A DNA stretch of 64,000 nucleotides from Baekduia alba (GTDB taxonomy: Bacteria; Actinomycetota; Thermoleophilia; Solirubrobacterales; Solirubrobacteraceae): positions 3,534,001-3,598,000 of the forward strand of contig NZ_CP114013.1 of assembly GCF_028416635.1 (NCBI RefSeq), given 5' to 3'. The notes beneath the pieces are model-generated. The model did not search any database, was not told the origin of the DNA, and saw only the letters and a list, made by a program, of their open reading frames with translations. Shown here in pieces: positions 1 through 64,000 of this stretch. A program made the position numbers and the translations under genes. Numbering within the stretch: position 1 is the first letter of the stretch; each line of letters begins with the position of its first letter.

Positions 1-212
1 GCGTTGATCGGGCCGCCGAGGCCGAAGTACTTGGCGGCGAGGACCTCCCGCATCAGGCCGGCGATCCGGGAGAGGCCCGTGAGGATCGAGAAGATCGCCG
101 TGTTGCGGGCGAACGAGCGGCGGGGCGCTTCGGTCGGAGCCGGGCCGGCGCCGCCGCGCCCGCGCATGCGTGGGGAGCCGGGGCCGTCCACCGGTGGTGC
201 CTCGCTCGTCAC
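1..212 (-). CDS. murJ: MurJ/MviN lipid II flippase, N-terminal part (cut by window edge)
   Basis: Only the first 70 codons are in the window; the gene runs off the left end. After a Gly/Pro-rich, unstructured 30-residue cytoplasmic leader, the translation holds the family's hallmark start of TM1 (NTAIFSILTGLSRIAGLMRE followed by AAKYFG), which is diagnostic for MurJ. MurJ moves the peptidoglycan precursor lipid II across the plasma membrane. I chose the GTG at 212; the ATG just upstream meets a stop after three codons. Divergent from rpsT with about 140 bp between the two starts. Long disordered N-termini are common on actinobacterial MurJ. Identity is firm; the exact start is less so. Confidence 0.85.
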   Translation of the reverse strand, partial: MTSEAPPVDGPGSPRMRGRGGAGPAPTEAPRRSFARNTAIFSILTGLSRIAGLMREVLAAKYFGLGGPIN

Positions 213-332
213 TGGGCGGGCATGCTAGGAGGTGGGCCGGGCGAAGGCGCCTGAGGCGGCGCCGGCGGCGGCGCCCCGAGGCGGGACGAGCGGAGGCGTC
301 TGGGGCGGGCCGCGTCGCCGGCGCGAGCCCGC

Positions 333-338
333 TAGAAT
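333..338 (+). promoter_or_regulatory. -10 box of rpsT (near-leaderless)
   Basis: TAGAAT lies 12 nt before the rpsT ATG. A transcript starting 6-8 nt after it would have almost no 5' leader, and no Shine-Dalgarno is visible. Confidence 0.55.
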
Positions 339-350
339 GCTCGGTCGCTC

Positions 351-620
351 ATGGCGAACATTCACTCGCAGAAGAAGCGCATCCTCCGGGCCGAGCGTGA
401 GCGCCTGGAGAACCGCCGCTACACGTCGACCATCAAGACCTACTTCCGCCGCCTCGAGGTTGCGGTTGGCGAGGGCGAGGACGCGACGGCTGACGTCGAG
501 CATCGCGCCTTGATCCAGACGATCGACAAGGCCGTCAAGCGCGGCGCCCTGCACCGCAACACGGGCGCCCGCAAGAAGTCCCGCGCCGCCCGCGTGCGCG
601 CCGGGCAGCCGTCGGCCTAA
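351..620 (+). CDS. rpsT: 30S ribosomal protein S20
   Basis: 89-residue basic protein beginning MANIHSQKKRILRAERERLENR, the classic S20 start, with the conserved KTYFRR and the C-terminal NTGARKKSRAARV rich in Lys/Arg. S20 binds 16S rRNA early in small-subunit assembly. Length matches the family (85-90 residues). Monocistronic: its own -10 box upstream and a strong hairpin downstream separating it from convergent holA. There is no ribosome binding site, in line with the near-leaderless promoter. Confidence 0.97.
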   Translation: MANIHSQKKRILRAERERLENRRYTSTIKTYFRRLEVAVGEGEDATADVEHRALIQTIDKAVKRGALHRNTGARKKSRAARVRAGQPSA

Positions 621-652
621 GCGCTTCACCCACATCTCGCGCCGTGCTTCTG

Positions 653-681
653 CGGCCCCCGGAGTGTTCTGGGGGCCGTTT
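653..681. terminator. Hairpin terminator between convergent rpsT and holA
   Basis: GGCCCCC / GGGGGCC arms enclose a 10-nt loop and are followed by GTTTTCG on the + strand. It serves rpsT and may act in both directions, as holA ends about 40 bp further on. Confidence 0.75.
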
Positions 682-717
682 TCGCGTTGGTCGCCGGGCG
701 CGCGGCGGAATCGAACC

Positions 718-1695
718 TCAGTGCGCGGCGGCCATCCGACCCAGGGCGCGGATGGTGGCGGTGTCGGGATCGAGGTCGCCCATGCCGCGGGTCTGGAGCT
801 CGAGGTCGGCCAGCGTCTCCAACGCCCGCCGGAGCATCTCCGGGTCGGTGCCGCGAGCCTCCTTGATGCGGCGGTCCAGCGCCCACGGGCTGCCCTTGGT
901 CGACGACTTCACCTGCGCGGGTGACTCGCCCGCCTCCAGCCGGTCGGCGATCGTGAGCACCTCGCGCAGCCGGCGCGCCATCAGCGGGATCAGCCGGCCG
1001 ATCGCCTCGCCCTGCTCGCGCAGCTCGAGGAACGAGCGGAAGACCGTGCGGCGGTCGCGGGCGACGAGCGCGTCGACCAGGCCCCAGACCTGGATCTCGG
1101 CCGAGTCGGCCGCCGCGTCGGTCACGTCGTCGGCAGTGAGCCGGGCGCCTGGGCCGTGCTCGAGCGTGAGCTTCTCCAGCTCGCGCAGCAGCCGCTGCTG
1201 ACGGTCGCCGACCTGGGCGACGAGCACCTGCGCGGCCCCGGGCTCGAGCTCGAGCCCGAGCCGCTTGGCCTCGGCCTGCACCCACTTCGGCAGCTCGCGC
1301 GACTTGACCGTCGCCTGCTCGATGACGTCGCCGCCGGCCTTGGCCACCGCCTTCGGCAGCGCCGCGGGCACCTTCGCCCGGCCGTCCTCGCGCGCGAAGA
1401 ACGCGACGGTGGTGTCGGGCGCGAGGTTGGCGAGCGCCGGCACGACGTGCGCGTCGACGTCGGCCTGCTTCCAGCGCTCGGCGCCGTCGACGACCACGAA
1501 GCGACGCCCGATCGCGAACGTCATCGCGCTCAGCGCGAGCCCGACGTTCTCCGGCGTCGACGCGTCGCCGTCGATGACCTCGAGACCGCCGGCGCCGCTC
1601 TCGGCCTCCGCGCGCCCGCGCAGGGCCGCCCGTCGTTCGGCGATCCGGCCGTGGTCGTCGCCGTGGATGAGGTACGCGGGCTTCCAGGTCGCCAT
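718..1695 (-). CDS. holA: DNA polymerase III delta subunit
   Basis: 325 residues beginning MATWKPAYLIHGDD, the typical HolA opening, followed by the RRAALRGRAE region. The degenerate AAA+ fold and the C-terminal helical collar (LLRELEKLTLEHG, then the PLMARRLREVLTIADRL helix) are recognisable. Delta opens the beta sliding clamp within the clamp-loader complex during replication. The rpsT-holA-comEC-comEA grouping is common in Actinobacteria and Firmicutes. A TAGACT hexamer sits 9 nt before the ATG, so it probably has its own leaderless promoter despite following comEC in the same direction. Confidence 0.93.
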   Translation of the reverse strand: MATWKPAYLIHGDDHGRIAERRAALRGRAEAESGAGGLEVIDGDASTPENVGLALSAMTFAIGRRFVVVDGAERWKQADVDAHVVPALANLAPDTTVAFFAREDGRAKVPAALPKAVAKAGGDVIEQATVKSRELPKWVQAEAKRLGLELEPGAAQVLVAQVGDRQQRLLRELEKLTLEHGPGARLTADDVTDAAADSAEIQVWGLVDALVARDRRTVFRSFLELREQGEAIGRLIPLMARRLREVLTIADRLEAGESPAQVKSSTKGSPWALDRRIKEARGTDPEMLRRALETLADLELQTRGMGDLDPDTATIRALGRMAAAH

Positions 1696-1704
1696 CGAGG
1701 AGGC

Positions 1705-1710
1705 AGTCTA
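1705..1710 (-). promoter_or_regulatory. -10 box of holA (near-leaderless)
   Basis: TAGACT on the minus strand, 9 nt ahead of the holA ATG. It matches the pattern seen at rpsT, leuS and the genes at 8600 and 8995. Confidence 0.45.
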
Positions 1711-1893
1711 GTGTCGGTGAGTCGGAAATTCGGGCGCAGCAGCTGGGATGCTCGGCCCCGTCTGACGGTCGTCGATGACCGCAGGTGAACCCCTGTTCAT
1801 CGAGGATCAGCGGCGAGCGTCAGGCGGCGGCGAGCGCCGAGATGCTGCCCACGGAGTTGATACTCAGGGACACTCTGGTGAGGAAGCGACCGG

Positions 1894-4347
1894 TCAGCCC
1901 TCCGCGGCGACGCTCGCACCACCGCCTCGGAGGTCGACCCGGAGCGTGCCGTCCTGGTCGGTTCGGCGGACGACCGGGACCGCGGCGCGGAGTGCCTGGA
2001 GGGTCGCCGGCGTCGGGTGCCCGTAGGTGTTGCGCGCGCCGACCTCGATCAGCGCGACGCGCGGCCGCAGCCGGTCGAGCAGCGCGGGCAGCCCGTCGTC
2101 GGCGCTGCCGTGGTGGCTGACCTTGAGGACGTCGACCGGCGGGAGGTCGAGGGGCCCGAGGACGTTGGACTCGGCGTCGGCGGTGAGCAGCGCGGTCGCG
2201 CCGAAGGCGTCGGCGAGCGCGACGATCGCGCGGTCGTTGGGGTCGGTGCCGGGCGCGGCGGGATCGGCAGGCGGCCACAGGACGCGGAGCCGGAGCGCGC
2301 CCGCGCGCAGGACCTGGCCGGCCTGGGCCGCGACCACATGGGTGGAGCGGCGCCCGGCGGGCCCGTCGATGGCGGTCGACGTCGGCGACCGGTCGCCGCC
2401 GCGCCCGTCGAGGAGCACGTCGGTCGGCAGCGCGGACAGCACGGCCGGCGCGCCGCCGTCGTGGTCGGCCTGCGGGTGCGTGACGACGAGCGCGTCGAGG
2501 CGCCGCACGCCGGCGCGGCGCAGCTCGGTCACGATCGCGGTCCCCGGCGGGCCGGCGTCGACGAGCACGGCGTGGTCGCCGGCCTGGAGGAGCGTCGCGT
2601 CGCCCTGGCCCACGTCGAGCGCCGTGACCCGGAGGTCGCCCTCGGGCGGCGGCGCGAGCGCCCGCGGCGGGACGAGCGCCGGCGCCACGGCGGCGAGCAC
2701 CGCCACGGCGACGGCGGCCGCGAGCAGCGCGCGCCGGTTGGGCGAGCCGGCCCGCCACCGGCGCCGGCGCGGCTCGGCGCCGTCGGGCAGCATCAGCCCG
2801 GCGCCGGGCGGGCCGCCACGCTCGGGCGCGCTCCCGCCGAGGGCCGCGCGCTTCCACGTCAGAGGCTCCGCCGCCGGTTCGTCGTCGCCCGGCGTGCGAC
2901 GCGGCGCGGCGATCAGCGCCGCGGCCAGCGCGCACAGGATCGTCAGCCCGGCCAACGGGACGGCGACCTGGGCGCCCGGCGCGGCGGCCGCCAGCCGCGC
3001 CAGGCCCACCATGTATCCGAGCAGCGGCCCGGTGACGAGGACGAGCGGGGCGCCCAGCGCCGGTGCCACCTGGGCGAGCGCCGCGGCCGTCATCCCCAGC
3101 CACATGATCGGCGCGACGGCCGGCGCCGCCAGCACGTTGGCCGGCAGCCCCACGAGCGAGGACCGGCCGAAGTGGATCGCGATCAACGGCGCGGTCGCCA
3201 GCGTCGCGGCGACGGTGACCGCGACGGCTTCGGCCGCCGCGCCCGGCAGCCCACGCGCGCGGAGGCGGTCCCGGGCCGGCGCGGCCAACGCCGCGATCCC
3301 GACCACCGCCGCGAAGCTCAGCTGCCATCCGGGATCGGCGGCGGTTCGCGGATCGAGCGCGAGCGTCACCGCCGCGGCCGCCAGCAGCGCGTACCAGCGG
3401 CTCGCCGGTCGACCGGCGAGCGCGGCCACGATCGTCGCGGCGCCCATGACGCCTGCCCGCTGGATCGACGGTCCGCCGCCCGCCAACGGCACGTACATGA
3501 TGATCAACGCCAGCACGATCGCCCAGCGCGCACGGATGCCGAGGCCTGCGAGCGTGCACAGCCCGAGCGCCAACGCGGCGAGCAGCGCGACGTTCTGCCC
3601 GCTGGCGGCCGTCAGGTGGCTGAGGCTCGCCGCGGTGAACGCGTCGTGGAGATCGCTCGGCATCGCGGCGTCGTCGCCGAGCACCATCCCCCGCAGCAGC
3701 GCCGCTTCGCCGACCGGGAGCTGTCCACCAAGAACGCGCTCGGCGCGCCGCCGCACCCCGTCGACCACGCCCAGCGGGCCGCCACGGCGTCGGCCCGTCG
3801 GCGCCAGCTCGCTCACGCGCAGCGTCGCGTGGGCCCGGACCGCCGCGGCGGCGAGATCCGGCACGCGCAGCTTCCCGCGCACGCGCACCATGTCCCCCAC
3901 CGTGGGCAGCGCCGCCCGCTCGCCCGCCAGCCACCAGCTCGGCACCCGCAGCAGCACGGGCTCGCCGCGCCAGCGCACCAGCGCCTTCGCCCCGCCGTAG
4001 GCGTCGGGCCGCGGCGGCGCCAGGACGGTCGCCTCCCCGGCCACCGCGCGACCGAAGTCCGCGCCGAGCGCCGTGCGCTCCAGGCTCGCCGTCCGCGCCT
4101 GTCCTGCCCACGCGCCGCCGATCAAGATGATGGCGAACGCGAGCGCCGCCGCCGGCCGGCGCACGATCGGCACGGCCAACGCGCCGAAGGCGACGGCCAG
4201 CGCCCCGACCGCGATCACCGATGCCGGCGCTCGCGGCCCGAGCAGCAGCCCGACGACGACCAGCGCCAACGCGACGTGGCGCGGATGCCGGCCGCCTGCA
4301 TCGGCGACCAGCGGGCGCCACCGACGCACGATCGCCACGCCGCTCAC
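1894..4347 (-). CDS. comEC: ComEC/Rec2 DNA-uptake channel
   Basis: 817 residues. The order is: N-terminal membrane segments and DUF4131-like OB region (about 1-170), the Competence integral-membrane domain (about 210-480, with the conserved HLTAASGQNVALL start), and a C-terminal metallo-beta-lactamase domain (about 590-800) with VTHPQADHDGG as the metal-binding HxxxDH element and a second site at SHHGS. ComEC forms the inner-membrane channel for single-stranded DNA in natural transformation; the hydrolase domain is thought to degrade the non-transported strand. It starts inside the comEA stop codon (4-bp ATGA overlap), so the pair is co-transcribed and translationally coupled. Confidence 0.95.
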   Translation of the reverse strand: MSGVAIVRRWRPLVADAGGRHPRHVALALVVVGLLLGPRAPASVIAVGALAVAFGALAVPIVRRPAAALAFAIILIGGAWAGQARTASLERTALGADFGRAVAGEATVLAPPRPDAYGGAKALVRWRGEPVLLRVPSWWLAGERAALPTVGDMVRVRGKLRVPDLAAAAVRAHATLRVSELAPTGRRRGGPLGVVDGVRRRAERVLGGQLPVGEAALLRGMVLGDDAAMPSDLHDAFTAASLSHLTAASGQNVALLAALALGLCTLAGLGIRARWAIVLALIIMYVPLAGGGPSIQRAGVMGAATIVAALAGRPASRWYALLAAAAVTLALDPRTAADPGWQLSFAAVVGIAALAAPARDRLRARGLPGAAAEAVAVTVAATLATAPLIAIHFGRSSLVGLPANVLAAPAVAPIMWLGMTAAALAQVAPALGAPLVLVTGPLLGYMVGLARLAAAAPGAQVAVPLAGLTILCALAAALIAAPRRTPGDDEPAAEPLTWKRAALGGSAPERGGPPGAGLMLPDGAEPRRRRWRAGSPNRRALLAAAVAVAVLAAVAPALVPPRALAPPPEGDLRVTALDVGQGDATLLQAGDHAVLVDAGPPGTAIVTELRRAGVRRLDALVVTHPQADHDGGAPAVLSALPTDVLLDGRGGDRSPTSTAIDGPAGRRSTHVVAAQAGQVLRAGALRLRVLWPPADPAAPGTDPNDRAIVALADAFGATALLTADAESNVLGPLDLPPVDVLKVSHHGSADDGLPALLDRLRPRVALIEVGARNTYGHPTPATLQALRAAVPVVRRTDQDGTLRVDLRGGGASVAAEG

Positions 4348-4973
4348 GCCGTCACCTGCGCCCGCAGCGACTCCAGCTTCTTCGGTCCGATGCCCGCGAT
4401 CTGCGCGAGGTCGTCGACCGACGAGAACCCACCGTGCTGCTGGCGGAACTCGAGGATCTTCTGCGCGGTCGCCGGCCCGACGCCGTCCAGGGTGTCGAGC
4501 TGCTCGGCGGTCGCCGAGTTGAGGTTGACGGGCCCGGACGACGGAGCCGCACCGCCACCGCCCTCCGTCGCGGCCCCAGCCGCCGGCGCGGCGACGCCGG
4601 CCCTCCCCTTCCGCGGGACCACGACCTGCTGCCCGTCGGTGACCTTCGCCGCCAGGTTGATGGCCTGGAGATCCGCGTGCGCGGTCGCGCCCCCGGCCCG
4701 GGCGATCGCGTCCTGCACGCGCTGTCCCGCGCGCAGCCGATAGACGCCCGCGCGCCGCACCGCGCCGACGACGTGGACCGTCGCGCTCGTTTCACGCGCG
4801 GGCGCCGCGGAGACCGACGCGCCGCCGCTCGCCGTCGTCGTCCGCGCCGCGGCCGGCGCGACCGCCTGCGCCGCCCCACCGTCGGAGCGCAGCACACGCC
4901 ACCCGAGCAACACCACCAACACGCAGCACGCCGCGTAGGCGGCGGCCTCGGTGCGGGTGAGATCGAACGGCAC
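4344..4973 (-). CDS. comEA: ComEA DNA-binding receptor
   Basis: 209 residues: a short cytoplasmic start, one TM anchor (about 12-28), a low-complexity Ala/Thr linker, an SLBB domain (VHVVGAVRRAGVYRL, about 70-125) and a C-terminal double helix-hairpin-helix (NLNSATAEQLDTLDGVGPA, then IAGIGPKKLESL). ComEA binds duplex DNA outside the membrane and hands it to ComEC. The architecture is standard for Gram-positive ComEA. The start is GTG, with a TACGGT hexamer only 6 nt upstream (4980-4985). First gene of the comEA-comEC unit; no other competence genes are in view. Confidence 0.93.
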   Translation of the reverse strand: MPFDLTRTEAAAYAACCVLVVLLGWRVLRSDGGAAQAVAPAAARTTTASGGASVSAAPARETSATVHVVGAVRRAGVYRLRAGQRVQDAIARAGGATAHADLQAINLAAKVTDGQQVVVPRKGRAGVAAPAAGAATEGGGGAAPSSGPVNLNSATAEQLDTLDGVGPATAQKILEFRQQHGGFSSVDDLAQIAGIGPKKLESLRAQVTA

Positions 4974-5088
4974 CCGGCCACCGTAGACCGAGAACTACAA
5001 CAAGAGACACGCGGTTCGTCACGACATCCCGCAGACTTCGTGCCAAGACTCCCCGACCGGCGGTCTCGCGTCAGAGGACGCGCTTACA

Positions 5089-5943
5089 TCAAGCGCTGTC
5101 CTGCGTCTGCGACCGACGCTGGGCCGCGAACGCTCCCCAGATGGTCGTGTAGAGGAGGTGTGCTGCGATGAAGTCCTCGAGCGCTGCGAGGTCCGGTCCG
5201 CCGTGGGCACGGAGCAGGTCAGCCACGAACGCCTCGCCCGCACCGCGGGCGCGCGCATCGACGACGAGCCCCGCGACGTCCCAGTGGACGGGACCGACGC
5301 AGACGTCTTCGAGGTCGTTCCAGAGGAGCCCGCCGCCGGTGCGGAGCAGGTTCGACATCGACGCGTCGCCGTGGATCGCCTGCGCGGGGAGCGCGCTCTC
5401 GAACACCGTGGGGCTCAGCGCTTCGAGGCGGGAGCGCAGCGCATCTCTGTCCTGCGCGGAGAGCCGCGGCGACGGCCGCAACGCGGCGGCCAGGCGGTCG
5501 AGCCAGTCGCGCACGTCGGTGAGCGGCCCGAGCTCGCCTGGGAAGTCGGCGAGCGCGGCGTGCAGCTCGCGCAGCGCGCCGCCGAGCTCATCCGCGCGCG
5601 GCAGCACCCCGGAAGCGTCGTGCTCGACGAAGTCCCAGAACGTCATCCAGAGCCCGTCATGCTCATGAGGCCCCGGTGCGAGCACATCGGTGGGGGCCAC
5701 GGCCAGGGCCCGCTCTCCGAGGAACGCCCCGACGGCGACCTCGCCGGCCAGCCATCGCTCGAGGTCGCCGTGCAGCACCGCCGTGCCGGTCATCACCCGT
5801 GCGATGACCGGAGCGGGCTTGAGATGGACCATCACGTTGCTGCCGTCACCCACCACGACCGCGTCGTCGCAGGCGACCGCATGGGCGAGCGCGACCGCCC
5901 GGGCCGCCGCCAAGGCGCGCGCGGTACCGGGCTTCGCCGCCAT
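5089..5943 (-). CDS. APH/choline-kinase-fold phosphotransferase, substrate unknown
   Basis: 284 residues of the aminoglycoside-phosphotransferase superfamily. Seen: the Brenner-type catalytic loop HGDASMSNLL (about residue 193) and the metal-binding Asp in LLWNDLEDVCVGPVHWDVA. The N-lobe is short (GSNVMVHLKPAPVIARV). The family phosphorylates small molecules of many kinds, so this should not be read as a resistance gene. Starts 5 bp after the leuS stop and so is probably co-transcribed with it. The ATG at 5943 gives a compact kinase; upstream in the same frame lies only leuS in a shifted frame. Confidence 0.75.
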   Translation of the reverse strand: MAAKPGTARALAAARAVALAHAVACDDAVVVGDGSNVMVHLKPAPVIARVMTGTAVLHGDLERWLAGEVAVGAFLGERALAVAPTDVLAPGPHEHDGLWMTFWDFVEHDASGVLPRADELGGALRELHAALADFPGELGPLTDVRDWLDRLAAALRPSPRLSAQDRDALRSRLEALSPTVFESALPAQAIHGDASMSNLLRTGGGLLWNDLEDVCVGPVHWDVAGLVVDARARGAGEAFVADLLRAHGGPDLAALEDFIAAHLLYTTIWGAFAAQRRSQTQDSA

Positions 5944-5948
5944 GGCGC

Positions 5949-8423
<2,475 letters not shown>

Positions 8424-8430
8424 GACCCGC

Positions 8431-8436
8431 AGGCTA
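8431..8436 (-). promoter_or_regulatory. -10 box of leuS (near-leaderless)
   Basis: TAGCCT on the minus strand, 7 nt before the GTG start of leuS; no ribosome binding site is present. Confidence 0.4.
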
Positions 8437-8582
8437 CAGCGACGACCCGGATTGCCGATCTACGGGGAGAGCCGCCATGCCCAAGCCCCTTCGCCGCCTC
8501 CTCCGCTCCCGCCGTGCCCGTCGCGGTTCGAGCGTGCGCCTCATGGCCGCGGTCCCGCTTCCCGCCTAGTCCGGGCGGCGCG

Positions 8583-8588
8583 TACGAT
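8583..8588 (+). promoter_or_regulatory. -10 box of the small gene at 8600
   Basis: TACGAT, 11 nt before the ATG. It supports transcription of this small hypothetical gene from its own near-leaderless start. Confidence 0.45.
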
Positions 8589-8599
8589 GGCGGCCGCCC

Positions 8600-8947
8600 A
8601 TGGCCGCCGCCGAGAACGTCACCGTCGATGCGCTGCTGCGCGACCCCACGCCCGCCGAGGTCAGCGAGGGCCTGGAGCGCAACCCCGGCTCGGGCCGGCT
8701 GGCCGAGCGCGGCTGGCAGCCGCTGTGGTTCGAGGTGCGCGTCGCCGTCGGCGACGACCACGACCACGAGTTCATCCACTCCTTGGTCTGGCGCGAGCCC
8801 GGACGCGCAGCCTCCGAGGTCGCCGAGGAAGAGCTCAGCCACGCGCTGGACGAGGCGCTGCGCAACCTGCGCGACCTGGAGGGCTACGACGTCTGGCCCG
8901 AGGACGTCGGCGCGCCGGCGGTGCGGATCGAGGTTGCCGGCGGCTGA
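8600..8947 (+). CDS. Conserved hypothetical protein, 115 aa
   Basis: Small acidic, soluble protein with no signal or membrane segment. It has an N-terminal TPAEVSEGLERNPGSGRLAERGW segment, a mixed alpha/beta middle (WFEVRVAVGDDHDHEFIHSLVWRE) and an amphipathic helix (AEEELSHALDEALRNLRDLEG). I do not recognise the family. A good -10 hexamer, an ATG start and third-position GC bias like its neighbours support it as a real gene. Divergent from leuS, and 47 bp ahead of the coiled-coil gene in the same direction. Confidence 0.6.
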   Translation: MAAAENVTVDALLRDPTPAEVSEGLERNPGSGRLAERGWQPLWFEVRVAVGDDHDHEFIHSLVWREPGRAASEVAEEELSHALDEALRNLRDLEGYDVWPEDVGAPAVRIEVAGG

Positions 8948-8994
8948 CGCCGTTCTTGCGGGCGCGACGCCGTGTCGTGCCTACCATTTCGCCG

Positions 8995-9780
8995 ATGGCG
9001 GATCGTCCCGAGGACCCTGAGTACGGCGCGGAGCTCGACGAGCTGTTGTCGTCGCTGGGCTCGTCGCGGCCGATGAGCGAGATCTCGGTCGCCTCCGCGA
9101 AGGTCGCGGCGATCGTCGAGGCCGCTGAGCGCGCCGCCGAGGACCTGCGGCTCAAGACCGAGGAGCGCGTGCGCCAGCGGATCGCCGAAGCCGACCGCGC
9201 CGCCGACCTGCGCGTCGAGGCCGCCGAGGCCGAGGCGCGGGAGATCGTTGAGCAGGCGCGCCGCGACGCCGAGGCGCTGATCAGCCAGGCGCGCCACGAC
9301 GTGCAGGGCGTTCACGACGAGGCGGCGCGAGCGCGCAACGACGCCGAGGCCGAGGCCGCGCGCGTGCACGTCGAGGTCGAGACCTACGCCAAGGACGCCA
9401 AGCAGGCCGCCCGCGACGACGCCCGTTCGATCGTCGGCGAGGCCCACTCCGCCGCCCGCGGCGTGCTGACCGACGGCACCGAGCTGTCCGGCCACCTGCA
9501 GGAGCTCAGCGACTCGCTGCGCCGCAACGCCGAGCGGCTGCTCAACGACGTCAAGCTCGCGCACGCGCGTCTGACCGCGGATCTCGACCAGGCCGCGCCC
9601 GGCGGCGTGGACACCGCACCGCGCGCGTCGCGGGGACCGGACGCGGCCACCGGCGCCCCGGCGTCTCCCGGCTTCGCCTCACGCCCCTCGGCCCCCACGC
9701 CATCCCGCCGCGGCGCCGGCGCCGGCTCCGGCTCCGACGACGACTTCGAGATCCCCGAGTTCCTGCCCGGCCGCCGATGA
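8995..9780 (+). CDS. Coiled-coil protein, DivIVA/Wag31-like in build
   Basis: 261 residues. A short acidic N-terminus is followed by about 170 residues of near-continuous Ala/Glu/Arg heptads (VAAIVEAAERAAEDLRLKTEER, then AEARE, ARRDAEAL and ARNDAEAEAARV repeats), then a Pro/Ser/Arg-rich disordered tail ending DDDFEIPEFLPGRR. This resembles actinobacterial DivIVA/Wag31 relatives and coiled-coil scaffolds of the cell envelope, but the diagnostic DivIVA N-terminal GYDxxEVD motif is absent. No catalytic domain. TACCAT lies 7 nt upstream of the ATG. Role unknown; a structural or polar-scaffold job is a guess. Confidence 0.65.
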   Translation: MADRPEDPEYGAELDELLSSLGSSRPMSEISVASAKVAAIVEAAERAAEDLRLKTEERVRQRIAEADRAADLRVEAAEAEAREIVEQARRDAEALISQARHDVQGVHDEAARARNDAEAEAARVHVEVETYAKDAKQAARDDARSIVGEAHSAARGVLTDGTELSGHLQELSDSLRRNAERLLNDVKLAHARLTADLDQAAPGGVDTAPRASRGPDAATGAPASPGFASRPSAPTPSRRGAGAGSGSDDDFEIPEFLPGRR

Positions 9781-9794
9781 CCCCTCCCGGGTGT

Positions 9795-9800
9795 TAAGAT
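9795..9800 (+). promoter_or_regulatory. -10 box of tRNA-Ala
   Basis: TAAGAT ends 12 nt before the first base of the tRNA, fitting a short 5' leader processed by RNase P. Confidence 0.5.
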
Positions 9801-9812
9801 GACCGTCGACCT

Positions 9813-9885
9813 GGGGCCATAGCTCAGCTGGGAGAGCGCCTGCATGGCATGCAGGAGGTCGGGGGTTCGAGCCCCCCTGGCTCCA
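9813..9885 (+). tRNA. tRNA-Ala (anticodon GGC)
   Basis: Complete cloverleaf. The acceptor arms GGGGCCA / TGGCTCC pair with one G-T. D-arm GCTCAGCTGGGAGAGC. Anticodon stem CCTGC/GCAGG (9839-9843, 9851-9855) with GGC at 9846-9848. T-arm GGGGGTTCGAGCCCCC. Discriminator A. CCA is not encoded (CTA follows). Reads GCC/GCU alanine codons. Its 3' half is duplicated at 61102-61147, the usual signature of an integration target, and this copy is the intact one. Confidence 0.96.
9840..9885 (+). repeat. Left attachment-site repeat (3' half of tRNA-Ala)
   Basis: The 46 nt from the anticodon stem to the acceptor end of tRNA-Ala recur at 61102-61147 in the same orientation. The two differ only by a G-run (5 versus 4) and a C-run (6 versus 7). 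The spacing is 51.26 kb. An intact tRNA at one end and a displaced 3' fragment at the other is the classic outcome of tyrosine-recombinase integration into a tRNA. That this is an att site is inference. Confidence 0.7.
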
Positions 9886-9890
9886 CTACA

Positions 9891-9918
9891 CGAAACCCCT
9901 GCTGATGCGGGGGTTTCG
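9891..9918 (+). terminator. Intrinsic terminator of tRNA-Ala
   Basis: CGAAACCCC / GGGGTTTCG arms with a 10-nt loop, followed by TCGTCGTTCC. A closely related hairpin occurs at 14598-14625. Confidence 0.8.
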
Positions 9919-10467
9919 TCGTTCCAGAGCGACCGGTTTGGGCCGGATTCGGGCTTGATTTTCAGGCACTAGCAGGCACAACGTCTGGTGGACACGCGGT
10001 TGAGGCACGCCCGCGAAGTCCCTCATCGGCACCCCGTGTCGCGAAGTGCGTCGTCACGACAGCTCGTCCAAGAGCTCCGCATCGAGAGGTCGGCCTTGAC
10101 CAGCAACGCGGGGAGCGCCTTCGGCTGCGACGGCGGATGACTGCCCCAACGAGGACACGAGCATGTCGATCGCGCTCTGGTGGAAGAAGTCGATGGCGTC
10201 AAGGTCGTCGCCGCGCTCGCCTCAGACACCGATCTTCAGCTCGTGCTGCGACGACCTGGCGGCCGACCCGGCGTTCGGAAACCGCTGGGCGATGGCGCTC
10301 GGAGCCATCCGCGGCATCGCGGTGCCGCGGCTCCGCGGACACCCGACCGACGCGGTCTGGCGACAGTGGGCGTTCGCGCGTTGGGAGCTCGTCCGCTTCC
10401 CGCCGGCGAGTAGGACGGGCGACCGCTCAGGTCACCGTGCGCTGGGCGTTCTCCAGGACCTTCACCA
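9919..10467. other. Intergenic stretch without a supportable gene
   Basis: About 550 bp between the tRNA terminator and the APC permease stop. Short open frames occur on both strands; a + strand frame with DDLAADPAFGNRWAMALG looks protein-like but has no start with a ribosome site and no family I recognise. The codon pattern changes frame, which suggests gene debris next to an insertion site. The first 70 bp share similarity with 14626-14690. Confidence 0.4.
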
Positions 10468-11907
10468 TCACGCGCTCACCGTCATCGCGGGTGGCGTGGC
10501 GAGCTCACGGTCGAGGCTCTCCTCGTCGACCGTTCCGACCCGTCGCACCGATTCCGGTCGGCCGAAGCGCAGGGCCAGGAAGACCAACCCGCCCACCACC
10601 ATCAGGCCGAGGAAGACGTAGGGGAGGATGTTGAACGGATAGGGCGGGACGGGGGTCAGGTTCGCCACATAGGTGGCGATCATCGCCGCCACACCCACCG
10701 TCGCCGCGGTCAGCACGCCGAGACGGATTCGCCGGCGCTCGCGGTACAGGAGGACGACGGCGCCGACCGCGACGAGGACGTAGGCGAAGATGAACCCGAA
10801 CGTCGCCGGCGTCGCGATGTAGGAGAAGACCTCGACCGGGCTCGCGTTCGCGACGTACTTCATGATCAGCGAGACGACGAACAGGAACGGCGCGATCGTC
10901 AGGATCCCGACGTGCGGCGTGCGGCGCACCGGGTGAGTTCGGCCGAACGCCGCCGGCGCCACACCCTCGCGCGCCATCGTGTACAGCATCCGCGAGAGGG
11001 CGTTCACCGAGGCGAGCATGACCGCGAAGAAGCTGAACCCGAGTCCGAGCGCGATCGGGTACTTCAGGAAGCCGAGCCCGACCCAGTCGCCCAAGACGGC
11101 GGTCGGCGCGTCGGCCGTCGCGATGTTCTCGTTCAGGTGGTGGTAGCCGAGCGTCTCGACGTAGAAGGAGAGCATGTAGATCACGCCCGCCAAGCCGATG
11201 GTCAGGAGGATCACCCGGGGGATCGCACGGTGAGGGTCGCGAGCCTCCGCACCGAGCGACGCACCCGACTCGAAGCCGACGAACGCCGTGACCGAGAGGG
11301 TGATCCCGAGGAAGAGGTCGTGCACCGAGACGCCCTTGAGGTGCAGCTGGGCCGAGTCGATCACGGTTCCCGCCTTCACCACCGTCGCCACCAGGACCAC
11401 GCCGAGCAGGGCGATCGAGAACGCCTCCAGCAGGAGCGCGGCCCGCGTCGACACCCGCGCCCCGAAGTAGGCCATCCCGGTGGCCACGGCCGCGAACACG
11501 AACCAGAGGACGATCTGCACGGCGGTTCCTTCGCCGATGACCTCGCCGACGAACTGGGCGCCGATCATCGGCATCGCCACCGCCAGGCCGACGTAGGCGA
11601 TCAGCAGGGCCCACCCGGTCAGGAAGGCCGGTGCCCTGCCCAGCGATCTGGCCGCGTACGTGTAGAGCGACCCCGAGGTCGCGACCCGCCGACCGAACAG
11701 CGCGACGCAGTAACCGACCCCGAGCACCCCGACGAGGGCGATCAGCATCGAGAGCCAGGATCCGTTGCCGGCCGACTCCGCGACCAGCACCGGGGCGATC
11801 GCCACCACCGTCGCCATCCCGGTGTTGCCGACTGACTGTCCGAAGATCTCCAATGGTCCGAGTACCTGATTGTCAAGGCCATTCGACTTACCAGCTTCGT
11901 CTTGCAT
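10468..11907 (-). CDS. APC-family amino acid/amine permease
   Basis: 479 residues with about 12 hydrophobic segments. The N-terminal GPLEIFGQSVGNTGMATVVAIAPVL, the FGRRVATSGSLYTYAARSLGR loop and the conserved FVGFESGASLGAEARDPHRAIPRV segment are typical of amino acid-polyamine-organocation transporters. It probably imports an amino acid or amine by H+ or Na+ symport; the substrate cannot be told. I prefer the ATG at 11907, preceded by GGAGAGGA at good spacing, over the ATG at 11928. Third gene of the flavoprotein-cupin-permease unit that lies opposite a MocR regulator. Confidence 0.88.
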   Translation of the reverse strand: MQDEAGKSNGLDNQVLGPLEIFGQSVGNTGMATVVAIAPVLVAESAGNGSWLSMLIALVGVLGVGYCVALFGRRVATSGSLYTYAARSLGRAPAFLTGWALLIAYVGLAVAMPMIGAQFVGEVIGEGTAVQIVLWFVFAAVATGMAYFGARVSTRAALLLEAFSIALLGVVLVATVVKAGTVIDSAQLHLKGVSVHDLFLGITLSVTAFVGFESGASLGAEARDPHRAIPRVILLTIGLAGVIYMLSFYVETLGYHHLNENIATADAPTAVLGDWVGLGFLKYPIALGLGFSFFAVMLASVNALSRMLYTMAREGVAPAAFGRTHPVRRTPHVGILTIAPFLFVVSLIMKYVANASPVEVFSYIATPATFGFIFAYVLVAVGAVVLLYRERRRIRLGVLTAATVGVAAMIATYVANLTPVPPYPFNILPYVFLGLMVVGGLVFLALRFGRPESVRRVGTVDEESLDRELATPPAMTVSA

Positions 11908-11940
11908 TCGTTCCTCTCCATTCCCCAAGAACAGCGTTCC

Positions 11941-11968
11941 CTGAACGACTCTTGCTGAACGACTCTTA
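11941..11968. repeat. Tandem 14-bp duplication
   Basis: Two adjacent copies of CTGAACGACTCTT(G/A). The right copy contains the stop codon of the cupin gene, so the left copy looks like a slippage duplication just after the stop, before the permease. Confidence 0.7.
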
Positions 11969-12346
11969 CTCGTAAACGGCCCACACCTTGCGGTACGGCG
12001 TCAGGCTCCTCCACACTCCGGAGGTGCCTCTCGGCGTCACCACGACGTTCCCGGGCGAAGCCCTCACCACCGAACCGTCGGATGCGGTGATCTCGACCTC
12101 GCCCTCGAGGATCAGCGCGACCTCGTGATGCGCCCACACGATCTCGCGGTGCAACGACTGCCGGCGGGTGAGGCCGAAGGTGAAGCGACCGTCGGGGGAG
12201 GCGAAGGCCGTCAGCTCCTCGCCCGGCGGATCGCCCTTGCCCGGCGCCGGCGTCGCGACGCTCCACGGGACTTGCAACGGGTCCACCACGTGGATGGAGT
12301 CGCGCGAGCGCACCTCGCTCGTTTCGCTGCCGTCACGCCCCGTCAT
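11966..12346 (-). CDS. Cupin-domain protein
   Basis: 126 residues, one small beta-barrel of the cupin_3 (DUF861) type: EIVWAHHEVALILEGEVEITASDG followed by ASPGNVVVTPRGTSGVWRS and a final KVWAVYE strand. The first metal-binding motif is partly degenerate (AHHEVALILEGE). Relatives include ureidoglycine aminohydrolase-like and EutQ-like proteins, but nothing here fixes a substrate. Starts in a 4-bp overlap with the preceding flavoprotein gene, so translationally coupled; the permease follows about 60 bp later. A role in modifying or sensing the permease's substrate is inference. Confidence 0.75.
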   Translation of the reverse strand: MTGRDGSETSEVRSRDSIHVVDPLQVPWSVATPAPGKGDPPGEELTAFASPDGRFTFGLTRRQSLHREIVWAHHEVALILEGEVEITASDGSVVRASPGNVVVTPRGTSGVWRSLTPYRKVWAVYE

Positions 12347-13026
12347 CGGGATCCGCTCCGCTCGGGACGACGCGCCCGGACGAGCGCCAGCGCGGCCGCC
12401 GAGACGGCGATCCCGTCCCTGAGCGCCGGGTCCGGCAGGGGCTCCCCCAGCTCGGTCGAGATTGGGATCTGCCCGGCCCAGACGTCGAGCTCGCCGTCCT
12501 CGCCGTCGCCGTCGTCCGGCCCGCCGGATCGGACCTTGGCCGAGGCTTCGTCGATCGGCATCACGACGATGCTGGTCGCCTTCAGCTCCTTGCGGCTCGG
12601 CTGGCGGACCTCGGCCCAGCGGCCCGGGATCAGCCGCTCCATGAAGGCCTCGAGCGCCAGCCGCTTCTCGGCCTCCTCGCCGACGGCGGACATCTCGCCG
12701 AGCAGGATCGCGCTGCGGTAGTTGATGTCGTGTTCGAAGGCCGAGCGCGAGAGGACGATGCCGTCGAGATGGGTCACCGTGAGGCAGGCAGGGAGGCCGC
12801 CGTCGACGGCCCGCAGCGCTCGGCTCGCCGAGGAGCCGTGGACGTAGACGAGGTCGCCGACTCTCGCGTGGAGGGTCGGGATCGCGAACGGCTGGCCGCG
12901 GTCGACGAACCCGAGGTGGGCGACCAGGCCGGCGTCGAGGATCGAATCGATGGTCCCGCGGTCGTAGCGGGCGCGCTTGTGTTCGCGTACGAGGCGAACG
13001 CGGTTGCTTGGTGCGGCTCCGGTCAT
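12343..13026 (-). CDS. Pyridoxamine-phosphate-oxidase-like flavin-binding protein
   Basis: 227 residues with the split-barrel FMN-binding fold: LDAGLVAHLGFVDRGQPFAIPTLHARVGDLVYVHGSSASRALRAV, the pattern of the 'flavin-nucleotide-binding' branch of PNPOx-like proteins. A helical middle carries LIPGRWAEVRQPSRKELKAT. The C-terminal part is acidic (DDGDGEDGELDVWAG) and typical of the family. Cofactor FMN or F420, substrate unknown. First gene of a three-gene unit divergent from the MocR regulator at 13083. PNPOx-like genes next to MocR regulators recur in actinobacteria, which suggests vitamin B6- or amine-linked control. Confidence 0.8.
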   Translation of the reverse strand: MTGAAPSNRVRLVREHKRARYDRGTIDSILDAGLVAHLGFVDRGQPFAIPTLHARVGDLVYVHGSSASRALRAVDGGLPACLTVTHLDGIVLSRSAFEHDINYRSAILLGEMSAVGEEAEKRLALEAFMERLIPGRWAEVRQPSRKELKATSIVVMPIDEASAKVRSGGPDDGDGEDGELDVWAGQIPISTELGEPLPDPALRDGIAVSAAALALVRARRPERSGSR

Positions 13027-13044
13027 CGGGCGATCCTAGTAGCG

Positions 13045-13069
13045 TCTGGTCCTATGAACCAGGGCCAGA
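13045..13069. promoter_or_regulatory. Candidate MocR operator between divergent genes
   Basis: Imperfect inverted repeat TCTGGTCC ... GGGCCAGA (arms 13045-13052 and 13062-13069) in the 56-bp gap between the flavoprotein start and the MocR start. Inverted or direct CTGG-type repeats in divergent promoters are the usual MocR target; the assignment rests on position. Confidence 0.45.
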
Positions 13070-13082
13070 TTGAGGGCTGTCG

Positions 13083-14528
13083 ATGAGGCCAGATTTTCGA
13101 CCGCCGGGAGCGGGCGCAGACGGCGAGGTCGGCCTCGTGCGCGAGCTGACGCTCCGCCTCGACCGGACCGACCGCGAACCCTTGAGACGCCAGCTGGAGA
13201 CCGTCTTGCGCGAGGCGATGCGGGCAGGAAGCCTGGCGGCGGGAGCGAGGCTGCCGTCCTCGCGCGACCTGGCGCGCCAGCTCGGCGTGTCCCGGGGAGT
13301 GGTCGTGGACGCCTATGGGGCGCTCGGGGCGCAGGGCTTCCTGCGCCTGCGGGAGCGGGCGGCGCCGACCGTCGCCAGCCGACCGGATTCCCCCGCTGGC
13401 CAGCACGCCGACGAGCAGCCCCCGATCGCGCCTCCACCGCGGTTCGACTTCGCCGCCACCACGCCCGACGTCTCCCTGCTGGACCGCAGAGCGTGGATCC
13501 GAGCGCTCGAGCGCTCGCTCCGCGACGCGCCCGACGCGGCCCTGGACTACGGAGATCCCCGCGGCGACCTAGGCCTCCGGCGCTGCCTGGTCGACTACCT
13601 CGGACGGGTCCGCGGCGTGGTCGCCACGCCCTCGCAGGTCGTCGTCGTCCAAGGGTTCAGCCAGGCGATCGACCTCGCCTTCCGGGTGCTGGCCGCCGCC
13701 GGCGCGCGCCGGGTCGCGTTCGAGGACCCCTCCCACGACGAGCAGTGGGTTGCAGCGCGGCGAGCGGGGCTCGAACCGGTGCCGGTCCCGGTGGACGGTG
13801 ACGGCATCCGCATCGAGCCGCTGGCCGCTCTCGCTCCGGACGCGGTGGTCGTCACCCCAGCGCACCAGTTCCCGACCGGCGCCGTCCTCGAGTCCTCGCG
13901 CCGGCGGGCGCTGCTCGCCTGGGCCGCCCGCAGCGACGCCCTGGTGATCGAGGACGACTACGACTCCGAGTTCCGCTACGACCGCGCCCCGGTCGGCACG
14001 CTGCAGGGGCTCGATCCGAGCCACGTGCTCTACGTCGGCACGGTCTCCAAGACCCTCGCACCCGCCCTGCGCCTCGGCTGGTCGGTCGTCCCGGCCAAGC
14101 TCCTGGACCGCTTCGTCGAGGCGAAGCGCTACGCGGACTCGGGCTCCCCTGCCCTCGAGCAGTTGGCGCTCGCGCACCTGATCGACTCGGGCGCCTACGA
14201 GCGGGCCGTCCAGCGGGCGAGGATCGCCTACCGTCGCCGGCGCGACGCGCTGCTCGCGGCGCTCGAGGAATCGCTTCCGGACTGCGAAGTCGAGGGGATA
14301 GCCGCCGGCCTCCACGTGCTGCTCCGCCTTCCGGCCGGCGTCGGCGCGCCCGAGATCGCCGCCGCGGCCGAGGCGCGCCGCCTGCACGTCCGCCAAGTTG
14401 CCGATTTCAGCCTGACCGAGCAAACGGCCTCGCAATCCGCGCTCGTGCTCGGCTACGGGCGCCTGCCCGAGCCCGCGATCGCACCGGCGGTGCGCGAGCT
14501 CGCTGCGGCCGTCGCCGACCTCAGCTGA
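13083..14528 (+). CDS. MocR/PdxR-type regulator (GntR HTH fused to aminotransferase fold)
   Basis: 481 residues. The N-terminal winged helix (about 30-95) contains LREAMRAGSLAAGARLPSSRDLARQLGVSRGVVVDAY. A linker leads to a class I aminotransferase-like domain (about 115-480) with the PLP-binding lysine in YVGTVSKTLAPALRLGW and the PLP aspartate in IEDDYDSEFRYDR. MocR proteins bind PLP and control vitamin B6, GABA, taurine or amine genes next to them. Divergent from the flavoprotein/cupin/APC unit, which is its probable target. ATG with a GAGGG site upstream. Confidence 0.92.
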   Translation: MRPDFRPPGAGADGEVGLVRELTLRLDRTDREPLRRQLETVLREAMRAGSLAAGARLPSSRDLARQLGVSRGVVVDAYGALGAQGFLRLRERAAPTVASRPDSPAGQHADEQPPIAPPPRFDFAATTPDVSLLDRRAWIRALERSLRDAPDAALDYGDPRGDLGLRRCLVDYLGRVRGVVATPSQVVVVQGFSQAIDLAFRVLAAAGARRVAFEDPSHDEQWVAARRAGLEPVPVPVDGDGIRIEPLAALAPDAVVVTPAHQFPTGAVLESSRRRALLAWAARSDALVIEDDYDSEFRYDRAPVGTLQGLDPSHVLYVGTVSKTLAPALRLGWSVVPAKLLDRFVEAKRYADSGSPALEQLALAHLIDSGAYERAVQRARIAYRRRRDALLAALEESLPDCEVEGIAAGLHVLLRLPAGVGAPEIAAAAEARRLHVRQVADFSLTEQTASQSALVLGYGRLPEPAIAPAVRELAAAVADLS

Positions 14529-14582
14529 CGCTGCCCCCCCCCAGTGGGGGCTGGCGCGGCGTGCGGCGACGTGTGCGCCGTG

Positions 14583-14690
14583 CATGGCTCCATCACACGG
14601 AACCCCCGCTTTTGCGGGGGTTCCGTCGTTGCGGGGGCGCTTGTTTGCGCCGGAGTTGGCTCGGAATTTCAGGCGCTGGTGCCTGGAACC
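14583..14690 (+). repeat. Partial copy of the tRNA-Ala tail, terminator and downstream flank
   Basis: TGGCTCCA (last acceptor bases of tRNA-Ala) is followed by a near-identical terminator hairpin and about 60 bp that align with the flank of the real tRNA (shared GCCGGA..., TTTCAGGC.CT.G). The body of the tRNA is missing. It corresponds to 9878-9985 in the same orientation, 4.7 kb away. Probably an old integration junction that makes the MocR-APC block a separate unit. Confidence 0.6.
14598..14625. terminator. Strong intrinsic terminator after the MocR gene
   Basis: CGGAACCCCCGC / GCGGGGGTTCCG, a perfect 12-bp stem with a TTTT loop, followed by TCGTT. A homologue of the tRNA-Ala terminator at 9891, now positioned to end MocR transcription. 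Confidence 0.8.
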
Positions 14691-14808
14691 CGAGTACACC
14701 CCTGCTATCGGTGACCGCGCGCTGCCGTTCCCGTCGCCGGCCACATCACCCTCGGCGGAGGAGCACTGCATGAGCGGTCGTGGGACTGAGATGACCGGGC
14801 TGCGGTGC

Positions 14809-15825
14809 TCAGCGGCGCCGCAGCTCCGGCGCGAGGACCTGCTCGCCGTAGCTGTTGTCGGCCGGGTTGAGGGTCACGCCTGGGGCGACGATCGCGTCGA
14901 TGCGGTCCAGGACCTCGGGCGTGAGGACGGCATCGGCCGCGGGCAGCTGGCTCTCGAGCTGCTCCATCGTGCGGGGGCCGATGATCGCCGACGTGACGCC
15001 GGGGTGGTTGACGACGAAGGCGATCGCCATCTCGATCATCGACAGGCCAGCGTCGTCAGCGACCTGTGAGAGCTGCTGCACGGCTTCGAGCTTGCGCTGG
15101 TTGTCGGGCAACGACATGTCGAAGCGCTTGGCCAGCCGCTGGCGCGCCGGTGACGTCGGCGAGCTGTCGGCGCTCCACGAACCCGACAGCCAGCCGCCCG
15201 ACAACGGGCTGTAGCTGAGGATGCCCATGCCGTGACGCTGGGCGGTCGGCAGGACGTCGAGCTCGATGCCGCGCACAAGCAGCGAGTACGGCGGCTGCTC
15301 GGTGCGGAAGCGTTGCAGCCCGCGGTCGCGCGCGACCCACTGCGCCTCGACGATCTCGCTGCCGGCGTAGGACGAGGAGCCGATCGCGCGGACCTTGCCC
15401 TGCGCGACGAGATCGGTCAGCGCGCCGAGCGTCTCCTCGACGTCGACGGCCGGATCGGGACGGTGCACCTGGTAGAGGTCGATGTGGTCGGTGCCCAGGC
15501 GCCGCAGCGAGTTCTCGACCTCGCGCACGATCCAGCGGCGCGAGCCGCCGCGCATGTTAGGGTCCTCGCCCATCGGCATGAAGAACTTGGTCGCGAGGAC
15601 CACGTCGTCGCGGCGGCCCTTGACCGCCTTGCCGACGATCTCCTCCGACTCGCCGGCGCTGTAGACGTCGGCCGTGTCGACGAAGTTGATGCCCTCGTCG
15701 AGCGCCTTGTGGATGATCCGGATCGAGTCGTCGTGGTCGGTGTTGCCCCAGGCGCCGAACATCATCGTGCCGAGGCAGAGCCGCGAGACCTGGATGCCGG
15801 TGCGGCCGAGCGGCCGGTAGTCCAT
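14809..15825 (-). CDS. Aldo/keto reductase
   Basis: 338 residues, (beta/alpha)8 barrel. The catalytic tetrad is visible: Asp and Tyr in NFVDTADVYSAGESE, Lys in VLATKFF, His in LYQVHRPD. The NADPH-binding end is typical (GVTSAIIGPRTMEQL). Starts MDYRPLGRTGIQVSRLCLGTM, the family's standard opening. It resembles the YajO/YghZ-like group that reduces aldehydes and ketones with NADPH; substrate unknown. An out-of-frame relic of a paralogous reductase lies directly upstream on the same strand. Confidence 0.9.
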   Translation of the reverse strand: MDYRPLGRTGIQVSRLCLGTMMFGAWGNTDHDDSIRIIHKALDEGINFVDTADVYSAGESEEIVGKAVKGRRDDVVLATKFFMPMGEDPNMRGGSRRWIVREVENSLRRLGTDHIDLYQVHRPDPAVDVEETLGALTDLVAQGKVRAIGSSSYAGSEIVEAQWVARDRGLQRFRTEQPPYSLLVRGIELDVLPTAQRHGMGILSYSPLSGGWLSGSWSADSSPTSPARQRLAKRFDMSLPDNQRKLEAVQQLSQVADDAGLSMIEMAIAFVVNHPGVTSAIIGPRTMEQLESQLPAADAVLTPEVLDRIDAIVAPGVTLNPADNSYGEQVLAPELRRR

Positions 15826-15837
15826 CGTGTTGCTCCT

Positions 15838-16114
15838 CTAGTTGAAGTACGTGGGCTGGCGCGGTGTGTAGTGCTCTTCGAGCGCCGCGACCTCGTCGTC
15901 GGTGAGCTCGATGTCGAGCGCGGCGACGGCGTCGGCCCGGTGGTGTGGCTTGGTGGCGCCGATGATCGGCGCGTCCACCACCGGGTTGTGTAGCACCCAG
16001 GCCATGGCGACGGACGCCATCGAGACCTCCCGCTCCTCTGCGATGCGCTGGACTGCAGCCCAGCGCGATGCGGCTGACCTTCAAGCCGGAGCTGCCGAGT
16101 TGTGTGTAGTCCAT
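15838..16114 (-). pseudogene. Aldo/keto reductase remnant (internal deletion)
   Basis: The first 18 codons (MDYTQLGSSGLKVSRIALG, start at 16114) and the last 60 residues (MASVAMAWVLHNPVVDAPIIG, ending HYTPRQPTYFN) of an aldo/keto reductase are joined with the roughly 230 residues between them gone and a frame change at the join. No catalytic tetrad remains. It was a paralogue of the intact gene at 14809. Confidence 0.8.
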
Positions 16115-16382
16115 GGTGTTGGTCCTCTCGTGGTTCACGTGTTCGCGGGCCGGGGTTCGGGCCTCCGTGCGACGGGGGATGCGCGGCCGGACGGCCAGGC
16201 CGAGCGAGCCGCCGATCCGGTGGGCGACGTTGGTCACGCCACCGGCAGCGCCCGCGTCGTGGGGTTCGACGCCGGCGAGGCGAAGTCCAGCTAAGCGCCG
16301 ATCCGTAGGATCTGGGACGCCCTGGCAGAGGGTCACTGGCAGGGCACCCTTGCCGGGCGGCTGCGCGGGTACCGTCTTCGTC

Positions 16383-16951
16383 GTGGACCCCGCCAACGAC
16401 ATCGCCGAGTTCCTGACCTCGCGCCGGGCGAAGGTCACGCCCGAGCAGGTCGGTCTGCCGACCTTCGGTCCGCGCCGCGTAAAGGGGCTGCGCCGCGAGG
16501 AGGTGGCCTCGCTCGCCGGCGTCAGCGTCGAGTACGACAAGCGCTCGGAGCGCGGCAACGTGGCCGGCGCGTCCGACGCCATGCTGGAGGCGCTCGCCGG
16601 CGCCCTGCGCCTGGACGACGCCGAGCGCACCCACCTCTTCGACCTCGCCCGCGCCGCCAACCCGGTCGCCCCCCGGACCTCGTCGGCGAGCTGTCGACCC
16701 GCAGCCACGAGTTCCGGACCTGGTGGGCCGCGCACAACGTGCGCTACCACCAGACCGGGGTCAAGCGGCTGCACCACCCTGTCGTCGGTGCGCTCGAGCT
16801 CTCCTACGAGGTGCTCGACATCGCCGCCGACGACGGCCTGACGATCGCCACCTACAGCGCCGAGCCCGGCAGCCGCTCGGCCGAGGCGCTCGACCTGCTG
16901 GCCAGCTGGGCCGCCACGCCCGCCGAGCAACCCACGTCGACCGAGAACTAG
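16383..16951 (+). pseudogene. XRE-family (MmyB-like) regulator remnant
   Basis: The N-terminal HTH is intact (EFLTSRRAKVTPEQVGLP, then GLRREEVASLAGVSVEYDKRSERGN) and so is the C-terminal ligand domain (TWWAAHNV, RYHQTGVKRLHHPVVG, ending LLASWAATPAEQPTSTEN). About 100 residues between them are missing and the two halves are in different frames. Probably once controlled the adjacent reductases. Read divergently from the reductase relic. Confidence 0.8.
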
Positions 16952-16960
16952 GACTACGAC

Positions 16961-17371
<411 letters not shown>

Positions 17372-17469
17372 AACAAGGCTCTTCAAGCTCGGGGTAGCCG
17401 TCGCTCCGACCTCGGTCCCCCGCTGGCCCGCAACGCGGCGAGCCAAGCGGCGCCCTGCCCGTACGGCCG

Positions 17470-18194
17470 CTACGGCCCGCAGCGCTGGTCGGACGGCGTC
17501 ACGGTGTTGAGCCACCGCTGGACGTCGGCCGCCGCGTCGTCGCCGTTCGACGTCCGCGTGTCCGTCACCGTGGCCCAGTTCGAGCAGCCGGCGAAGTCTC
17601 CCAGCCTCGCCCGAGCGCCCGCTCGAAGCGCCCGGCGAATCCGCCGGTCGCCTCGTCTCGGTCCTTCGCGACGCCGACCGCGACCCGCGTCGTCCCGGCC
17701 CCGGTCGGCACCGCGACGATGAACGTACCCCCGCCGTCGGGTGATGTTCGCGGCCGTGTGGACAGGAGCGACGACCGCGACCATCGCGCCGAGCGAGTCG
17801 CCGAGGCGCAGGTCGTCACGGTAGGTCTTCGTGTGAGCGGAGACGCCCGCGCCCTGCGGCCACGGGATGCTCCGGCGGTCGGTCGAGTGCTGGGAGATCG
17901 TCGGCATGCCGCTCGCGGTGACCCCGTCGACGACGGCGACGTGGGCGATGTCCCGATCCGTCGAAGAACGGCACGTCGCCTGGACGCCATCTCGAGGGAT
18001 CGAGCTGGTCGTCGCTCGCGCATCTTCTGTATGCCGCTGGCGAAGTTCGTGCAGTCACACACGTCTGAGCCGTCGCTGGTGCATGACGCGACGTCGGGGA
18101 CGCGCAGCGTGATGACGTCGCCGAGCTCACGGCGCTCCGCGATGTCCTCGAACGACTGCCACATGATCGTGCCCGAGCGGCTCTTGGAGAACAC
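17470..18194 (-). pseudogene. Remnant of a secreted Amidase_6-domain protein
   Basis: Pieces of one protein occur in three frames on the minus strand: DVCDCTNFASGIQKM (the cysteine-containing DCTNF motif), a 'HVAVVDG' segment followed by MPTISQHSTDRRSIPW, a KTYRDDLRLGDS stretch, GGGTFIVAVPTGAGTTRVAVGVA, then FAGCSNWATVTDTRTSNG to the end. This order fits the Amidase_6 family of cell-wall-type amidases. Several frameshifts make it non-functional. The FadR-type gene at 18127 now overlaps its 5' end. Confidence 0.6.
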
Positions 18195-18783
18195 TCACGG
18201 CCACCGCAGCGAGGTGGGCGCGCATGGCGCGCTCGGCCCCGGCCTCATCGCCCTCGCGGATCCGCGCAGCGAGTTCCGTCAGCTCGCGCAGCGTGTCGGC
18301 GCGGAGGGTCTCGCTCCCCGAGGTCCGGCCGCGCGACAGGCGCAGGAGCACCTCCAGCTCTCCGAGCATCCGCTGGAGGACCGCGTTGCCCGATGCCCGC
18401 GCCACCAACTCGTGTATTGCCTGATCGGCTTCGGCAAACGCCTCGACATCGGGCAGAAGGGCCTCGAGCCGGCCCACCTCGGCCTCCAGCGCCGCGAGGA
18501 CGTCGGCGTCCCGGCGCTGTGCCGCAAGGCGCGCGGCCAGCGGTTCGAGGCTGAGCCGCACCTCGTTGAGGTGCTCGAAGTCCAGCACGGAGACGAACGT
18601 CCCCTCGCCGCGACGCGCCTCGATGACGCCGAGATCGACCAGTCGCCGCATGCCCTCGCGGAGGGCCGGGCGGGACACGCCAAGCTCGGCGGCGAGCGCG
18701 CGTTCAGAGGGCAGTCGCTGTCCCGGCGCCAGCCGCCGGGACGTGACGAGCTTGCCGACCTCGAGGGCGATGTCGCGCTCCAT
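18127..18783 (-). CDS. FadR-subfamily GntR regulator
   Basis: 218 residues. The N-terminal winged helix (about 1-70) contains LAPGQRLPSERALAAELGVSRPALREGMRRLVDLGVIEARRGEGTFV. The C-terminal all-helical FCD domain carries the metal/ligand positions D..H..H (EADQAIHELVARASGN, and the final ERAMRAHLAAV). Binds a metabolite acid, usually to relieve repression. Divergent from the FAH-family hydrolase, with a perfect palindrome between them. The last 15 or so residues run into the decayed amidase gene, so the natural C-terminus may have been altered. Confidence 0.9.
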   Translation of the reverse strand: MERDIALEVGKLVTSRRLAPGQRLPSERALAAELGVSRPALREGMRRLVDLGVIEARRGEGTFVSVLDFEHLNEVRLSLEPLAARLAAQRRDADVLAALEAEVGRLEALLPDVEAFAEADQAIHELVARASGNAVLQRMLGELEVLLRLSRGRTSGSETLRADTLRELTELAARIREGDEAGAERAMRAHLAAVAVSVLQEPLGHDHVAVVRGHRGAP

Positions 18784-18799
18784 CGGGCAACCCTATATC

Positions 18800-18827
18800 G
18801 TGGTCAGACCAAAATTGGTCTGACCAC
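18800..18827. promoter_or_regulatory. Perfect 28-bp palindrome: FadR-type operator
   Basis: 13-bp arms GTGGTCAGACCAA (18800-18812) and its exact complement (18815-18827) around AA. Each arm is itself a TGGTCNGACCA site, the FadR-family consensus, so two sites stand back to back. It sits between the regulator start (18783) and the hydrolase start (18842), placing both under control. Confidence 0.85.
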
Positions 18828-18841
18828 AACGCGAGAGGCTC

Positions 18842-19678
18842 ATGCGCTTCGTCACCCTTCTGCACCAAGGCACCCCGGTCACCGCCATCGAGGACGATGC
18901 CGGTCTTCGGGTGCTCGAGACCACCCGCGGCCGCGACGTCGGAGCCGTCCTGCGCGACGGCGACGTCGCCGCGCTCAGCGCGTCCCCGGGGCCGCTCCTC
19001 GACCCGGTCGAAGTCGACGTCCTGGCGCCGGTGACCGGCGGCAAGGTCGTCGCGATCGGGCTCAACTACCTCGACCACGTGCGCGAGTCCGGGATGGAGC
19101 CGCCTGCCGCTCCCCTGGTCTTCGCCAAGTTCCCGAGCAGCATCGTCGGCCCCGGCACCGCGATCCGCATCGACCGCGCGATCACCCAGCGGGTCGACTG
19201 GGAGGTCGAGCTGGCCGTCGTCATCGGCCGCACGGCGACGCGCGTGTCCGTCGAGCAGGCGCTCGACCACGTCTTCGGCTACACGGTCGCCAACGACGTG
19301 TCGGCACGCGACGTCCAGTTCGGCGACGGTCAGTGGGTGCGTGGCAAGAGCCTCGACACCTTCTGCCCGGTCGGGCCCGCCGTCGTCACGCCCGACGAGC
19401 TCGGCGACCCCCAGAGGCTCGCGCTGCGCACCCGCGTCAACGGGCACACGATGCAGGACTCCAACACCAGCGAGATGGTCTTCGGCGTCGCCGAGCTGAT
19501 CGCCCGCTGCTCCCACAGCTTCACGCTGGAGCCCGGCGACCTGCTGCTCACCGGCACCCCGTGGGGCTGCGGCGAGTTCATGGACCCGCCGCAGCACCTC
19601 CGGGACGGCGACGTCGTCGAGGTCGAGGTCGAGGGCATCGGATGCCTCACCAACCCCGTCGAGGAGATCACCGCCTGA
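18842..19678 (+). CDS. FAH-family hydrolase, probable 2,4-diketo-3-deoxy acid hydrolase
   Basis: 278 residues of the fumarylacetoacetate hydrolase family: VVAIGLNYLDHVRESG, metal ligands in the VDWEVELAVVIG ExE and NDVSARDVQ Asp, the lid region KSLDTFCPVGP and DLLLTGTPWGCGEF. In the non-phosphorylative L-fucose/L-rhamnose-type pathway this family cleaves 2,4-diketo-3-deoxy acids to pyruvate and lactate or glycolate. That role fits here because the lactonase, dehydratase and two dehydrogenases of such a pathway lie next door. SD GAGAGG before the ATG; controlled from the palindrome upstream. Acylpyruvate hydrolase is an alternative. Confidence 0.88.
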   Translation: MRFVTLLHQGTPVTAIEDDAGLRVLETTRGRDVGAVLRDGDVAALSASPGPLLDPVEVDVLAPVTGGKVVAIGLNYLDHVRESGMEPPAAPLVFAKFPSSIVGPGTAIRIDRAITQRVDWEVELAVVIGRTATRVSVEQALDHVFGYTVANDVSARDVQFGDGQWVRGKSLDTFCPVGPAVVTPDELGDPQRLALRTRVNGHTMQDSNTSEMVFGVAELIARCSHSFTLEPGDLLLTGTPWGCGEFMDPPQHLRDGDVVEVEVEGIGCLTNPVEEITA

Positions 19679-19681
19679 GGC

Positions 19682-19723
19682 GGCGCGCGTCGTGCCGGCC
19701 CGGTTGGCCGGCACGACGCGCCG
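19682..19723. terminator. Hairpin between convergent hydrolase and sugar operon
   Basis: GTCGTGCCGGCC / GGCCGGCACGAC, a perfect 12-bp stem with a 5-nt loop, extended outward by further GC pairs. It stands in the 56-bp gap where the hydrolase and the long minus-strand operon end. There is no T-run, so it may block both directions by structure alone. Confidence 0.6.
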
Positions 19724-19734
19724 CTGGACGCCTC

Positions 19735-22359
19735 CTAGAAGCGCACGCGGACGGTGGCCGTCCCGCTGCCCGCCAACGGCACGCTGACCGCGCCGTCCGT
19801 GACCGTCAGCGGGTCGCCATCCTCCTCGAGCGGGGAGGCGACGTTGGCCGAGGTGGGCACCGCGGCGAGGAACCGGAGCGGCACGGTCACCGCGGCGGGC
19901 GTCACGTTGCGCAGACGCAGGATCGCGCCGTCGCCGTCCTCGGCCGGCTTGATGCCGACCTCGACGCCGAGGTCGCCCTCCACCTGCAAGAGCGCCCCGG
20001 TCGGGTCACCCGTGCGCAGGTAGTCGCGCAGGATCACGGGCGGCGTGGCGGCCCCGGCGGCGAACCGCCCGGCCACCGCGGCGTCGCAGGCCCCGGCATG
20101 CGTGGTCAGCCGGTAGCGCTGCGGGATCTGCCCGCCCTGGCTGGGCTGGAAGTTGACCATCCAGTGGTTGTTGAGCGCCCACGAGACGATCGCCGGCCCC
20201 TCAGGCTCGAGGTCGGCCGCGGCCTTGCCGGTGGTGATGCCGCCCAGCTGCACCAGCGGCGCGTCGAGCGGCACGACCGTGACACCGCGCTCGCCGTCGC
20301 TGACGTCGGCCCAGCGACGGATCGGGAACCAGTCACGCGCCGTGCCGGGGAGCTGGTCGTCGTTCGGCGTGCAGGGCACGCCGTTGAGATCGACCCGGAA
20401 CTCCGCGCCGTCCAAGTTGAACGGGAACGCGATGTACACCGACTCGGGATCGGCGTGGTGGACCTTGTCGAGCAGCCAGTCCACGGCGAGCTCCTTGGTG
20501 TGCGCGTCGAGGCTGAACGTGCACGTCGCGCCGCTCACGCCCGGCGCCTGCACCTTGACCTCGATCGACGCGCGCCCGGACTGGATGCGGGCCGGCCCGA
20601 CCTCCACCTGGGTGGCGGTCTCGCGCTGGAACGGCGGATCCTCGGGCCACGTGCCGAAATCGTCGTGGGCGAAGTCCATGACGAACAGCGCGCTGCGGTC
20701 GGCGCCCCCGGTCAGCGTCTCGTAGACGTACTCGCCGATCCGCCAGCCATGCTGCTCGCCGGCGAAGTCGTGGCCGAGCGCCTTGTCCAGCCACGACGAC
20801 ACCGTGCCGGTGGCCGGGTCGAGCTCGACCCGGTAGTGCTCGTTCTCGATGACATGGCCCTCGGCCCGCAGATCGCCGGCGTCGAGCTCGTCGTCGAGCC
20901 CCACGAAGGCGTAGCCGAACGCCGGCACCTTCGCACGCACCCGCTGGAACTCGGTCTCGGGCGGGAAGCCCCATGGCACCCCGCGGGGGAAGAACGTCTC
21001 GAGCATCCCGACGGGCGCGCCGCCCGCACGGCGCTCGGGCACCTCGACGAGCACGTCGCGCTCCCACGGCAGCGTGTTGACGACCATCAGCTCGCGCGAC
21101 TCGGGCTCCGGGTAGGCCCGCTCCGTCTCGAGGTCGCCGAGGTTGAACATGCCCTCGGGGCCGGGCGTGGCGCGCGTCTCGGCCAGACCGCGGGCCACGC
21201 GGGCGAGCACGTCGTGGGTCTCCATCGCCGCGTCGTAGGCGTAGTGCGACTTGTGGCTCCACTGCGAGCGACTCCACAGCGCCGCCGGCGCCTCGACACT
21301 GGAGAACGCGCCCCAGGTGTGCTCGTCGTACAGCGTCATGTGCTCGTAGATCTGCCGCGCCCGGTCGGTGTCCCACCCGTCGACGCCCTCGGCGCGGAGC
21401 CACGCGCCGAGCATCTCCGCGGAGGCCGCCAGCTCGTGGGTCCCGCGGTTGACGCCGGTCTCATAGCTGCTGGAGCCGACGCCGTCCGACCACCAGTCGG
21501 TCCAGTCACCGCGCCAGGTCGGAAGCGAGTCGCCCCACTGGTCGCGGAAGGCGCGCCCGAACAGGCGCGGGGTGGTGAACGCCATCTTGGGTCCGCGCCC
21601 CTCCTCGTTCCAGCGGTGGACGAAGTCGGCCATGCGGGGATCCGGCGGCCCGTTGTCGACCCGCACCGGGTGGGTCGACTCGCAGTACAGGAAGTCGTAG
21701 GGCCAGTCCTCGCGAGCCTCGAGGTCCTGCACGTACCGCGGCAGGTTCTCGTCGACGAAGCGCCAGTCGCCGAGCTTGGCCTGACTGCGACCGAACAGGT
21801 AGTGGAAGCCGTTCCAGGCCAGAAGGCGGCCGCCGGCCGGACCCTCCCACCAGAAGGCGCCGGGGAAGGGCTTGGGCGCGCGGCCGCGGACCTGGTTGAC
21901 GGCGAGCGTGAGGAAGTCCACGCCGATGGCCGGCAGCAGGTCGGCGAACAGCCAGCTCATGCCGTTCACGTCGTCCTGCATCGCCGTCTCGACGGTGAGG
22001 CCGAACTCCTCGCGCAGCACCCGGACCGGGTAGAGGCTGCGGTGCATCTGCTCGGGGGTGAGGCCGGGCGTCAGGTTGTACTGCATCGCCGCGATGTCGA
22101 TCGCACCTTCCCGCTGCCAGTGCCGGAAGCGGTCGACCTCCTCGTTGCCGGCGCCGCGGAGGTAGCGGATCATCGGGCCGGTCACCTCGACGGTCCAGCG
22201 ATACCGGCTCTCGTCCGGGCGGTCCGCCGTGGCCTCGATGAGGTCGAGCGCCTGCCCGACGTACTCCGCGTGCTGGCGGAAGCAGACGGACTGGTAGTCG
22301 GTGTAGCCGATGTCGGTGTGCGAGTGGTTGGCGATGTAGATCGTCGAGATCTCAGACAA
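19735..22359 (-). CDS. GH38-family alpha-mannosidase-like glycosidase
   Basis: 874 residues. The N-terminal catalytic barrel starts with the GH38 metal motif HSHTD (residues 12-16), then the presumed nucleophile region TAMQDDVNGMSW (about 120), and EHTWGAFSSVEAP (about 340) before the helical bundle. The C-terminal two-thirds is beta-rich, as in bacterial GH38 enzymes. No signal peptide, so it is cytoplasmic and acts on an imported glycoside. The substrate may not be mannose. Overlaps the SMP-30 gene by 8 bp and is the last gene of the operon, probably releasing the sugar that the rest degrades. Confidence 0.82.
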   Translation of the reverse strand: MSEISTIYIANHSHTDIGYTDYQSVCFRQHAEYVGQALDLIEATADRPDESRYRWTVEVTGPMIRYLRGAGNEEVDRFRHWQREGAIDIAAMQYNLTPGLTPEQMHRSLYPVRVLREEFGLTVETAMQDDVNGMSWLFADLLPAIGVDFLTLAVNQVRGRAPKPFPGAFWWEGPAGGRLLAWNGFHYLFGRSQAKLGDWRFVDENLPRYVQDLEAREDWPYDFLYCESTHPVRVDNGPPDPRMADFVHRWNEEGRGPKMAFTTPRLFGRAFRDQWGDSLPTWRGDWTDWWSDGVGSSSYETGVNRGTHELAASAEMLGAWLRAEGVDGWDTDRARQIYEHMTLYDEHTWGAFSSVEAPAALWSRSQWSHKSHYAYDAAMETHDVLARVARGLAETRATPGPEGMFNLGDLETERAYPEPESRELMVVNTLPWERDVLVEVPERRAGGAPVGMLETFFPRGVPWGFPPETEFQRVRAKVPAFGYAFVGLDDELDAGDLRAEGHVIENEHYRVELDPATGTVSSWLDKALGHDFAGEQHGWRIGEYVYETLTGGADRSALFVMDFAHDDFGTWPEDPPFQRETATQVEVGPARIQSGRASIEVKVQAPGVSGATCTFSLDAHTKELAVDWLLDKVHHADPESVYIAFPFNLDGAEFRVDLNGVPCTPNDDQLPGTARDWFPIRRWADVSDGERGVTVVPLDAPLVQLGGITTGKAAADLEPEGPAIVSWALNNHWMVNFQPSQGGQIPQRYRLTTHAGACDAAVAGRFAAGAATPPVILRDYLRTGDPTGALLQVEGDLGVEVGIKPAEDGDGAILRLRNVTPAAVTVPLRFLAAVPTSANVASPLEEDGDPLTVTDGAVSVPLAGSGTATVRVRF

Positions 22360-23224
22360 CGGGGTCCCCCTCTTGGTTGGTCAGGTCCAGCGCGGTGATG
22401 TGCCACCGGCCGAGGTTGGCCGCGTAGAGCGTGCCGTCGGCCAGCGCGACGTTCGTCGGGTGGCACAACGTGTGGGCGGTCGGATCGACGACGAGGAGGC
22501 GAACGGCCCCGCCGGGGTCGATCCGCAGGATCTCGCTCGGCTCGTAGCAGGCCACGTAGATGCGCCCGTCGGCGTCGAGGGCCAGCCCGTCGGGCAACGC
22601 GTCGACGACGGCGACCGTGTCCCGCGGCCCGGGGCGGCCGTGGGCGTCGATCGGGATGCGCGACACGCGCTTCGCGAAGGTCTCGGCCACGTAGAGCGCG
22701 TCGCCACCGGGGGCCAGGGCCATGCCGTTGGCGAACGTCAGCGGCTCGGAGAACCACAGCTCGCCCTCGCCGTCGAGCCCGAAGCGGTAGATGCCCGGGC
22801 CCGGCTCGTCGGGCGCGTGGCTGTCGGAGACGTAGAGCCGCCCCTGCGCGTCGAAGACCGGGTAGTTCGGGATGCGGATCCGCCGCTCCGGCGTACCGGT
22901 GGTGAACGTCTCCACCGTGCCCGTCGCCGTGTCGACGCGCATGACCGCGGCGTGGGCCAGGTCGCACACGTACAACATGCCGTCGGGACCGAAGGCCATG
23001 CCCAGGCAGAAGCCGCCGGTCGTGGCGACCTCCGCCATCGCGCTGCCGTCGCGCTCGATCCGGTAGATCTGGCCACGCTCGCCGCCACACCACAGCGCGC
23101 CGTCGGGGCCGACCACCACGCACTCGGGATGGTCGAGCCGCGGCTCGGTCACCGTGCCGTCGATGACGATCCGGCAGTCCTCGATGCCACGGAGCGGCGC
23201 TCCGTGCGCGCCGACGACGGTCAT
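22352..23224 (-). CDS. SMP-30/gluconolactonase-family sugar lactonase
   Basis: 290 residues, six-bladed propeller. Metal ligands of the family are visible: Glu in [13 protein letters not shown], Asn in [11 protein letters not shown], Asp in [11 protein letters not shown]. It hydrolyses the aldonolactone made by the sugar dehydrogenase to the open acid. The ATG at 23224 overlaps the dehydratase stop by 4 bp (ATGA), so an upstream in-frame extension is rejected. The downstream GH38 gene begins inside its last codons. All this places it in one translationally coupled pathway operon. Confidence 0.9.
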
Positions 23225-24510
23225 CGGACCGCTCCGTTGCGGGCGTGGGGCTCGCCGGGGTCGGCCCAGACCTGGTTGGGGCTGTGGGCGAACCATCCGG
23301 GGCGCCCGGGATCGCGGTCGTACTGGTAGCCGCCGAGCCGCTGGTACAGCTCGGCGTACTCCGCCAGGCGGTCACGGTCGAGCTCGACGCCGAGCCCGGG
23401 CCCGGTGGGCACGGCGATGCGGCCGTCGCGGTACTCGAGCTTGCCGCCGACGATGATGTCGTCGACGAGGTGGTGGTAGTGGGCGTCGGCGGCGAGCGCG
23501 AGGTTCGGGAGCACCGCGCCGAGGTGCAGCATCGTCGCGAGCTGCACGCCGAGCTCCCCCGAGGAGTGCACGGCGATGCCCAGCTGGAACGCCTCGCAGA
23601 TGGCGGCGGCCTTGAGGCACGGCCGGATGCCACCCCAGAACGTGGTGTCGAGCAGGATGATCTCGACGGCGGGGTCGCGGACGTTGGCGGCGAGCTGCTC
23701 GACGTTCACGACCATGGTGTTGGTCGCCAGCGGGATCGGCACGGCGGCGCGCACGCGGCGCATGCCGTTCATCCCCCACGTCGGGTCCTCCAGGTAGTCG
23801 TTGTCGAGGTCGACGATCGCACGGCCGAACCGGATCGCCTCCTCGACGCTGAGCGCGGCGTTCGGGTCGTAGCGCACACGGTCGCCGGGCTCGGACTCCG
23901 CCAGCGCACGGAAGGCCTCGAGCTCGTGATCCGGCGGGTACACGCCGCCCTTGAGCTTGTGCACGCGGAAGCCGTGGCGGTCCTTGAGGTCGCGCGCATG
24001 CTCGATCAGCTGCTCGGTCGTGCGCACCTCACCCGCCCCCGTGACCTCGTCCGGCCGGCGGAAGAAGAGGTAGGAGGCGAACTCCACCTCGTCGCGCACG
24101 CGGCCGCCGAGGAGGTCGCTGACCGGGACCCCCAGCGCCTTGCCGACGATGTCCAGGCACGCGAACTCGATCGCCGCGTGCAGCTGGGTCCGGTTGTTGT
24201 ACAACGCGGACGTCGGGTTGCAGATCTTGAAGTGCAGCAGCTCGAACGCGAACGGATCGTGGCCGACGAGGTACTGCTTGAGGCCGGCGATCGCGGCGGC
24301 CGCGCTCTCGCCGCCGCCGCCGAGCTCGCCGAGGCCGATGAGGCCGCCCTCGGTCTCGACCTCGACGATGGTCCGGACGAAGCGGCCCCAGTGCGCGCCG
24401 TTGCTGTGCAGGAGTGGAGCCTCGAGCGGGACCGTCACCGTGGTCGCCCGGATGTCGGCGATCCTCAGGTCGGCACGCGCCGAGGCGGTGATCGCTTCGA
24501 GCATGGTCAT
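23221..24510 (-). CDS. Enolase-superfamily sugar acid dehydratase (glucarate dehydratase-like)
   Basis: 429 residues. N-terminal capping domain, then the barrel with the KxK acid/base pair in HKLKGG (about 196), metal ligands in YDPNAA and LEDPTWG, TNTMVV, and the catalytic His in AVHSSGELG (about 330). These match glucarate dehydratase rather than mandelate racemase. It removes water from an aldonate or aldarate to give a 2-keto-3-deoxy acid. The genuine substrate is likely the acid made by the neighbouring lactonase. A C-terminal extension ([25 protein letters not shown]) is longer than usual. Four-base overlaps on both sides. Start ATG at 24510; ATG at 24504 is possible. Confidence 0.9.
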
Positions 24511-25319
24511 CCTTCTTCGGGCAACAAGACGGGGAGGGTCGACAGCAGACCGCCGTCGACGCGGAGCTCGGTGCCGGTGACGAACGACGCCGCGGAGCTG
24601 GCCAGCCAGACGATCGCCGCGGCGACCTCCTCGGGCCGCGCGACCCGGCCGAGGGGGTGCATGCGACCCCAGTCGGAGATCACGTCCTCGGCGTCCCGCT
24701 CGCCGCGGAACTCGTCGGCGGCGAAGCGCAGCATCGGCGTGTCGACGGAGCCCGGGAGCACGGCGTTGACGCGGATCGCGTCGGCCGCGTGGTCGACGGC
24801 CATCGCGCGGGTCAGGGCCGTGATCGCGCCCTTGCTCGCGCTGTAGGCCGCTACGCCCCGCTGCGCGGCGACGGCCTGGACCGACGCCACGTTGACGATC
24901 GCTCCACCGCCGCGCGCGCGCAGCGCCGGGACGGCGTGGTGGGCGGCGCGGTAGATCCCGCCGACGTTGATCGCCATCACCTCGTCCCAGACCGCCTCGT
25001 CGGTCGTCTCGACCGTGCCGTAGCGCTGGACGCCGGCGCTGTTGACGAGGATGTCGAGCCCGCCGAAGCCGGTGACCGCCGCGGCGACGGCGTCGCGCAT
25101 GTCGGCACCTGAGCGCACGTCGGCCACGACGCCGACGGCGCGGATGCCGTCGGCGGCGAGGACCGCGGCGGCCTGCTCCACGTCGGGGACGTCGGCGCAG
25201 AGCACCACGGCGGCGCCCCGCCGGCCCAGCGCGCGAGCGGCGGCCAGTCCGATGCCGGCCGACGCCCCGGTGACCAGGGCCACCGCCTCGGCCAAGTTGT
25301 CGTTCATCTCGGTCTCCAT
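24507..25319 (-). CDS. SDR-family dehydrogenase (sugar or keto-deoxy acid dehydrogenase)
   Basis: 270 residues, classical short-chain dehydrogenase: [15 protein letters not shown] cofactor loop, NSAG at about 98, catalytic Ser in [13 protein letters not shown] (Tyr/Lys) at about 160, and the quinone-type C-terminus VDGG. Asp at the end of strand 2 (CADVPD) points to NAD. With the other SDR it could oxidise the sugar at C1 or the 2-keto-3-deoxy acid at C4; which does which cannot be told. Start overlaps the previous stop by one base (TGATG). Confidence 0.88.
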
Positions 25320-26104
25320 CAGCGTGCGGTCAGTCCGCCGTCCATGACGACGTTGCTGCCGGTCATGAAGCCGGCCTCGTCGCTGACCAGGTAGGCCACG
25401 AGCCCGGCGATCTCCTCGGGCGAGCCCAGCCGACCCATCGGCTGGCGCGCCTCCATCTGGGCCCGCTGGGCGGCGGGATCGTCGGCGGTCGCCGTGATGC
25501 TCGCGATCCACGGCGAGTCGACGGTCCCGGGCGAGACCGCGTTGACGCGGATGCCGCGGTCGGCGTAGTCGACGGCGACGGCCTTGGTCAGGCCCACGAT
25601 CGCGGCCTTCGAAGCGCAGTAGCCCGCACGGTTGAGCAGCCCGACCATGCCTCCGACCGAGGCGATGTTGATGATCGTCCCGCCCCCCGCCGGCAGCATG
25701 GTGCGCACGGCGTGCTTGCACCCCAGGAACGCGCCGCGGGCGTTGATGGCCATCATGCGGTCCCACTCCTCCTCGGTCTGCTCGAGCACGTCGCCGGCCA
25801 CGCCCACCCCGGCGTTGTTGACCGCGATGTCCACCGCGCCGCCCGCGGCCGCGTGGTCGAACAGCGCGGCCATGGCCGCTCCGTCGGACACGTCGACCGC
25901 GTAGGCGTCGGCGCTGCCCCCCGCGGCCCGCGCCGCGTCGGCCGTCGCAGCGGCGGCGGCCTCGTGCACGTCGGCACACACCACGTGCGCGCCCTCGGCC
26001 GACAGGCGCAGGGCGATGGCCTGCCCGATCCCCGATCCGGCACCGGTCACCACGGCCCGTCGCCCTCGTAGCCGGTCGGCGGCCGTCGTCGCGATCGTCG
26101 TCAT
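25319..26104 (-). CDS. SDR-family dehydrogenase, second paralogue
   Basis: 261 residues: [15 protein letters not shown], an Asp after strand 2 (VCADVHE) suggesting NAD, NNAG, catalytic Ser in [13 protein letters not shown], and the MDGGLTAR end. Related to L-fucose dehydrogenase/KDR-dehydrogenase-type SDRs. Only about half identical to its neighbour by eye, so they probably act on different intermediates. ATG at 26104 overlaps the stop of the mutarotase-like gene by 4 bp. Confidence 0.88.
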
Positions 26105-27153
26105 CGCTGCTCCTCTCCTCCGACGACCTCGACCGACCAGGTGAGATCGACGGACTCGTGCGGCCCGATCCGCAGCGCGCTGTCGTTGCGCACCGCGTCG
26201 GCCAGGCCGGTCGTCGGATAGCTGGAGAAGGGCTCCAGACCCATGAGGTAGGTGCGGCCGAACCACGGGTAGTCGGTGGTCGCGCCCAGCTCCTGCCACA
26301 GCCACAGGTACGGCAGGCGGTCGGCGTCCCACTCCACGCGGACGCCGAAGCCGTCGGCGTCCACGAGCGCGTAGCGGCCCCGGTCGAAGCCGGTCAGGTA
26401 CAGCAGCTCGCTCGGCGTGCCGCGCTCGGGCACGCGGTCGAGCTCGACCGTCGCGCCGTCCGGCGCGGTCGCCCGCGGCCAGGCGTGCTCGCGCCCGCCG
26501 TCGACCCTGCGGCCCGAGGGCCCGATCGCCTCGCCGTGCGGGATCACCCTGACGCCGTCCTCGAGCAGGATGCGGCAGTCGGAGCTCAGGAACGGCGAGC
26601 CGAACGCGAGGTGCTGGCCCCACATCGCCCGCTGCCCGACGGGGCTGTGGTTCGTCAGCCGTTCGACGACCTCGATCCGCGGGCTGGCCGCGTCGAGCGT
26701 GAGCGTCTTCTCGACGCGCAGGGGCGTCCGCGGGATCAGCGCCTCGAAGCGGACCGCGACGCGCTGCTCGGCGTCCTCGACGATCTCGTGGTCCCAGGGG
26801 ATCAGGCAGGCCTCGCCGTGCTGGCCGTGCGACGCCCCGGCGTGCTGCGACGGGCCGCCGCCGTTGGGCACGACCTCCTGCCATCCGCCGCGGTAGACGT
26901 CGAGGAAGCTGCCGGTCGCGTCCGGGGCGCTCGGCCCCGCGGTGCCCGGCGGGCGCAGTCCCTCCTGCGACAGCGACACGAAGTCCATGTCGCGCGGCTT
27001 GTAGTTGCACTCGATCACGTCCGTGCCACGGCCGGCGAGGACCTGCAGCCGCAGCACGGCGTTCTCGAGCACGACGGCGTCCAGGCCATGGCGCTGGACG
27101 ACGTGAGCGCGCGCTCCCCAGTTTCGCCAGCTGCGGTAGCGCCCGCCGCTCAC
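26101..27153 (-). CDS. DUF4432 aldose-1-epimerase-like protein
   Basis: 350 residues with the galactose-mutarotase beta-sandwich pattern: VLAGRGTDVIECNYKPRDMDFVSLSQEGLRPP, GGWQEVVPNGG, MWGQHLAFGSPFL, and the late FGRTYLMGLEPFSSYPTTGL. This is DUF4432, found in sugar catabolic operons and thought to interconvert anomers or bind the sugar before the dehydrogenase. Start GTG at 27153, giving a 4-bp overlap with the permease stop; the next ATG is far inside the domain. Cytoplasmic. Confidence 0.8.
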   Translation of the reverse strand: MSGGRYRSWRNWGARAHVVQRHGLDAVVLENAVLRLQVLAGRGTDVIECNYKPRDMDFVSLSQEGLRPPGTAGPSAPDATGSFLDVYRGGWQEVVPNGGGPSQHAGASHGQHGEACLIPWDHEIVEDAEQRVAVRFEALIPRTPLRVEKTLTLDAASPRIEVVERLTNHSPVGQRAMWGQHLAFGSPFLSSDCRILLEDGVRVIPHGEAIGPSGRRVDGGREHAWPRATAPDGATVELDRVPERGTPSELLYLTGFDRGRYALVDADGFGVRVEWDADRLPYLWLWQELGATTDYPWFGRTYLMGLEPFSSYPTTGLADAVRNDSALRIGPHESVDLTWSVEVVGGEEQR

Positions 27154-28169
27154 GCGGCCCTCCGGGCGCGGACCCTCGTGTCGAGCAGCACGGCCGCGAC
27201 GAGCACCGCGCCCTTGACCACCTGCTGCCAGTTGGAGTCCGTGCCCAGCAGCGTCAGGCCGTTGCTGAGGACGCCGATGATCAGGCCGCCGATCACCGTG
27301 CCCACGATCGTGCCCTTGCCGCCGAACAGGCTCGTGCCGCCGATCAGCACGGCGATGATCACGTCGAACTCGAAGCCGTCGCCGGCGCTCGGCTGGCCCG
27401 AGGCCAGGCGCGAGGCGAGGATCACGCCGCTGAAGCCGGCCAGCAGGCCGGTGATCGTGTAGATCGTGAACAGGACCCGTCCGACGCCGACGCCGGACAG
27501 GCGCGCGGCCTCGCCGTTGCCGCCGACCGCGCGGGTGTGCTTGCCCAGCAGCGTCCGGTTGAAGAGGAACCAGAAGACGCCGACCGCGACCACCGCGATG
27601 ATCACCGGCACCGGCACGCCGAGCACGTAGTTCGAGCCCAGGGCCGTGAACGAGTCCGGGAGGCCGAGCGAGATCGAGGTCCCGCCCGAGACCGAGCTCG
27701 TGTACAGGTATGCGATCCCGCGCACCGCGAACATCGTCCCCAGCGTGACGATGATCGGGCTCATCCCGCCGCGCACGATCAGCAGGCCGTGCAGCGCCCC
27801 GATCAGGCCGCCCACGAGCGTCGCGGCCAGGAACGCCAGCAGCATCGGCCAGCCCGCCACGCACAGGCCCGCCGCGAGCGTCCCCGAGAACGCGACGACC
27901 GCGCCGACCGAGATGTCCATGCCCCCGCTCGTGAGCAGGAACGTCATGCCCATGCCGACGATGACGATCAGCGAGACCTGACGCGCGACGTTGAGCAGGT
28001 TGGTCTCGGTGAGGAACTCCGAGGTCGTGAAGGTCAGGACGGCTCCCATGACGAGGAGCACGCCGAGGATGGCGAGGATCTGCGGTGGCCCGGACCCCCG
28101 CCTGGTCTTCGCCACCGACGGAGCCGCGAGGCCCGTCGTCGTGGGGTCCGATGCCGGCATGACGCTCAT
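27150..28169 (-). CDS. Ribose-type ABC transporter permease
   Basis: 339 residues, about 10 TM segments, of the RbsC/BPD_transp_2 family: LNVARQVSLIVIVGMGMTFLLTSGGMDISVGAVV, IVTLGTMFAVRGIAYL, AVGGNGEAARLSGV (the EAA-like loop that meets the ATPase), IAVLIGGTSLFGGKGT. Forms a homodimer pore for a sugar with the ATPase and binding protein just upstream. The ATG at 28169 overlaps the ATPase stop by 4 bp. Confidence 0.93.
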   Translation of the reverse strand: MSVMPASDPTTTGLAAPSVAKTRRGSGPPQILAILGVLLVMGAVLTFTTSEFLTETNLLNVARQVSLIVIVGMGMTFLLTSGGMDISVGAVVAFSGTLAAGLCVAGWPMLLAFLAATLVGGLIGALHGLLIVRGGMSPIIVTLGTMFAVRGIAYLYTSSVSGGTSISLGLPDSFTALGSNYVLGVPVPVIIAVVAVGVFWFLFNRTLLGKHTRAVGGNGEAARLSGVGVGRVLFTIYTITGLLAGFSGVILASRLASGQPSAGDGFEFDVIIAVLIGGTSLFGGKGTIVGTVIGGLIIGVLSNGLTLLGTDSNWQQVVKGAVLVAAVLLDTRVRARRAA

Positions 28170-29722
28170 GTGGTCTCCTCCTGACCGAATGCGGCGCGAA
28201 GGACGCGCTCGGCGTCCGCGTCCGCTCGCGAGAGCAGCGCCACCGGCGCTCCCTGGCGCATGACAAGGATCTGATCGGAGAGCCCGAGGATCTCGGGCAT
28301 CTCCGAGGACACGACGAGCACGATGCGGCCCTCGGCCGCCAGCCCGGCGATCTCGCGGTAGATCTCGCCGCGGGCTCCTACGTCGACGCCCTTGGTGGGC
28401 TCGTCGAAGATGAACACCGTGGAGCGCCGCGCCATCCACTTGGCGATGACGACCTTCTGCTGGTTGCCACCGCTCAAGGTCTCGACAGGCTGGTCCGGAC
28501 CGTAGGTCTTGATGGCCAGCCGCTTGCAGAAGTCCTCGGTCAACGCGCGCGACTCGCCGCCGCGCACGACGCCGAGACGGCTGACGCGGCCCGGGACCGA
28601 CATCGTGAGGTTCTCCTCGACGCTCATCATCCCGACGAACCCCTGATGGCGGCGGTCCTCGGGGACGAGCGCGAAGCCGGCGGCCGCGCCCGCTCGCGGG
28701 GAGCCGGGCGTGATCGGCCGGCCGTCGAGCTCGACGACCATGCCCGCCACGGGGGCCGCGCCGAACAGCGCCTCGACCAGCTCGGTGCGACCGGAGCCGA
28801 CCAGGCCGGCCACGCCGAGCACCTCGCCGCCCTCGATCGTCACGTCGGGATCCTCGGGCCGCACGTCGGCCAGCAACCCGCGGATCACGAGGCGGTGGCC
28901 GCCTTCGCGCGGCGTCGCCGGCGGGCGCTCGGGGAACGCCTCGCCGAGGTCCTTGCCGATCATCATCCGGATCAGCTCGTCCTCGCTGGTGGAGCCGTCG
29001 CGGATCCCGACGGTGCCGATTCGCTCGCCGTTGCGCAGCACCGTCGCGCAGTCGGCGATCCGGAACACCTCCTCGAGACGATGCGAGATGTAGATGACGC
29101 TGCGGCCGTCGGCGACCTCCTCGGCGATGATCCGGAACAGCCGATCGGATTCGGTGAGCGTCATCGACGTGGTCGGCTCGTCCATGATCAGCAGCCGCGG
29201 GCGCTCGAACAGGACCTTGGCGATCGACAGCAGCTGGCGCTCGGCGAGCGTCAGCTGCTCGGCCGCGAGGTCCGGCGACACGTCCAGGCCGACGCGCTGA
29301 AGGCAGGCGATCGCCTCGGAGTGCCGGTCACGCGACTCCACGAGCCGCAGCCGACGGCGTTCGAGACCCAGCGTCATGTTCTCCAGGACGGTCAGGTCCG
29401 TGAGGACCGCCGGCTCCTGGCGGACGAAGCCGATCCCGGCCCGGCGGGCGCCGCCGGCGTCGAGGTGCTCGTACACCTCTCCGCCGACGGCGATCTCGCC
29501 CGCGTCGGGACGCAGCACCCCGGCCAGCACGTTCATGAGCGTGGACTTGCCCGCGCCGTTCTCGCCGAGCAGCGCGTGCACCTCGCGGTGGCCGACCGTG
29601 AGGTCGACCCCGTCGAGGGCCCGCACGCCCGGGAACGCCTTGCTGATGCCCCGGGCGACGAGCAGCGACGCGTCGGTCATCGGCTCGGCCACCGCGGACA
29701 CCGTGCCGGGGTGAACGCTCAC
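28166..29722 (-). CDS. Ribose-type ABC transporter ATPase, two NBDs
   Basis: 518 residues, RbsA/MglA type with two fused nucleotide-binding domains. NBD1: Walker A GENGAGKST (about 54), signature LTLAERQLLSIAK, Walker B LLIMDEPT. NBD2: degenerate Walker A (GLVGSGRTELVE), signature LSGGNQQKVVIAKW, Walker B VFIFDEPTKG. Such asymmetric pairs are normal for the family. Energises uptake of the operon's sugar. Overlaps both neighbours by 4 bp. Confidence 0.95.
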   Translation of the reverse strand: MSVHPGTVSAVAEPMTDASLLVARGISKAFPGVRALDGVDLTVGHREVHALLGENGAGKSTLMNVLAGVLRPDAGEIAVGGEVYEHLDAGGARRAGIGFVRQEPAVLTDLTVLENMTLGLERRRLRLVESRDRHSEAIACLQRVGLDVSPDLAAEQLTLAERQLLSIAKVLFERPRLLIMDEPTTSMTLTESDRLFRIIAEEVADGRSVIYISHRLEEVFRIADCATVLRNGERIGTVGIRDGSTSEDELIRMMIGKDLGEAFPERPPATPREGGHRLVIRGLLADVRPEDPDVTIEGGEVLGVAGLVGSGRTELVEALFGAAPVAGMVVELDGRPITPGSPRAGAAAGFALVPEDRRHQGFVGMMSVEENLTMSVPGRVSRLGVVRGGESRALTEDFCKRLAIKTYGPDQPVETLSGGNQQKVVIAKWMARRSTVFIFDEPTKGVDVGARGEIYREIAGLAAEGRIVLVVSSEMPEILGLSDQILVMRQGAPVALLSRADADAERVLRAAFGQEETT

Positions 29723-30753
29723 GACGCCGGCAGCACGGCGCCGTACTGCTGCTCGTAGAACTTCTTGAGCTTGGCCGCGCCCATCGCGGGCGTCAGGAGC
29801 GTCACCGGCGGCACGCTGCGCGCGGCCGGCTTCTTGCCGTCGTGGAGCGCGACCATCGCGTCCCAGGCCATCTTGGCGTACGTGTACGGCTGGTTGCCGA
29901 TGTCGACCTTCATGGCGCTCTGCGGGTTGAGGATCTCGGTGATCCCCTTGGCCGAGCCGTCGAAGCCCACGACGAGGTCCTTCTTGGCGACCGTGCCGCG
30001 GCCGGCACCCTTGAGGGCGTTGAGCGCGCCCAGCGCGGAGTCGTCGTTGATCCCGAACCAGAGGTTGGCCTCAGGGTGGGCCTGCAGCATGTTCTCGGCG
30101 GCCGTCGTCGCCTTGTCCAGCACGGCGCTGCCGTCTTGGCTGACGACCACGCGCGCCTTGGGATCGACGCTCTGGACGCCCGCGACGAAGCCCTTGGCGC
30201 GGTCGACGGTCTGCTGGAGCTGCGGGAACGAGACGACCGCGATCCGGATCGGCGTGTTCGGGTAGTTCTTCTGGAACCACTGCGCGGCGGCCTTGCCGCC
30301 CTCGCGGCCGGCGGCGACGGAGTCCTCGACCACGACGGGGACGCCCGGCGTCGGCACCGTGACCGTGACCACCGGGACCTTCTGGCCCTCGGCCTGCTTG
30401 ATCAGCGGCTGCGCGGAGGCGGCGTCCACGGGCGAGATGCCGATCGCGTCGACGCCCTTGGTCAGCAGGTCCTCCACGTTCTGCTGCTGCTTCTCGACCT
30501 TGGCGTCGGAGTCGAGCACGGTGACGTCCGTGCCGGCCGACGCGGCGATCTTCTGCATCGCGCGCTGGTAGCCGACGTAGAACTCGCCCTGCTTGGTCAG
30601 CACGACCACGCCGTACTTGCCGTTGCCGCCCGACCCGCTACCCCCCGAGCCGCAGGCGGAGACCGCCAACGCGAGCGCACAGGCGACCGCGGCGACGACC
30701 GCGACGCGCCAGGTGCGCCCAGCACGATTCCTTGTCCTGATCAAACGACCCAT
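29719..30753 (-). CDS. Sugar ABC transporter substrate-binding lipoprotein
   Basis: 344 residues. Signal sequence of lipoprotein type with lipobox LAVSAC (Cys about 34), a Gly/Ser linker, then a Peripla_BP_4 domain beginning YGVVVLTKQGEFYVGYQRAMQKIA and containing GVDAIGISPVDAASAQPLIKQA and the hinge segment LWFGINDDSALGALNAL. It captures the sugar outside the membrane. It heads the structural part of the operon, 53 bp after the GntR regulator gene. Confidence 0.92.
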   Translation of the reverse strand: MGRLIRTRNRAGRTWRVAVVAAVACALALAVSACGSGGSGSGGNGKYGVVVLTKQGEFYVGYQRAMQKIAASAGTDVTVLDSDAKVEKQQQNVEDLLTKGVDAIGISPVDAASAQPLIKQAEGQKVPVVTVTVPTPGVPVVVEDSVAAGREGGKAAAQWFQKNYPNTPIRIAVVSFPQLQQTVDRAKGFVAGVQSVDPKARVVVSQDGSAVLDKATTAAENMLQAHPEANLWFGINDDSALGALNALKGAGRGTVAKKDLVVGFDGSAKGITEILNPQSAMKVDIGNQPYTYAKMAWDAMVALHDGKKPAARSVPPVTLLTPAMGAAKLKKFYEQQYGAVLPAS

Positions 30754-30806
30754 CTCTCTCCTCCAGGTTGTTCCGTTACCGGGCCGCCGCGCAGCCCGTC
30801 AGACCG

Positions 30807-31511
30807 CTACGGCGCCGACTCGAAGAAGTCGGGGTGCATCTCGGCAAGCACCGGGAGGACCCGGCTCACCTCACCGAGATGTCGCCGCATCTCCTTCCGG
30901 GCTCGGCTCGCGTCGCGTGCGCGAAGCGCCTCGACGATGCCCGCGTGCTGGTCGACCAAGCGCATCAGGTCGCTCGCCGCCGGAAGGCTCAGACGACGCA
31001 GGCGCCCTACGTGGACGCGGATCTCGCGAGAGATCTCCCAGATCAGCGGATGGCCGCTGATCGCGATGAGCGTCCGGTGGAACTCCTCGTCGAACTCGAA
31101 GAAGTCGCGCAGCAGCGAGTCGCCCTGGGCGCCACGCTGCGCGGTCAGCAGGCGATCGAGCTCGTCCAGGTCGGCGTCGGTCACCTTGCGGGCGGCGTCC
31201 TCGATGGCGGCGCACTCGAGCGCCTCGCGCACGAACCGCCCCTCTTCGACCTGGGCGATGTCGATCTTCGACACGAAGGTGCCTGTCTGGGCCCAGACCC
31301 GGACGAGGCCTTCCCGTGCCAAGCGGATGAACGCCTCGCGCACCGGAGTGCGGCTGACGCCAACCAACAGCGAGATCTCCTTCTCTGACAGCGACTGCCC
31401 GGGCTCCAACGTCAGGTCCAGGATCCCGTCGCGGATCGCCTCGTAGACCTGCGGACCGACCGGCGCGCTGCGGTCGATGACGCGCGTGAACACCAAGGGC
31501 TTCGCTGCCAT
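30807..31511 (-). CDS. GntR/FCD-family regulator of the sugar operon
   Basis: 234 residues: winged helix (about 15-80) with QVYEAIRDGILDLTLEPGQSLSEKEISLLVGVSRTPVREAFIRLAREGLV, then an FCD ligand domain with FDEEFHRTLIAISGHPLIWEI and the late metal ligand region RKEMRRHLGEV. First gene of the minus-strand operon, followed directly by the importer, so probably autoregulated and inducer-released. I chose ATG 31511, because the alternative ATG 31529 would place the near-palindrome at 31512-31525 inside the gene. Confidence 0.88.
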   Translation of the reverse strand: MAAKPLVFTRVIDRSAPVGPQVYEAIRDGILDLTLEPGQSLSEKEISLLVGVSRTPVREAFIRLAREGLVRVWAQTGTFVSKIDIAQVEEGRFVREALECAAIEDAARKVTDADLDELDRLLTAQRGAQGDSLLRDFFEFDEEFHRTLIAISGHPLIWEISREIRVHVGRLRRLSLPAASDLMRLVDQHAGIVEALRARDASRARKEMRRHLGEVSRVLPVLAEMHPDFFESAP

Positions 31512-31525
31512 ACTGCCATGGTAGT
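31512..31525. promoter_or_regulatory. Candidate GntR operator
   Basis: ACTGCCATGGTAGT, a 14-bp palindrome with one mismatched pair, touching the regulator's start codon. Position suggests autorepression of the whole ABC/sugar operon. Confidence 0.4.
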
Positions 31526-31934
31526 CCATCAGCGCGGGATCGGTCAAGCCACCAGCACGGCCGCTCGTTGGCGAAGGACTGCGTGACCGTGGCCGCCGTC
31601 GCTTCCACGAGGCGCGAGGCACGACCGTCGCGACCGACGCCGCGCCGCTCGGCACCGTCGACCGCATCCGCGCTGGGTTCGTCGCCCAGCGTCGTCCCTG
31701 GCACCTGAGCGAAGTGGCGTTGGAGGCCACGAACGACGACGTGACTGCTTGCTCCGGAGCCGTGGACCGCTGAGTTTCGCGTTCACGGCGAAGTGCTCGA
31801 ACGCGACGTGTCCGTGTTGCCAGTGTGTTCGCCTCCGCATGGACAGCGGTCATCGACGGCGTGGCCGCGCAGCGGCTCGTGAAGACGCGACACTCCGCGT
31901 GTCGCGCCCAGACCGAGTCGTACGCTGACGGCCA
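31526..31934. other. Intergenic stretch, probably gene debris
   Basis: 409 bp upstream of the GntR regulator. It must contain the operon's promoter. A + strand frame (RIRAGFVAQRRPWHLSEVALEATNDD) is open for about 75 codons but has no start and no recognisable family. No repeats or RNA gene seen. Confidence 0.35.
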
Positions 31935-32265
31935 TGCCATTTCTGCGTTCGGTCCAGCTGCTCGCTGACCGGGTCGAGGATCGTCGACGTGGCCGTTCAC
32001 GCTGCCGGCGGTCCGAGCGCTGCGCGATCCGCTGGAGCTGAACCCGCGCGGGACGCTGCTGGTCGGAGAGAACGGCGCCGGCAAGTCCACGCTCGTCGAG
32101 GGCCTGGCCGTCGCGGTCGGGATGAACGCCGAGGGCGGCTCGCAGAACGTGGCGTTCGCGACGACGCGCTGGCCGGCCACAGCGGGCGGTCGCTGCACGA
32201 GCAGTCCCACGGCGAGTCGTTCCTCAGCCTCATCGACCATCTACCTCCGACACCTGCTCGCGTGA
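31935..32265 (+). pseudogene. AAA-type ATPase remnant
   Basis: Starts MPFLRSVQLLADRVED, then shifts frame to FTLPAVRALRDPLELNPRG and LLVGENGAGKSTLVEGLAVAVGMNAEGG (Walker A near 32059-32092), shifts again to GRSLHEQSHGESFLSLIDH, and stops without the Walker B half. At least two frameshifts and an internal deletion. The intact family consists of small predicted ATPases of unknown role. Clearly non-functional. Confidence 0.75.
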
Positions 32266-32337
32266 CGATCGCGACGGCCGAGCACGTAGGCCCACCGCGA
32301 TCAAGGCTCGCGTGTGGCGCTCGCAGCGAATCGCCGA

Positions 32338-32703
32338 CTAGAACACATCTGGGCAGACGACGCTGAGGATGCAGGTGGTCACGGCGACGACTCCAAATGC
32401 CCCGAATCCGAACATCCACGCCTCGTAGCCCTTTACGTTGAACAGGCGAGGTATCGGCGACGCGTTCCGCTCAGTCGAGTACGTACGCCCATGGATGACG
32501 GTGCTGAAATCGTCCTTCTCATACTGCTCGAGCCAGTGAGCGTCCTTGTGCTCGGCTTGGCGGTGTCGAGTCATGAGCTGCATCGATACGTACGCGGCCA
32601 CCGCCCCCAGCAGCGACGACGAGACGCGCGCGAGTTGCCCGTTCCCGGCTGACAGCGCGATCGTCAGGAGAAAAGCTTGCCCGCGTGCACGGTCAAGCCG
32701 CAT
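32338..32703 (-). CDS. Hypothetical membrane protein, 121 aa
   Basis: Two hydrophobic segments: about residues 20-45 (ARVSSSLLGAVAAYVSMQLM) and 92-117 (YEAWMFGFGAFGVVAVTTCILSVVC). Between them is a charged cytoplasmic or external loop with HRQAEHKDAHWLEQYEKDD. No family recognised. GC content and codon use are lower than in the neighbours, which suggests recent transfer. No clear ribosome site, so the call is tentative; it may be part of the debris around the ATPase relic. Confidence 0.4.
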   Translation of the reverse strand: MRLDRARGQAFLLTIALSAGNGQLARVSSSLLGAVAAYVSMQLMTRHRQAEHKDAHWLEQYEKDDFSTVIHGRTYSTERNASPIPRLFNVKGYEAWMFGFGAFGVVAVTTCILSVVCPDVF

Positions 32704-32763
32704 CGAAGCAGGCAGGCCGAGAAGCCAAGGAGGGCCTGATCGAGCGTTGACGCAGCGTGGGGC

Positions 32764-33294
32764 TCAGCCAAGCCGATAAGTGAGCAGCACCACGCCCGAT
32801 TCGAAGCGCCGCGTGTCGTCGAGCGTCATCCGGATCGTGCCGCGGTCGCCGAGGACGTGGAGGTTGCCGCGGCCCCACACGAGCGGGTTGACGTACACCT
32901 CGAAGACGTCGATGAGGCCGCGCTCGGCCAACGCATAGGCGAACGCGCCGCTGCCATGCAGGAAGAGGTCGCCGTCGACGTCCGTCTTGAGCTGGGCGAG
33001 CGACCGCTCGAGGTCGCCGCCGAGCAGCGTCGCGTTCCACGAAAGCTCGCCGGTCAGGGTGCGGGAGCCGACCCACTTGTGCATGGTGTTGACCATGTCG
33101 GCCCACGGGCCCGTCTGCTCGGGCCAGAACCCGGCGAGGCCCTCGTACGTCTTGCGGCCGAGCACCAGGCCGGCCGACCGAGCCTGCCGCTCGAAGGAGT
33201 GCTGGCCGTGGTCGCCGTCGGGGTCGACCCAGTCGGCGACCGGATCGATGACCCCGTCGAGGGTGGCCTGGGTGGTCGCGATGAGCTGTGCCAT
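32764..33294 (-). CDS. Dihydrofolate-reductase-fold (RibD C-terminal-like) protein
   Basis: 176 residues, starting MAQLIATTQATLDGVIDP and containing LVLGRKTYEGLAGFWPEQ and LEDGD-like turns replaced by LKTDVDGDLFLHGSGAFAYALAERGLIDVFEVYVNPLVWGRG. This is the stand-alone RibD_C/YyaP-YwjB group of NADPH-binding reductases, not true DHFR. Substrate unknown. I rejected the in-frame ATG at 33348, because the fold begins at 33294. Monocistronic. Confidence 0.82.
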   Translation of the reverse strand: MAQLIATTQATLDGVIDPVADWVDPDGDHGQHSFERQARSAGLVLGRKTYEGLAGFWPEQTGPWADMVNTMHKWVGSRTLTGELSWNATLLGGDLERSLAQLKTDVDGDLFLHGSGAFAYALAERGLIDVFEVYVNPLVWGRGNLHVLGDRGTIRMTLDDTRRFESGVVLLTYRLG

Positions 33295-33435
33295 ACCGAT
33301 GAGACGGCTGCGCGGGCCCGGACTCATCGGGTCGGTGTCCGGGAACACCCGCCGTCATGGCGACCTGATCGCCGTGGTCACCTGTTCCATCGGTCAGGAC
33401 GATCCAGCATCGGATCGACGAGACTGCCGGGTCCT

Positions 33436-35199
33436 ATGCACCTTCCTCGTCATCCGCTGGCGCTCGGCGCCACGCTGCTCGCCGTTGGGGCCCTCGGAAC
33501 CGGCGTCGCCCTCGCCGCCGCCGGCGATCAGGACGCCGGCTTCAACGGCGGCGCGCCGGTGCGGATCGCCTTCGGCGACGACGCGTCGCTGCTGGCGATG
33601 ACGATCGCCCCGGACGGCTCGATCTTCACGGCCGCGGGAAGCTTCGGGGAGGGCAGCGCGGTCGTGCTCTCGCACCTGAACGCCAACGGGACGCCGGTCG
33701 CGGGCTTCGGTCCCGGCGGGGACGGCATCGCGACCGACGCCGTCGCCGGCCTGTCCGCAGCTCCCGGGGCGCTGGCCGTCGCGTCCGACGGCGACCTGCT
33801 CGTCGGCGTCTCGGCGAACGCGGTCCTGCCACAGGAGGGTCGCGCGGCGGGCGGCGCCGCCCCCAAGGTCGCCCCGGGCGCGTGGGGCACGAACGACGAG
33901 TCCGTCATCGGCGACTTCACGGTCGAGCGCTACGACGCGTCGGGCACGCGCGTCGGCGAGACCCGTGTCAACGTCGACCCGGCCAACGACGGCAGCGGCT
34001 ATCGCTTCGGGCGCATCGTCGCGCTCGTCCCGCAGGCCGACGGCTCGCTGCTCGTGCTCGGCTCGGCGTGGGTCGGCGGCGACGGCGAGCACTTCGTGCG
34101 CGTCCTGCTCGACGCCGACGGCCAGCCGGTGTCGACCTTCGGCGACGACGGCGTGGCGGTCGACCCCGACGCTCCTCGGTACGCCGAGGTCGGTGGCCAC
34201 CAGGCCGCCGGCGGTCCCGCCGGCAGCGCGGTGATCGCGGGCACGGACGCCACCGACAACTACATCCTGCGCCGCTACCTGGCCGACGGCAGCGTCGACC
34301 CGACCTACGGCGGCACGCACCCGCACGCGAACATCCACTCCATGTCGATCACGTCCTCCGCGCTGGCGCCGGACGGCTCGGTCTACATCTACAACACCGC
34401 CGTCGGCGCGATCGCGCGCTTCACCCCCGACGGCAAGCCGGACACCGGCTACGCGCCGGCGTTCGACGACTCGAACACCATCGTCTACGCGATGGCCGTC
34501 CAGGCCGACGGCAAGCTGCTGCTCGCCGGGCGCACCGCCGACGGCGGCAACGGGGCGACGGTCACGCGCCTGAACGTGAGCGGCAGCGTCGACACGACCT
34601 ACGGCGACGGCGGGACGAGGACGATCCCGCTGGCCGACGACCTCACCGGGATGACGCCGAGCGTCCTCGCAGTGCAGACCGACGGCAAGACGGTCCTCGC
34701 CGGCAACGCCTACAACTACCCGCCGCTAGAGCTGCGGGCGCGCGCCGCGGCCTTGGAGCCCGGCCAGTCGGTCGGCTTCGTGACGCGCCTCGCGGCCGAC
34801 CCGCCGGCGACGACGACCGAGACGACGACCACGACGCAGACCACCGTGACCACGCCGCCCGCGCCCGCGCCGCCCGCCGCCGCCAAGCCGGTCGTCGCCG
34901 CGAGCACCAACCCGCTGCCGAAGGCGACCTCCTGCGCGAGCCGCCGCTCGTTCCGGATCCGCCTGCGGATCCCGCGCGGCGACGTCGCGACGAGCGCGAC
35001 CGTCAAGGTCAACGGCAAGCGGGTCAAGGTCGTCAAGGGCTCCCGCCTGCGCGCGCCGATCGACCTGCGCGGCCTGCCAAAGGGCAAGGCCACCATCTCG
35101 ATCGTGGTCAAGCTCGCGGGCGGCAAGAAGCCGCTGACCGGTACCCGCGTCTACCACACCTGCACGGCCAAGCGCACCGGCTCGATCCCGCGCCTCTAG
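33436..35199 (+). CDS. Secreted delta-60-repeat beta-propeller protein
   Basis: 587 residues. Sec signal peptide (LALGATLLAVGALGTGVALAAAG), then about seven delta-60 repeats (about 30-430), each with a VQADGK/LAPDGS turn and SVDTTYG/FGDDG ends. A Thr-rich stalk (TTTETTTTTQTTVTTPPAP) leads to a C-terminal basic Ig-like domain (VKVNGKRVKVVKGSRLRAPIDLRGLPKGKATI) common in Thermoleophilia exported proteins. No cell-wall anchor or enzyme motif. Probably binds or shields something at the cell surface; function unknown. ATG at 33436 is the first that precedes the signal peptide cleanly. Confidence 0.8.
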   Translation: MHLPRHPLALGATLLAVGALGTGVALAAAGDQDAGFNGGAPVRIAFGDDASLLAMTIAPDGSIFTAAGSFGEGSAVVLSHLNANGTPVAGFGPGGDGIATDAVAGLSAAPGALAVASDGDLLVGVSANAVLPQEGRAAGGAAPKVAPGAWGTNDESVIGDFTVERYDASGTRVGETRVNVDPANDGSGYRFGRIVALVPQADGSLLVLGSAWVGGDGEHFVRVLLDADGQPVSTFGDDGVAVDPDAPRYAEVGGHQAAGGPAGSAVIAGTDATDNYILRRYLADGSVDPTYGGTHPHANIHSMSITSSALAPDGSVYIYNTAVGAIARFTPDGKPDTGYAPAFDDSNTIVYAMAVQADGKLLLAGRTADGGNGATVTRLNVSGSVDTTYGDGGTRTIPLADDLTGMTPSVLAVQTDGKTVLAGNAYNYPPLELRARAAALEPGQSVGFVTRLAADPPATTTETTTTTQTTVTTPPAPAPPAAAKPVVAASTNPLPKATSCASRRSFRIRLRIPRGDVATSATVKVNGKRVKVVKGSRLRAPIDLRGLPKGKATISIVVKLAGGKKPLTGTRVYHTCTAKRTGSIPRL

Positions 35200-35272
35200 A
35201 CCGCCATGGAGTGATCAGCCGCGCCTGCGCGCGCGTCGCCGCGCGCGCCGGTTCTCGCGTCGAACCTCAGGG

Positions 35273-35674
35273 TCATGTGTCGCGCAGCAGCGCCGTGCAC
35301 TTGACCTCCACGAACAGCCCCGGCATGGCCAACGCAGTGACCCCGAGCGCTGTCCACGCCGGCAGCCGGTCGCGATCCGTCACGTAACGGCCCTTGACCT
35401 CCATCACCAGCGGTAGGTCGCTCAGGTCGGTGTGGTAGGTGACGATCTCGACGACATCGTCGAAGGTCAGGCCCGCCGCGGCCAACACCGTCTTGACGTT
35501 CTCGAACGCCTGGACGACCTGAGCCTGCTTGTCCTCGATGACGTTCAGATCGTCATCTCGCCCGAGCTGTCCCGCCATGAGCAGGAAGGGCCCCGCCTTC
35601 ACCGCCGGCGCGTAGCCGAACCGCTCGCTGACGATGCGCATCGTGTCTGGTACCACGCTCTCGTGGTTGGTCAT
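35273..35674 (-). CDS. RidA-family (YjgF/YER057c/UK114) protein
   Basis: 133 residues: FGYAPAVKAGPFLLMAGQLG, QVVQAFENVKTVLAAAGLTFDDVVEIVTYHTD, and TALGVTALAMPGLFVEVKCTALL with the family's usual C-terminal strand. The usual imine-binding Arg before the last strand (IEA..A) is not obvious here (VEVKCTAL). RidA proteins hydrolyse reactive enamines/imines; members in catabolic operons often act on pathway intermediates. Preceded by AAAGGACC ribosome site. Last gene of the acid-sugar operon, 36 bp after the binding protein. Confidence 0.85.
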   Translation of the reverse strand: MTNHESVVPDTMRIVSERFGYAPAVKAGPFLLMAGQLGRDDDLNVIEDKQAQVVQAFENVKTVLAAAGLTFDDVVEIVTYHTDLSDLPLVMEVKGRYVTDRDRLPAWTALGVTALAMPGLFVEVKCTALLRDT

Positions 35675-35710
35675 CCTCGGTCCTTTCGTGTGGGTTTGAC
35701 GTCGGCTCCG

Positions 35711-36823
35711 TCAGGAGCCCTTGGTCCCCGGCGCAGCGCACTTCGCCGCCAACGCCTTCCGGATGTTCGCGTCGGTCACCTCCCAGGGCGCCGACGCCTG
35801 CGGGTTGTCGGGCGTGTCGATGGCAAACGGGGTCAAGCACAGCTTCGGCGACGGCTCCCGGCCGCCCAACGCCTCGGCCAGCAGACGGGTCGCCATCGCG
35901 CCTTCGGCCGACGGCGACCAGCCCACCGTCGCCTTGATCCGGCCTGCGGTCACAGCCTTGATGCCCTCGGGCGAACCGTTCTGGGTGACGATCGTCACGC
36001 CGCTGGCCTTCGAACCCAACGCGTTGATCACCCCCAGCGACATGTCCTCGTTGTGGACGAACAGACCCTTGAGCTGCGGGTACTTCGTGATCAGGTCCCG
36101 AGCGACGTCCGACGCCTTCTGGCGGTCGTAGTTGCCGTCGACCACGCTGACGACGCGACCGGCCTCGCCCAGACAGCGCTTGAAGCCATCAGTGAACCCC
36201 TCGGCGTCGCCGCGCCCGGCCGTCCCTGTGATCACCGCGACCTGCCCCTCGGGCAACAGCTTGCGCATCTGCTCGCCCGCCGCGCAGCCCGTGTCGTCGT
36301 AGCGCGTCTGTTGGAAGCCCGCAGCCTGGTCCTCGACATCCGGCGTGTAGCCGTACAGCAGCACCGTTGGGATCCCGGCCTGCTTGGCCAGCCGCAATTC
36401 GCCCTTCGCGGTACCGGCGGCGATCGGCTCGAGGATGATCCCGTCGACGCCCTCGGTGATCGCCGTTCGGAAGTTCGCCAGCTCGGTCTCGGTCGACAAG
36501 GCCGAATTATAGGACTTGGTCTCGGTGGCCCCCAACAGCTGCGCCGCCTTCTCGATGCCCTTCTTGGTGTACTCGTAGTACGGGATCGGCGCGGTCTGGA
36601 TGTAGGCGATCGTCTTGCCCTTCAGCGACGGCGTCGACCCGGCGGACGTGCTGGTCGCCGCGGCAGCGCCGGCCGACGACCCGCCCTCCGACGACGTCTG
36701 GTTGTCCCCGCAGGCCGTCAGGGCCAGCGAGAGCGCCCCGATGATGGCGACGCAGGCCGGCGCGGCACGGCGACGCACCCGCGACCCAGCGGCCAGCGGT
36801 GGTCCTGCATGCTGCCAATGCAT
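35711..36823 (-). CDS. ABC transporter substrate-binding lipoprotein (second importer)
   Basis: 370 residues. Lipoprotein signal with lipobox LALTACG, Ser/Ala linker, then Peripla_BP_4: GKTIAYIQTAPIPYYEYTKKGIEKAAQLLGA, VDGIILEPIAAGTAKGELRLA, GLFVHNEDMSLGVINALGS. The segment ATVGWSPSAEGAMATRLLAEALGG is usual near the C-terminus. The aromatic-rich N-terminal pocket (PYYEYTKK) suggests a sugar, polyol or sugar-acid ligand. The ATG at 36823 has a perfect AAGGAGG 8 nt upstream; longer frames are rejected. Confidence 0.9.
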   Translation of the reverse strand: MHWQHAGPPLAAGSRVRRRAAPACVAIIGALSLALTACGDNQTSSEGGSSAGAAAATSTSAGSTPSLKGKTIAYIQTAPIPYYEYTKKGIEKAAQLLGATETKSYNSALSTETELANFRTAITEGVDGIILEPIAAGTAKGELRLAKQAGIPTVLLYGYTPDVEDQAAGFQQTRYDDTGCAAGEQMRKLLPEGQVAVITGTAGRGDAEGFTDGFKRCLGEAGRVVSVVDGNYDRQKASDVARDLITKYPQLKGLFVHNEDMSLGVINALGSKASGVTIVTQNGSPEGIKAVTAGRIKATVGWSPSAEGAMATRLLAEALGGREPSPKLCLTPFAIDTPDNPQASAPWEVTDANIRKALAAKCAAPGTKGS

Positions 36824-36852
36824 ACGACTTCCTCCTTGTTGAAACAGAACCG

Positions 36853-37836
36853 TCAGTCGCGTTGCGCCATGACGGCGATCACGATCACTGCGCCCTGAAG
36901 CACGTACTGCCAATCACTGGAGATCGACATCAGGTTGAGCGCGTTGGCGATCAACCCGATCAACAAGACCCCGAGCAGCGTCCCGCCCACGCTGCCGCGC
37001 CCACCCGCCAGCGGCGTGCCTCCGATCGCCACGGCGGCGATCGCCGTGAGCTCGAGGCCCGATCCCATCCGGGCCTGGGCCGAGGTGAGCTGCAGCAACA
37101 GCAGCGCGGCGGCAACGCCGACGAGCGCCCCGTTCAACGCATACACGATGAACTTCAGCGGCCGGACCGGGACGCCGGCCAGGCGAGCCGCGGACTCCGA
37201 GCCGCCGACGGCGTAGATCCAGCGCCCGAGCTTGCTCATGGCCAAGACCACGTTCATCAACAACGCGATCACCCCGAAGCAGACCACCACGAGCGGCAAC
37301 CCCAGCGGCCGGCTGTCGCCGAAGTCCAACAGGCGATCGGACTCCACCGGGATCGGCACCTTCGAGACCAGCAGCGCCGCACCCTGCAGCAACGTCAGCA
37401 TGCCGAGGGTCAGGATGAACGGGTGGGTCTTGGCATAGGCCGCGAGCGTGCCGTTGACCAGGCCGACGGCGGTCGCCACCGCGACGCCCGCAGCGATGGC
37501 AGGGCCGGCCGCCGTGCCGTGGGCCATCAACGTGCCCATCACCATCGCCGAGAAGGACAGGTTGGACCCGATCGACAGGTCGATGCCACCGCTGATCATC
37601 ACCATCGTCGCGCCGACGGCGAGGATGCCCACGACCGAGGCCTGGATCAGGACGTTCTCGAAGTTGTCCCAGGTCAGGAAGACCGAGCTCCGAATCGCGG
37701 TCACCGCCATCAACACGACGATCACCCCGACCAGGGCCAGCCGACCGCGATGGCGCTGGGCGAGCTCCCCGACGGTGTCTCGCCAACGCAGCGATGCCGG
37801 ACGCCGGGGCTCGGCGCTCAACGTGCTCATGTCCAT
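36853..37836 (-). CDS. Ribose-type ABC transporter permease (second importer)
   Basis: 327 residues, 9-10 TM segments: NVLIQASVVGILAVGATMVMISGGIDLSIGS, ILTLGMLTLLQGAALL, AVGGSESAARLAGVPV (ATPase contact loop), AAVAIGGTPLAGGRGSVGGTLLGVLLIGLI. Partner of the ATPase at 37827 and the binding protein at 35711. It overlaps the ATPase gene by 10 bp. Not a close duplicate of the 27150 permease, so the two importers probably have different ligands. Confidence 0.93.
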   Translation of the reverse strand: MDMSTLSAEPRRPASLRWRDTVGELAQRHRGRLALVGVIVVLMAVTAIRSSVFLTWDNFENVLIQASVVGILAVGATMVMISGGIDLSIGSNLSFSAMVMGTLMAHGTAAGPAIAAGVAVATAVGLVNGTLAAYAKTHPFILTLGMLTLLQGAALLVSKVPIPVESDRLLDFGDSRPLGLPLVVVCFGVIALLMNVVLAMSKLGRWIYAVGGSESAARLAGVPVRPLKFIVYALNGALVGVAAALLLLQLTSAQARMGSGLELTAIAAVAIGGTPLAGGRGSVGGTLLGVLLIGLIANALNLMSISSDWQYVLQGAVIVIAVMAQRD

Positions 37837-39353
37837 GCTCCTTGCGCAACGTGATGGGCGCTGGCGCCCATCGCCAGCTCGATCACCCGGTGCTCGTTGA
37901 TCTCCGTCGCGGCCAGCTCACCTGCGATCTGGCCGCGACGCATGACCAGGACGCGATCGGCGATCTGCTGCAGCTCCTCGACCTCCTGGGAGATGACGAT
38001 CACCCCGCAGCCGGTCGCCACCAGATCGGCGATCACCGCGAAGATCTGCTCGCGCGCGGCGATGTCGACGCCCTGACTGGGCTCGTCGAGGATCAGCACT
38101 CGGGCGCCGGCATGGATCCAGCGGGCGATCGACACCTTCTGCTGGTTGCCGCCCGACATCGAGGCCGGCAGCGCCCCGGGCACCGACGGCTTGACCCGTA
38201 GGCGCCGCATGAGCTCGCCGGCCAACGTGCGTTCGCGGCCCAGCCGCACCAGTCCGCCGCGACCGACGGGCATCTTGGCCAACGTGATGTTCTTGGCCGA
38301 CGTCTGCTCCATCAGCAGCGCGTCGCGCTTGCGGTCCTCGGGCGCCAGCCCCACCCCGCGTGCGATCGCGTCGCGCGGAGACGCAGGTCGGTACGGACGG
38401 CCCAAGAGCGTCATCTCGCCGCCGTCGACGCTCTCGCAGCCGAACACCACGCGGGCCAGGCGCGACCGGCCCGAGCCGACCAGCCCGGTGATCCCCAGCA
38501 CCTCTCCGGCGTGCAGCGTGAAGGACACGTCGCGCAACCGCCTGCCCTGGGCCACCCCACGCAGCTGCAGCACCGGCTCCCCCGCGACCCGGCTCTGGTG
38601 GGCCGCGCGCTCGAGGTCGTGGCCGATCATCGCCCGCACCAACGCGCCCTCGTCGAGACTGCCGGCCGCGAACGTCGCCACGTCACGGCCATCGCGCATC
38701 ACCGTCACGCGGTCGCAGATCGCCACGACGTCGTCGAGACGGTGGCTGATGAACACCACCGCCACCCCTCGGCCGCGCAGGTCGCGCACGACGGCGAAGA
38801 GCCGCTCGCTCTCCTGGGCGCCAAGGGCCGCGGTCGGCTCGTCCATGATGATCACCCGCGCCTCCCGGTGCAGCGCCTTGGCGATCTCCAGCAGTTGTTG
38901 CTGTGCCGAGGTCAGCGACCCCGCCAGTACCCCGGCGTCCGTCGGGAGGCCGACCATCTCCAGCACCGCTGTGCACGCTGCCCGGTCGCGCCGCGGGTGC
39001 AGGAACATCCCGGCGCCGCTCTCCCGCCCGAGCATCACGTTCTCCACCAGACCCAGCGAACCCACCAGGCTGGCGTCCTGGTAGATCGTCGCCAGGCCCA
39101 GCTCGTGAGCCTGCCGAGGGTTCAGTCGTCTTCCGCGCCAGTCCCCAAGCGAGAGCTCACCGCTGTCGGGGTCCACGGCGCCCGACAGCGCCTTGACCAG
39201 CGTGGACTTGCCCGCGCCGTTGGCACCCACGAGCCCGTGGATCTCTCCCGGGAGCACCGTGAGATCGGCACCGTCCAGGGCGGCCGTCGCGCCGTAGCGC
39301 TTGTGCACCTGCGACGCGGCCAACGCAGGCTCCGGGTGCTGCCGACTGGTCAT
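37827..39353 (-). CDS. Ribose-type ABC transporter ATPase (second importer)
   Basis: 508 residues with two NBDs. NBD1 has GANGAGKSTLVKALSG, signature LTSAQQQLLEIAK, and VIIMDEPTAALG. NBD2 has a degenerate Walker A (GLVGSGRSRLARV), signature MSGGNQQKVSIARW and VLILDEPSQGVD. Both signature loops deviate from LSGGQ in the way usual for MglA-type proteins. ATG overlaps the SDR stop by 4 bp. Confidence 0.94.
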   Translation of the reverse strand: MTSRQHPEPALAASQVHKRYGATAALDGADLTVLPGEIHGLVGANGAGKSTLVKALSGAVDPDSGELSLGDWRGRRLNPRQAHELGLATIYQDASLVGSLGLVENVMLGRESGAGMFLHPRRDRAACTAVLEMVGLPTDAGVLAGSLTSAQQQLLEIAKALHREARVIIMDEPTAALGAQESERLFAVVRDLRGRGVAVVFISHRLDDVVAICDRVTVMRDGRDVATFAAGSLDEGALVRAMIGHDLERAAHQSRVAGEPVLQLRGVAQGRRLRDVSFTLHAGEVLGITGLVGSGRSRLARVVFGCESVDGGEMTLLGRPYRPASPRDAIARGVGLAPEDRKRDALLMEQTSAKNITLAKMPVGRGGLVRLGRERTLAGELMRRLRVKPSVPGALPASMSGGNQQKVSIARWIHAGARVLILDEPSQGVDIAAREQIFAVIADLVATGCGVIVISQEVEELQQIADRVLVMRRGQIAGELAATEINEHRVIELAMGASAHHVAQGAWT

Positions 39354-40120
39354 TGCGCCGTCCAGCCCCCGTCGACCAGCAGGTGATGGCCGGTCACGAG
39401 ATCAGCCGGCGCAGACGCGAGGTAGATGACCGCGGCCGCCACCTCTTCAGGACGACCCAGACGATCGATCGGGATCCGTCGCATGACCTCGTCGGCGATC
39501 TCCTTGTCCTTGAGCACCTCGCGGGCCAGCGGGCTGTCGATGAACGTCGGCCCAACCGCGTTGACGCGGATCCCGTAGGCGGCCCACTCCACGGCCAAGG
39601 CCTTGGTCAACTGGACCACGCCGCCCTTGCTGGCGCAGTACGCCGCTCGCTTGAAGAAGCCGACCGCGCCCATCTGCGACGCGATGTTGATGATCCGACC
39701 GCCGCGCGCCGCGGCGATCATCGCCCGGGCGACGCTCTGCGAGACGAAGAAGGTCGCCTTCAGATTGACGTCGTTGACGGTGTCCCACGCCGCCTCGGTC
39801 ACCTCGAGCGCGTTCTGCTGGATGTTGGTCCCGGCGTTGTTGACCAGGATGTCGATGGCCCCGAACCGCGCCACGGCGCGCTCCACCATCCGCCCGACCG
39901 CCGCGACGTCGGTGACATCGACGCCGAGCGTCATGGCCTGCACTCCCAGCGCCTGCGCCGCGGCCGCCGTGGTGTCCATCTGCGCCGTGTCACGGCCGAC
40001 GACGATCACGTCCGCGCCGGCACCGGCGAGCGCCAACACGATGTGCTCGCCGAGCCCGTGACCGCCGCCGGTCACCAGCGCGACCTTGCCGTCCAGGCGG
40101 AAGCTCGGAGTCGCGCTCAC
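39350..40120 (-). CDS. SDR-family dehydrogenase in the acid-sugar operon
   Basis: 256 residues: TGGGHGLGEHIVLALAGAGADVIVVGRD (Arg after strand 2 suggests NADP), NNAGTNIQ, Ser in NIASQMGAV, YCASK, and VDGGWTAQ. Resembles gluconate 5-dehydrogenase/2-deoxy-D-gluconate 3-dehydrogenase-type SDRs. GTG start at 40120 forms a GTGA overlap with the flavin oxidase stop. Likely oxidises or reduces a sugar-acid carbonyl ahead of the kinase and PdxA-like steps. Confidence 0.88.
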   Translation of the reverse strand: MSATPSFRLDGKVALVTGGGHGLGEHIVLALAGAGADVIVVGRDTAQMDTTAAAAQALGVQAMTLGVDVTDVAAVGRMVERAVARFGAIDILVNNAGTNIQQNALEVTEAAWDTVNDVNLKATFFVSQSVARAMIAAARGGRIINIASQMGAVGFFKRAAYCASKGGVVQLTKALAVEWAAYGIRVNAVGPTFIDSPLAREVLKDKEIADEVMRRIPIDRLGRPEEVAAAVIYLASAPADLVTGHHLLVDGGWTAQ

Positions 40121-41574
40121 CGCTGCTCTCCCAACGGGAGCAGCTTGCCCGGGTTGAGGATGCCAGCTGGGTCCAACGCGCCCTTGATCGCCTGAAGCAC
40201 CCGCAGTCCCGCGCCGTGCTCCTGCGCCATCCACCGCGCACGGGCCACACCGACGCCGTGATGGTGCGACAGCGACGCTCCGGCCGCCATCGCGGCGGTG
40301 GTGACGTCTTCCCAGACCCGCAGGTAGGCCTGCTCGGCCGCCGCGTCGCTCTCGGCCTCGACGGTGAAGATCACGTAGAGCGAAGTGCCGGACGGATAGA
40401 CATGTGAGAAGTGCGCCAGCACCCTGCTGGCGTGCCGATCCGCCGCCGTGGTCGCCGCCTGGTAGACCTGTTCGGCGTCGCGCCAGCGCATCGAGATCTC
40501 GATCGTGTCGGCCAGGCCGTTGCGTCGTTCGATCGCGGCGATCAGCGGCGCGACGTCGAAGCGGCTCTCGAACCAGGCCTCGCCCACGGCCGAGCCGAGC
40601 CCGGCACCCCCGTGACGGGCGCAGATCGCGCCAGCCTGCGTCTCCTGCCCGCTCACCGTCTCCTCGTCGCCGTCCCAACCGAGGACGAGCAGCGGCGTCC
40701 CGGCAGCCTCCCCCACCGCCTCGAGCAGCCGCTGCGCCTCCTCCGCGTCGTAAAGGCGCACGAGCGCGGGCGCGCGGTCGAGCTGGGCCAGCTCTCGGAT
40801 CGTCGCGATCGCCGCCCCGAGCTCTGCGAAGCGAAAGCCCGCGAACCGGCGAACGGCAGGAACGGGACGGACGCGGACGTCGACCTCCGTGACGATGCCC
40901 AGCGTCCCCTCCGAGCCGATGAACACGTCGGTCAGCTCGGGACCCGCGGAGCGACGCGGGCACGGGGCGATGTCGATGAGCTCGCCATCGGGCAGCACGA
41001 CCCGCAGGCCGTCGACGATGTCCTCGATGTTGCCGTACCGCGAGGAGAACGTACCCGAGGCGCGCGTCGCCACCCAGCCGCCCAAGGTCGACAGATGCAG
41101 CGACTGCGGAAAATGCCCGAGCGTGTAGCCGCGCTCGTTCAACCACCGCTCCAGCACGTCGCCCTTGATCCCGGCCTCGGCGGTGACCAACAGCGAGACC
41201 TCGTCGAACTCGAGCACGCGGTCCATCCGACGCAGGTCGATGAGGATCCCGCCGTCGGCCGGGATCGCACCGCCCACCACGCTCGACCCCGCACCGTATG
41301 GCGTCACCGCGACGCCGCACGCCTGCGCCCGGCGCAGCACCTTGGCGATCTCCTCGGCGTTCGAGGGCCGCACGACCAGCGCCGGATGCGGCACCCGCTC
41401 ACCGAGCAGCTCGCGCTTGCTCGCGATCGGCCACCGATCCGCCCCGTACCGCGCGCACACCTCGGGATCGGTCGTGTAGGCCTCCGTCGGCAACCCGGCG
41501 ACCAACTCGTCGACCGCCGGCAACGGCCGCGAGGCCGGCACCAACTGCTCAAGCGTTACAGCGTTCAGTCCCAC
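40117..41574 (-). CDS. AGPS-like FAD-linked oxidase
   Basis: 485 residues of the FAD_binding_4/FAD-oxidase_C family. FAD-binding loop VTPYGAGSSVVGGAIPADGG; then TLGHFPQSLHLSTLGGWVATRASGTFSSRYGNIEDIV and the His triad ASLSHHHGVGVARARWM, both typical of the alkyl-DHAP-synthase branch rather than of glycolate oxidase. C-terminal ILNPGKLLP. Ether-lipid synthesis is unlikely in this operon; oxidation of a 2-hydroxy acid or an unusual C-O bond cleavage is more plausible. GTG at 41574 has AAGGAG 7 nt upstream, so the gene overlaps the kinase by 26 bp. Confidence 0.82.
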   Translation of the reverse strand: MGLNAVTLEQLVPASRPLPAVDELVAGLPTEAYTTDPEVCARYGADRWPIASKRELLGERVPHPALVVRPSNAEEIAKVLRRAQACGVAVTPYGAGSSVVGGAIPADGGILIDLRRMDRVLEFDEVSLLVTAEAGIKGDVLERWLNERGYTLGHFPQSLHLSTLGGWVATRASGTFSSRYGNIEDIVDGLRVVLPDGELIDIAPCPRRSAGPELTDVFIGSEGTLGIVTEVDVRVRPVPAVRRFAGFRFAELGAAIATIRELAQLDRAPALVRLYDAEEAQRLLEAVGEAAGTPLLVLGWDGDEETVSGQETQAGAICARHGGAGLGSAVGEAWFESRFDVAPLIAAIERRNGLADTIEISMRWRDAEQVYQAATTAADRHASRVLAHFSHVYPSGTSLYVIFTVEAESDAAAEQAYLRVWEDVTTAAMAAGASLSHHHGVGVARARWMAQEHGAGLRVLQAIKGALDPAGILNPGKLLPLGEQR

Positions 41575-42850
41575 GACCAGGCTCCTTGTCGTCGTCGATG
41601 CTCGTGTGCGCCCGTGTGCTCGCCCCATTGGCCGCCGTCGCCTGCAGCCAGCCGCTGATCCGCGCGAAGGCATCCTCAGGCCCGTAACTGCCCGGCTTGG
41701 CGGCCAGCCGTAGACCGGTGAACGGACCATCGACCACCGTGGCCAGCGGCACGCCGGCGATCACCTCCTGGGCGATCGCCAACGTCGGGCTGCCCAACGC
41801 CCGCAAGAACGCCTCGGCGACATCACCGCCCGTGGCGATCACGCCGGCCACCGGCATGGAGCGGACCACCGCGTGGCCGAAGCTGGCCAAAAGCTCAACG
41901 ACCTGATGGGCATCCGCGGCGTCGAACCCCGCCGCCGGGACATCCCCTGTCACCGCGAGCAGGACGTTGCGCCCGCTGCGCAGCGTCATCAGCGTCTGCT
42001 CCAGCAGATCGTCGTTCTCCTCGCGTGGGTGCTCGAGCGAGATCACGGTGGCGATGCCATGACCCACCGCATGGTCGACCTGCCCGCGCCCGACCGCACT
42101 GGCCGTCGCCGACAGCACGAGCACCGGACCGACGGGCTCCAGCGCGCCGACCTCGATCAGGGCGTCCGCGACCGCCGCACCCATGCCGCTCGTGCCGGCG
42201 AAGAGGTGGATGCCCGCACCGACTGCTGCCGCGGCGACGGTGCGCAGATCGTCCAAGGTCGCCGCGTCGCAGACGATCGCCTTCGTGTCTTCCAACTCCG
42301 TCAGGCGCTCGATCTCCTCCCGCAGCGCGTCGCGCCCAGCGGCGACCAGATGCAGCGGGACATGTCGAACTCCGGAGACATCGGCGCCGAGCAGCTCACA
42401 GACGTCCGCGCTACCGGCCGCCGACAGCAGATGCGAACCCGGATCCAGCGCGGCGGCCAGCGGCCGGCCGTCGACGTGTTGCGTCCCGCCCACGGTCGTC
42501 CGGCCATGCAGCGGGGCGGCGAAGGTGCAGACCGCCGGGCCCGCGCCGAAGCCGCCCAGCGTCGCCTGGAGCTCAGGGCCGATGTTGCCGCGCAGCAGCG
42601 AGTCCACCTTCTTCAGGCAATAGCGCGCGCCGGCATCGCGAACCGCCCGGATCGCTTCGGCGGCGCGATCCGCTGCCACCGGGGCTTCGAGGTTGCGGCT
42701 ATCGGTCGAGATCGCGGCGCACGTGCTCAGCAGCGCGTCGGCGTCGCCCACCGGCAGCACGGTTGTGGCGATCCCGCGAGCCGCGACCTCGCCGGCCACC
42801 GAGACGACGCCGGTCAGGTCGTCCCCCACGATGGCCAACACCACCGTCAT
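41549..42850 (-). CDS. DUF1537 four-carbon acid sugar kinase
   Basis: 433 residues. N-terminal domain: VLAIVGDDLTGVVSVAGEVA and LKKVDSLLRGNIGPELQA (substrate site). C-terminal domain: GVIATGGDVAEAFLRALG and AAKPGSYGPEDAF (ATP site). This family phosphorylates threonate, erythronate and similar acids; its members occur next to PdxA-like dehydrogenases that convert 4-phosphothreonate on to dihydroxyacetone phosphate and CO2. That very neighbour lies immediately upstream with a 4-bp overlap. Confidence 0.92.
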   Translation of the reverse strand: MTVVLAIVGDDLTGVVSVAGEVAARGIATTVLPVGDADALLSTCAAISTDSRNLEAPVAADRAAEAIRAVRDAGARYCLKKVDSLLRGNIGPELQATLGGFGAGPAVCTFAAPLHGRTTVGGTQHVDGRPLAAALDPGSHLLSAAGSADVCELLGADVSGVRHVPLHLVAAGRDALREEIERLTELEDTKAIVCDAATLDDLRTVAAAAVGAGIHLFAGTSGMGAAVADALIEVGALEPVGPVLVLSATASAVGRGQVDHAVGHGIATVISLEHPREENDDLLEQTLMTLRSGRNVLLAVTGDVPAAGFDAADAHQVVELLASFGHAVVRSMPVAGVIATGGDVAEAFLRALGSPTLAIAQEVIAGVPLATVVDGPFTGLRLAAKPGSYGPEDAFARISGWLQATAANGASTRAHTSIDDDKEPGRGTERCNA

Positions 42851-43872
42851 CGATCGACCATCGTCGTCGCACCCCGACGCGCGCGAACGCGCCAAAGATC
42901 AGACGCGAGCATGATCGCGTTGACCATCGGCGTGGCGTCGGCCTTGCCCTGCCCGGCGATGTTGTAGGCCGACCCATGCCCGACCGTGGTCCGCAGCACC
43001 GGCAGGCCGTAAGCGAACGTCGCGTAGCCGTGGCGCTTGAGCGGGACGACACCCTGATCGTGATACAGCGCCAGGATCCCGTCGTAGGCCCCGCGGTCCG
43101 CCTGCAGGAACAGCGCATCGGCCGGCACCGGGCCGACGACATCGAGCCCCAGGGCTTGCAGATCCTGCACGGCCGGCTCGATCAGCTCGCCCTCCTCGAC
43201 CCCCATGAGACCGTCGTCGCTGGCATGGGGATTCAGCGCCGCGACCGCGATCCGCGGCCGACTGATGCCGAAGGCCTCGTCGAGCGCGCGAGCCAGCCGC
43301 TGAACGGCCAGCAAGACACTCTCGCGGGTAACCAGGTTGATGGCCTGCGTGAGCGAGACGTGGGAGGAGAGCAGCGCCACCCGCATCGGACCGCCGACCA
43401 AGATCGTCATGGCCGACGGGCTGCCGGTGAGCGCCTCGAGATACCCGGTCTGCCCCGGGTATGCCGCGCCACCGAGCTCGAGCGCCCGCTTGTTGACCGG
43501 GGCGGACACGATCGCGTCGATCGTCCCGTCGGTCGCCAGCGCCACCGCGCGCGCCGTCTCCCGGGCGGCCGCCCGACCGGCGGCCTGCGACAGAACGCCG
43601 GGCGTCCACTCGCCATCGTGCAGGTCGTCGGTGTCCAGCACCTGGATCCCGTCGACCTCTTCGAGCAGCTCTTCAGGCGCCGACGCCACGTGGACCGACT
43701 TCGGCGGCACGCCGGCGACCCGGGCGCCGGCGGCCGCCACGTCAGCGGAGCCGATCAGCAGCGGCCGGCACGCGGCGGCGACACGACGATCCCGAGCAGC
43801 CACCACAGCCACCTCGGGGCCGACGCCCGCCGCTTCGCCCAGCGTGATGCCGATCGTGGGCCTCACCGTCAC
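42847..43872 (-). CDS. PdxA-like 4-phospho-acid dehydrogenase (PdxA2 type)
   Basis: 341 residues: TIGITLGEAAGVGPEV (normally GDPAG, here GEAAG), SSHVSLTQAIN, HDQGVVPLK and TVGHGSAYNIAGQGKAD with the three metal-binding histidines in place. PdxA oxidises 4-phosphohydroxythreonine in B6 synthesis; PdxA2 paralogues in sugar-acid operons act on 4-phosphothreonate or -erythronate. The DUF1537 kinase downstream argues for the catabolic role. GTG start at 43872 (GTGA overlap). Confidence 0.9.
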   Translation of the reverse strand: MTVRPTIGITLGEAAGVGPEVAVVAARDRRVAAACRPLLIGSADVAAAGARVAGVPPKSVHVASAPEELLEEVDGIQVLDTDDLHDGEWTPGVLSQAAGRAAARETARAVALATDGTIDAIVSAPVNKRALELGGAAYPGQTGYLEALTGSPSAMTILVGGPMRVALLSSHVSLTQAINLVTRESVLLAVQRLARALDEAFGISRPRIAVAALNPHASDDGLMGVEEGELIEPAVQDLQALGLDVVGPVPADALFLQADRGAYDGILALYHDQGVVPLKRHGYATFAYGLPVLRTTVGHGSAYNIAGQGKADATPMVNAIMLASDLWRVRARRGATTMVDR

Positions 43873-45086
43873 ACCGCCCGGCCCGTCGGCACCAGAGCGA
43901 TGGGGAACTGCCCGGACAACACGTCGACACCGTCCTCCGTGACGACGACGTTGTGCTCGTTGCGCACACCGCCGACGCCCGGCACGTAGGCCGCGGGCTC
44001 CAGTGCGAAGTACATCCCGGGCGCGAGCACATGCGTCGAGTTCGGGGTGACCGTCGGGATCGGCTCGTGGTACTTCCAACCGAGGCCGTGACCGACGTGA
44101 TGGAGCATGTACTTGCGGTAGTCGCCCATCGCCTCCCGCGCCGCTCGGTCGACATCGGCCGCCGGGACGCCCGGCCCCGCCGCCGCGATCGCGGCGGCCA
44201 TGCCCGCATCGCAGGCCTCGGCCAGCTGAACCTGCGCCTCGGTCGGCGTGCCCACCACGATCGTGCGTGTTGAGTCGACGTAGTAGCCGTCGACCGAGCA
44301 CGCGAGCTCGATGATCACGAGATCGCCGTCCTCGATCCGCCGATCCGTCGTGGGCTTGTACACCCACGTCTCGGTCGCTGAGCCGCTGAAGGTCTGCGGC
44401 CAGCCCATGGCAAACCGAGCACCTTGGTAGCCGATCCCGCGCTCAGTGATCGCCGCCTGGTAGGCGCCGGCCGCCTCGGCCTCGGTGCCTTGGCGCAGGC
44501 ACACGTCGCGCCAGGCTTCCAACCCGAAGGCGTTGACCTCGTTGGCGCGTCGCAGCCGCTCGATGTCGCGTGGCGTCTTGAACGCCCGGATCGCGTTGAT
44601 CACATCCGTCGCGTCGACCAGCTCGGCGGTCGGGAACGCCGCCGCCAGCGCCGCCTTCGACGGCTCGGCCGGGACCACCGGCTCCGGCACGATCACCGGC
44701 GGCGCGATGAACTCGAAGCTGCCCTCGTAGCCCACCCGCCGCGCCGGGAACCGCTTCTCGGCCGCGATCGCCGCCAGATGGCGGTTGATGTGGTCGCCTG
44801 AGCTGAAGTGCGTGGCCTGCGGGGTCTCGACCTCACGCGGATCCCACATCGGGAAGGTGCGGACATCCGTCACCCACCCGTCGGAGAACCACTCTTCCTC
44901 CCGGCTGGAAGCGATGAGGATCGGATCGCCCTCGCGCGGGAACACCACCGCCGCGTAGCCCAGGACACACAGGAAGCCGCTGAGCACGAGAACGTTCTCA
45001 GCCAACCGGCAGACGAGGACGTCGAGGTCGGCCCGCTCCATCTCCTCGCGCACCCGCGCGAAGCGCAACGCGTCAGGCTCGATCAT
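43869..45086 (-). CDS. M24-family metallopeptidase fold protein (Xaa-Pro peptidase/creatinase-like)
   Basis: 405 residues with a creatinase N-terminal domain (about 1-150) and the pita-bread fold. Four of the five M24 metal ligands are clear: Asp in GYYVDSTRT, His in HHVGHGLGW, Glu in ALEPAAY and Glu in VRNEHNVVV. The first, normally Asp, is Glu (ELACSVDGYYVD). Members can be peptidases, creatinases or the DMSP lyase DddP, so the enzyme may cut a non-peptide bond. First gene of the acid-sugar operon, with a LacI-type operator 86 bp upstream. Confidence 0.85.
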   Translation of the reverse strand: MIEPDALRFARVREEMERADLDVLVCRLAENVLVLSGFLCVLGYAAVVFPREGDPILIASSREEEWFSDGWVTDVRTFPMWDPREVETPQATHFSSGDHINRHLAAIAAEKRFPARRVGYEGSFEFIAPPVIVPEPVVPAEPSKAALAAAFPTAELVDATDVINAIRAFKTPRDIERLRRANEVNAFGLEAWRDVCLRQGTEAEAAGAYQAAITERGIGYQGARFAMGWPQTFSGSATETWVYKPTTDRRIEDGDLVIIELACSVDGYYVDSTRTIVVGTPTEAQVQLAEACDAGMAAAIAAAGPGVPAADVDRAAREAMGDYRKYMLHHVGHGLGWKYHEPIPTVTPNSTHVLAPGMYFALEPAAYVPGVGGVRNEHNVVVTEDGVDVLSGQFPIALVPTGRAV

Positions 45087-45171
45087 CGTCCGAGCTCCTT
45101 CCCACCGCCGGCCGACGCCGACGGTCCGTGTTCGATGACAGTGTGATCATCAGGTTTCCCCTCCTGCGAAA

Positions 45172-45187
45172 TTGGTTACGTATTCAA
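45172..45187. promoter_or_regulatory. LacI-type operator, site A
   Basis: TTGGTTACGTATTCAA: an imperfect palindrome (TTGnnTACGTAnnCAA) with the central CG of LacI-family operators. It differs in two of 16 positions from site B at 46461 and is placed upstream of the M24/PdxA/DUF1537/ABC operon. Target of the LacI protein at 46491 by inference. Confidence 0.7.
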
Positions 45188-45235
45188 CGGCGAGCGATCG
45201 CGACATCCGGCGATCTGGCCGGCCGGCAGGGTCGG

Positions 45236-46408
45236 TCAGGCCGCCGAGCCCGTGCGTGACCACAGCCGCTCCGAGGCGATCGCCGCTCCTTGGGCCAGCG
45301 CGTCGAGCTTCATCCACACGACGTTCTCGAACACCGCGCCGAAGCCGACGAACGTTCCGAAGCCGCAGTCCGATCCGGCGATGACGCGCTCGCGACCGAT
45401 CGCACGCGCGAAGCGCTCGATCCGCTGAGCCACCAGGCGCGGATGCTCGACGTAGTTGGTCGTCGTGTCGATCACCCCAGGGATCATCACCTTCTCGTCC
45501 GGAACCTTCAGGTCCTCGAAGATCTCCCACTCGTGCTCGTGGCGGGGATTGGCCGCCTCGAACAGGATCCCGTTGGGCAGCGCCTTCTTGAGCACCGGCT
45601 CCAGGACGTCACTCAGCGGGATGTCGAACTGGTGTGGCGCCTCGTAGTTGGCCCAGCAGAGATGCATCCGGATCTGATCGGCCGGCAGCCCGCGCACCCC
45701 ATGGTTGAGCGCCTCGATGTGGAGCTCGACGAACTTGCGCAGGCCGAGCTTCTCGACGATCGGCGTCATCCAGCCCACGGTGTGCGCGACGCAGCCGATG
45801 TCCGGACAGTCCAGCTGCAGCAGGAGCCCAGCGTCGGTGATCGCTTTGTACTCCTCGCGCATCGCCTCCGCCGCCGCGAACAGGTACTCCTCGTAGCTGG
45901 GGTAGTGCCGGTTGGTCATGTGGTAGGCGATGATCCCCGGCGAAGCAGCCGGGATGAACGCCTCGGCGACTCCGTGGCGCTCCATCGCCGCCTTCAGGTT
46001 GGCGATGTCGCGCTGGACGTACTCGTGCCCGCGATAGCGCAGCTCGCCCTCGCAAGCCGGCATGTGGATGTGGCCGGCCGCCTCGTCCTCGAAGTAGAAC
46101 GCCTGCAGCTCCGGAACGGTGGCCAGGTCCGTGAAGACCCACGGATCGGTCTCGCCGCCAAGGCCATCGAGCCGGTAGCGCAGGTAGTTGCTGAAGCCCG
46201 GCTTGCCCATCTCGCCGTCGCTTGGGATGGCGACGCCCGCCGCGACCTGGCGCTCGACGATGGCATCGACGTCCTTCTGGACCGTGCCCCAGAGCGTGTC
46301 GTCGTCACCGTGACCTTCCTGGTGCTCGAACATGAGTTGCGTCAACTCGGAACTACGCGGCAGGCTGCCCACATGCGTGGTCAGGATGCGCTCTTCGCTG
46401 CGCTGCAT
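45236..46408 (-). CDS. Cobalamin-independent methionine synthase (MetE C-terminal-like) zinc methyltransferase
   Basis: 390 residues corresponding to the C-terminal catalytic barrel of MetE alone. TTHVGSLPR start, substrate loop SDGEMGKPGF, and the zinc site: HxC in RMHLCWANYEAPH (about 250) and the distal Cys in AGSDCGFGTF (about 350). Stand-alone relatives include core methionine synthases that take methyl from corrinoid proteins, and epoxyalkane:CoM transferase. It probably moves a methyl or alkyl group to or from homocysteine or another thiol. The ATG at 46408 follows AGGAGGAG. Divergent from LacI. Confidence 0.85.
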   Translation of the reverse strand: MQRSEERILTTHVGSLPRSSELTQLMFEHQEGHGDDDTLWGTVQKDVDAIVERQVAAGVAIPSDGEMGKPGFSNYLRYRLDGLGGETDPWVFTDLATVPELQAFYFEDEAAGHIHMPACEGELRYRGHEYVQRDIANLKAAMERHGVAEAFIPAASPGIIAYHMTNRHYPSYEEYLFAAAEAMREEYKAITDAGLLLQLDCPDIGCVAHTVGWMTPIVEKLGLRKFVELHIEALNHGVRGLPADQIRMHLCWANYEAPHQFDIPLSDVLEPVLKKALPNGILFEAANPRHEHEWEIFEDLKVPDEKVMIPGVIDTTTNYVEHPRLVAQRIERFARAIGRERVIAGSDCGFGTFVGFGAVFENVVWMKLDALAQGAAIASERLWSRTGSAA

Positions 46409-46434
46409 GACGTGCTGCTCTCCTCCTGAATCGT

Positions 46435-46468
46435 GGAACCAAAATGACCCGCGTCCAGCTTTGGTTCC
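46435..46468. promoter_or_regulatory. Inverted repeat in the MetE-like/LacI promoter region
   Basis: GGAACCAAA (46435-46443) and exact complement TTTGGTTCC (46460-46468), 16 bp apart. The right arm overlaps operator site B. It may be a second half-site for LacI looping. Confidence 0.5.
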
Positions 46469-46476
46469 GTATTCAT
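46461..46476. promoter_or_regulatory. LacI-type operator, site B
   Basis: TTGGTTCCGTATTCAT, a CG-centred near-palindrome matching site A at 14 of 16 positions. It lies 14 bp before the LacI start and 52 bp before the MetE-like start, so it can control both. Confidence 0.7.
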
Positions 46477-46490
46477 AGTCGAGATCTGGC

Positions 46491-47576
46491 ATGATGTCTA
46501 GTGTGTCCGCAGAACAAAATCAGCCCAAGCGAAAGACCAATGTCGAATTTGCAGGGCTTTCTAACTCTGAACGCGTAACCAGTCGACACATCGCGAAGGC
46601 CGCCGGGGTGTCGCAGACCACCGTGTCCCGCGTCCTGAGCGGCAGCAACCTCGTCACGCCGGACACCCGTGCTCGCGTCATGCAGGTCCTGGAGGAGTAC
46701 GGCTACCAGCCCAACGCCATCGCCCAGGCGATGGTCACCGGGCGCACCTCGACGATCGGGGTCGTCGTCGACGGCATCACCAATCCGTTCTATCCGGAGC
46801 TGCTCGAGGCGATCGCCAACGCGATGGAGGGCTCCGGCTACCGGATGACCCTGTGGTCCTCCGGCGCGGCGTCGGAGCCGGCGGCCATCGAGGCGATCTC
46901 CCAGCGCCTGGTCGACGGCATCATCTTCACCGGCGCCGTCGCGGACTCCCCCGCGCTCCAGGAGGCGACCAAGGGCGAAGCGCCCCTGGTGCTGCTCAAC
47001 CGCTACGTCGATGGCGTCCGCTGCGACACGGTCACCACCGACAACGTCAGCGGCGGCCGCGCCGCGGCCGAGCACCTGCTCAGCCTGGGGCATCGCTCGC
47101 TCGGCGTCATCGGTGCCGCCCCCGACCTCAGCACGGCCCGCGAGCGCGAGCAGGGCTTCCGCGAGGCGCTCGCAGCACATGGCCTCGAACCCTGGATCGA
47201 CCGCGGCCAGCCCTCGTTCCACCTCGGCTGGGAGGCACTTCAGGAGCTCGCCACGATGCCCGAGCGTCCGACCGCCGTCTTCTGCATGAACGACATCACC
47301 GCCTTCGGCGTGCTCTCCGCCGCCCAGCGATTCGGACTCAGTGTCCCGGGTGACCTGTCGGTCCTGGGCTTCGACGACATCGACATGGCCCAGTGGGAGA
47401 CGTTCAACCTGACCACCGTGCGCCAGCCGATCGTCGAGATGGCGCAGAACGCCGTACGACTCCTGCAGGAGCGTATCGAGGACCCGACGCGCAAACCGCG
47501 GCACCGCTGTCTCGAAGCGCGCGTCATCCTGCGCGACACCACCGGCGCGCCCGGCGCGCGGAGCGGAAGGTCGTAG
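46491..47576 (+). CDS. LacI-family regulator
   Basis: 361 residues. After an AT-rich 27-residue leader comes the LacI headpiece (RVTSRHIAKAAGVSQTTVSRVLSG, hinge YQPNAIAQAMVTGRTSTIGVVV), then a Peripla_BP_3 ligand domain with LGFDDIDMAQW and VRQPIVEMAQNAVRLL. Divergent from the MetE-like gene and first of a + strand run with the MFS carrier, fused methyltransferase and LuxR genes. Operators A and B suggest it controls the acid-sugar operon as well. ATG at 46491 or 46494; no strong ribosome site. Confidence 0.92.
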   Translation: MMSSVSAEQNQPKRKTNVEFAGLSNSERVTSRHIAKAAGVSQTTVSRVLSGSNLVTPDTRARVMQVLEEYGYQPNAIAQAMVTGRTSTIGVVVDGITNPFYPELLEAIANAMEGSGYRMTLWSSGAASEPAAIEAISQRLVDGIIFTGAVADSPALQEATKGEAPLVLLNRYVDGVRCDTVTTDNVSGGRAAAEHLLSLGHRSLGVIGAAPDLSTAREREQGFREALAAHGLEPWIDRGQPSFHLGWEALQELATMPERPTAVFCMNDITAFGVLSAAQRFGLSVPGDLSVLGFDDIDMAQWETFNLTTVRQPIVEMAQNAVRLLQERIEDPTRKPRHRCLEARVILRDTTGAPGARSGRS

Positions 47577-47584
47577 CCGCAACC

Positions 47585-48742
47585 ATGCGGCGGCTCGCGG
47601 CATACGGTCTGGGCGCGGCGACGGGGTGGAACGTCGGGAACGTCGGCGGGGTCACCGCGGATCTGGCCTCGACCTACGGCGTCGGCCTCGGCGCGATCGG
47701 CCTGTTGACCACGCTGCTGCTGATCAGCCACTCGCTGGTCCAGGTACCCGGCGGGAGGCTGATCGACCGCTTCGGCGCGCGGCGCGCCGGGCTCGCGTCG
47801 GCGGCCGCGCTGGGGCTCGGCAACCTCGTGGCCATGGCCGGCGCGTCGTTCAGCATCGCCGCCGCCGGTCGTGTGGTTGCGGGGATCGGTACTGGGCTGG
47901 CGTTTCTCGCCGGCAACGCGCTGTCGCGATCGGGGCGTCGCTCGAACGCCTCACAGGGCCTGTTCGGCGGCCTGGCCGTCGGCGCGGGCGGGCTGGCCAT
48001 CGCCACCGTCCCGCTGGCCTGGACGCAGGTCGGGTGGCGCGCCCCGTTCTTGACCGCCGTGCTGTTCGCCGCGCTCGTCGCCGGTCTGCTCGCCCTGTTG
48101 CCGCACGCCGCCGACCAGCGGCCGAGCACGCCGTCAGACGACTCCCAGAGCGTGCTGGCCGACCGCCGAGTCCACGCGCTGGCCATCGTCTACTCGGCCT
48201 CGTTCGGGTTCAGCGTCGTCGCCGGAACGTGGGCGGCGGAGGTGTTGGTGCGTCACGGGGTGCTCACGAAGGGACCCGCCGCGACCGTCGCGTCGCTGAC
48301 CCTCCTCGTCGGCGTCGTCGCCCGCCCCTTCGGTGGGTGGATCGCCGGCAGGGGCGCACGAACAGCGCAGCGCGCGGTCGCGGCGAGCCTCGCGGCCGGC
48401 GCCATCGGAACGATCACGATCGTCGTCGCCCACTCGGCGACGCTGGCGGTCGCGGGCACATCGTTGGTCGGATTCGCGGCCGGCGTGCCGTTCGTGCCGG
48501 CGTTCGCGGGGGCCGCCGCGCTGTGGCCCGACACACCGGCGACCGCCGCCGGCGTCGTCAACACCGCGGCCAATGCCACCGCACTCATCGGCACCCCTCT
48601 GGTGGGCGTAGCGTTCGGACTGTCGGCGTCGGGCGCAATCGGCTTGATCGCGATCGCCACGCTGTGGCTCGCTGCGCTCGCCGCCGTCCCAGCGATCGGC
48701 GAGGCGCTTCGTGCGTTGGCGCCGAGGAGACCGCCACCATGA
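47585..48742 (+). CDS. MFS transporter
   Basis: 385 residues with 12 hydrophobic segments. Loop 2-3 motif A is present as GGRLIDRFGARRAGL; the equivalent in the second half is GGWIAGRGARTAQRA. Belongs to the nitrate/CynX-like compact MFS group by eye, substrate unknown. Starts 8 bp after LacI with GGAAGG upstream. Its stop overlaps the fused methyltransferase start by 4 bp, so it likely carries the substrate or product of that enzyme. Confidence 0.88.
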   Translation: MRRLAAYGLGAATGWNVGNVGGVTADLASTYGVGLGAIGLLTTLLLISHSLVQVPGGRLIDRFGARRAGLASAAALGLGNLVAMAGASFSIAAAGRVVAGIGTGLAFLAGNALSRSGRRSNASQGLFGGLAVGAGGLAIATVPLAWTQVGWRAPFLTAVLFAALVAGLLALLPHAADQRPSTPSDDSQSVLADRRVHALAIVYSASFGFSVVAGTWAAEVLVRHGVLTKGPAATVASLTLLVGVVARPFGGWIAGRGARTAQRAVAASLAAGAIGTITIVVAHSATLAVAGTSLVGFAAGVPFVPAFAGAAALWPDTPATAAGVVNTAANATALIGTPLVGVAFGLSASGAIGLIAIATLWLAALAAVPAIGEALRALAPRRPPP

Positions 48743-50496
48743 CCGTCGACGCTGTGGGTGGGTACCGGCAGATCGACGACGCGCTGACCGCGGGCCGCTG
48801 CGTGCTGCTCGATGGCGGCGTCGGAACGGAGCTCCTTCAAGAACAAGGACAGGACGACGAACGGCTCTGGGGCTTCGAGTCGTTGGCCTCGGCACCCGAC
48901 GACGTCCTCGACGTCCATCGCCGCTACGTCGACGCCGGGGTCGACGTCATCACCACCAACACATGGGCGTTGCCCACCGCGTTGCAGAACGGCGGCAGCG
49001 TCCGCCGCGCCAACGGCCGACCCATCCACTGGATGGAGATCGCTCGGCGCGGCGTTCGCGTCGCACGGCAGGCCATCGCCGACGGCGGTCGCGACGGCCG
49101 GTGCGCGGTCGCCCTCGCCGTCAACGGCGACCTCGACACCCCGGAAGGCATCGACGTCGTGTCGGTCCTTGCGCGTGCCCTGATCGACGACCCGCCCGAC
49201 ATCATCCTGTTCGAGACGCTCTCGGTGCTCCGACCGTCGTTGTTCGCCGTCGTCGAGGCCTTGCAGGCCACAGGCATCCCGACCTGGGTTTCGTTTCGCC
49301 GCTGCCCGCACGGTCTGTGCGGCGTCTACGGCCAGCACTGGGGCGGGCCCGAGGCCGATGCCTTCGGTCACGCCGCGCGCCGCTTCGAGGGGATGGGCGT
49401 CGGAGCGCTGCTCGTCAACTGCATCCCGCCCGACCACGTCGACGGCATCGTGTCCTACCTGCGCGACTTCACCGACATGCCGCTCGGCGTCTACCCCAAC
49501 CTGGGGTACTACACCAGCGCCGGGTGGCGCTTCGAGTCTGAGATCGGCGGACCGCAATACGCCGCCATGGCCCTGCGCTGGCGCGCCGAAGGAGCGCAGA
49601 TCATCGGCGGCTGCTGCGGCACCCGCGCCGAGCACATCGCCGCCGCCGGCAAGGCGCTCGACGGCATTCCCGCAGGTCGTGAGCGACGCTTCGAACGCGA
49701 GGGCGGTGAGCAGCACACGACGCCATCGCCGGCCCGCCAACCCGACTGGACCGACAAACGCGGTCGCACCCTGTACCCGCTGACCCTTCCGGAGATCGAT
49801 CGCCACACCGGCGTCGCCCGGCCGATCCCAGGCAGCCACCTTCTGTGGCGACACCTGTTCCTCGAAGGTGTCGGCGCACATCAGCGCTGCCTCGACATCG
49901 CCTGCGGCGCCGGCCTTCAGACCATCCAGCTCGCCCTCAACGGCGCCGCGCATGTCCACGCACTCGACGTCGACACGCTCGCTGTCGGCAACACGCTGGC
50001 CAACGCGTTTCGCAACGGGGTCGCCGACCGCGTCAGCGGAGAAGCCGCCGACCTCTTCCCGTGGCTGCCGGAGGAGCACTACGAGGTCATCGTCGCCAGC
50101 CTTCCCCAGACCCCGGTTGGTCCCGCAGCTGGGCTGGCCTCGCACCGACCCACCGACTACTGGGGCCGCGGCCTCGTCGACCAGGTCATCGCCAAGCTCC
50201 CCCATGCTCTGGCCAAGGAGGGCATCGCGCTCCTCACCCACACGTCGCTGCTCTCACGGGAGCGGACGATGCAGCTTCTCGCCGAACGAGGGCTCTACGC
50301 CGAAGTGGTGGCCTGGCAGCTCGAGCCACTGCCCACCGAGTACCTCGACCAGGGTGAGCACCTTGCCCAGCTCGAGCAGCACGGCGAGGGGTACCTCGTT
50401 CACACCGGCGAGAGTCGATCTCTCGTCGTCTACGTCCTCGAGATCCGCCACGGCCGAACAGGCGCAAACGGCAGCCCGCCGTGGGCTTCGCGATGA
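48739..50496 (+). CDS. Fusion: homocysteine S-methyltransferase + SAM-dependent methyltransferase
   Basis: 585 residues in one uninterrupted frame. Residues 1-310: homocysteine S-methyltransferase barrel (LLDGGVGTELL) with all three zinc cysteines, Cys228 in VNCIP and Cys292-Cys293 in GGCCGTR. Residues about 340-580: class I methyltransferase with SAM motif DIACGAGLQT (386-395), acidic ALDVD end of strand 2, and SLPQTP (454-459) where HemK/PrmC enzymes have NPPY. The 'LPQ' resembles plant methionine S-methyltransferase (IPQ). One half could make a methylated sulfonium or acid and the other pass the methyl to homocysteine; this is inference. Both ends have 4-bp overlaps with neighbours. Confidence 0.88.
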   Translation: MTVDAVGGYRQIDDALTAGRCVLLDGGVGTELLQEQGQDDERLWGFESLASAPDDVLDVHRRYVDAGVDVITTNTWALPTALQNGGSVRRANGRPIHWMEIARRGVRVARQAIADGGRDGRCAVALAVNGDLDTPEGIDVVSVLARALIDDPPDIILFETLSVLRPSLFAVVEALQATGIPTWVSFRRCPHGLCGVYGQHWGGPEADAFGHAARRFEGMGVGALLVNCIPPDHVDGIVSYLRDFTDMPLGVYPNLGYYTSAGWRFESEIGGPQYAAMALRWRAEGAQIIGGCCGTRAEHIAAAGKALDGIPAGRERRFEREGGEQHTTPSPARQPDWTDKRGRTLYPLTLPEIDRHTGVARPIPGSHLLWRHLFLEGVGAHQRCLDIACGAGLQTIQLALNGAAHVHALDVDTLAVGNTLANAFRNGVADRVSGEAADLFPWLPEEHYEVIVASLPQTPVGPAAGLASHRPTDYWGRGLVDQVIAKLPHALAKEGIALLTHTSLLSRERTMQLLAERGLYAEVVAWQLEPLPTEYLDQGEHLAQLEQHGEGYLVHTGESRSLVVYVLEIRHGRTGANGSPPWASR

Positions 50497-51377
50497 TCGC
50501 CGACGTCCGCATCCCCGGCGACGCGACGGTCGTGCTCAGTCGCCTGACCGAGCTCGGGCCCGCCAGCGAGATCCGTGCCCATGCGCCGGCGCTGGCCGCA
50601 CAGGCGCTGCGTCTCGATCGTGTGGTGCTGACCAGCATCGTGGACGGTGCGCTGCTCGCCGAAGCCATCTTCGCCGGCTCCGAACGCACCGCCGCCGACC
50701 TGCTGGCGCGCCTGCGGGAACAGCCCGTCGCCCTCGAGTACCCGCTGCTGGAAGGCGAGATGTTGCGTCGGCGCCGGGCGCAAGTCGTCCACACGCCGCA
50801 GCATGACCGCACAACCCGGACGCTCTTCGCCGACGCTCTCGAGTGGACGCAGTACATCGCCGCGCCGATCGTGCTCGACGGCCGCGTCGTCGGCTTCTTC
50901 CACGGCGACCGTCGCCAGAACGACCCCGAGCTCGACGAGCATGACGCGGCCGACCTGGCGTTCTTCGCCGCCTGCTTCGCGCTCGTCTACGAACGCGCCG
51001 TCCTGCGCCATCGCCTCCGCACCCAGCGTGAGGAGATGCACCAGATCGCCAGCTGGGCCGATGCCCGCACCGGCGAGCTCGGCGATCGCTCCGTCACCAT
51101 CGCCCACGACGCGTCCGACACCGACAGCACGCCGCTCTGCCAGACCTCAGGACGCGGCGAGAACGCTCTCCGTGATCTGCTCACCCGTCGCGAGCTCGAG
51201 GTTCTGCGGCTCATGGTCCAGGGCGAGACCAACGCCGGCATCGCGCGAGAGCTCGTCGTCTCCGAGGGCACGGTCAAGTTCCACGTCAAGAACATCCTGC
51301 GCAAGATGCACGCGGCCAACCGGGCCGAGGCGACCTCGCGCTACCTGCGCATGACGCTCAGGCAGACCGTCGACTGA
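50493..51377 (+). CDS. LuxR-family regulator with GAF-like sensor
   Basis: 294 residues. The N-terminal two-thirds resembles a GAF domain (ALEWTQYIAAPIVLDGRVVGFFHGDRRQ). The C-terminal HTH (about 225-285) has LTRRELEVLRLMVQGETNAGIARELVVSEGTVKFHVKNILRKMHAANR, textbook LuxR. I place the start at ATG 50493, overlapping the upstream stop by 4 bp, rather than GTG 50481. Last of the LacI-MFS-fusion run. Its 3' end overlaps folD on the other strand by 20 bp, so it may sense a product and control the SAM/C1 operon. Confidence 0.88.
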   Translation: MIADVRIPGDATVVLSRLTELGPASEIRAHAPALAAQALRLDRVVLTSIVDGALLAEAIFAGSERTAADLLARLREQPVALEYPLLEGEMLRRRRAQVVHTPQHDRTTRTLFADALEWTQYIAAPIVLDGRVVGFFHGDRRQNDPELDEHDAADLAFFAACFALVYERAVLRHRLRTQREEMHQIASWADARTGELGDRSVTIAHDASDTDSTPLCQTSGRGENALRDLLTRRELEVLRLMVQGETNAGIARELVVSEGTVKFHVKNILRKMHAANRAEATSRYLRMTLRQTVD

Positions 51378-52233
51378 CACCGTCTGCGCCCGCGGCGAGC
51401 AGCGTGTTGCGCAGCAGGCAGGCGATCGTCATCGGGCCGACGCCACCGGGCACCGGCGTGATCGCCCCGGCGACGTGCTTGACGCGGTCGAAGTCGACGT
51501 CGCCCACCAATCCTCCGCCGGTGCGGTTGATCCCCACGTCGACGACCGTCGCGCCCGGCTTGACCCAGTCGGCTGTGACCATCCCAGGCCGACCGACGGC
51601 GGCGATCAGGACGTCGGCCTGGAGGCACACCGACGGCAGATCGACGGTGCGGCTGTGGGAAGCGATCACCGTGGCATCGGCGGCCAACAGCATCTGCCCC
51701 ATCGGCTTGCCGAACAGGTTCGAGCGACCGAGCACGACGGCCACCGCGCCGCGCAGCTCGACCCCGGCCTCGGCCAACAACACCATGACGCCCGCCGGCG
51801 TGCACGGCCGCAGCCCTGGCAGGCCGAGCGCGAGCCGCCCCGCGCTGACCGTGGTGAGGCCGTCGACGTCCTTGTCCGGGGCGATCCGGTTGGTGATCTC
51901 GGCGCCGTCGAGATGCGCGGGCACCGGCAGCTGGCAGAGGATGCCGCTGACGTCGGCGTCGGCGTTGAGCCGGTCGACGAGCGCGAGCACCTCCGCGCGG
52001 GTGACGTCCCCGGGCAGCGCGTGGTGGAAGCTCTGGATGCCGACCTCGGCACAGGCGCGTCGCTTGGCCGCGACGTAGACGGCCGACGCGGGGTCGTCGC
52101 CGATGAGGATCGTGGCCAGGCCGGGCGTGCGCCACGACGCCGACGCGAGCCCGCGGACCTGCGCGGCGACGTCCGCGCGGACCCGCGCGGCCACGGCCTT
52201 GCCGTCGATGACGATGGCGGTGTCGAGCGCCAC
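51358..52233 (-). CDS. folD: FolD: methylene-THF dehydrogenase/cyclohydrolase
   Basis: 291 residues: catalytic Tyr/Lys in AVYVAAKRRACAEVG, ILCQLPVPAHLDGAEI, PCTPAGVMVLLAEAG, NADP loop VLGRSNLFGKPM and GGVGPMTIACLL. Interconverts 5,10-methylene-THF and 10-formyl-THF. It is the last gene of the operon and follows purU by 3 bp, so methylene-THF made upstream can be oxidised to formyl-THF and then released as formate. GTG start. Housekeeping copies exist in most genomes; this one may be an extra. Confidence 0.95.
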   Translation of the reverse strand: MALDTAIVIDGKAVAARVRADVAAQVRGLASASWRTPGLATILIGDDPASAVYVAAKRRACAEVGIQSFHHALPGDVTRAEVLALVDRLNADADVSGILCQLPVPAHLDGAEITNRIAPDKDVDGLTTVSAGRLALGLPGLRPCTPAGVMVLLAEAGVELRGAVAVVLGRSNLFGKPMGQMLLAADATVIASHSRTVDLPSVCLQADVLIAAVGRPGMVTADWVKPGATVVDVGINRTGGGLVGDVDFDRVKHVAGAITPVPGGVGPMTIACLLRNTLLAAGADGVSRRSA

Positions 52234-52236
52234 GAC

Positions 52237-53133
52237 TCAGAACACCACGGTCGTGTTGCCGTGGCGCAACACGCGGTCCTGGCAATGCCATTGCACCGCT
52301 CGGCCGAGCACGCCGCGCTCCACCTCGGCGCCCTGGCGCACGAGCGACGCCACGTCATCGGCGTGGCTGACGCGCACGACGTCCTGCTCGATGATCGGCC
52401 CGGCGTCGAGCTCCTCGGTGACGTAGTGCGCGGTGGCGCCCACGAGCTTGACGCCGCGCTCCTTGGCCCGCTCGTACGGGCCCGCCCCGGCGAACGCCGG
52501 CAGGAACGAGTGATGGATGTTGATGACCGGCACGCCGACGCGGTCGAGGAAGTCGCCCGAGAGGATCTGCATGTAGCGGGCCAGGACGACGAGGTCGCAG
52601 CGGCCGTCGAGCAGCTCGAGCAGCTGTGCCTCGGCCTCGGGCTTGTCGCCCTTGGTGACCGGGACGTGGTGAAACGGGAGGCCGGTGGCCTCGACGAGCC
52701 CGCGGAAGTCCTCGTGGTTGGAGGCGACGAGCACGAGCTCGGCGTCGAGCTCCCCGCGTTGCCAGCGGTACAACAAGTCGACGAGGCAGTGGTCGTAGCG
52801 CGAGACCAGCACCGCGATCCGCTTGCGCTGGGAGGCCTCCCACAGGCGCCAGGTCATGTCGAAGCGGTCGGCGACCCCGAGGCCGAAGCGCTCGGCGAAG
52901 CCCTCGCGGCGCTCGGGCGCCAGCTGGAACTCCATGCGCAGGAAGAACGTCCCGTCCACCGGGTCCGTCGAGTACTGGTCCGAGCGCACGATGTTGGCGC
53001 CGGAGTCGAACAGGAACCGCGAGACCGCCGCCACGATCCCGGGACGGTCGGGGCACGAGACCAGCAGGCGCATCGTGACCGCGGTGGCGGGCATCGTGAG
53101 CACGGGCTCGGAGATCGTCGCTGTGTCGGTCAT
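52237..53133 (-). CDS. purU: Formyltetrahydrofolate deformylase
   Basis: 298 residues. N-terminal ACT domain (about 22-90: [26 protein letters not shown]) and C-terminal formyl-transferase fold (about 105-298) with the catalytic set [13 protein letters not shown] and [20 protein letters not shown]. Hydrolyses 10-formyl-THF to formate and THF. It regenerates free THF, so placed beside FolD, MetF and a GcvT-like protein it completes C1 disposal as in THF-dependent demethylation clusters (ligM-metF-ligH arrangement). ATG overlaps the TenA-like stop by 4 bp. Confidence 0.95.
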
Positions 53134-53849
53134 CGGATGGCGGCCTCCTCGACCGCAGGCGAGGGGGACGACGCGCCGGTGAGCGCGTCGCAGAACTCGG
53201 CATGGGCCTGCGCCGTGGCGCGCGCCCCGGCGAGCAGGGCGAAGGGATCCGCGCGGTCCAACTGGCCCTCGATCGCCGCTTCGAGGGTGGCGAGCGCGCC
53301 GCCGGCGACATGGCGGTCGAACCAGACCGCGCCGCCGGGATCGATCCCGTAGCGGGCGAAGAGCCGCGCGGCCTGCGGCGGGACGAAGGCGGCCGTGGCG
53401 CGCTCGACGACCCAGAGCGCGACGAGCGTCGCGGCGAGCGGGCGCACCGCCGACCCGATCACGGCGCGCGCACACGCCGCCGTCGCGTCGCGCACGATCG
53501 ACGGCTCGCCGGTCGGTGCGCCCACCGCACGACCGAACGCCAGCCACCGCGCGACGTCGGCCTTCGCGCGCAGGGCGGCGATCGCCAGCTGCTCGCCCAA
53601 CAGGGCGTCGGCCGTCCCCGCCGCGTGATACGCGGCGGCCGCAACGGCGCGCACGACCAGCTCGTGCTCGACCGCGAACGCCCGCAGCTCCTCACGGGTC
53701 AGCGCGCCGCCACGCCAGCGGGTGACGAAGGCCTCGTCGCGCACGTCCTGCCGCGGCAGGCACAGCTCGAGCTCGGCCCAGAACCACTCGGTCCGCGCCG
53801 GCCGCCGTCGGTGCTCGACCGCGGCCATCGCTTCGCACGCGAAGCACAT
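53130..53849 (-). CDS. TenA/heme-oxygenase-fold protein
   Basis: 239 residues, all-helical: [59 protein letters not shown], then [38 protein letters not shown]. This is the TenA/PqqC/CADD fold. Possible diiron ligands (E/H in VEHELV, YH, E in VVERA, D/H in FDRHVA) recall heme-oxygenase-like diiron oxidases but are not proven. It starts with MCFACEAM, an odd CxxC. In this operon it might oxidise a methylated compound or aid folate or thiamin supply. Nine bp after ahcY. Confidence 0.6.
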
Positions 53850-53858
53850 CGTCGCGGG

Positions 53859-55318
<1,460 letters not shown>

Positions 55319-55322
<4 letters not shown>

Positions 55323-56263
55323 GATCGGTCTCCGGTCAGGACAGGGGTCTGGAGGGTGAAGCGGCCGAAGCCGTGCAGGGCGCTCACGCGCTCGTGGATC
55401 TCGTCGGCCGTCAGGCGCGTCACGCGCTCGGTGCCGAACTCCTCGACGTTGAACGAGGCCAGGGCGGTGCCGTAGGCCATCGCGCGGCACAGCACCTCGT
55501 CGGTCACGCCGCCTGCGAGATGCTGGGCGACGGACCCGACGAAGCCGCCGGCGAACGTGTCGCCGGCCCCGGTCGGGTCGACGACGGTCTCCAGCGGGAA
55601 GGCCGGCAGCGCGAAGAAGCTGGCCGCGGTGATCAGCGCCGCGCCGTACTCGCCCTGCTTGGCCACCACGGCGGTCGGTCCCCACCCGAGGATCTCGCGC
55701 GCGGCGGCCACGAGGTTGGGCTTGCCGGTCAGCTGGCGCAGCTCGGCGTCGTTGAGGATCAGGCAGTCGACGCGCTCGATGACCCCGACCAGCGCGTCCC
55801 GGGCGATGTCGATCCACAGGTTCATGGAGTCCAGCGCGGTGAACGCCGGACCGTCGACGGCGTCCAGGATCTGGGCCTGCAGCTCGGGCTGGATGTTGGC
55901 CAAGAACAGCACGTCGCAGGCCTGCGCGGCCGGCGACAGCTTCGGGACGAAGGTCTCGAACACGTTGAGCTGCGTGTCCAGCGTCTCACGCGAGTTGAGG
56001 TCCCAGCCGTACTCGCCGGCCCAGAAGAACGTCTTGCCGTCCGCGATGACCTCGACGTCATCGGTCACCGTCCCGCGCGTGCGCAGGACCTCCAGGTCGG
56101 CGTCGGCGAAGTCGCCGCCGACCGGCCCGACCGGCCGCACCGTGTCGAAGAACGACGCGGCCAACGCGAAGTGCGTGGCCGCGCCGCCGAGCATCCGCTC
56201 GCGCTGCCCGAACGGCGTCTTGACCGCGTCGTACGCCAGCGAGCCCACAACCGTGATGCTCAT
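55319..56263 (-). CDS. PfkB-family adenosine kinase
   Basis: 314 residues: [47 protein letters not shown], and the PfkB signature [13 protein letters not shown] (about 247). Position between metK and ahcY points to adenosine rather than a sugar as substrate: it would trap the adenosine released by AhcY as AMP and pull the SAM cycle forward. Length fits bacterial AdoK. Overlaps on both sides of 4 bp. Confidence 0.88.
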
Positions 56264-57489
56264 GCCACCACCGCGGGCTCGGCCAGCCCGGCCGCCTCGG
56301 CCAGCGCCGCGGCCTTGTCGGTGCGCTCCCAGGTGAACGCCTCGCCCTCGCGGCCGAAGTGGCCGTAGGCGGCCGTCGGCTGGTAGATCGGGCGGTGCAG
56401 CTGCAGCTCCTCGCGAAACGCGCCGGGGCGCAGGTCGAAGTGCTCGTCGACGAGCTGGGCGATGACGCCGCGGCCGACCTTCTCGGTGCCGAACGTCTCG
56501 ACCATCACGCTGACCGGATGCGCCACGCCGATCGCGTAGGCCACCTGGACCTCGGCGCGGTCGGCCAGCCCGGCCGCCACGATGTTCTTGGCCACCCAGC
56601 GCGCCGCGTACGCCGCGGAGCGATCGACCTTGGACGGGTCCTTGCCGCTGAACGCGCCGCCGCCGTGGCGCGCGAAGCCGCCGTAGGTGTCGACGATGAT
56701 CTTGCGGCCCGTGAGGCCGCAGTCGCCGACCGGGCCGCCGATCACGAACCGGCCCGTCGGGTTGACCAGGAACTCGGCCCGCAGCTGCTTGGCGTCATAC
56801 AGGTCGGCCGGCAGGACCGGAACGACCACGTGCTCCCACAGGTCGGCCTCGATCAGCTCGCGCGACGCCGAATCGGCGTGCTGCGTGGAGATCAGCAGCT
56901 TCTCGATGCCCACCGGCTTGCCGTCCCGGTAGCGGACCGACACCTGGGTCTTGCCGTCAGGGCGCAGGTACTCCAGCGTGCCGTCCTTGCGCACCGCCGC
57001 CAGCCGCTCGGCCAGCTGATGGGCGAAGCTGATCGGCGCGGGCATGAGGTTGGCCGTCTCGTTGGAGGCGTAGCCGAACATCATGCCCTGGTCACCGGCC
57101 CCGGCGATGTCCAGCGCGTCCTGCGAACCGGCCGTGCGCGTCTCGTCGGCCTGGTCGACGCCCTGGGCGATGTCGGCCGACTGCTTGTCGATGGCGTTGA
57201 GCACCGCGCACGAATCCGCGGAGAAGCCCAGGTCGGCGTCGACGTAGCCGATCTTGCGGATCGTCTCGCGCACGACCTCCTGGATGTCGACGTACGTGTT
57301 GGTCGTGATCTCCCCCGAGACCACCACCAAGCCGGTGTTGACCAGCGTCTCGCACGCCACGCGCGAGCCGGGATCCTCCGCCAGGCAGGCGTCCAACACC
57401 CCGTCGGAGATCTGGTCGGCAACCTTGTCCGGGTGACCTTCGGTCACGGACTCGGACGTGAACAAGTACTCGTTGTCGGCGTAGCTCAT
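56260..57489 (-). CDS. metK: S-adenosylmethionine synthetase
   Basis: 409 residues: [59 protein letters not shown] and [22 protein letters not shown] are all present, giving a complete active site. Makes SAM from methionine and ATP. It overlaps the GcvT-like and adenosine kinase genes by 4 bp each. An operonic metK next to its own methyltransferase, AhcY and AdoK makes the unit self-sufficient. Confidence 0.97.
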
Positions 57490-58112
57490 GACGGTAGGGC
57501 TCCAATCGAGGTGGGGTTTGTCGGGGGGTGGCCGGCCATCGCGGCGGGCCGGGATCGCGCGGCGTAGTACAGCTCGGTGACGCGGGACTCGACCGCGACC
57601 GCTCCGTCCACGCGCCCGGCCACGAGCAGCACGTGGCAGGCGTCGTCGACGCGGTCGCGGGGCAGGACGAGCAGCCAGAAGTCGTCGCCGTCGGGGACCG
57701 CGATCGTCGGCGCGGCCAGCCGCGCGGCGGGCGACGTCGCCAGCCGGCCGGCCAGCGGGCCCGCGAGGACGAGGCCGGCGTAGGCCTCCGACACGTCGGC
57801 GCAGGCGAGATCGAGCCGCCGGGCGACGAGCTCGGCCAGGTCGGCCGCCAGCGCCTCGCGCTCGCCGATGCCGGCGAGCACGAGCGCACGGTCCGGCGCC
57901 ACCGACCGCCACCAGCCGTGGCGGATCCGCACGCACGTGCCGACCGCGGGCGACCGGCCGACGAGGTGCCTGGCGATCTCGTGCAGCTCGCTCGCCGAGC
58001 CGCGCAGCTCGATGACGCCGAGGCCCGGCAGCGGCGCCACCCCGACCGCGCAGCGGCAGGCGGCCAGGTGGGCCATCAGATGGACGGAGCCGCCCGTGCG
58101 TGGTTCAGGCAT
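57486..58112 (-). CDS. GcvT/SoxG-like folate-binding-fold protein
   Basis: 208 residues. The pattern [30 protein letters not shown], followed by [24 protein letters not shown], resembles the central part of GcvT/YgfZ and the gamma subunit of sarcosine oxidase. The N-terminal [19 protein letters not shown] fits as well. It is much shorter than LigM or DmdA (370-470 residues), lacking the C-terminal barrel. It might accept a methyl group on THF, as a partner protein. Overlaps metF by 8 bp and metK by 4. Function is inference from fold and place. Confidence 0.55.
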
Positions 58113-58929
58113 CGTTGGCCTCCCGGTGGCGCGCGGGCATCACGGCACCGCGCTCGTCCTCCCAGGCCAGCGTCGCCAGCAGCCGGTTGAACGTGTAGAA
58201 GTGCAAGCTCTCGATCCCCAGCGCGGGGTCGCCGACGAGCGGCGCGAAGGCGGTGTACAGGCGGTCGGCCGCGTGGTCGGGGCGGCCGAGCAGGTGGCGC
58301 AGCCCGCGCTGCTTGCGGACGAAGCTGATCGACGCGCCGACGCCCACGCGCATCGAGACCTCGAGCAGGTGCCGCCGATCGACCGCGCCGGGCAGGCCCA
58401 CGTGCAGCGGCAACGTGATGCCGGCCGCGCGGGTCGCCTCGATCCACCGCAGCAGGGCCTTGGTGTCGAAGCAGATCTGGGTCGTCATGTAGTCCGCGAC
58501 CTGCGCCTTGCGACGCAGAGCGGCGTCGAGCGCCGCGTCGTCGATGAGCGGGTGGCCCTCGGGGTAGGCGCCGATGCCGATCCGGCGCGGCCGTCGCGGG
58601 TGCGCGTCGAGCTCGGGCAGCAGGTCGAGCGCGGACCCGTACTCCCCGAGCGGCTCGGGGCCGTCGCCGGCGATGACGAAGACCTCGTCGATGCCGGCGC
58701 GGGCCAGGCGCGCGAGGGTCGCGTCGAGGTGGGCGGCGTCGCGGACCGTGCGCGCCGCGACGTGCAGGACGATCGTGTGCCCGAGCGCGGCCAAGCGCTC
58801 CGCGGTCGCGACGCTGTGGTCGAGCCCGTGGCGCGGCGAGCAGGTCACCGTCACCGTCAGCGAACGCGGCGCGGCCTGCGCCTCGGCCTCGGCCGCCCCG
58901 AAGGGCAGCAACTCGTAGCGAGTGGACAC
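58105..58929 (-). CDS. metF: Methylenetetrahydrofolate reductase
   Basis: 274 residues, FAD-binding TIM barrel: VTCSPRHGLDHSVATAERLAALGHTIVLHVAARTVRD, DEVFVIAGDGPEP, IGIGAYPEGHP, ADYMTTQICFD, ITLPLHVGLPG. Slightly short for MetF and without the usual N-terminal ExF motif, which is common in catabolic copies. It may run in the oxidative direction, taking 5-methyl-THF to methylene-THF for FolD, or reductively to feed methionine. GTG start at 58929, 11 bp after the methyltransferase stop. Confidence 0.88.
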   Translation of the reverse strand: MSTRYELLPFGAAEAEAQAAPRSLTVTVTCSPRHGLDHSVATAERLAALGHTIVLHVAARTVRDAAHLDATLARLARAGIDEVFVIAGDGPEPLGEYGSALDLLPELDAHPRRPRRIGIGAYPEGHPLIDDAALDAALRRKAQVADYMTTQICFDTKALLRWIEATRAAGITLPLHVGLPGAVDRRHLLEVSMRVGVGASISFVRKQRGLRHLLGRPDHAADRLYTAFAPLVGDPALGIESLHFYTFNRLLATLAWEDERGAVMPARHREANDA

Positions 58930-58940
58930 GGCGGCGGTCC

Positions 58941-60443
58941 CTAGGCGGCGACGGCGGCGGGCACCGCGGCGGTCGTGCCGAGGCCGCGATAGGCATCGCG
59001 GTGGCGGGCGGTGAGGACGACGGTGTTCGAGCCCTCGCGATAGGCGAACGGCGCGACCTCTACGCCGAAGCCGGCGCGCTCGCCGACGAGCTGGAACACG
59101 GGCCCGTTGAGCCAGTTGACGATCGACCCCTCCAACTTGCCCGGCCCGCGGTAGGCCGCGTACTGGCCGGTCTCGCGCACGAACAGGTCCTGGGCGACGA
59201 GCACGCCCTCGTGGTGCAGCAGCGCGAGCGTCTGGGCGAAGCTCTCGACGGCCACCGTCGACGCGTGCACGCGCGTCCACTCCGGCAGCTCGTCGAGCAG
59301 CTCGTCGAGGTGGAGGTCGCCGCTCGGGGCTACGCGGATCGCCGCGGGCGCCGCGATCTCCTCGTAGACCTCCTCGAGGTGGACCGCGTCCCACACGTCC
59401 GACCAGAAGCGCACGCCGCGCTCGAGGTCGCCCCAGGCCGCCGGCCCGTGGCGCAGCACCTCCTGGACCTTGGGCACGAGCTCGTCCTCGCCCATCCCGT
59501 AGCGGGCGGCGATCTCGGTCGCCTCGCTCGGGGTGATGCTCGCGCGCACGAGCGGCTCGTAGGCGCGGTCGCCAACGCGCATGAGCTCGTCGGTCGGGAG
59601 GTTGTCGTACAGGTTGCACGTGTGCGCGAAGAGCACCTTGCCGCGCAGGTGCGACAGCCCGTGGATCGGGTTGCGGAAGTCGAGCTCGAGGCCCTCGACC
59701 TGGTCGCCGTACTCGGCCACGCGGGCCCGGGCGATCTCCAGCACGTGCGGCGAGTAGTCGGCCATCAGGTAGCGCACGCGGCCGAGGTAGTCGCGGCCGA
59801 GCTCGGCACAGGCCGCCGCGAAGCGGTCGAGCCAGACCTTGGCCTGCTGGCCATCGCCGACGCCGAACTCGACCACGTGGATCTCGTCGGGCAGCTCGGA
59901 CCACTCGTCGAGGCGGTCCAGCGTGCGCAGGAAGTCGCTGATCTGCTCGTCCCAGAAATCCGGGTTCGTCCCGTCCGAGGCTCCACCCGGCAGCGCCGAG
60001 GCGTAGTCCTTCTGGAACGTCTCGTCCCACGCGGCGAGATGGCGCCAGTAGCTGCGGTTGAACGACCACATGACGCTCTTGCTCGGCCGCACCCAGTCCT
60101 CGAGGTGGATGCACTCGTGGACGTCGGGGATGATCCCCAGCGCCTTGGAGAGGCGGTCGACGATCTGGGACACCAGCTCGCCGTACTCCATGTCCTTCGC
60201 CCGGCGCACGTCGATGGCGATCTCGGCCAGCGGCGCCTGCTGACGCGGGTCGACCGTGTCGAGGCCGAACGGCCGCACCATCACGGCGGCGCGGAAGTTC
60301 CGCTTGTACTGCACCCAATCGAGCACCGCGGCCAGCCGCGAGTGGTCGAGATCCACCGCGGCCGCCGCCTCGGCGATCGCCGGCAGGATGCTTTGCAGGT
60401 CCTCAGGCTTGGCCCGTCCGATGCAACTGAGTTGAATCACCAC
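58941..60443 (-). CDS. Large MidA-like SAM-dependent methyltransferase
   Basis: 500 residues. About 1-170: unfamiliar N-terminal domain (VIQLSCIGRAKPEDL ... HECIHLEDWVRPSKSVMWSFNRSYWRHL). About 175-500: Rossmann methyltransferase with SAM motif HVVEFGVGDGQQAKVWLDRF and acidic end YLMADYSPHVLEIARA, of the MidA/Methyltransf_28 kind, plus LFAHTCNLYDNLPTDE. It heads the SAM-cycle operon, so it is the likely consumer of the SAM made by MetK; its acceptor is unknown. GTG at 60443 with GGAGGAG 8 nt upstream. No TM or signal. Confidence 0.7.
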   Translation of the reverse strand: MVIQLSCIGRAKPEDLQSILPAIAEAAAAVDLDHSRLAAVLDWVQYKRNFRAAVMVRPFGLDTVDPRQQAPLAEIAIDVRRAKDMEYGELVSQIVDRLSKALGIIPDVHECIHLEDWVRPSKSVMWSFNRSYWRHLAAWDETFQKDYASALPGGASDGTNPDFWDEQISDFLRTLDRLDEWSELPDEIHVVEFGVGDGQQAKVWLDRFAAACAELGRDYLGRVRYLMADYSPHVLEIARARVAEYGDQVEGLELDFRNPIHGLSHLRGKVLFAHTCNLYDNLPTDELMRVGDRAYEPLVRASITPSEATEIAARYGMGEDELVPKVQEVLRHGPAAWGDLERGVRFWSDVWDAVHLEEVYEEIAAPAAIRVAPSGDLHLDELLDELPEWTRVHASTVAVESFAQTLALLHHEGVLVAQDLFVRETGQYAAYRGPGKLEGSIVNWLNGPVFQLVGERAGFGVEVAPFAYREGSNTVVLTARHRDAYRGLGTTAAVPAAVAA

Positions 60444-60546
60444 GACCGTCTCCTCCGTCAGCGGGGCGCGACGTCGGCATGGTCCGCCGCGCGGCCCCGC
60501 CTCGACCACGCCCGAACGAGATGGATCGCCCTGCCCTACGAGCAGG

Positions 60547-61107
60547 TCAGGCCCGAAACGGACCTCCGATTCGGTCACCGCGAGCTCTGCCCGGCGCGTC
60601 CGCGCCGCGGGCCGTGCACAAGCCCACGGCGGCAGCCCCGAGGCCGCAGAGCGTCGCCGAGGCCACCACGGCATGCCGCCAGCCCGCCCCCGCGGTCGGT
60701 CCGGTGGCCAGCAACGCGAGGCTCAACGCGACCCCTCCGCCGGCGCCGAGGTAGCGCGCCGCGTTGGTCGCGCCGCTGCCCAGCGCCGAGCCGTCGGGCG
60801 GGACCGCGGTCACAGCCAGCGCCCCGAGGGCCGCGTTGCCGATGCCCGTGCCCACCCCGGCGACCACGAGGCCCGGCAACCGCTCCCACCGGGCGCAGCC
60901 GCCGTCCCAGCCGAGCACGCCGACGCCGCTGAGGGCGAGCGCGGCCACGAGCCGCAGCGAGGGCTCGACGCGGGTGCCGATCGAGCGCGCCAGCAGCGAC
61001 GCGACCATCGCCGTCGCCGACCACGCGGCCAGGACAGCACACGCCGCGACGACGGTGACGTGCGAGCCGCGCTGCACGTCCGACGGGACCACGGACATCA
61101 GCTGCAT
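60547..61107 (-). pseudogene. MFS transporter fragment, C-terminal half only
   Basis: About 185 codons coding for the last six membrane segments of a DHA2-like MFS carrier (LAAWSATAMVASLLARSIGTR, LPGLVVAGVGTGIGNAALGAL, SALGSGATNAARYLGAGGGVALSLALL, final segment AAAVGLCTARG). The open frame begins inside the displaced tRNA-Ala fragment at 61107; the N-terminal half is absent. The gene was cut at the island's right junction. Confidence 0.75.
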
Positions 61108-61147
61108 GGCATGCAGGAGGTCGGGGTTCGAGCCCCCCCTGGCTCCA
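61102..61147 (+). repeat. Right attachment-site repeat (displaced tRNA-Ala 3' half)
   Basis: Anticodon arm to acceptor end of tRNA-Ala, equal to 9840-9885 except one G lost and one C gained in the T-stem, so it no longer folds well. Directly before it TCAGCTG (61098-61104) matches the tRNA D-arm with 12 nt missing in between, so the remnant is a deleted tRNA rather than a bare 3' half. Not a working tRNA. Confidence 0.7.
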
Positions 61148-61459
61148 TACGTAAGATCCGCATTTGCGGGCCGTTCGTCTGTTCTGGGCTCCGCTGTTGG
61201 AAGCGAGGGCTGACCGTCCGATGCACGTGGGTACCGCGCGTGGGTACCACCTCCCCCGAGCTGCTCGCCACGCTCAAGCGCATGCGCTGACGCGGCGCGC
61301 TGCGCCTCTCCAGGCCGCCGCTTCATCACGCGGCGTCCACCTCGAGCGTCGTGCCCTCGTCGGCGTGTCTACGTGGGGCAGGGGACGCCCGGTCCAGGAG
61401 CAGGGAGATGTCGGGGCAACGCACGCCTCGCCGTGTTGCGCCCGTGTGACGACGCGCGC
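61148..61459. other. Intergenic flank right of the island
   Basis: 312 bp. Begins with a weak hairpin (CCGCA/TGCGG) that may be the worn-down terminator of the ancestral tRNA. Contains GTGGGTACC twice, 13 bp apart, and a + strand tail ending SPELLATLKRMR before a stop, possibly the end of a lost gene. No supported gene. Confidence 0.35.
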
Positions 61460-61972
61460 TCAGTCGCGCGTCGTCAGCGAGTCGATCGCGACGGTGATCG
61501 CGAGGATCAGCGGCGTGTCCTCGCCGGCAGCCACGTCGACGCCGTAGGCGTCGCGGACGCGGAACCACTTCTTGGAGACCGTGGCCACCGTGTCGCCGTC
61601 GCGCTCGATCTCGTACTCGTGATCGACGACGTTCCCGCTCGCCTTCATGTCGGCGCCGTCCCCCACGTCGATGGCGAAGCGATCGCGGATCCCGACCAGC
61701 GCCTTGTGGACCGTCACCGTCGAATGGCCGTCGCGCTCGATCGCGATCTTGTCGCGGATGCTCAGCTTGCGCTCCTGTATCCGTGCCACCTCGTCGCCCG
61801 AGGCGTTCTCCAACACGAAGGTCTGCCGGACGCGCAGCGCCTTGCCGTCGACCTTGAAAGCCCGCTCTCCCGCGGCGTTCTCGATCCAGAAGTCGTCGCC
61901 GATGGCGAGCAGCCGCTCACGCATCAGGAACCGCTCGCCGTCGGGCGCGCCGCGATCTCGCAGGAAGCCCAT
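61460..61972 (-). CDS. LURP-one-related (tubby-like) protein
   Basis: 170 residues built of repeating beta-strands: RFLMRERLLAIGDDFWIENAAGERAFKVDGKALRVRQTFVLENASGDEVARIQERKLSIRDKIAIERDG. This is the LURP-one/PF04525 fold, related to tubby and scramblase domains, of uncertain role in bacteria. ATG at 61972, with TACGCT 6 nt upstream (61979-61984) and no ribosome site, like the core genes at the left end of the window. Monocistronic. Confidence 0.85.
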   Translation of the reverse strand: MGFLRDRGAPDGERFLMRERLLAIGDDFWIENAAGERAFKVDGKALRVRQTFVLENASGDEVARIQERKLSIRDKIAIERDGHSTVTVHKALVGIRDRFAIDVGDGADMKASGNVVDHEYEIERDGDTVATVSKKWFRVRDAYGVDVAAGEDTPLILAITVAIDSLTTRD

Positions 61973-62362
61973 GGCGCGAGCGTAGAGCGCCCACTCAGCC
62001 GGACCGTCACCCGAACGGGATGAAGCAGGCAGCGACGCCGAGGATTCGCACACGGCGGTGGCGTGATGTGACCGCATCGGACTCACACCGGGACGCGCCG
62101 TTGCTGGGCGCCTCCGACTCCCGCGACGCTTCTGTGCCCACCAGGCCGACCCGCCAGGCGGCACGACCCAGCCAGGCCGCCTTGATGATGTTCGACGCCA
62201 TCGTCCCCTAGCGACCGCGCTGAGACCGTCGTCGACTGCTCATGCCATCCAGCCTGGACCCTCGGCCGCGACGGTCACGTCATCCGCAATGGATGATGCT
62301 CCCGCCGCGGTCCGTGCCGATGCTGGTGTCCACCGCCCGTCGCGACTCGAGAGGACCGCCCC
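61973..62362. other. Intergenic region before the sulfatase
   Basis: 390 bp with the divergent promoters of the LURP-one gene and the sulfatase. A possible small protein is listed separately (62007-62201). A short inverted repeat CATCC/GGATG (62282-62296) stands about 70 bp before the sulfatase start. Confidence 0.35.
62007..62201 (-). CDS. Possible small protein, 64 aa
   Basis: MASNIIKAAWLGRAAWRVGLVGTE... then a Ser/Glu/Arg-rich tail. The first 20 residues form a believable amphipathic helix, and TAGGGG precedes the ATG closely, but there is no family, no ribosome site and no operon support. It may be a chance frame. Confidence 0.2.
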   Translation of the reverse strand: MASNIIKAAWLGRAAWRVGLVGTEASRESEAPSNGASRCESDAVTSRHRRVRILGVAACFIPFG

Positions 62363-64000
62363 ATGGCCAGCACCAACGGACGTTCGACGCAGCGCGAGGT
62401 CCTGCCCGTGCCCGACATCGCTCGTTCCGGGCTCGTGACCTTCGACGCCAAGGACCCGGACACGTCGTTCGCTCCGATCGAGGAGGTGCGGCCGCCGGCC
62501 GGCGCGCCGAACGTCCTCGTGGTCCTGCTCGACGACGTCGGCTTCGGGGCCTCGAGCGCCTTCGGCGGGCCGTGCGCCACGCCCAACGCCGAGCGGCTCG
62601 CGACCGGCGGGCTGAAGTTCAACCGCTTCCACACGACCGCCCTGTGCTCGCCTACGCGTGCGGCATTGCTGAGCGGTCGCAACCACCACACGGTCGGCAT
62701 GGGCGGCATAACGGAGATCGCGACCTCGGCGCCGGGCTACAACTCGATGCGGCCGAACACGTGCGCGCCGCTCGCCGAGATCCTGCGGCTCAACGGCTAC
62801 TCGACCGGCCAGTTCGGGAAGTGCCATGAGGTGCCGGTCTGGCAGACCAGCCCGATGGGGCCGTTCGACAACTGGCCCACCGGAAGCGGCTTCGAGTACT
62901 TCTACGGGTTCATCGGCGGCGAGGCCCATCAGTACTACCCCGCCTTGTACGAGGGCACGACGCCGGTCGAGCCCGACCGCACGCCCGAAGAGGGCTACCA
63001 CCTGATGGGCGACATGACCGACAAGGCGATCAAGTGGATCCGCCAGCAGAAGTCGCTCATGGCCGACAAGCCCTTCTTCGCGTACTTCGCGCCGGGCGCC
63101 ACGCACGCACCCCATCACGTCCCGAAGGAGTGGGCAGACAAGTACGCCGGTCAGTTCGACGACGGGTGGGACGCGCTGCGCGAGCAGACCTTCGCACGCC
63201 AGAAGGAGCTCGGCGTGATCCCGCAGGACGCCGAGTTGACGCCACGCCACGACCAGATCCCGGCGTGGAGCGACATGCCCGAGGACCTCAAGCCGGTGCT
63301 GCGTCGCCAGATGGAGATCTACGCCGGCTTCCTGGAGTTCTCCGACCACCACGTCGGCCGGCTCGTCGACGCGCTCGAAGACCTCGAGATCCTCGAGGAC
63401 ACGCTCATCTACTACATCGTCGGCGACAACGGGGCGTCGGCCGAGGGCACGCTGAACGGCACGTTCAACGAGATGATCAACTTCAACGGCGCGGCCGCGC
63501 TGGAGACCCCCGAGTTCCTGCTCGAGCGCCTCGACGACTTCGGCGGCCCCGACTCCTACAACCACTACGCGGTCGGCTGGGCGCATGCGATGGACACGCC
63601 GTACCAGTGGACCAAGCAGGTCGCCTCGCACTTCGGCGGCACGCGCAACGGCACGATCGTCCACTGGCCCGACGGCTTCGACGCGAGCGACGAGCTCCGG
63701 ACCCAGTTCGCCCACGTGATCGACGTGGCACCGACCGTGCTCGACGTCGCGGGCATCCCGGAGCCGAAGTTCGTGCACGGCGTCCAGCAGACCCCGATGC
63801 AGGGCGTCTCGATGGCCTATTCCTTCAGCGACGCCGCCGCGCCGGAGCGTCACGAGACCCAGTACTTCGAGATGTTCGGCAACCGCGGGATCTACCACAA
63901 GGGCTGGACCGCGGTGACGCGGCACAAGACCCCGTGGGTCCTCGTCGGGGAGAAGGCGCCCGCGTTCGACGACGACGTCTGGGAGCTGTACGACACGAGC
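62363..64000 (+). CDS. Type I arylsulfatase (3' end beyond window)
   Basis: 546 codons, still open at the right edge. LVVLLDDVGFG gives the metal-binding Asp pair (57-58). CSPTR at 95-99, within the LCSPTRAALLSGRN signature, supplies the cysteine converted to formylglycine. Further on are HAPHHVPKEW and the late metal site VGDNGASAEG (about 355). Hydrolyses sulfate esters; substrate unknown. No N-terminal signal peptide, so probably cytoplasmic or Tat-independent. GAGAGG 8 nt before the ATG. Confidence 0.93.
   Translation, partial: MASTNGRSTQREVLPVPDIARSGLVTFDAKDPDTSFAPIEEVRPPAGAPNVLVVLLDDVGFGASSAFGGPCATPNAERLATGGLKFNRFHTTALCSPTRAALLSGRNHHTVGMGGITEIATSAPGYNSMRPNTCAPLAEILRLNGYSTGQFGKCHEVPVWQTSPMGPFDNWPTGSGFEYFYGFIGGEAHQYYPALYEGTTPVEPDRTPEEGYHLMGDMTDKAIKWIRQQKSLMADKPFFAYFAPGATHAPHHVPKEWADKYAGQFDDGWDALREQTFARQKELGVIPQDAELTPRHDQIPAWSDMPEDLKPVLRRQMEIYAGFLEFSDHHVGRLVDALEDLEILEDTLIYYIVGDNGASAEGTLNGTFNEMINFNGAAALETPEFLLERLDDFGGPDSYNHYAVGWAHAMDTPYQWTKQVASHFGGTRNGTIVHWPDGFDASDELRTQFAHVIDVAPTVLDVAGIPEPKFVHGVQQTPMQGVSMAYSFSDAAAPERHETQYFEMFGNRGIYHKGWTAVTRHKTPWVLVGEKAPAFDDDVWELYDTS

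Follow-up and report, generated by a model that had tools for sequence, protein, structure and literature searches.

Results

A putative acid-sugar operon is read from the minus strand of the window, by which we mean the whole 64-kb stretch of DNA analysed here. It begins with a gene for a hydrolase of the M24 metallopeptidase/creatinase fold (43869–45086; PF00557, 158 bits), for which one orthologue was found in the phylum, 40% identical and located beside an SDR gene and an ABC operon. The next two genes encode a PdxA-family dehydrogenase (42847–43872; PF04166, 285 bits) and a DUF1537 (SBD_N/NBD_C) protein that resembles four-carbon acid-sugar kinases (41549–42850; PF07005 and PF17042). The PdxA-family protein matched PDB entry 4jqp (E 1e-62) as well as 6e85, a D-threonate 4-phosphate dehydrogenase (E 2e-55). 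The DUF1537 protein scored 120.6 bits with the D-threonate kinase model, below its cut-off of 450, and the threonate-4-phosphate dehydrogenase model gave 212.6 bits against a cut-off of 583. No orthologue of the DUF1537 protein was found in the order at E ≤ 1e-30. Further along are genes for a GlcD-like FAD-linked 2-hydroxyacid oxidase (40117–41577; PF01565/PF02913; TIGR00387 at 181.8 bits, below the cut-off) and an SDR dehydrogenase (39350–40120) that is 48–51% identical to SDRs encoded beside sister LacI genes. From our reading of the open reading frames, an RbsA-type ABC transporter ATPase (37827–39353) and an RbsC-type permease (36853–37836) follow. The gene after them encodes an RbsB-type sugar-binding protein (35711–36913), which was matched by allose/ribose-binding protein models below their cut-offs. 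The operon ends with a small protein (35273–35674) that, on the same reading, we take by recognition to be RidA-like.

On the same strand and upstream of this operon lies a gene for a core-MetE-like zinc/homocysteine methyltransferase of 390 residues (45236–46408; PF01717, 34.8 bits) without an N-terminal folate-binding domain. Divergent from it is the gene for a LacI-family regulator of 361 residues (46491–47576, plus strand), which is PurR-like over residues 30–349 (E 4e-46). The features that define the family are all present in this protein, namely a helix-turn-helix with a TVSR recognition helix (GVSQTTVSRVL), a hinge helix with its methionine (PNAIAQAM) and a core like that of periplasmic binding proteins. 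It also carries an N-terminal extension of 28 residues before the helix-turn-helix (46491–46574) that its closest homologues do not have. An MFS transporter gene (47585–48742, plus strand; weak MFS models) starts 8 bp after lacI, and its stop codon is overlapped by a gene for a homocysteine S-methyltransferase/SAM-dependent methyltransferase fusion (48739–50496, plus strand). In the fusion, residues 22–306 match PF02574 (142.9 bits) and residues ~365–455 form a PrmA/MTS-type methyltransferase. A LuxR-type regulator gene (50481–51377, plus strand), whose homologues of 37–50% identity lie beside the fusion in relatives, overlaps the fusion gene in turn. With the genes 8 bp apart or overlapping and no terminator-like site found between 44900 and 50700, lacI, MFS, fusion and luxR appear to form an operon that would be co-transcribed.

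The fusion and LuxR genes are also part of a C1/SAM-cycle gene set (48739–60446). Its other members encode FolD, PurU, AhcY, a PfkB kinase, MetK, a SoxG-like protein, a MetF-like protein and a methyltransferase-like protein of 501 residues; these are on the minus strand and end at 60446. The genes for MetK, AhcY, MetF, FolD and PurU are 1–11 kb away. Of the 232 genomes of the order, 26 contain parts of the set, often together with sarcosine-oxidase-like genes, and Haloechinothrix (L060, L062, L063) has a similar one. Such a set might carry methyl groups via SAM to formate.

Two 16-bp sites were examined as candidate LacI operators. Site 1, TTGGTTACGTATTCAA (45172–45187, plus strand), sits in the 149-bp gap between the MetE-like gene and the M24 gene, 86–101 bp upstream of the M24 start (45086) and hence ahead of the entire M24-PdxA-DUF1537-FAD oxidase-SDR-ABC-RidA operon. 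Site 2, TTGGTTCCGTATTCAT (46461–46476, plus strand), lies between the divergent lacI and MetE-like genes, 15–30 bp upstream of the lacI ATG (46491) and 53–68 bp upstream of the MetE-like start (46408). Their places, their CG centres and their identity at 14 of the 16 positions are all as the original prediction had them; the mismatches are at positions 7 and 16. That prediction also called them near-palindromes, which holds for site 1 (six of eight symmetric pairs) and is generous for site 2, where only four of the eight pairs are symmetric. Since the flanks of the two sites diverge outside about 16 bp, the likeness is that of a shared site, not of a duplicated segment. The perfect operator that they imply would be TTGAATACGTATTCAA, and their variant left half is TTGGTT(A/C)CG. 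A sigma-70 promoter scan recognised no −35/−10 pair.

The uniqueness of the sites was assessed genome-wide by pattern searches with mismatches and by matrix scans in the 64-kb window. With a pattern derived from sites 1 and 2 themselves, a search of the window at three or fewer mismatches returned these two sites only, where 0.07 matches were expected. A search of the genome (5,863,246 bp, ~5.86 Mb) at two or fewer mismatches likewise returned sites 1 and 2 only, and the reversed-pattern control returned none. At that threshold, matches of similar quality are not scattered over unrelated genes of the genome. The best 16-mer identity between the two intergenic regions was 14, while the maximum in 120 Markov shuffles was 13. 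These mismatch counts depend on a pattern taken from the sites, and the independent test is a matrix made from homologues only.

That matrix was drawn from the closest LacI homologues found in a phylum-wide sample, which share 52–53% identity with the window protein and come from two genomes (G257 and G575) of another family than the window genome. The recognition helix is identical in the three proteins and the hinge methionine is the same. Upstream of the two homologues we found ATGAATACGTATTCAT, a perfect palindrome with all eight pairs symmetric, ATGAATACGTATTCAC and AAGGTTCCGTATTCAA. The 13-mer GGTTCCGTATTCA, odd left half included, is common to site 2 and to AAGGTTCCGTATTCAA, which precedes the G575 orthologue. 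The G257 and G575 genomes each contain the exact core TGAATACGTATTCA a single time, at lacI. A matrix built from ATGAATACGTATTCAT, ATGAATACGTATTCAC and AAGGTTCCGTATTCAA alone ranked sites 1 and 2 first and second in the window with 23.45 and 22.19 bits, respectively. The next best score in the 64 kb was 13.86 and the maximum over 60 simulated 64-kb windows was 17.2. This result is an independent confirmation of the operators. By the footprints beside the homologues and the cross-genome matrix, the two sites are, as originally proposed, almost certainly operators of the LacI protein encoded at 46491. In a survey of the LacI family, over 75% of the predicted sites were located 140–30 bp ahead of a start codon (PMC4052901).

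More distant relatives carry variants of the motif. These are TGTATACGTATACA in G239, where the helix is of the QA type, TGGATACGTATCCA in G589, CTGTATACGTATGCAG in G082, TGACTCCGGAGTCA in G095 and G047, and TGCATACGTATTCA, ATGCATACGTATTCAT and TTGCATACGTAGTCAC in G102. The motif varies together with the recognition helix, which is of the QT, QA, QP or QS type. In G257, G575, G102, G239, G589 and G082, the sites adjoin the LacI homologues or their target genes. No LacI orthologue above 48% identity was found in the genus or in 201 genomes of the order, the 48% match having different neighbours, and we found no close orthologue with the same neighbourhood as in the window.

A possible third operator with an odd spacing of 17 bp, TTGGTTCC-A-CGATTCAG (46426–46442, minus strand), is located in the leader of the MetE-like gene and overlaps the ribosome-binding site. 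Apart from a frame-shifted site 2, it is the best odd-spaced match in the 64 kb. We consider it suggestive only, with ~0.12 such matches expected per 64 kb and a count of 33 in 3000 local shuffles. A candidate within the lacI coding region (46567–46582) was rejected with a score of 9.3–9.6, which is not above chance, and a match in the RbsB start region (36818–36833; score 13.9) is at chance level.

The neighbours of the sister regulators were examined for what this LacI clade may control. In G575, the regulator gene stands near genes for RbsA, two copies of RbsC and a binding protein, for one protein of the cyclase family and one resembling 3-hydroxyacyl-CoA dehydrogenases, and for an SDR that is 48% identical to the window SDR. 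The neighbours in G239 are a HisD-like protein, an SDR (51%) and a dehydrogenase of the same type as in G575, with two sites before the HisD-like gene. G102 belongs to the same order as the window genome and its LacI is 44% identical; there an operator separates a DUF1537-PdxA pair on the minus strand from a HisD-SDR-dehydrogenase-SDR-cyclase-lacI operon on the plus strand, and RbsA has a second site ahead of it. No methyl-transfer genes were present in the sister LacI loci examined. These arrangements support the view that SDRs and Rbs-type uptake are under the control of the clade, as is a PdxA-DUF1537 pair in one relative, and control of an acid-sugar-type pathway looks ancestral. The sister regulon of the same order (L072, 2668–10646), in which PdxA-DUF1537 genes diverge from the HisD-SDR-dehydrogenase-SDR-cyclase-lacI genes with ATGCATACGTATTCAT as the operator between them, looks like an acid-sugar or polyol pathway. 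At the loci L132, L133, L134, L135 and L073, from several families of the phylum, LacI proteins of the clade occur repeatedly with HisD-family dehydrogenases and/or SDRs and with matching operators.

The MetE-like protein retains the zinc residues His249, Cys251, Glu284 and Cys348 and the homocysteine residues Ser15, Glu66 and Asp200, the roles of which are taken from MetE proteins (PMC7857596). Across 34 sequences these seven residues are invariant, except for Glu284, which is found in 30 of 34. With all seven intact, S-methyl transfer to homocysteine is credible for this protein. As no folate-binding domain is present, ordinary methyl-folate is probably not the methyl donor of this protein. 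A separate MetH-type gene is present elsewhere in the genome. A genome can hold as many as five members of the MetE-like family (L029–L058), as G171 does, which hints at a variety of methyl donors or substrates.

In G082 and G095, a paralogue of the MetE-like gene is no more than ~11 kb away from the methyltransferase fusion, and in Haloechinothrix one adjoins an AhcY cluster; the two methyl-transfer genes of the window therefore make a natural pair. No operator above background was detected at the 18 fusion loci or at the other MetE-like loci fetched from relatives, and the link of methyl genes to LacI appears particular to this genome. Nor did the homologue-only matrix find an operator in the main C1 operon of the window (FolD to 60446). 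The case for LacI control of methyl transfer is the weaker one and comes from position, that is, from the place of site 2, the suggestive odd-spaced site and the tight lacI-MFS-fusion-luxR spacing.

Discussion

We propose that sites 1 and 2 are operators of the adjacent LacI protein and that it would control the genes on both sides through them, an explanation that we hold as a whole to be very probable. Our confidence that the predicted operators are real is high, and we think it likely that the acid-sugar operon and the MetE-like gene are controlled jointly. As for the control that the original prediction had placed over sugar-acid uptake and methyl transfer together, the acid-sugar side is borne out by the G102 sister regulon, where it is kept, and the methyl side is less secure. 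The LacI protein, which would itself bind to both sites, is most likely a repressor rather than an activator and may be released by an inducer of the sugar-acid type. At site 1 it would block transcription of the M24-PdxA-DUF1537-FAD oxidase-SDR-RbsABC-RidA genes. At site 2 it would block the MetE-like gene and at the same time autoregulate the genes for LacI, the MFS transporter, the homocysteine-methyltransferase fusion and LuxR. The inducer would then raise the uptake and catabolism of the acid sugar along with methyl transfer to homocysteine.

It is conceivable that the repeated 16-mers are some other element, such as a promoter motif or the site of another regulator, or that they arose by chance. 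Both contain the same asymmetric left half in the same orientation relative to the minus-strand genes, as might be expected of such an element. Against this, the motif is found beside LacI homologues in other families, where it is essentially unique, it covaries with the recognition helix, and the asymmetric half recurs in the site before lacI in G575. We consider this reading very improbable.

If the sites are operators of LacI, what the two sides have in common can be understood in two ways. The regulator may serve the acid-sugar pathway only, with the MetE-like gene and the fusion caught up by their position, through the divergent promoter and read-through, and with no shared substrate. The sister regulons speak for this, as they hold SDRs, HisD, the HAD dehydrogenase, a cyclase, RbsABC and, in G102, DUF1537-PdxA, and none of the methyl-transfer genes; so does the fusion/C1 module, which occurs in 26 of the 232 genomes and lacks this regulator at the 18 loci examined. 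The separate operator at the MetE-like promoter region does not fit so readily, nor does the proximity of MetE-like paralogues to the fusion (G082, G095) and to the AhcY cluster (Haloechinothrix), by which the methyl genes belong together. We give this reading about an even chance. Alternatively, as the original prediction suggested, the two sides may share one methylated substrate of the acid-sugar type. It would be imported by RbsABC and demethylated by the MetE-like protein onto homocysteine, the methyl group going to methionine, SAM and the C1 module and the skeleton to DUF1537-PdxA. The link of both sides at the level of operators is in keeping with this, as are the intact zinc and homocysteine residues of a MetE-like protein whose missing folate domain leads one to expect an unusual methyl donor, the nearby MetK, AhcY, MetF, FolD and PurU genes, and the MetH-type gene that could attend to ordinary methionine synthesis. 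On the other hand, the main C1 operon is without an operator, and we know of no MetE-family enzyme shown to demethylate a sugar acid. A single methylated substrate seems rather unlikely to us, and we rank ahead of it, as the simpler reading, an acid-sugar regulon to which the methyl genes are joined by their position. Less likely still, in our estimation, is that the locus represents a new kind of system: a LacI-controlled, aerobic and corrinoid-free demethylation of a methylated acid-sugar-type compound onto homocysteine via a core-MetE-like protein, with the methyl group passing to a methionine/SAM/folate module and the skeleton to DUF1537-PdxA.

The predicted joint regulon of the LacI protein can be compared with known systems. 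Local sugar regulons of the LacI family were surveyed by Ravcheev et al. 2014 (PMC4052901). The window resembles them in its even, CG-centred 16-bp operator 30–140 bp upstream, in autoregulation and in the Rbs-type ABC operon beside the regulator, and it departs from them in its asymmetric operators and in targets that would include a core-MetE-like gene and, via the lacI operon, a homocysteine-methyltransferase fusion. As in the PdxA2/DUF1537 pathways for D-threonate and erythronate, PdxA and DUF1537 genes are adjacent in one operon with a transporter. In contrast to those pathways, the window proteins score far short of the curated thresholds of the D-threonate kinase and D-threonate-4-phosphate dehydrogenase models, and the operon has an additional M24 hydrolase, GlcD-like oxidase, SDR and RidA. 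Like the core methionine synthases MesA-MesD (Price et al. 2021, PMC7857596; core-MetE, PMC7005905), the MetE-like protein has one MetE catalytic domain in which the zinc and homocysteine residues are kept, and it has no folate-binding domain; an unusual methyl donor is analogously expected for other core MetE proteins. However, it is only weakly similar to the named methionine-synthase models, no DUF1852 (MesX) partner was seen in the window neighbourhood, and its locus is catabolic and would be controlled by LacI. Glycine betaine/sarcosine demethylation (for example MtgBCD, PMC12478193) offers a parallel in the notion that catabolism of a methylated compound is tied to the methylation of homocysteine, in the C1 genes nearby and in the sarcosine-oxidase-like genes nearby in relatives. 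The proteins are different, though, no corrinoid protein is among the annotated neighbours, and the type of regulator and ABC transporter suggests a sugar-like substrate. We found nothing on point in the literature concerning a link between LacI, methionine synthase and sugar acids or a combined C1 cluster.

The outcome is a well-supported operator, predicted from sequence and confirmed across families, for a LacI clade for which we found no assigned function. The regulon provides a handle on the substrates of core-MetE-like proteins, of which there are often several per genome in the order, and of divergent PdxA-DUF1537 pairs. If both sides were to share one substrate, there would be a new demethylation route for sugar-acid-like compounds; if they share none, this would be a local sugar regulon of the ordinary kind, and its neighbours would be incidental. 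Elsewhere in the window, at 18127–30753, our reading of the open reading frames shows a second sugar-type cluster with genes for a GntR regulator, an 874-residue glycoside-hydrolase-like protein, an enolase-superfamily protein and an Rbs-type ABC transporter.
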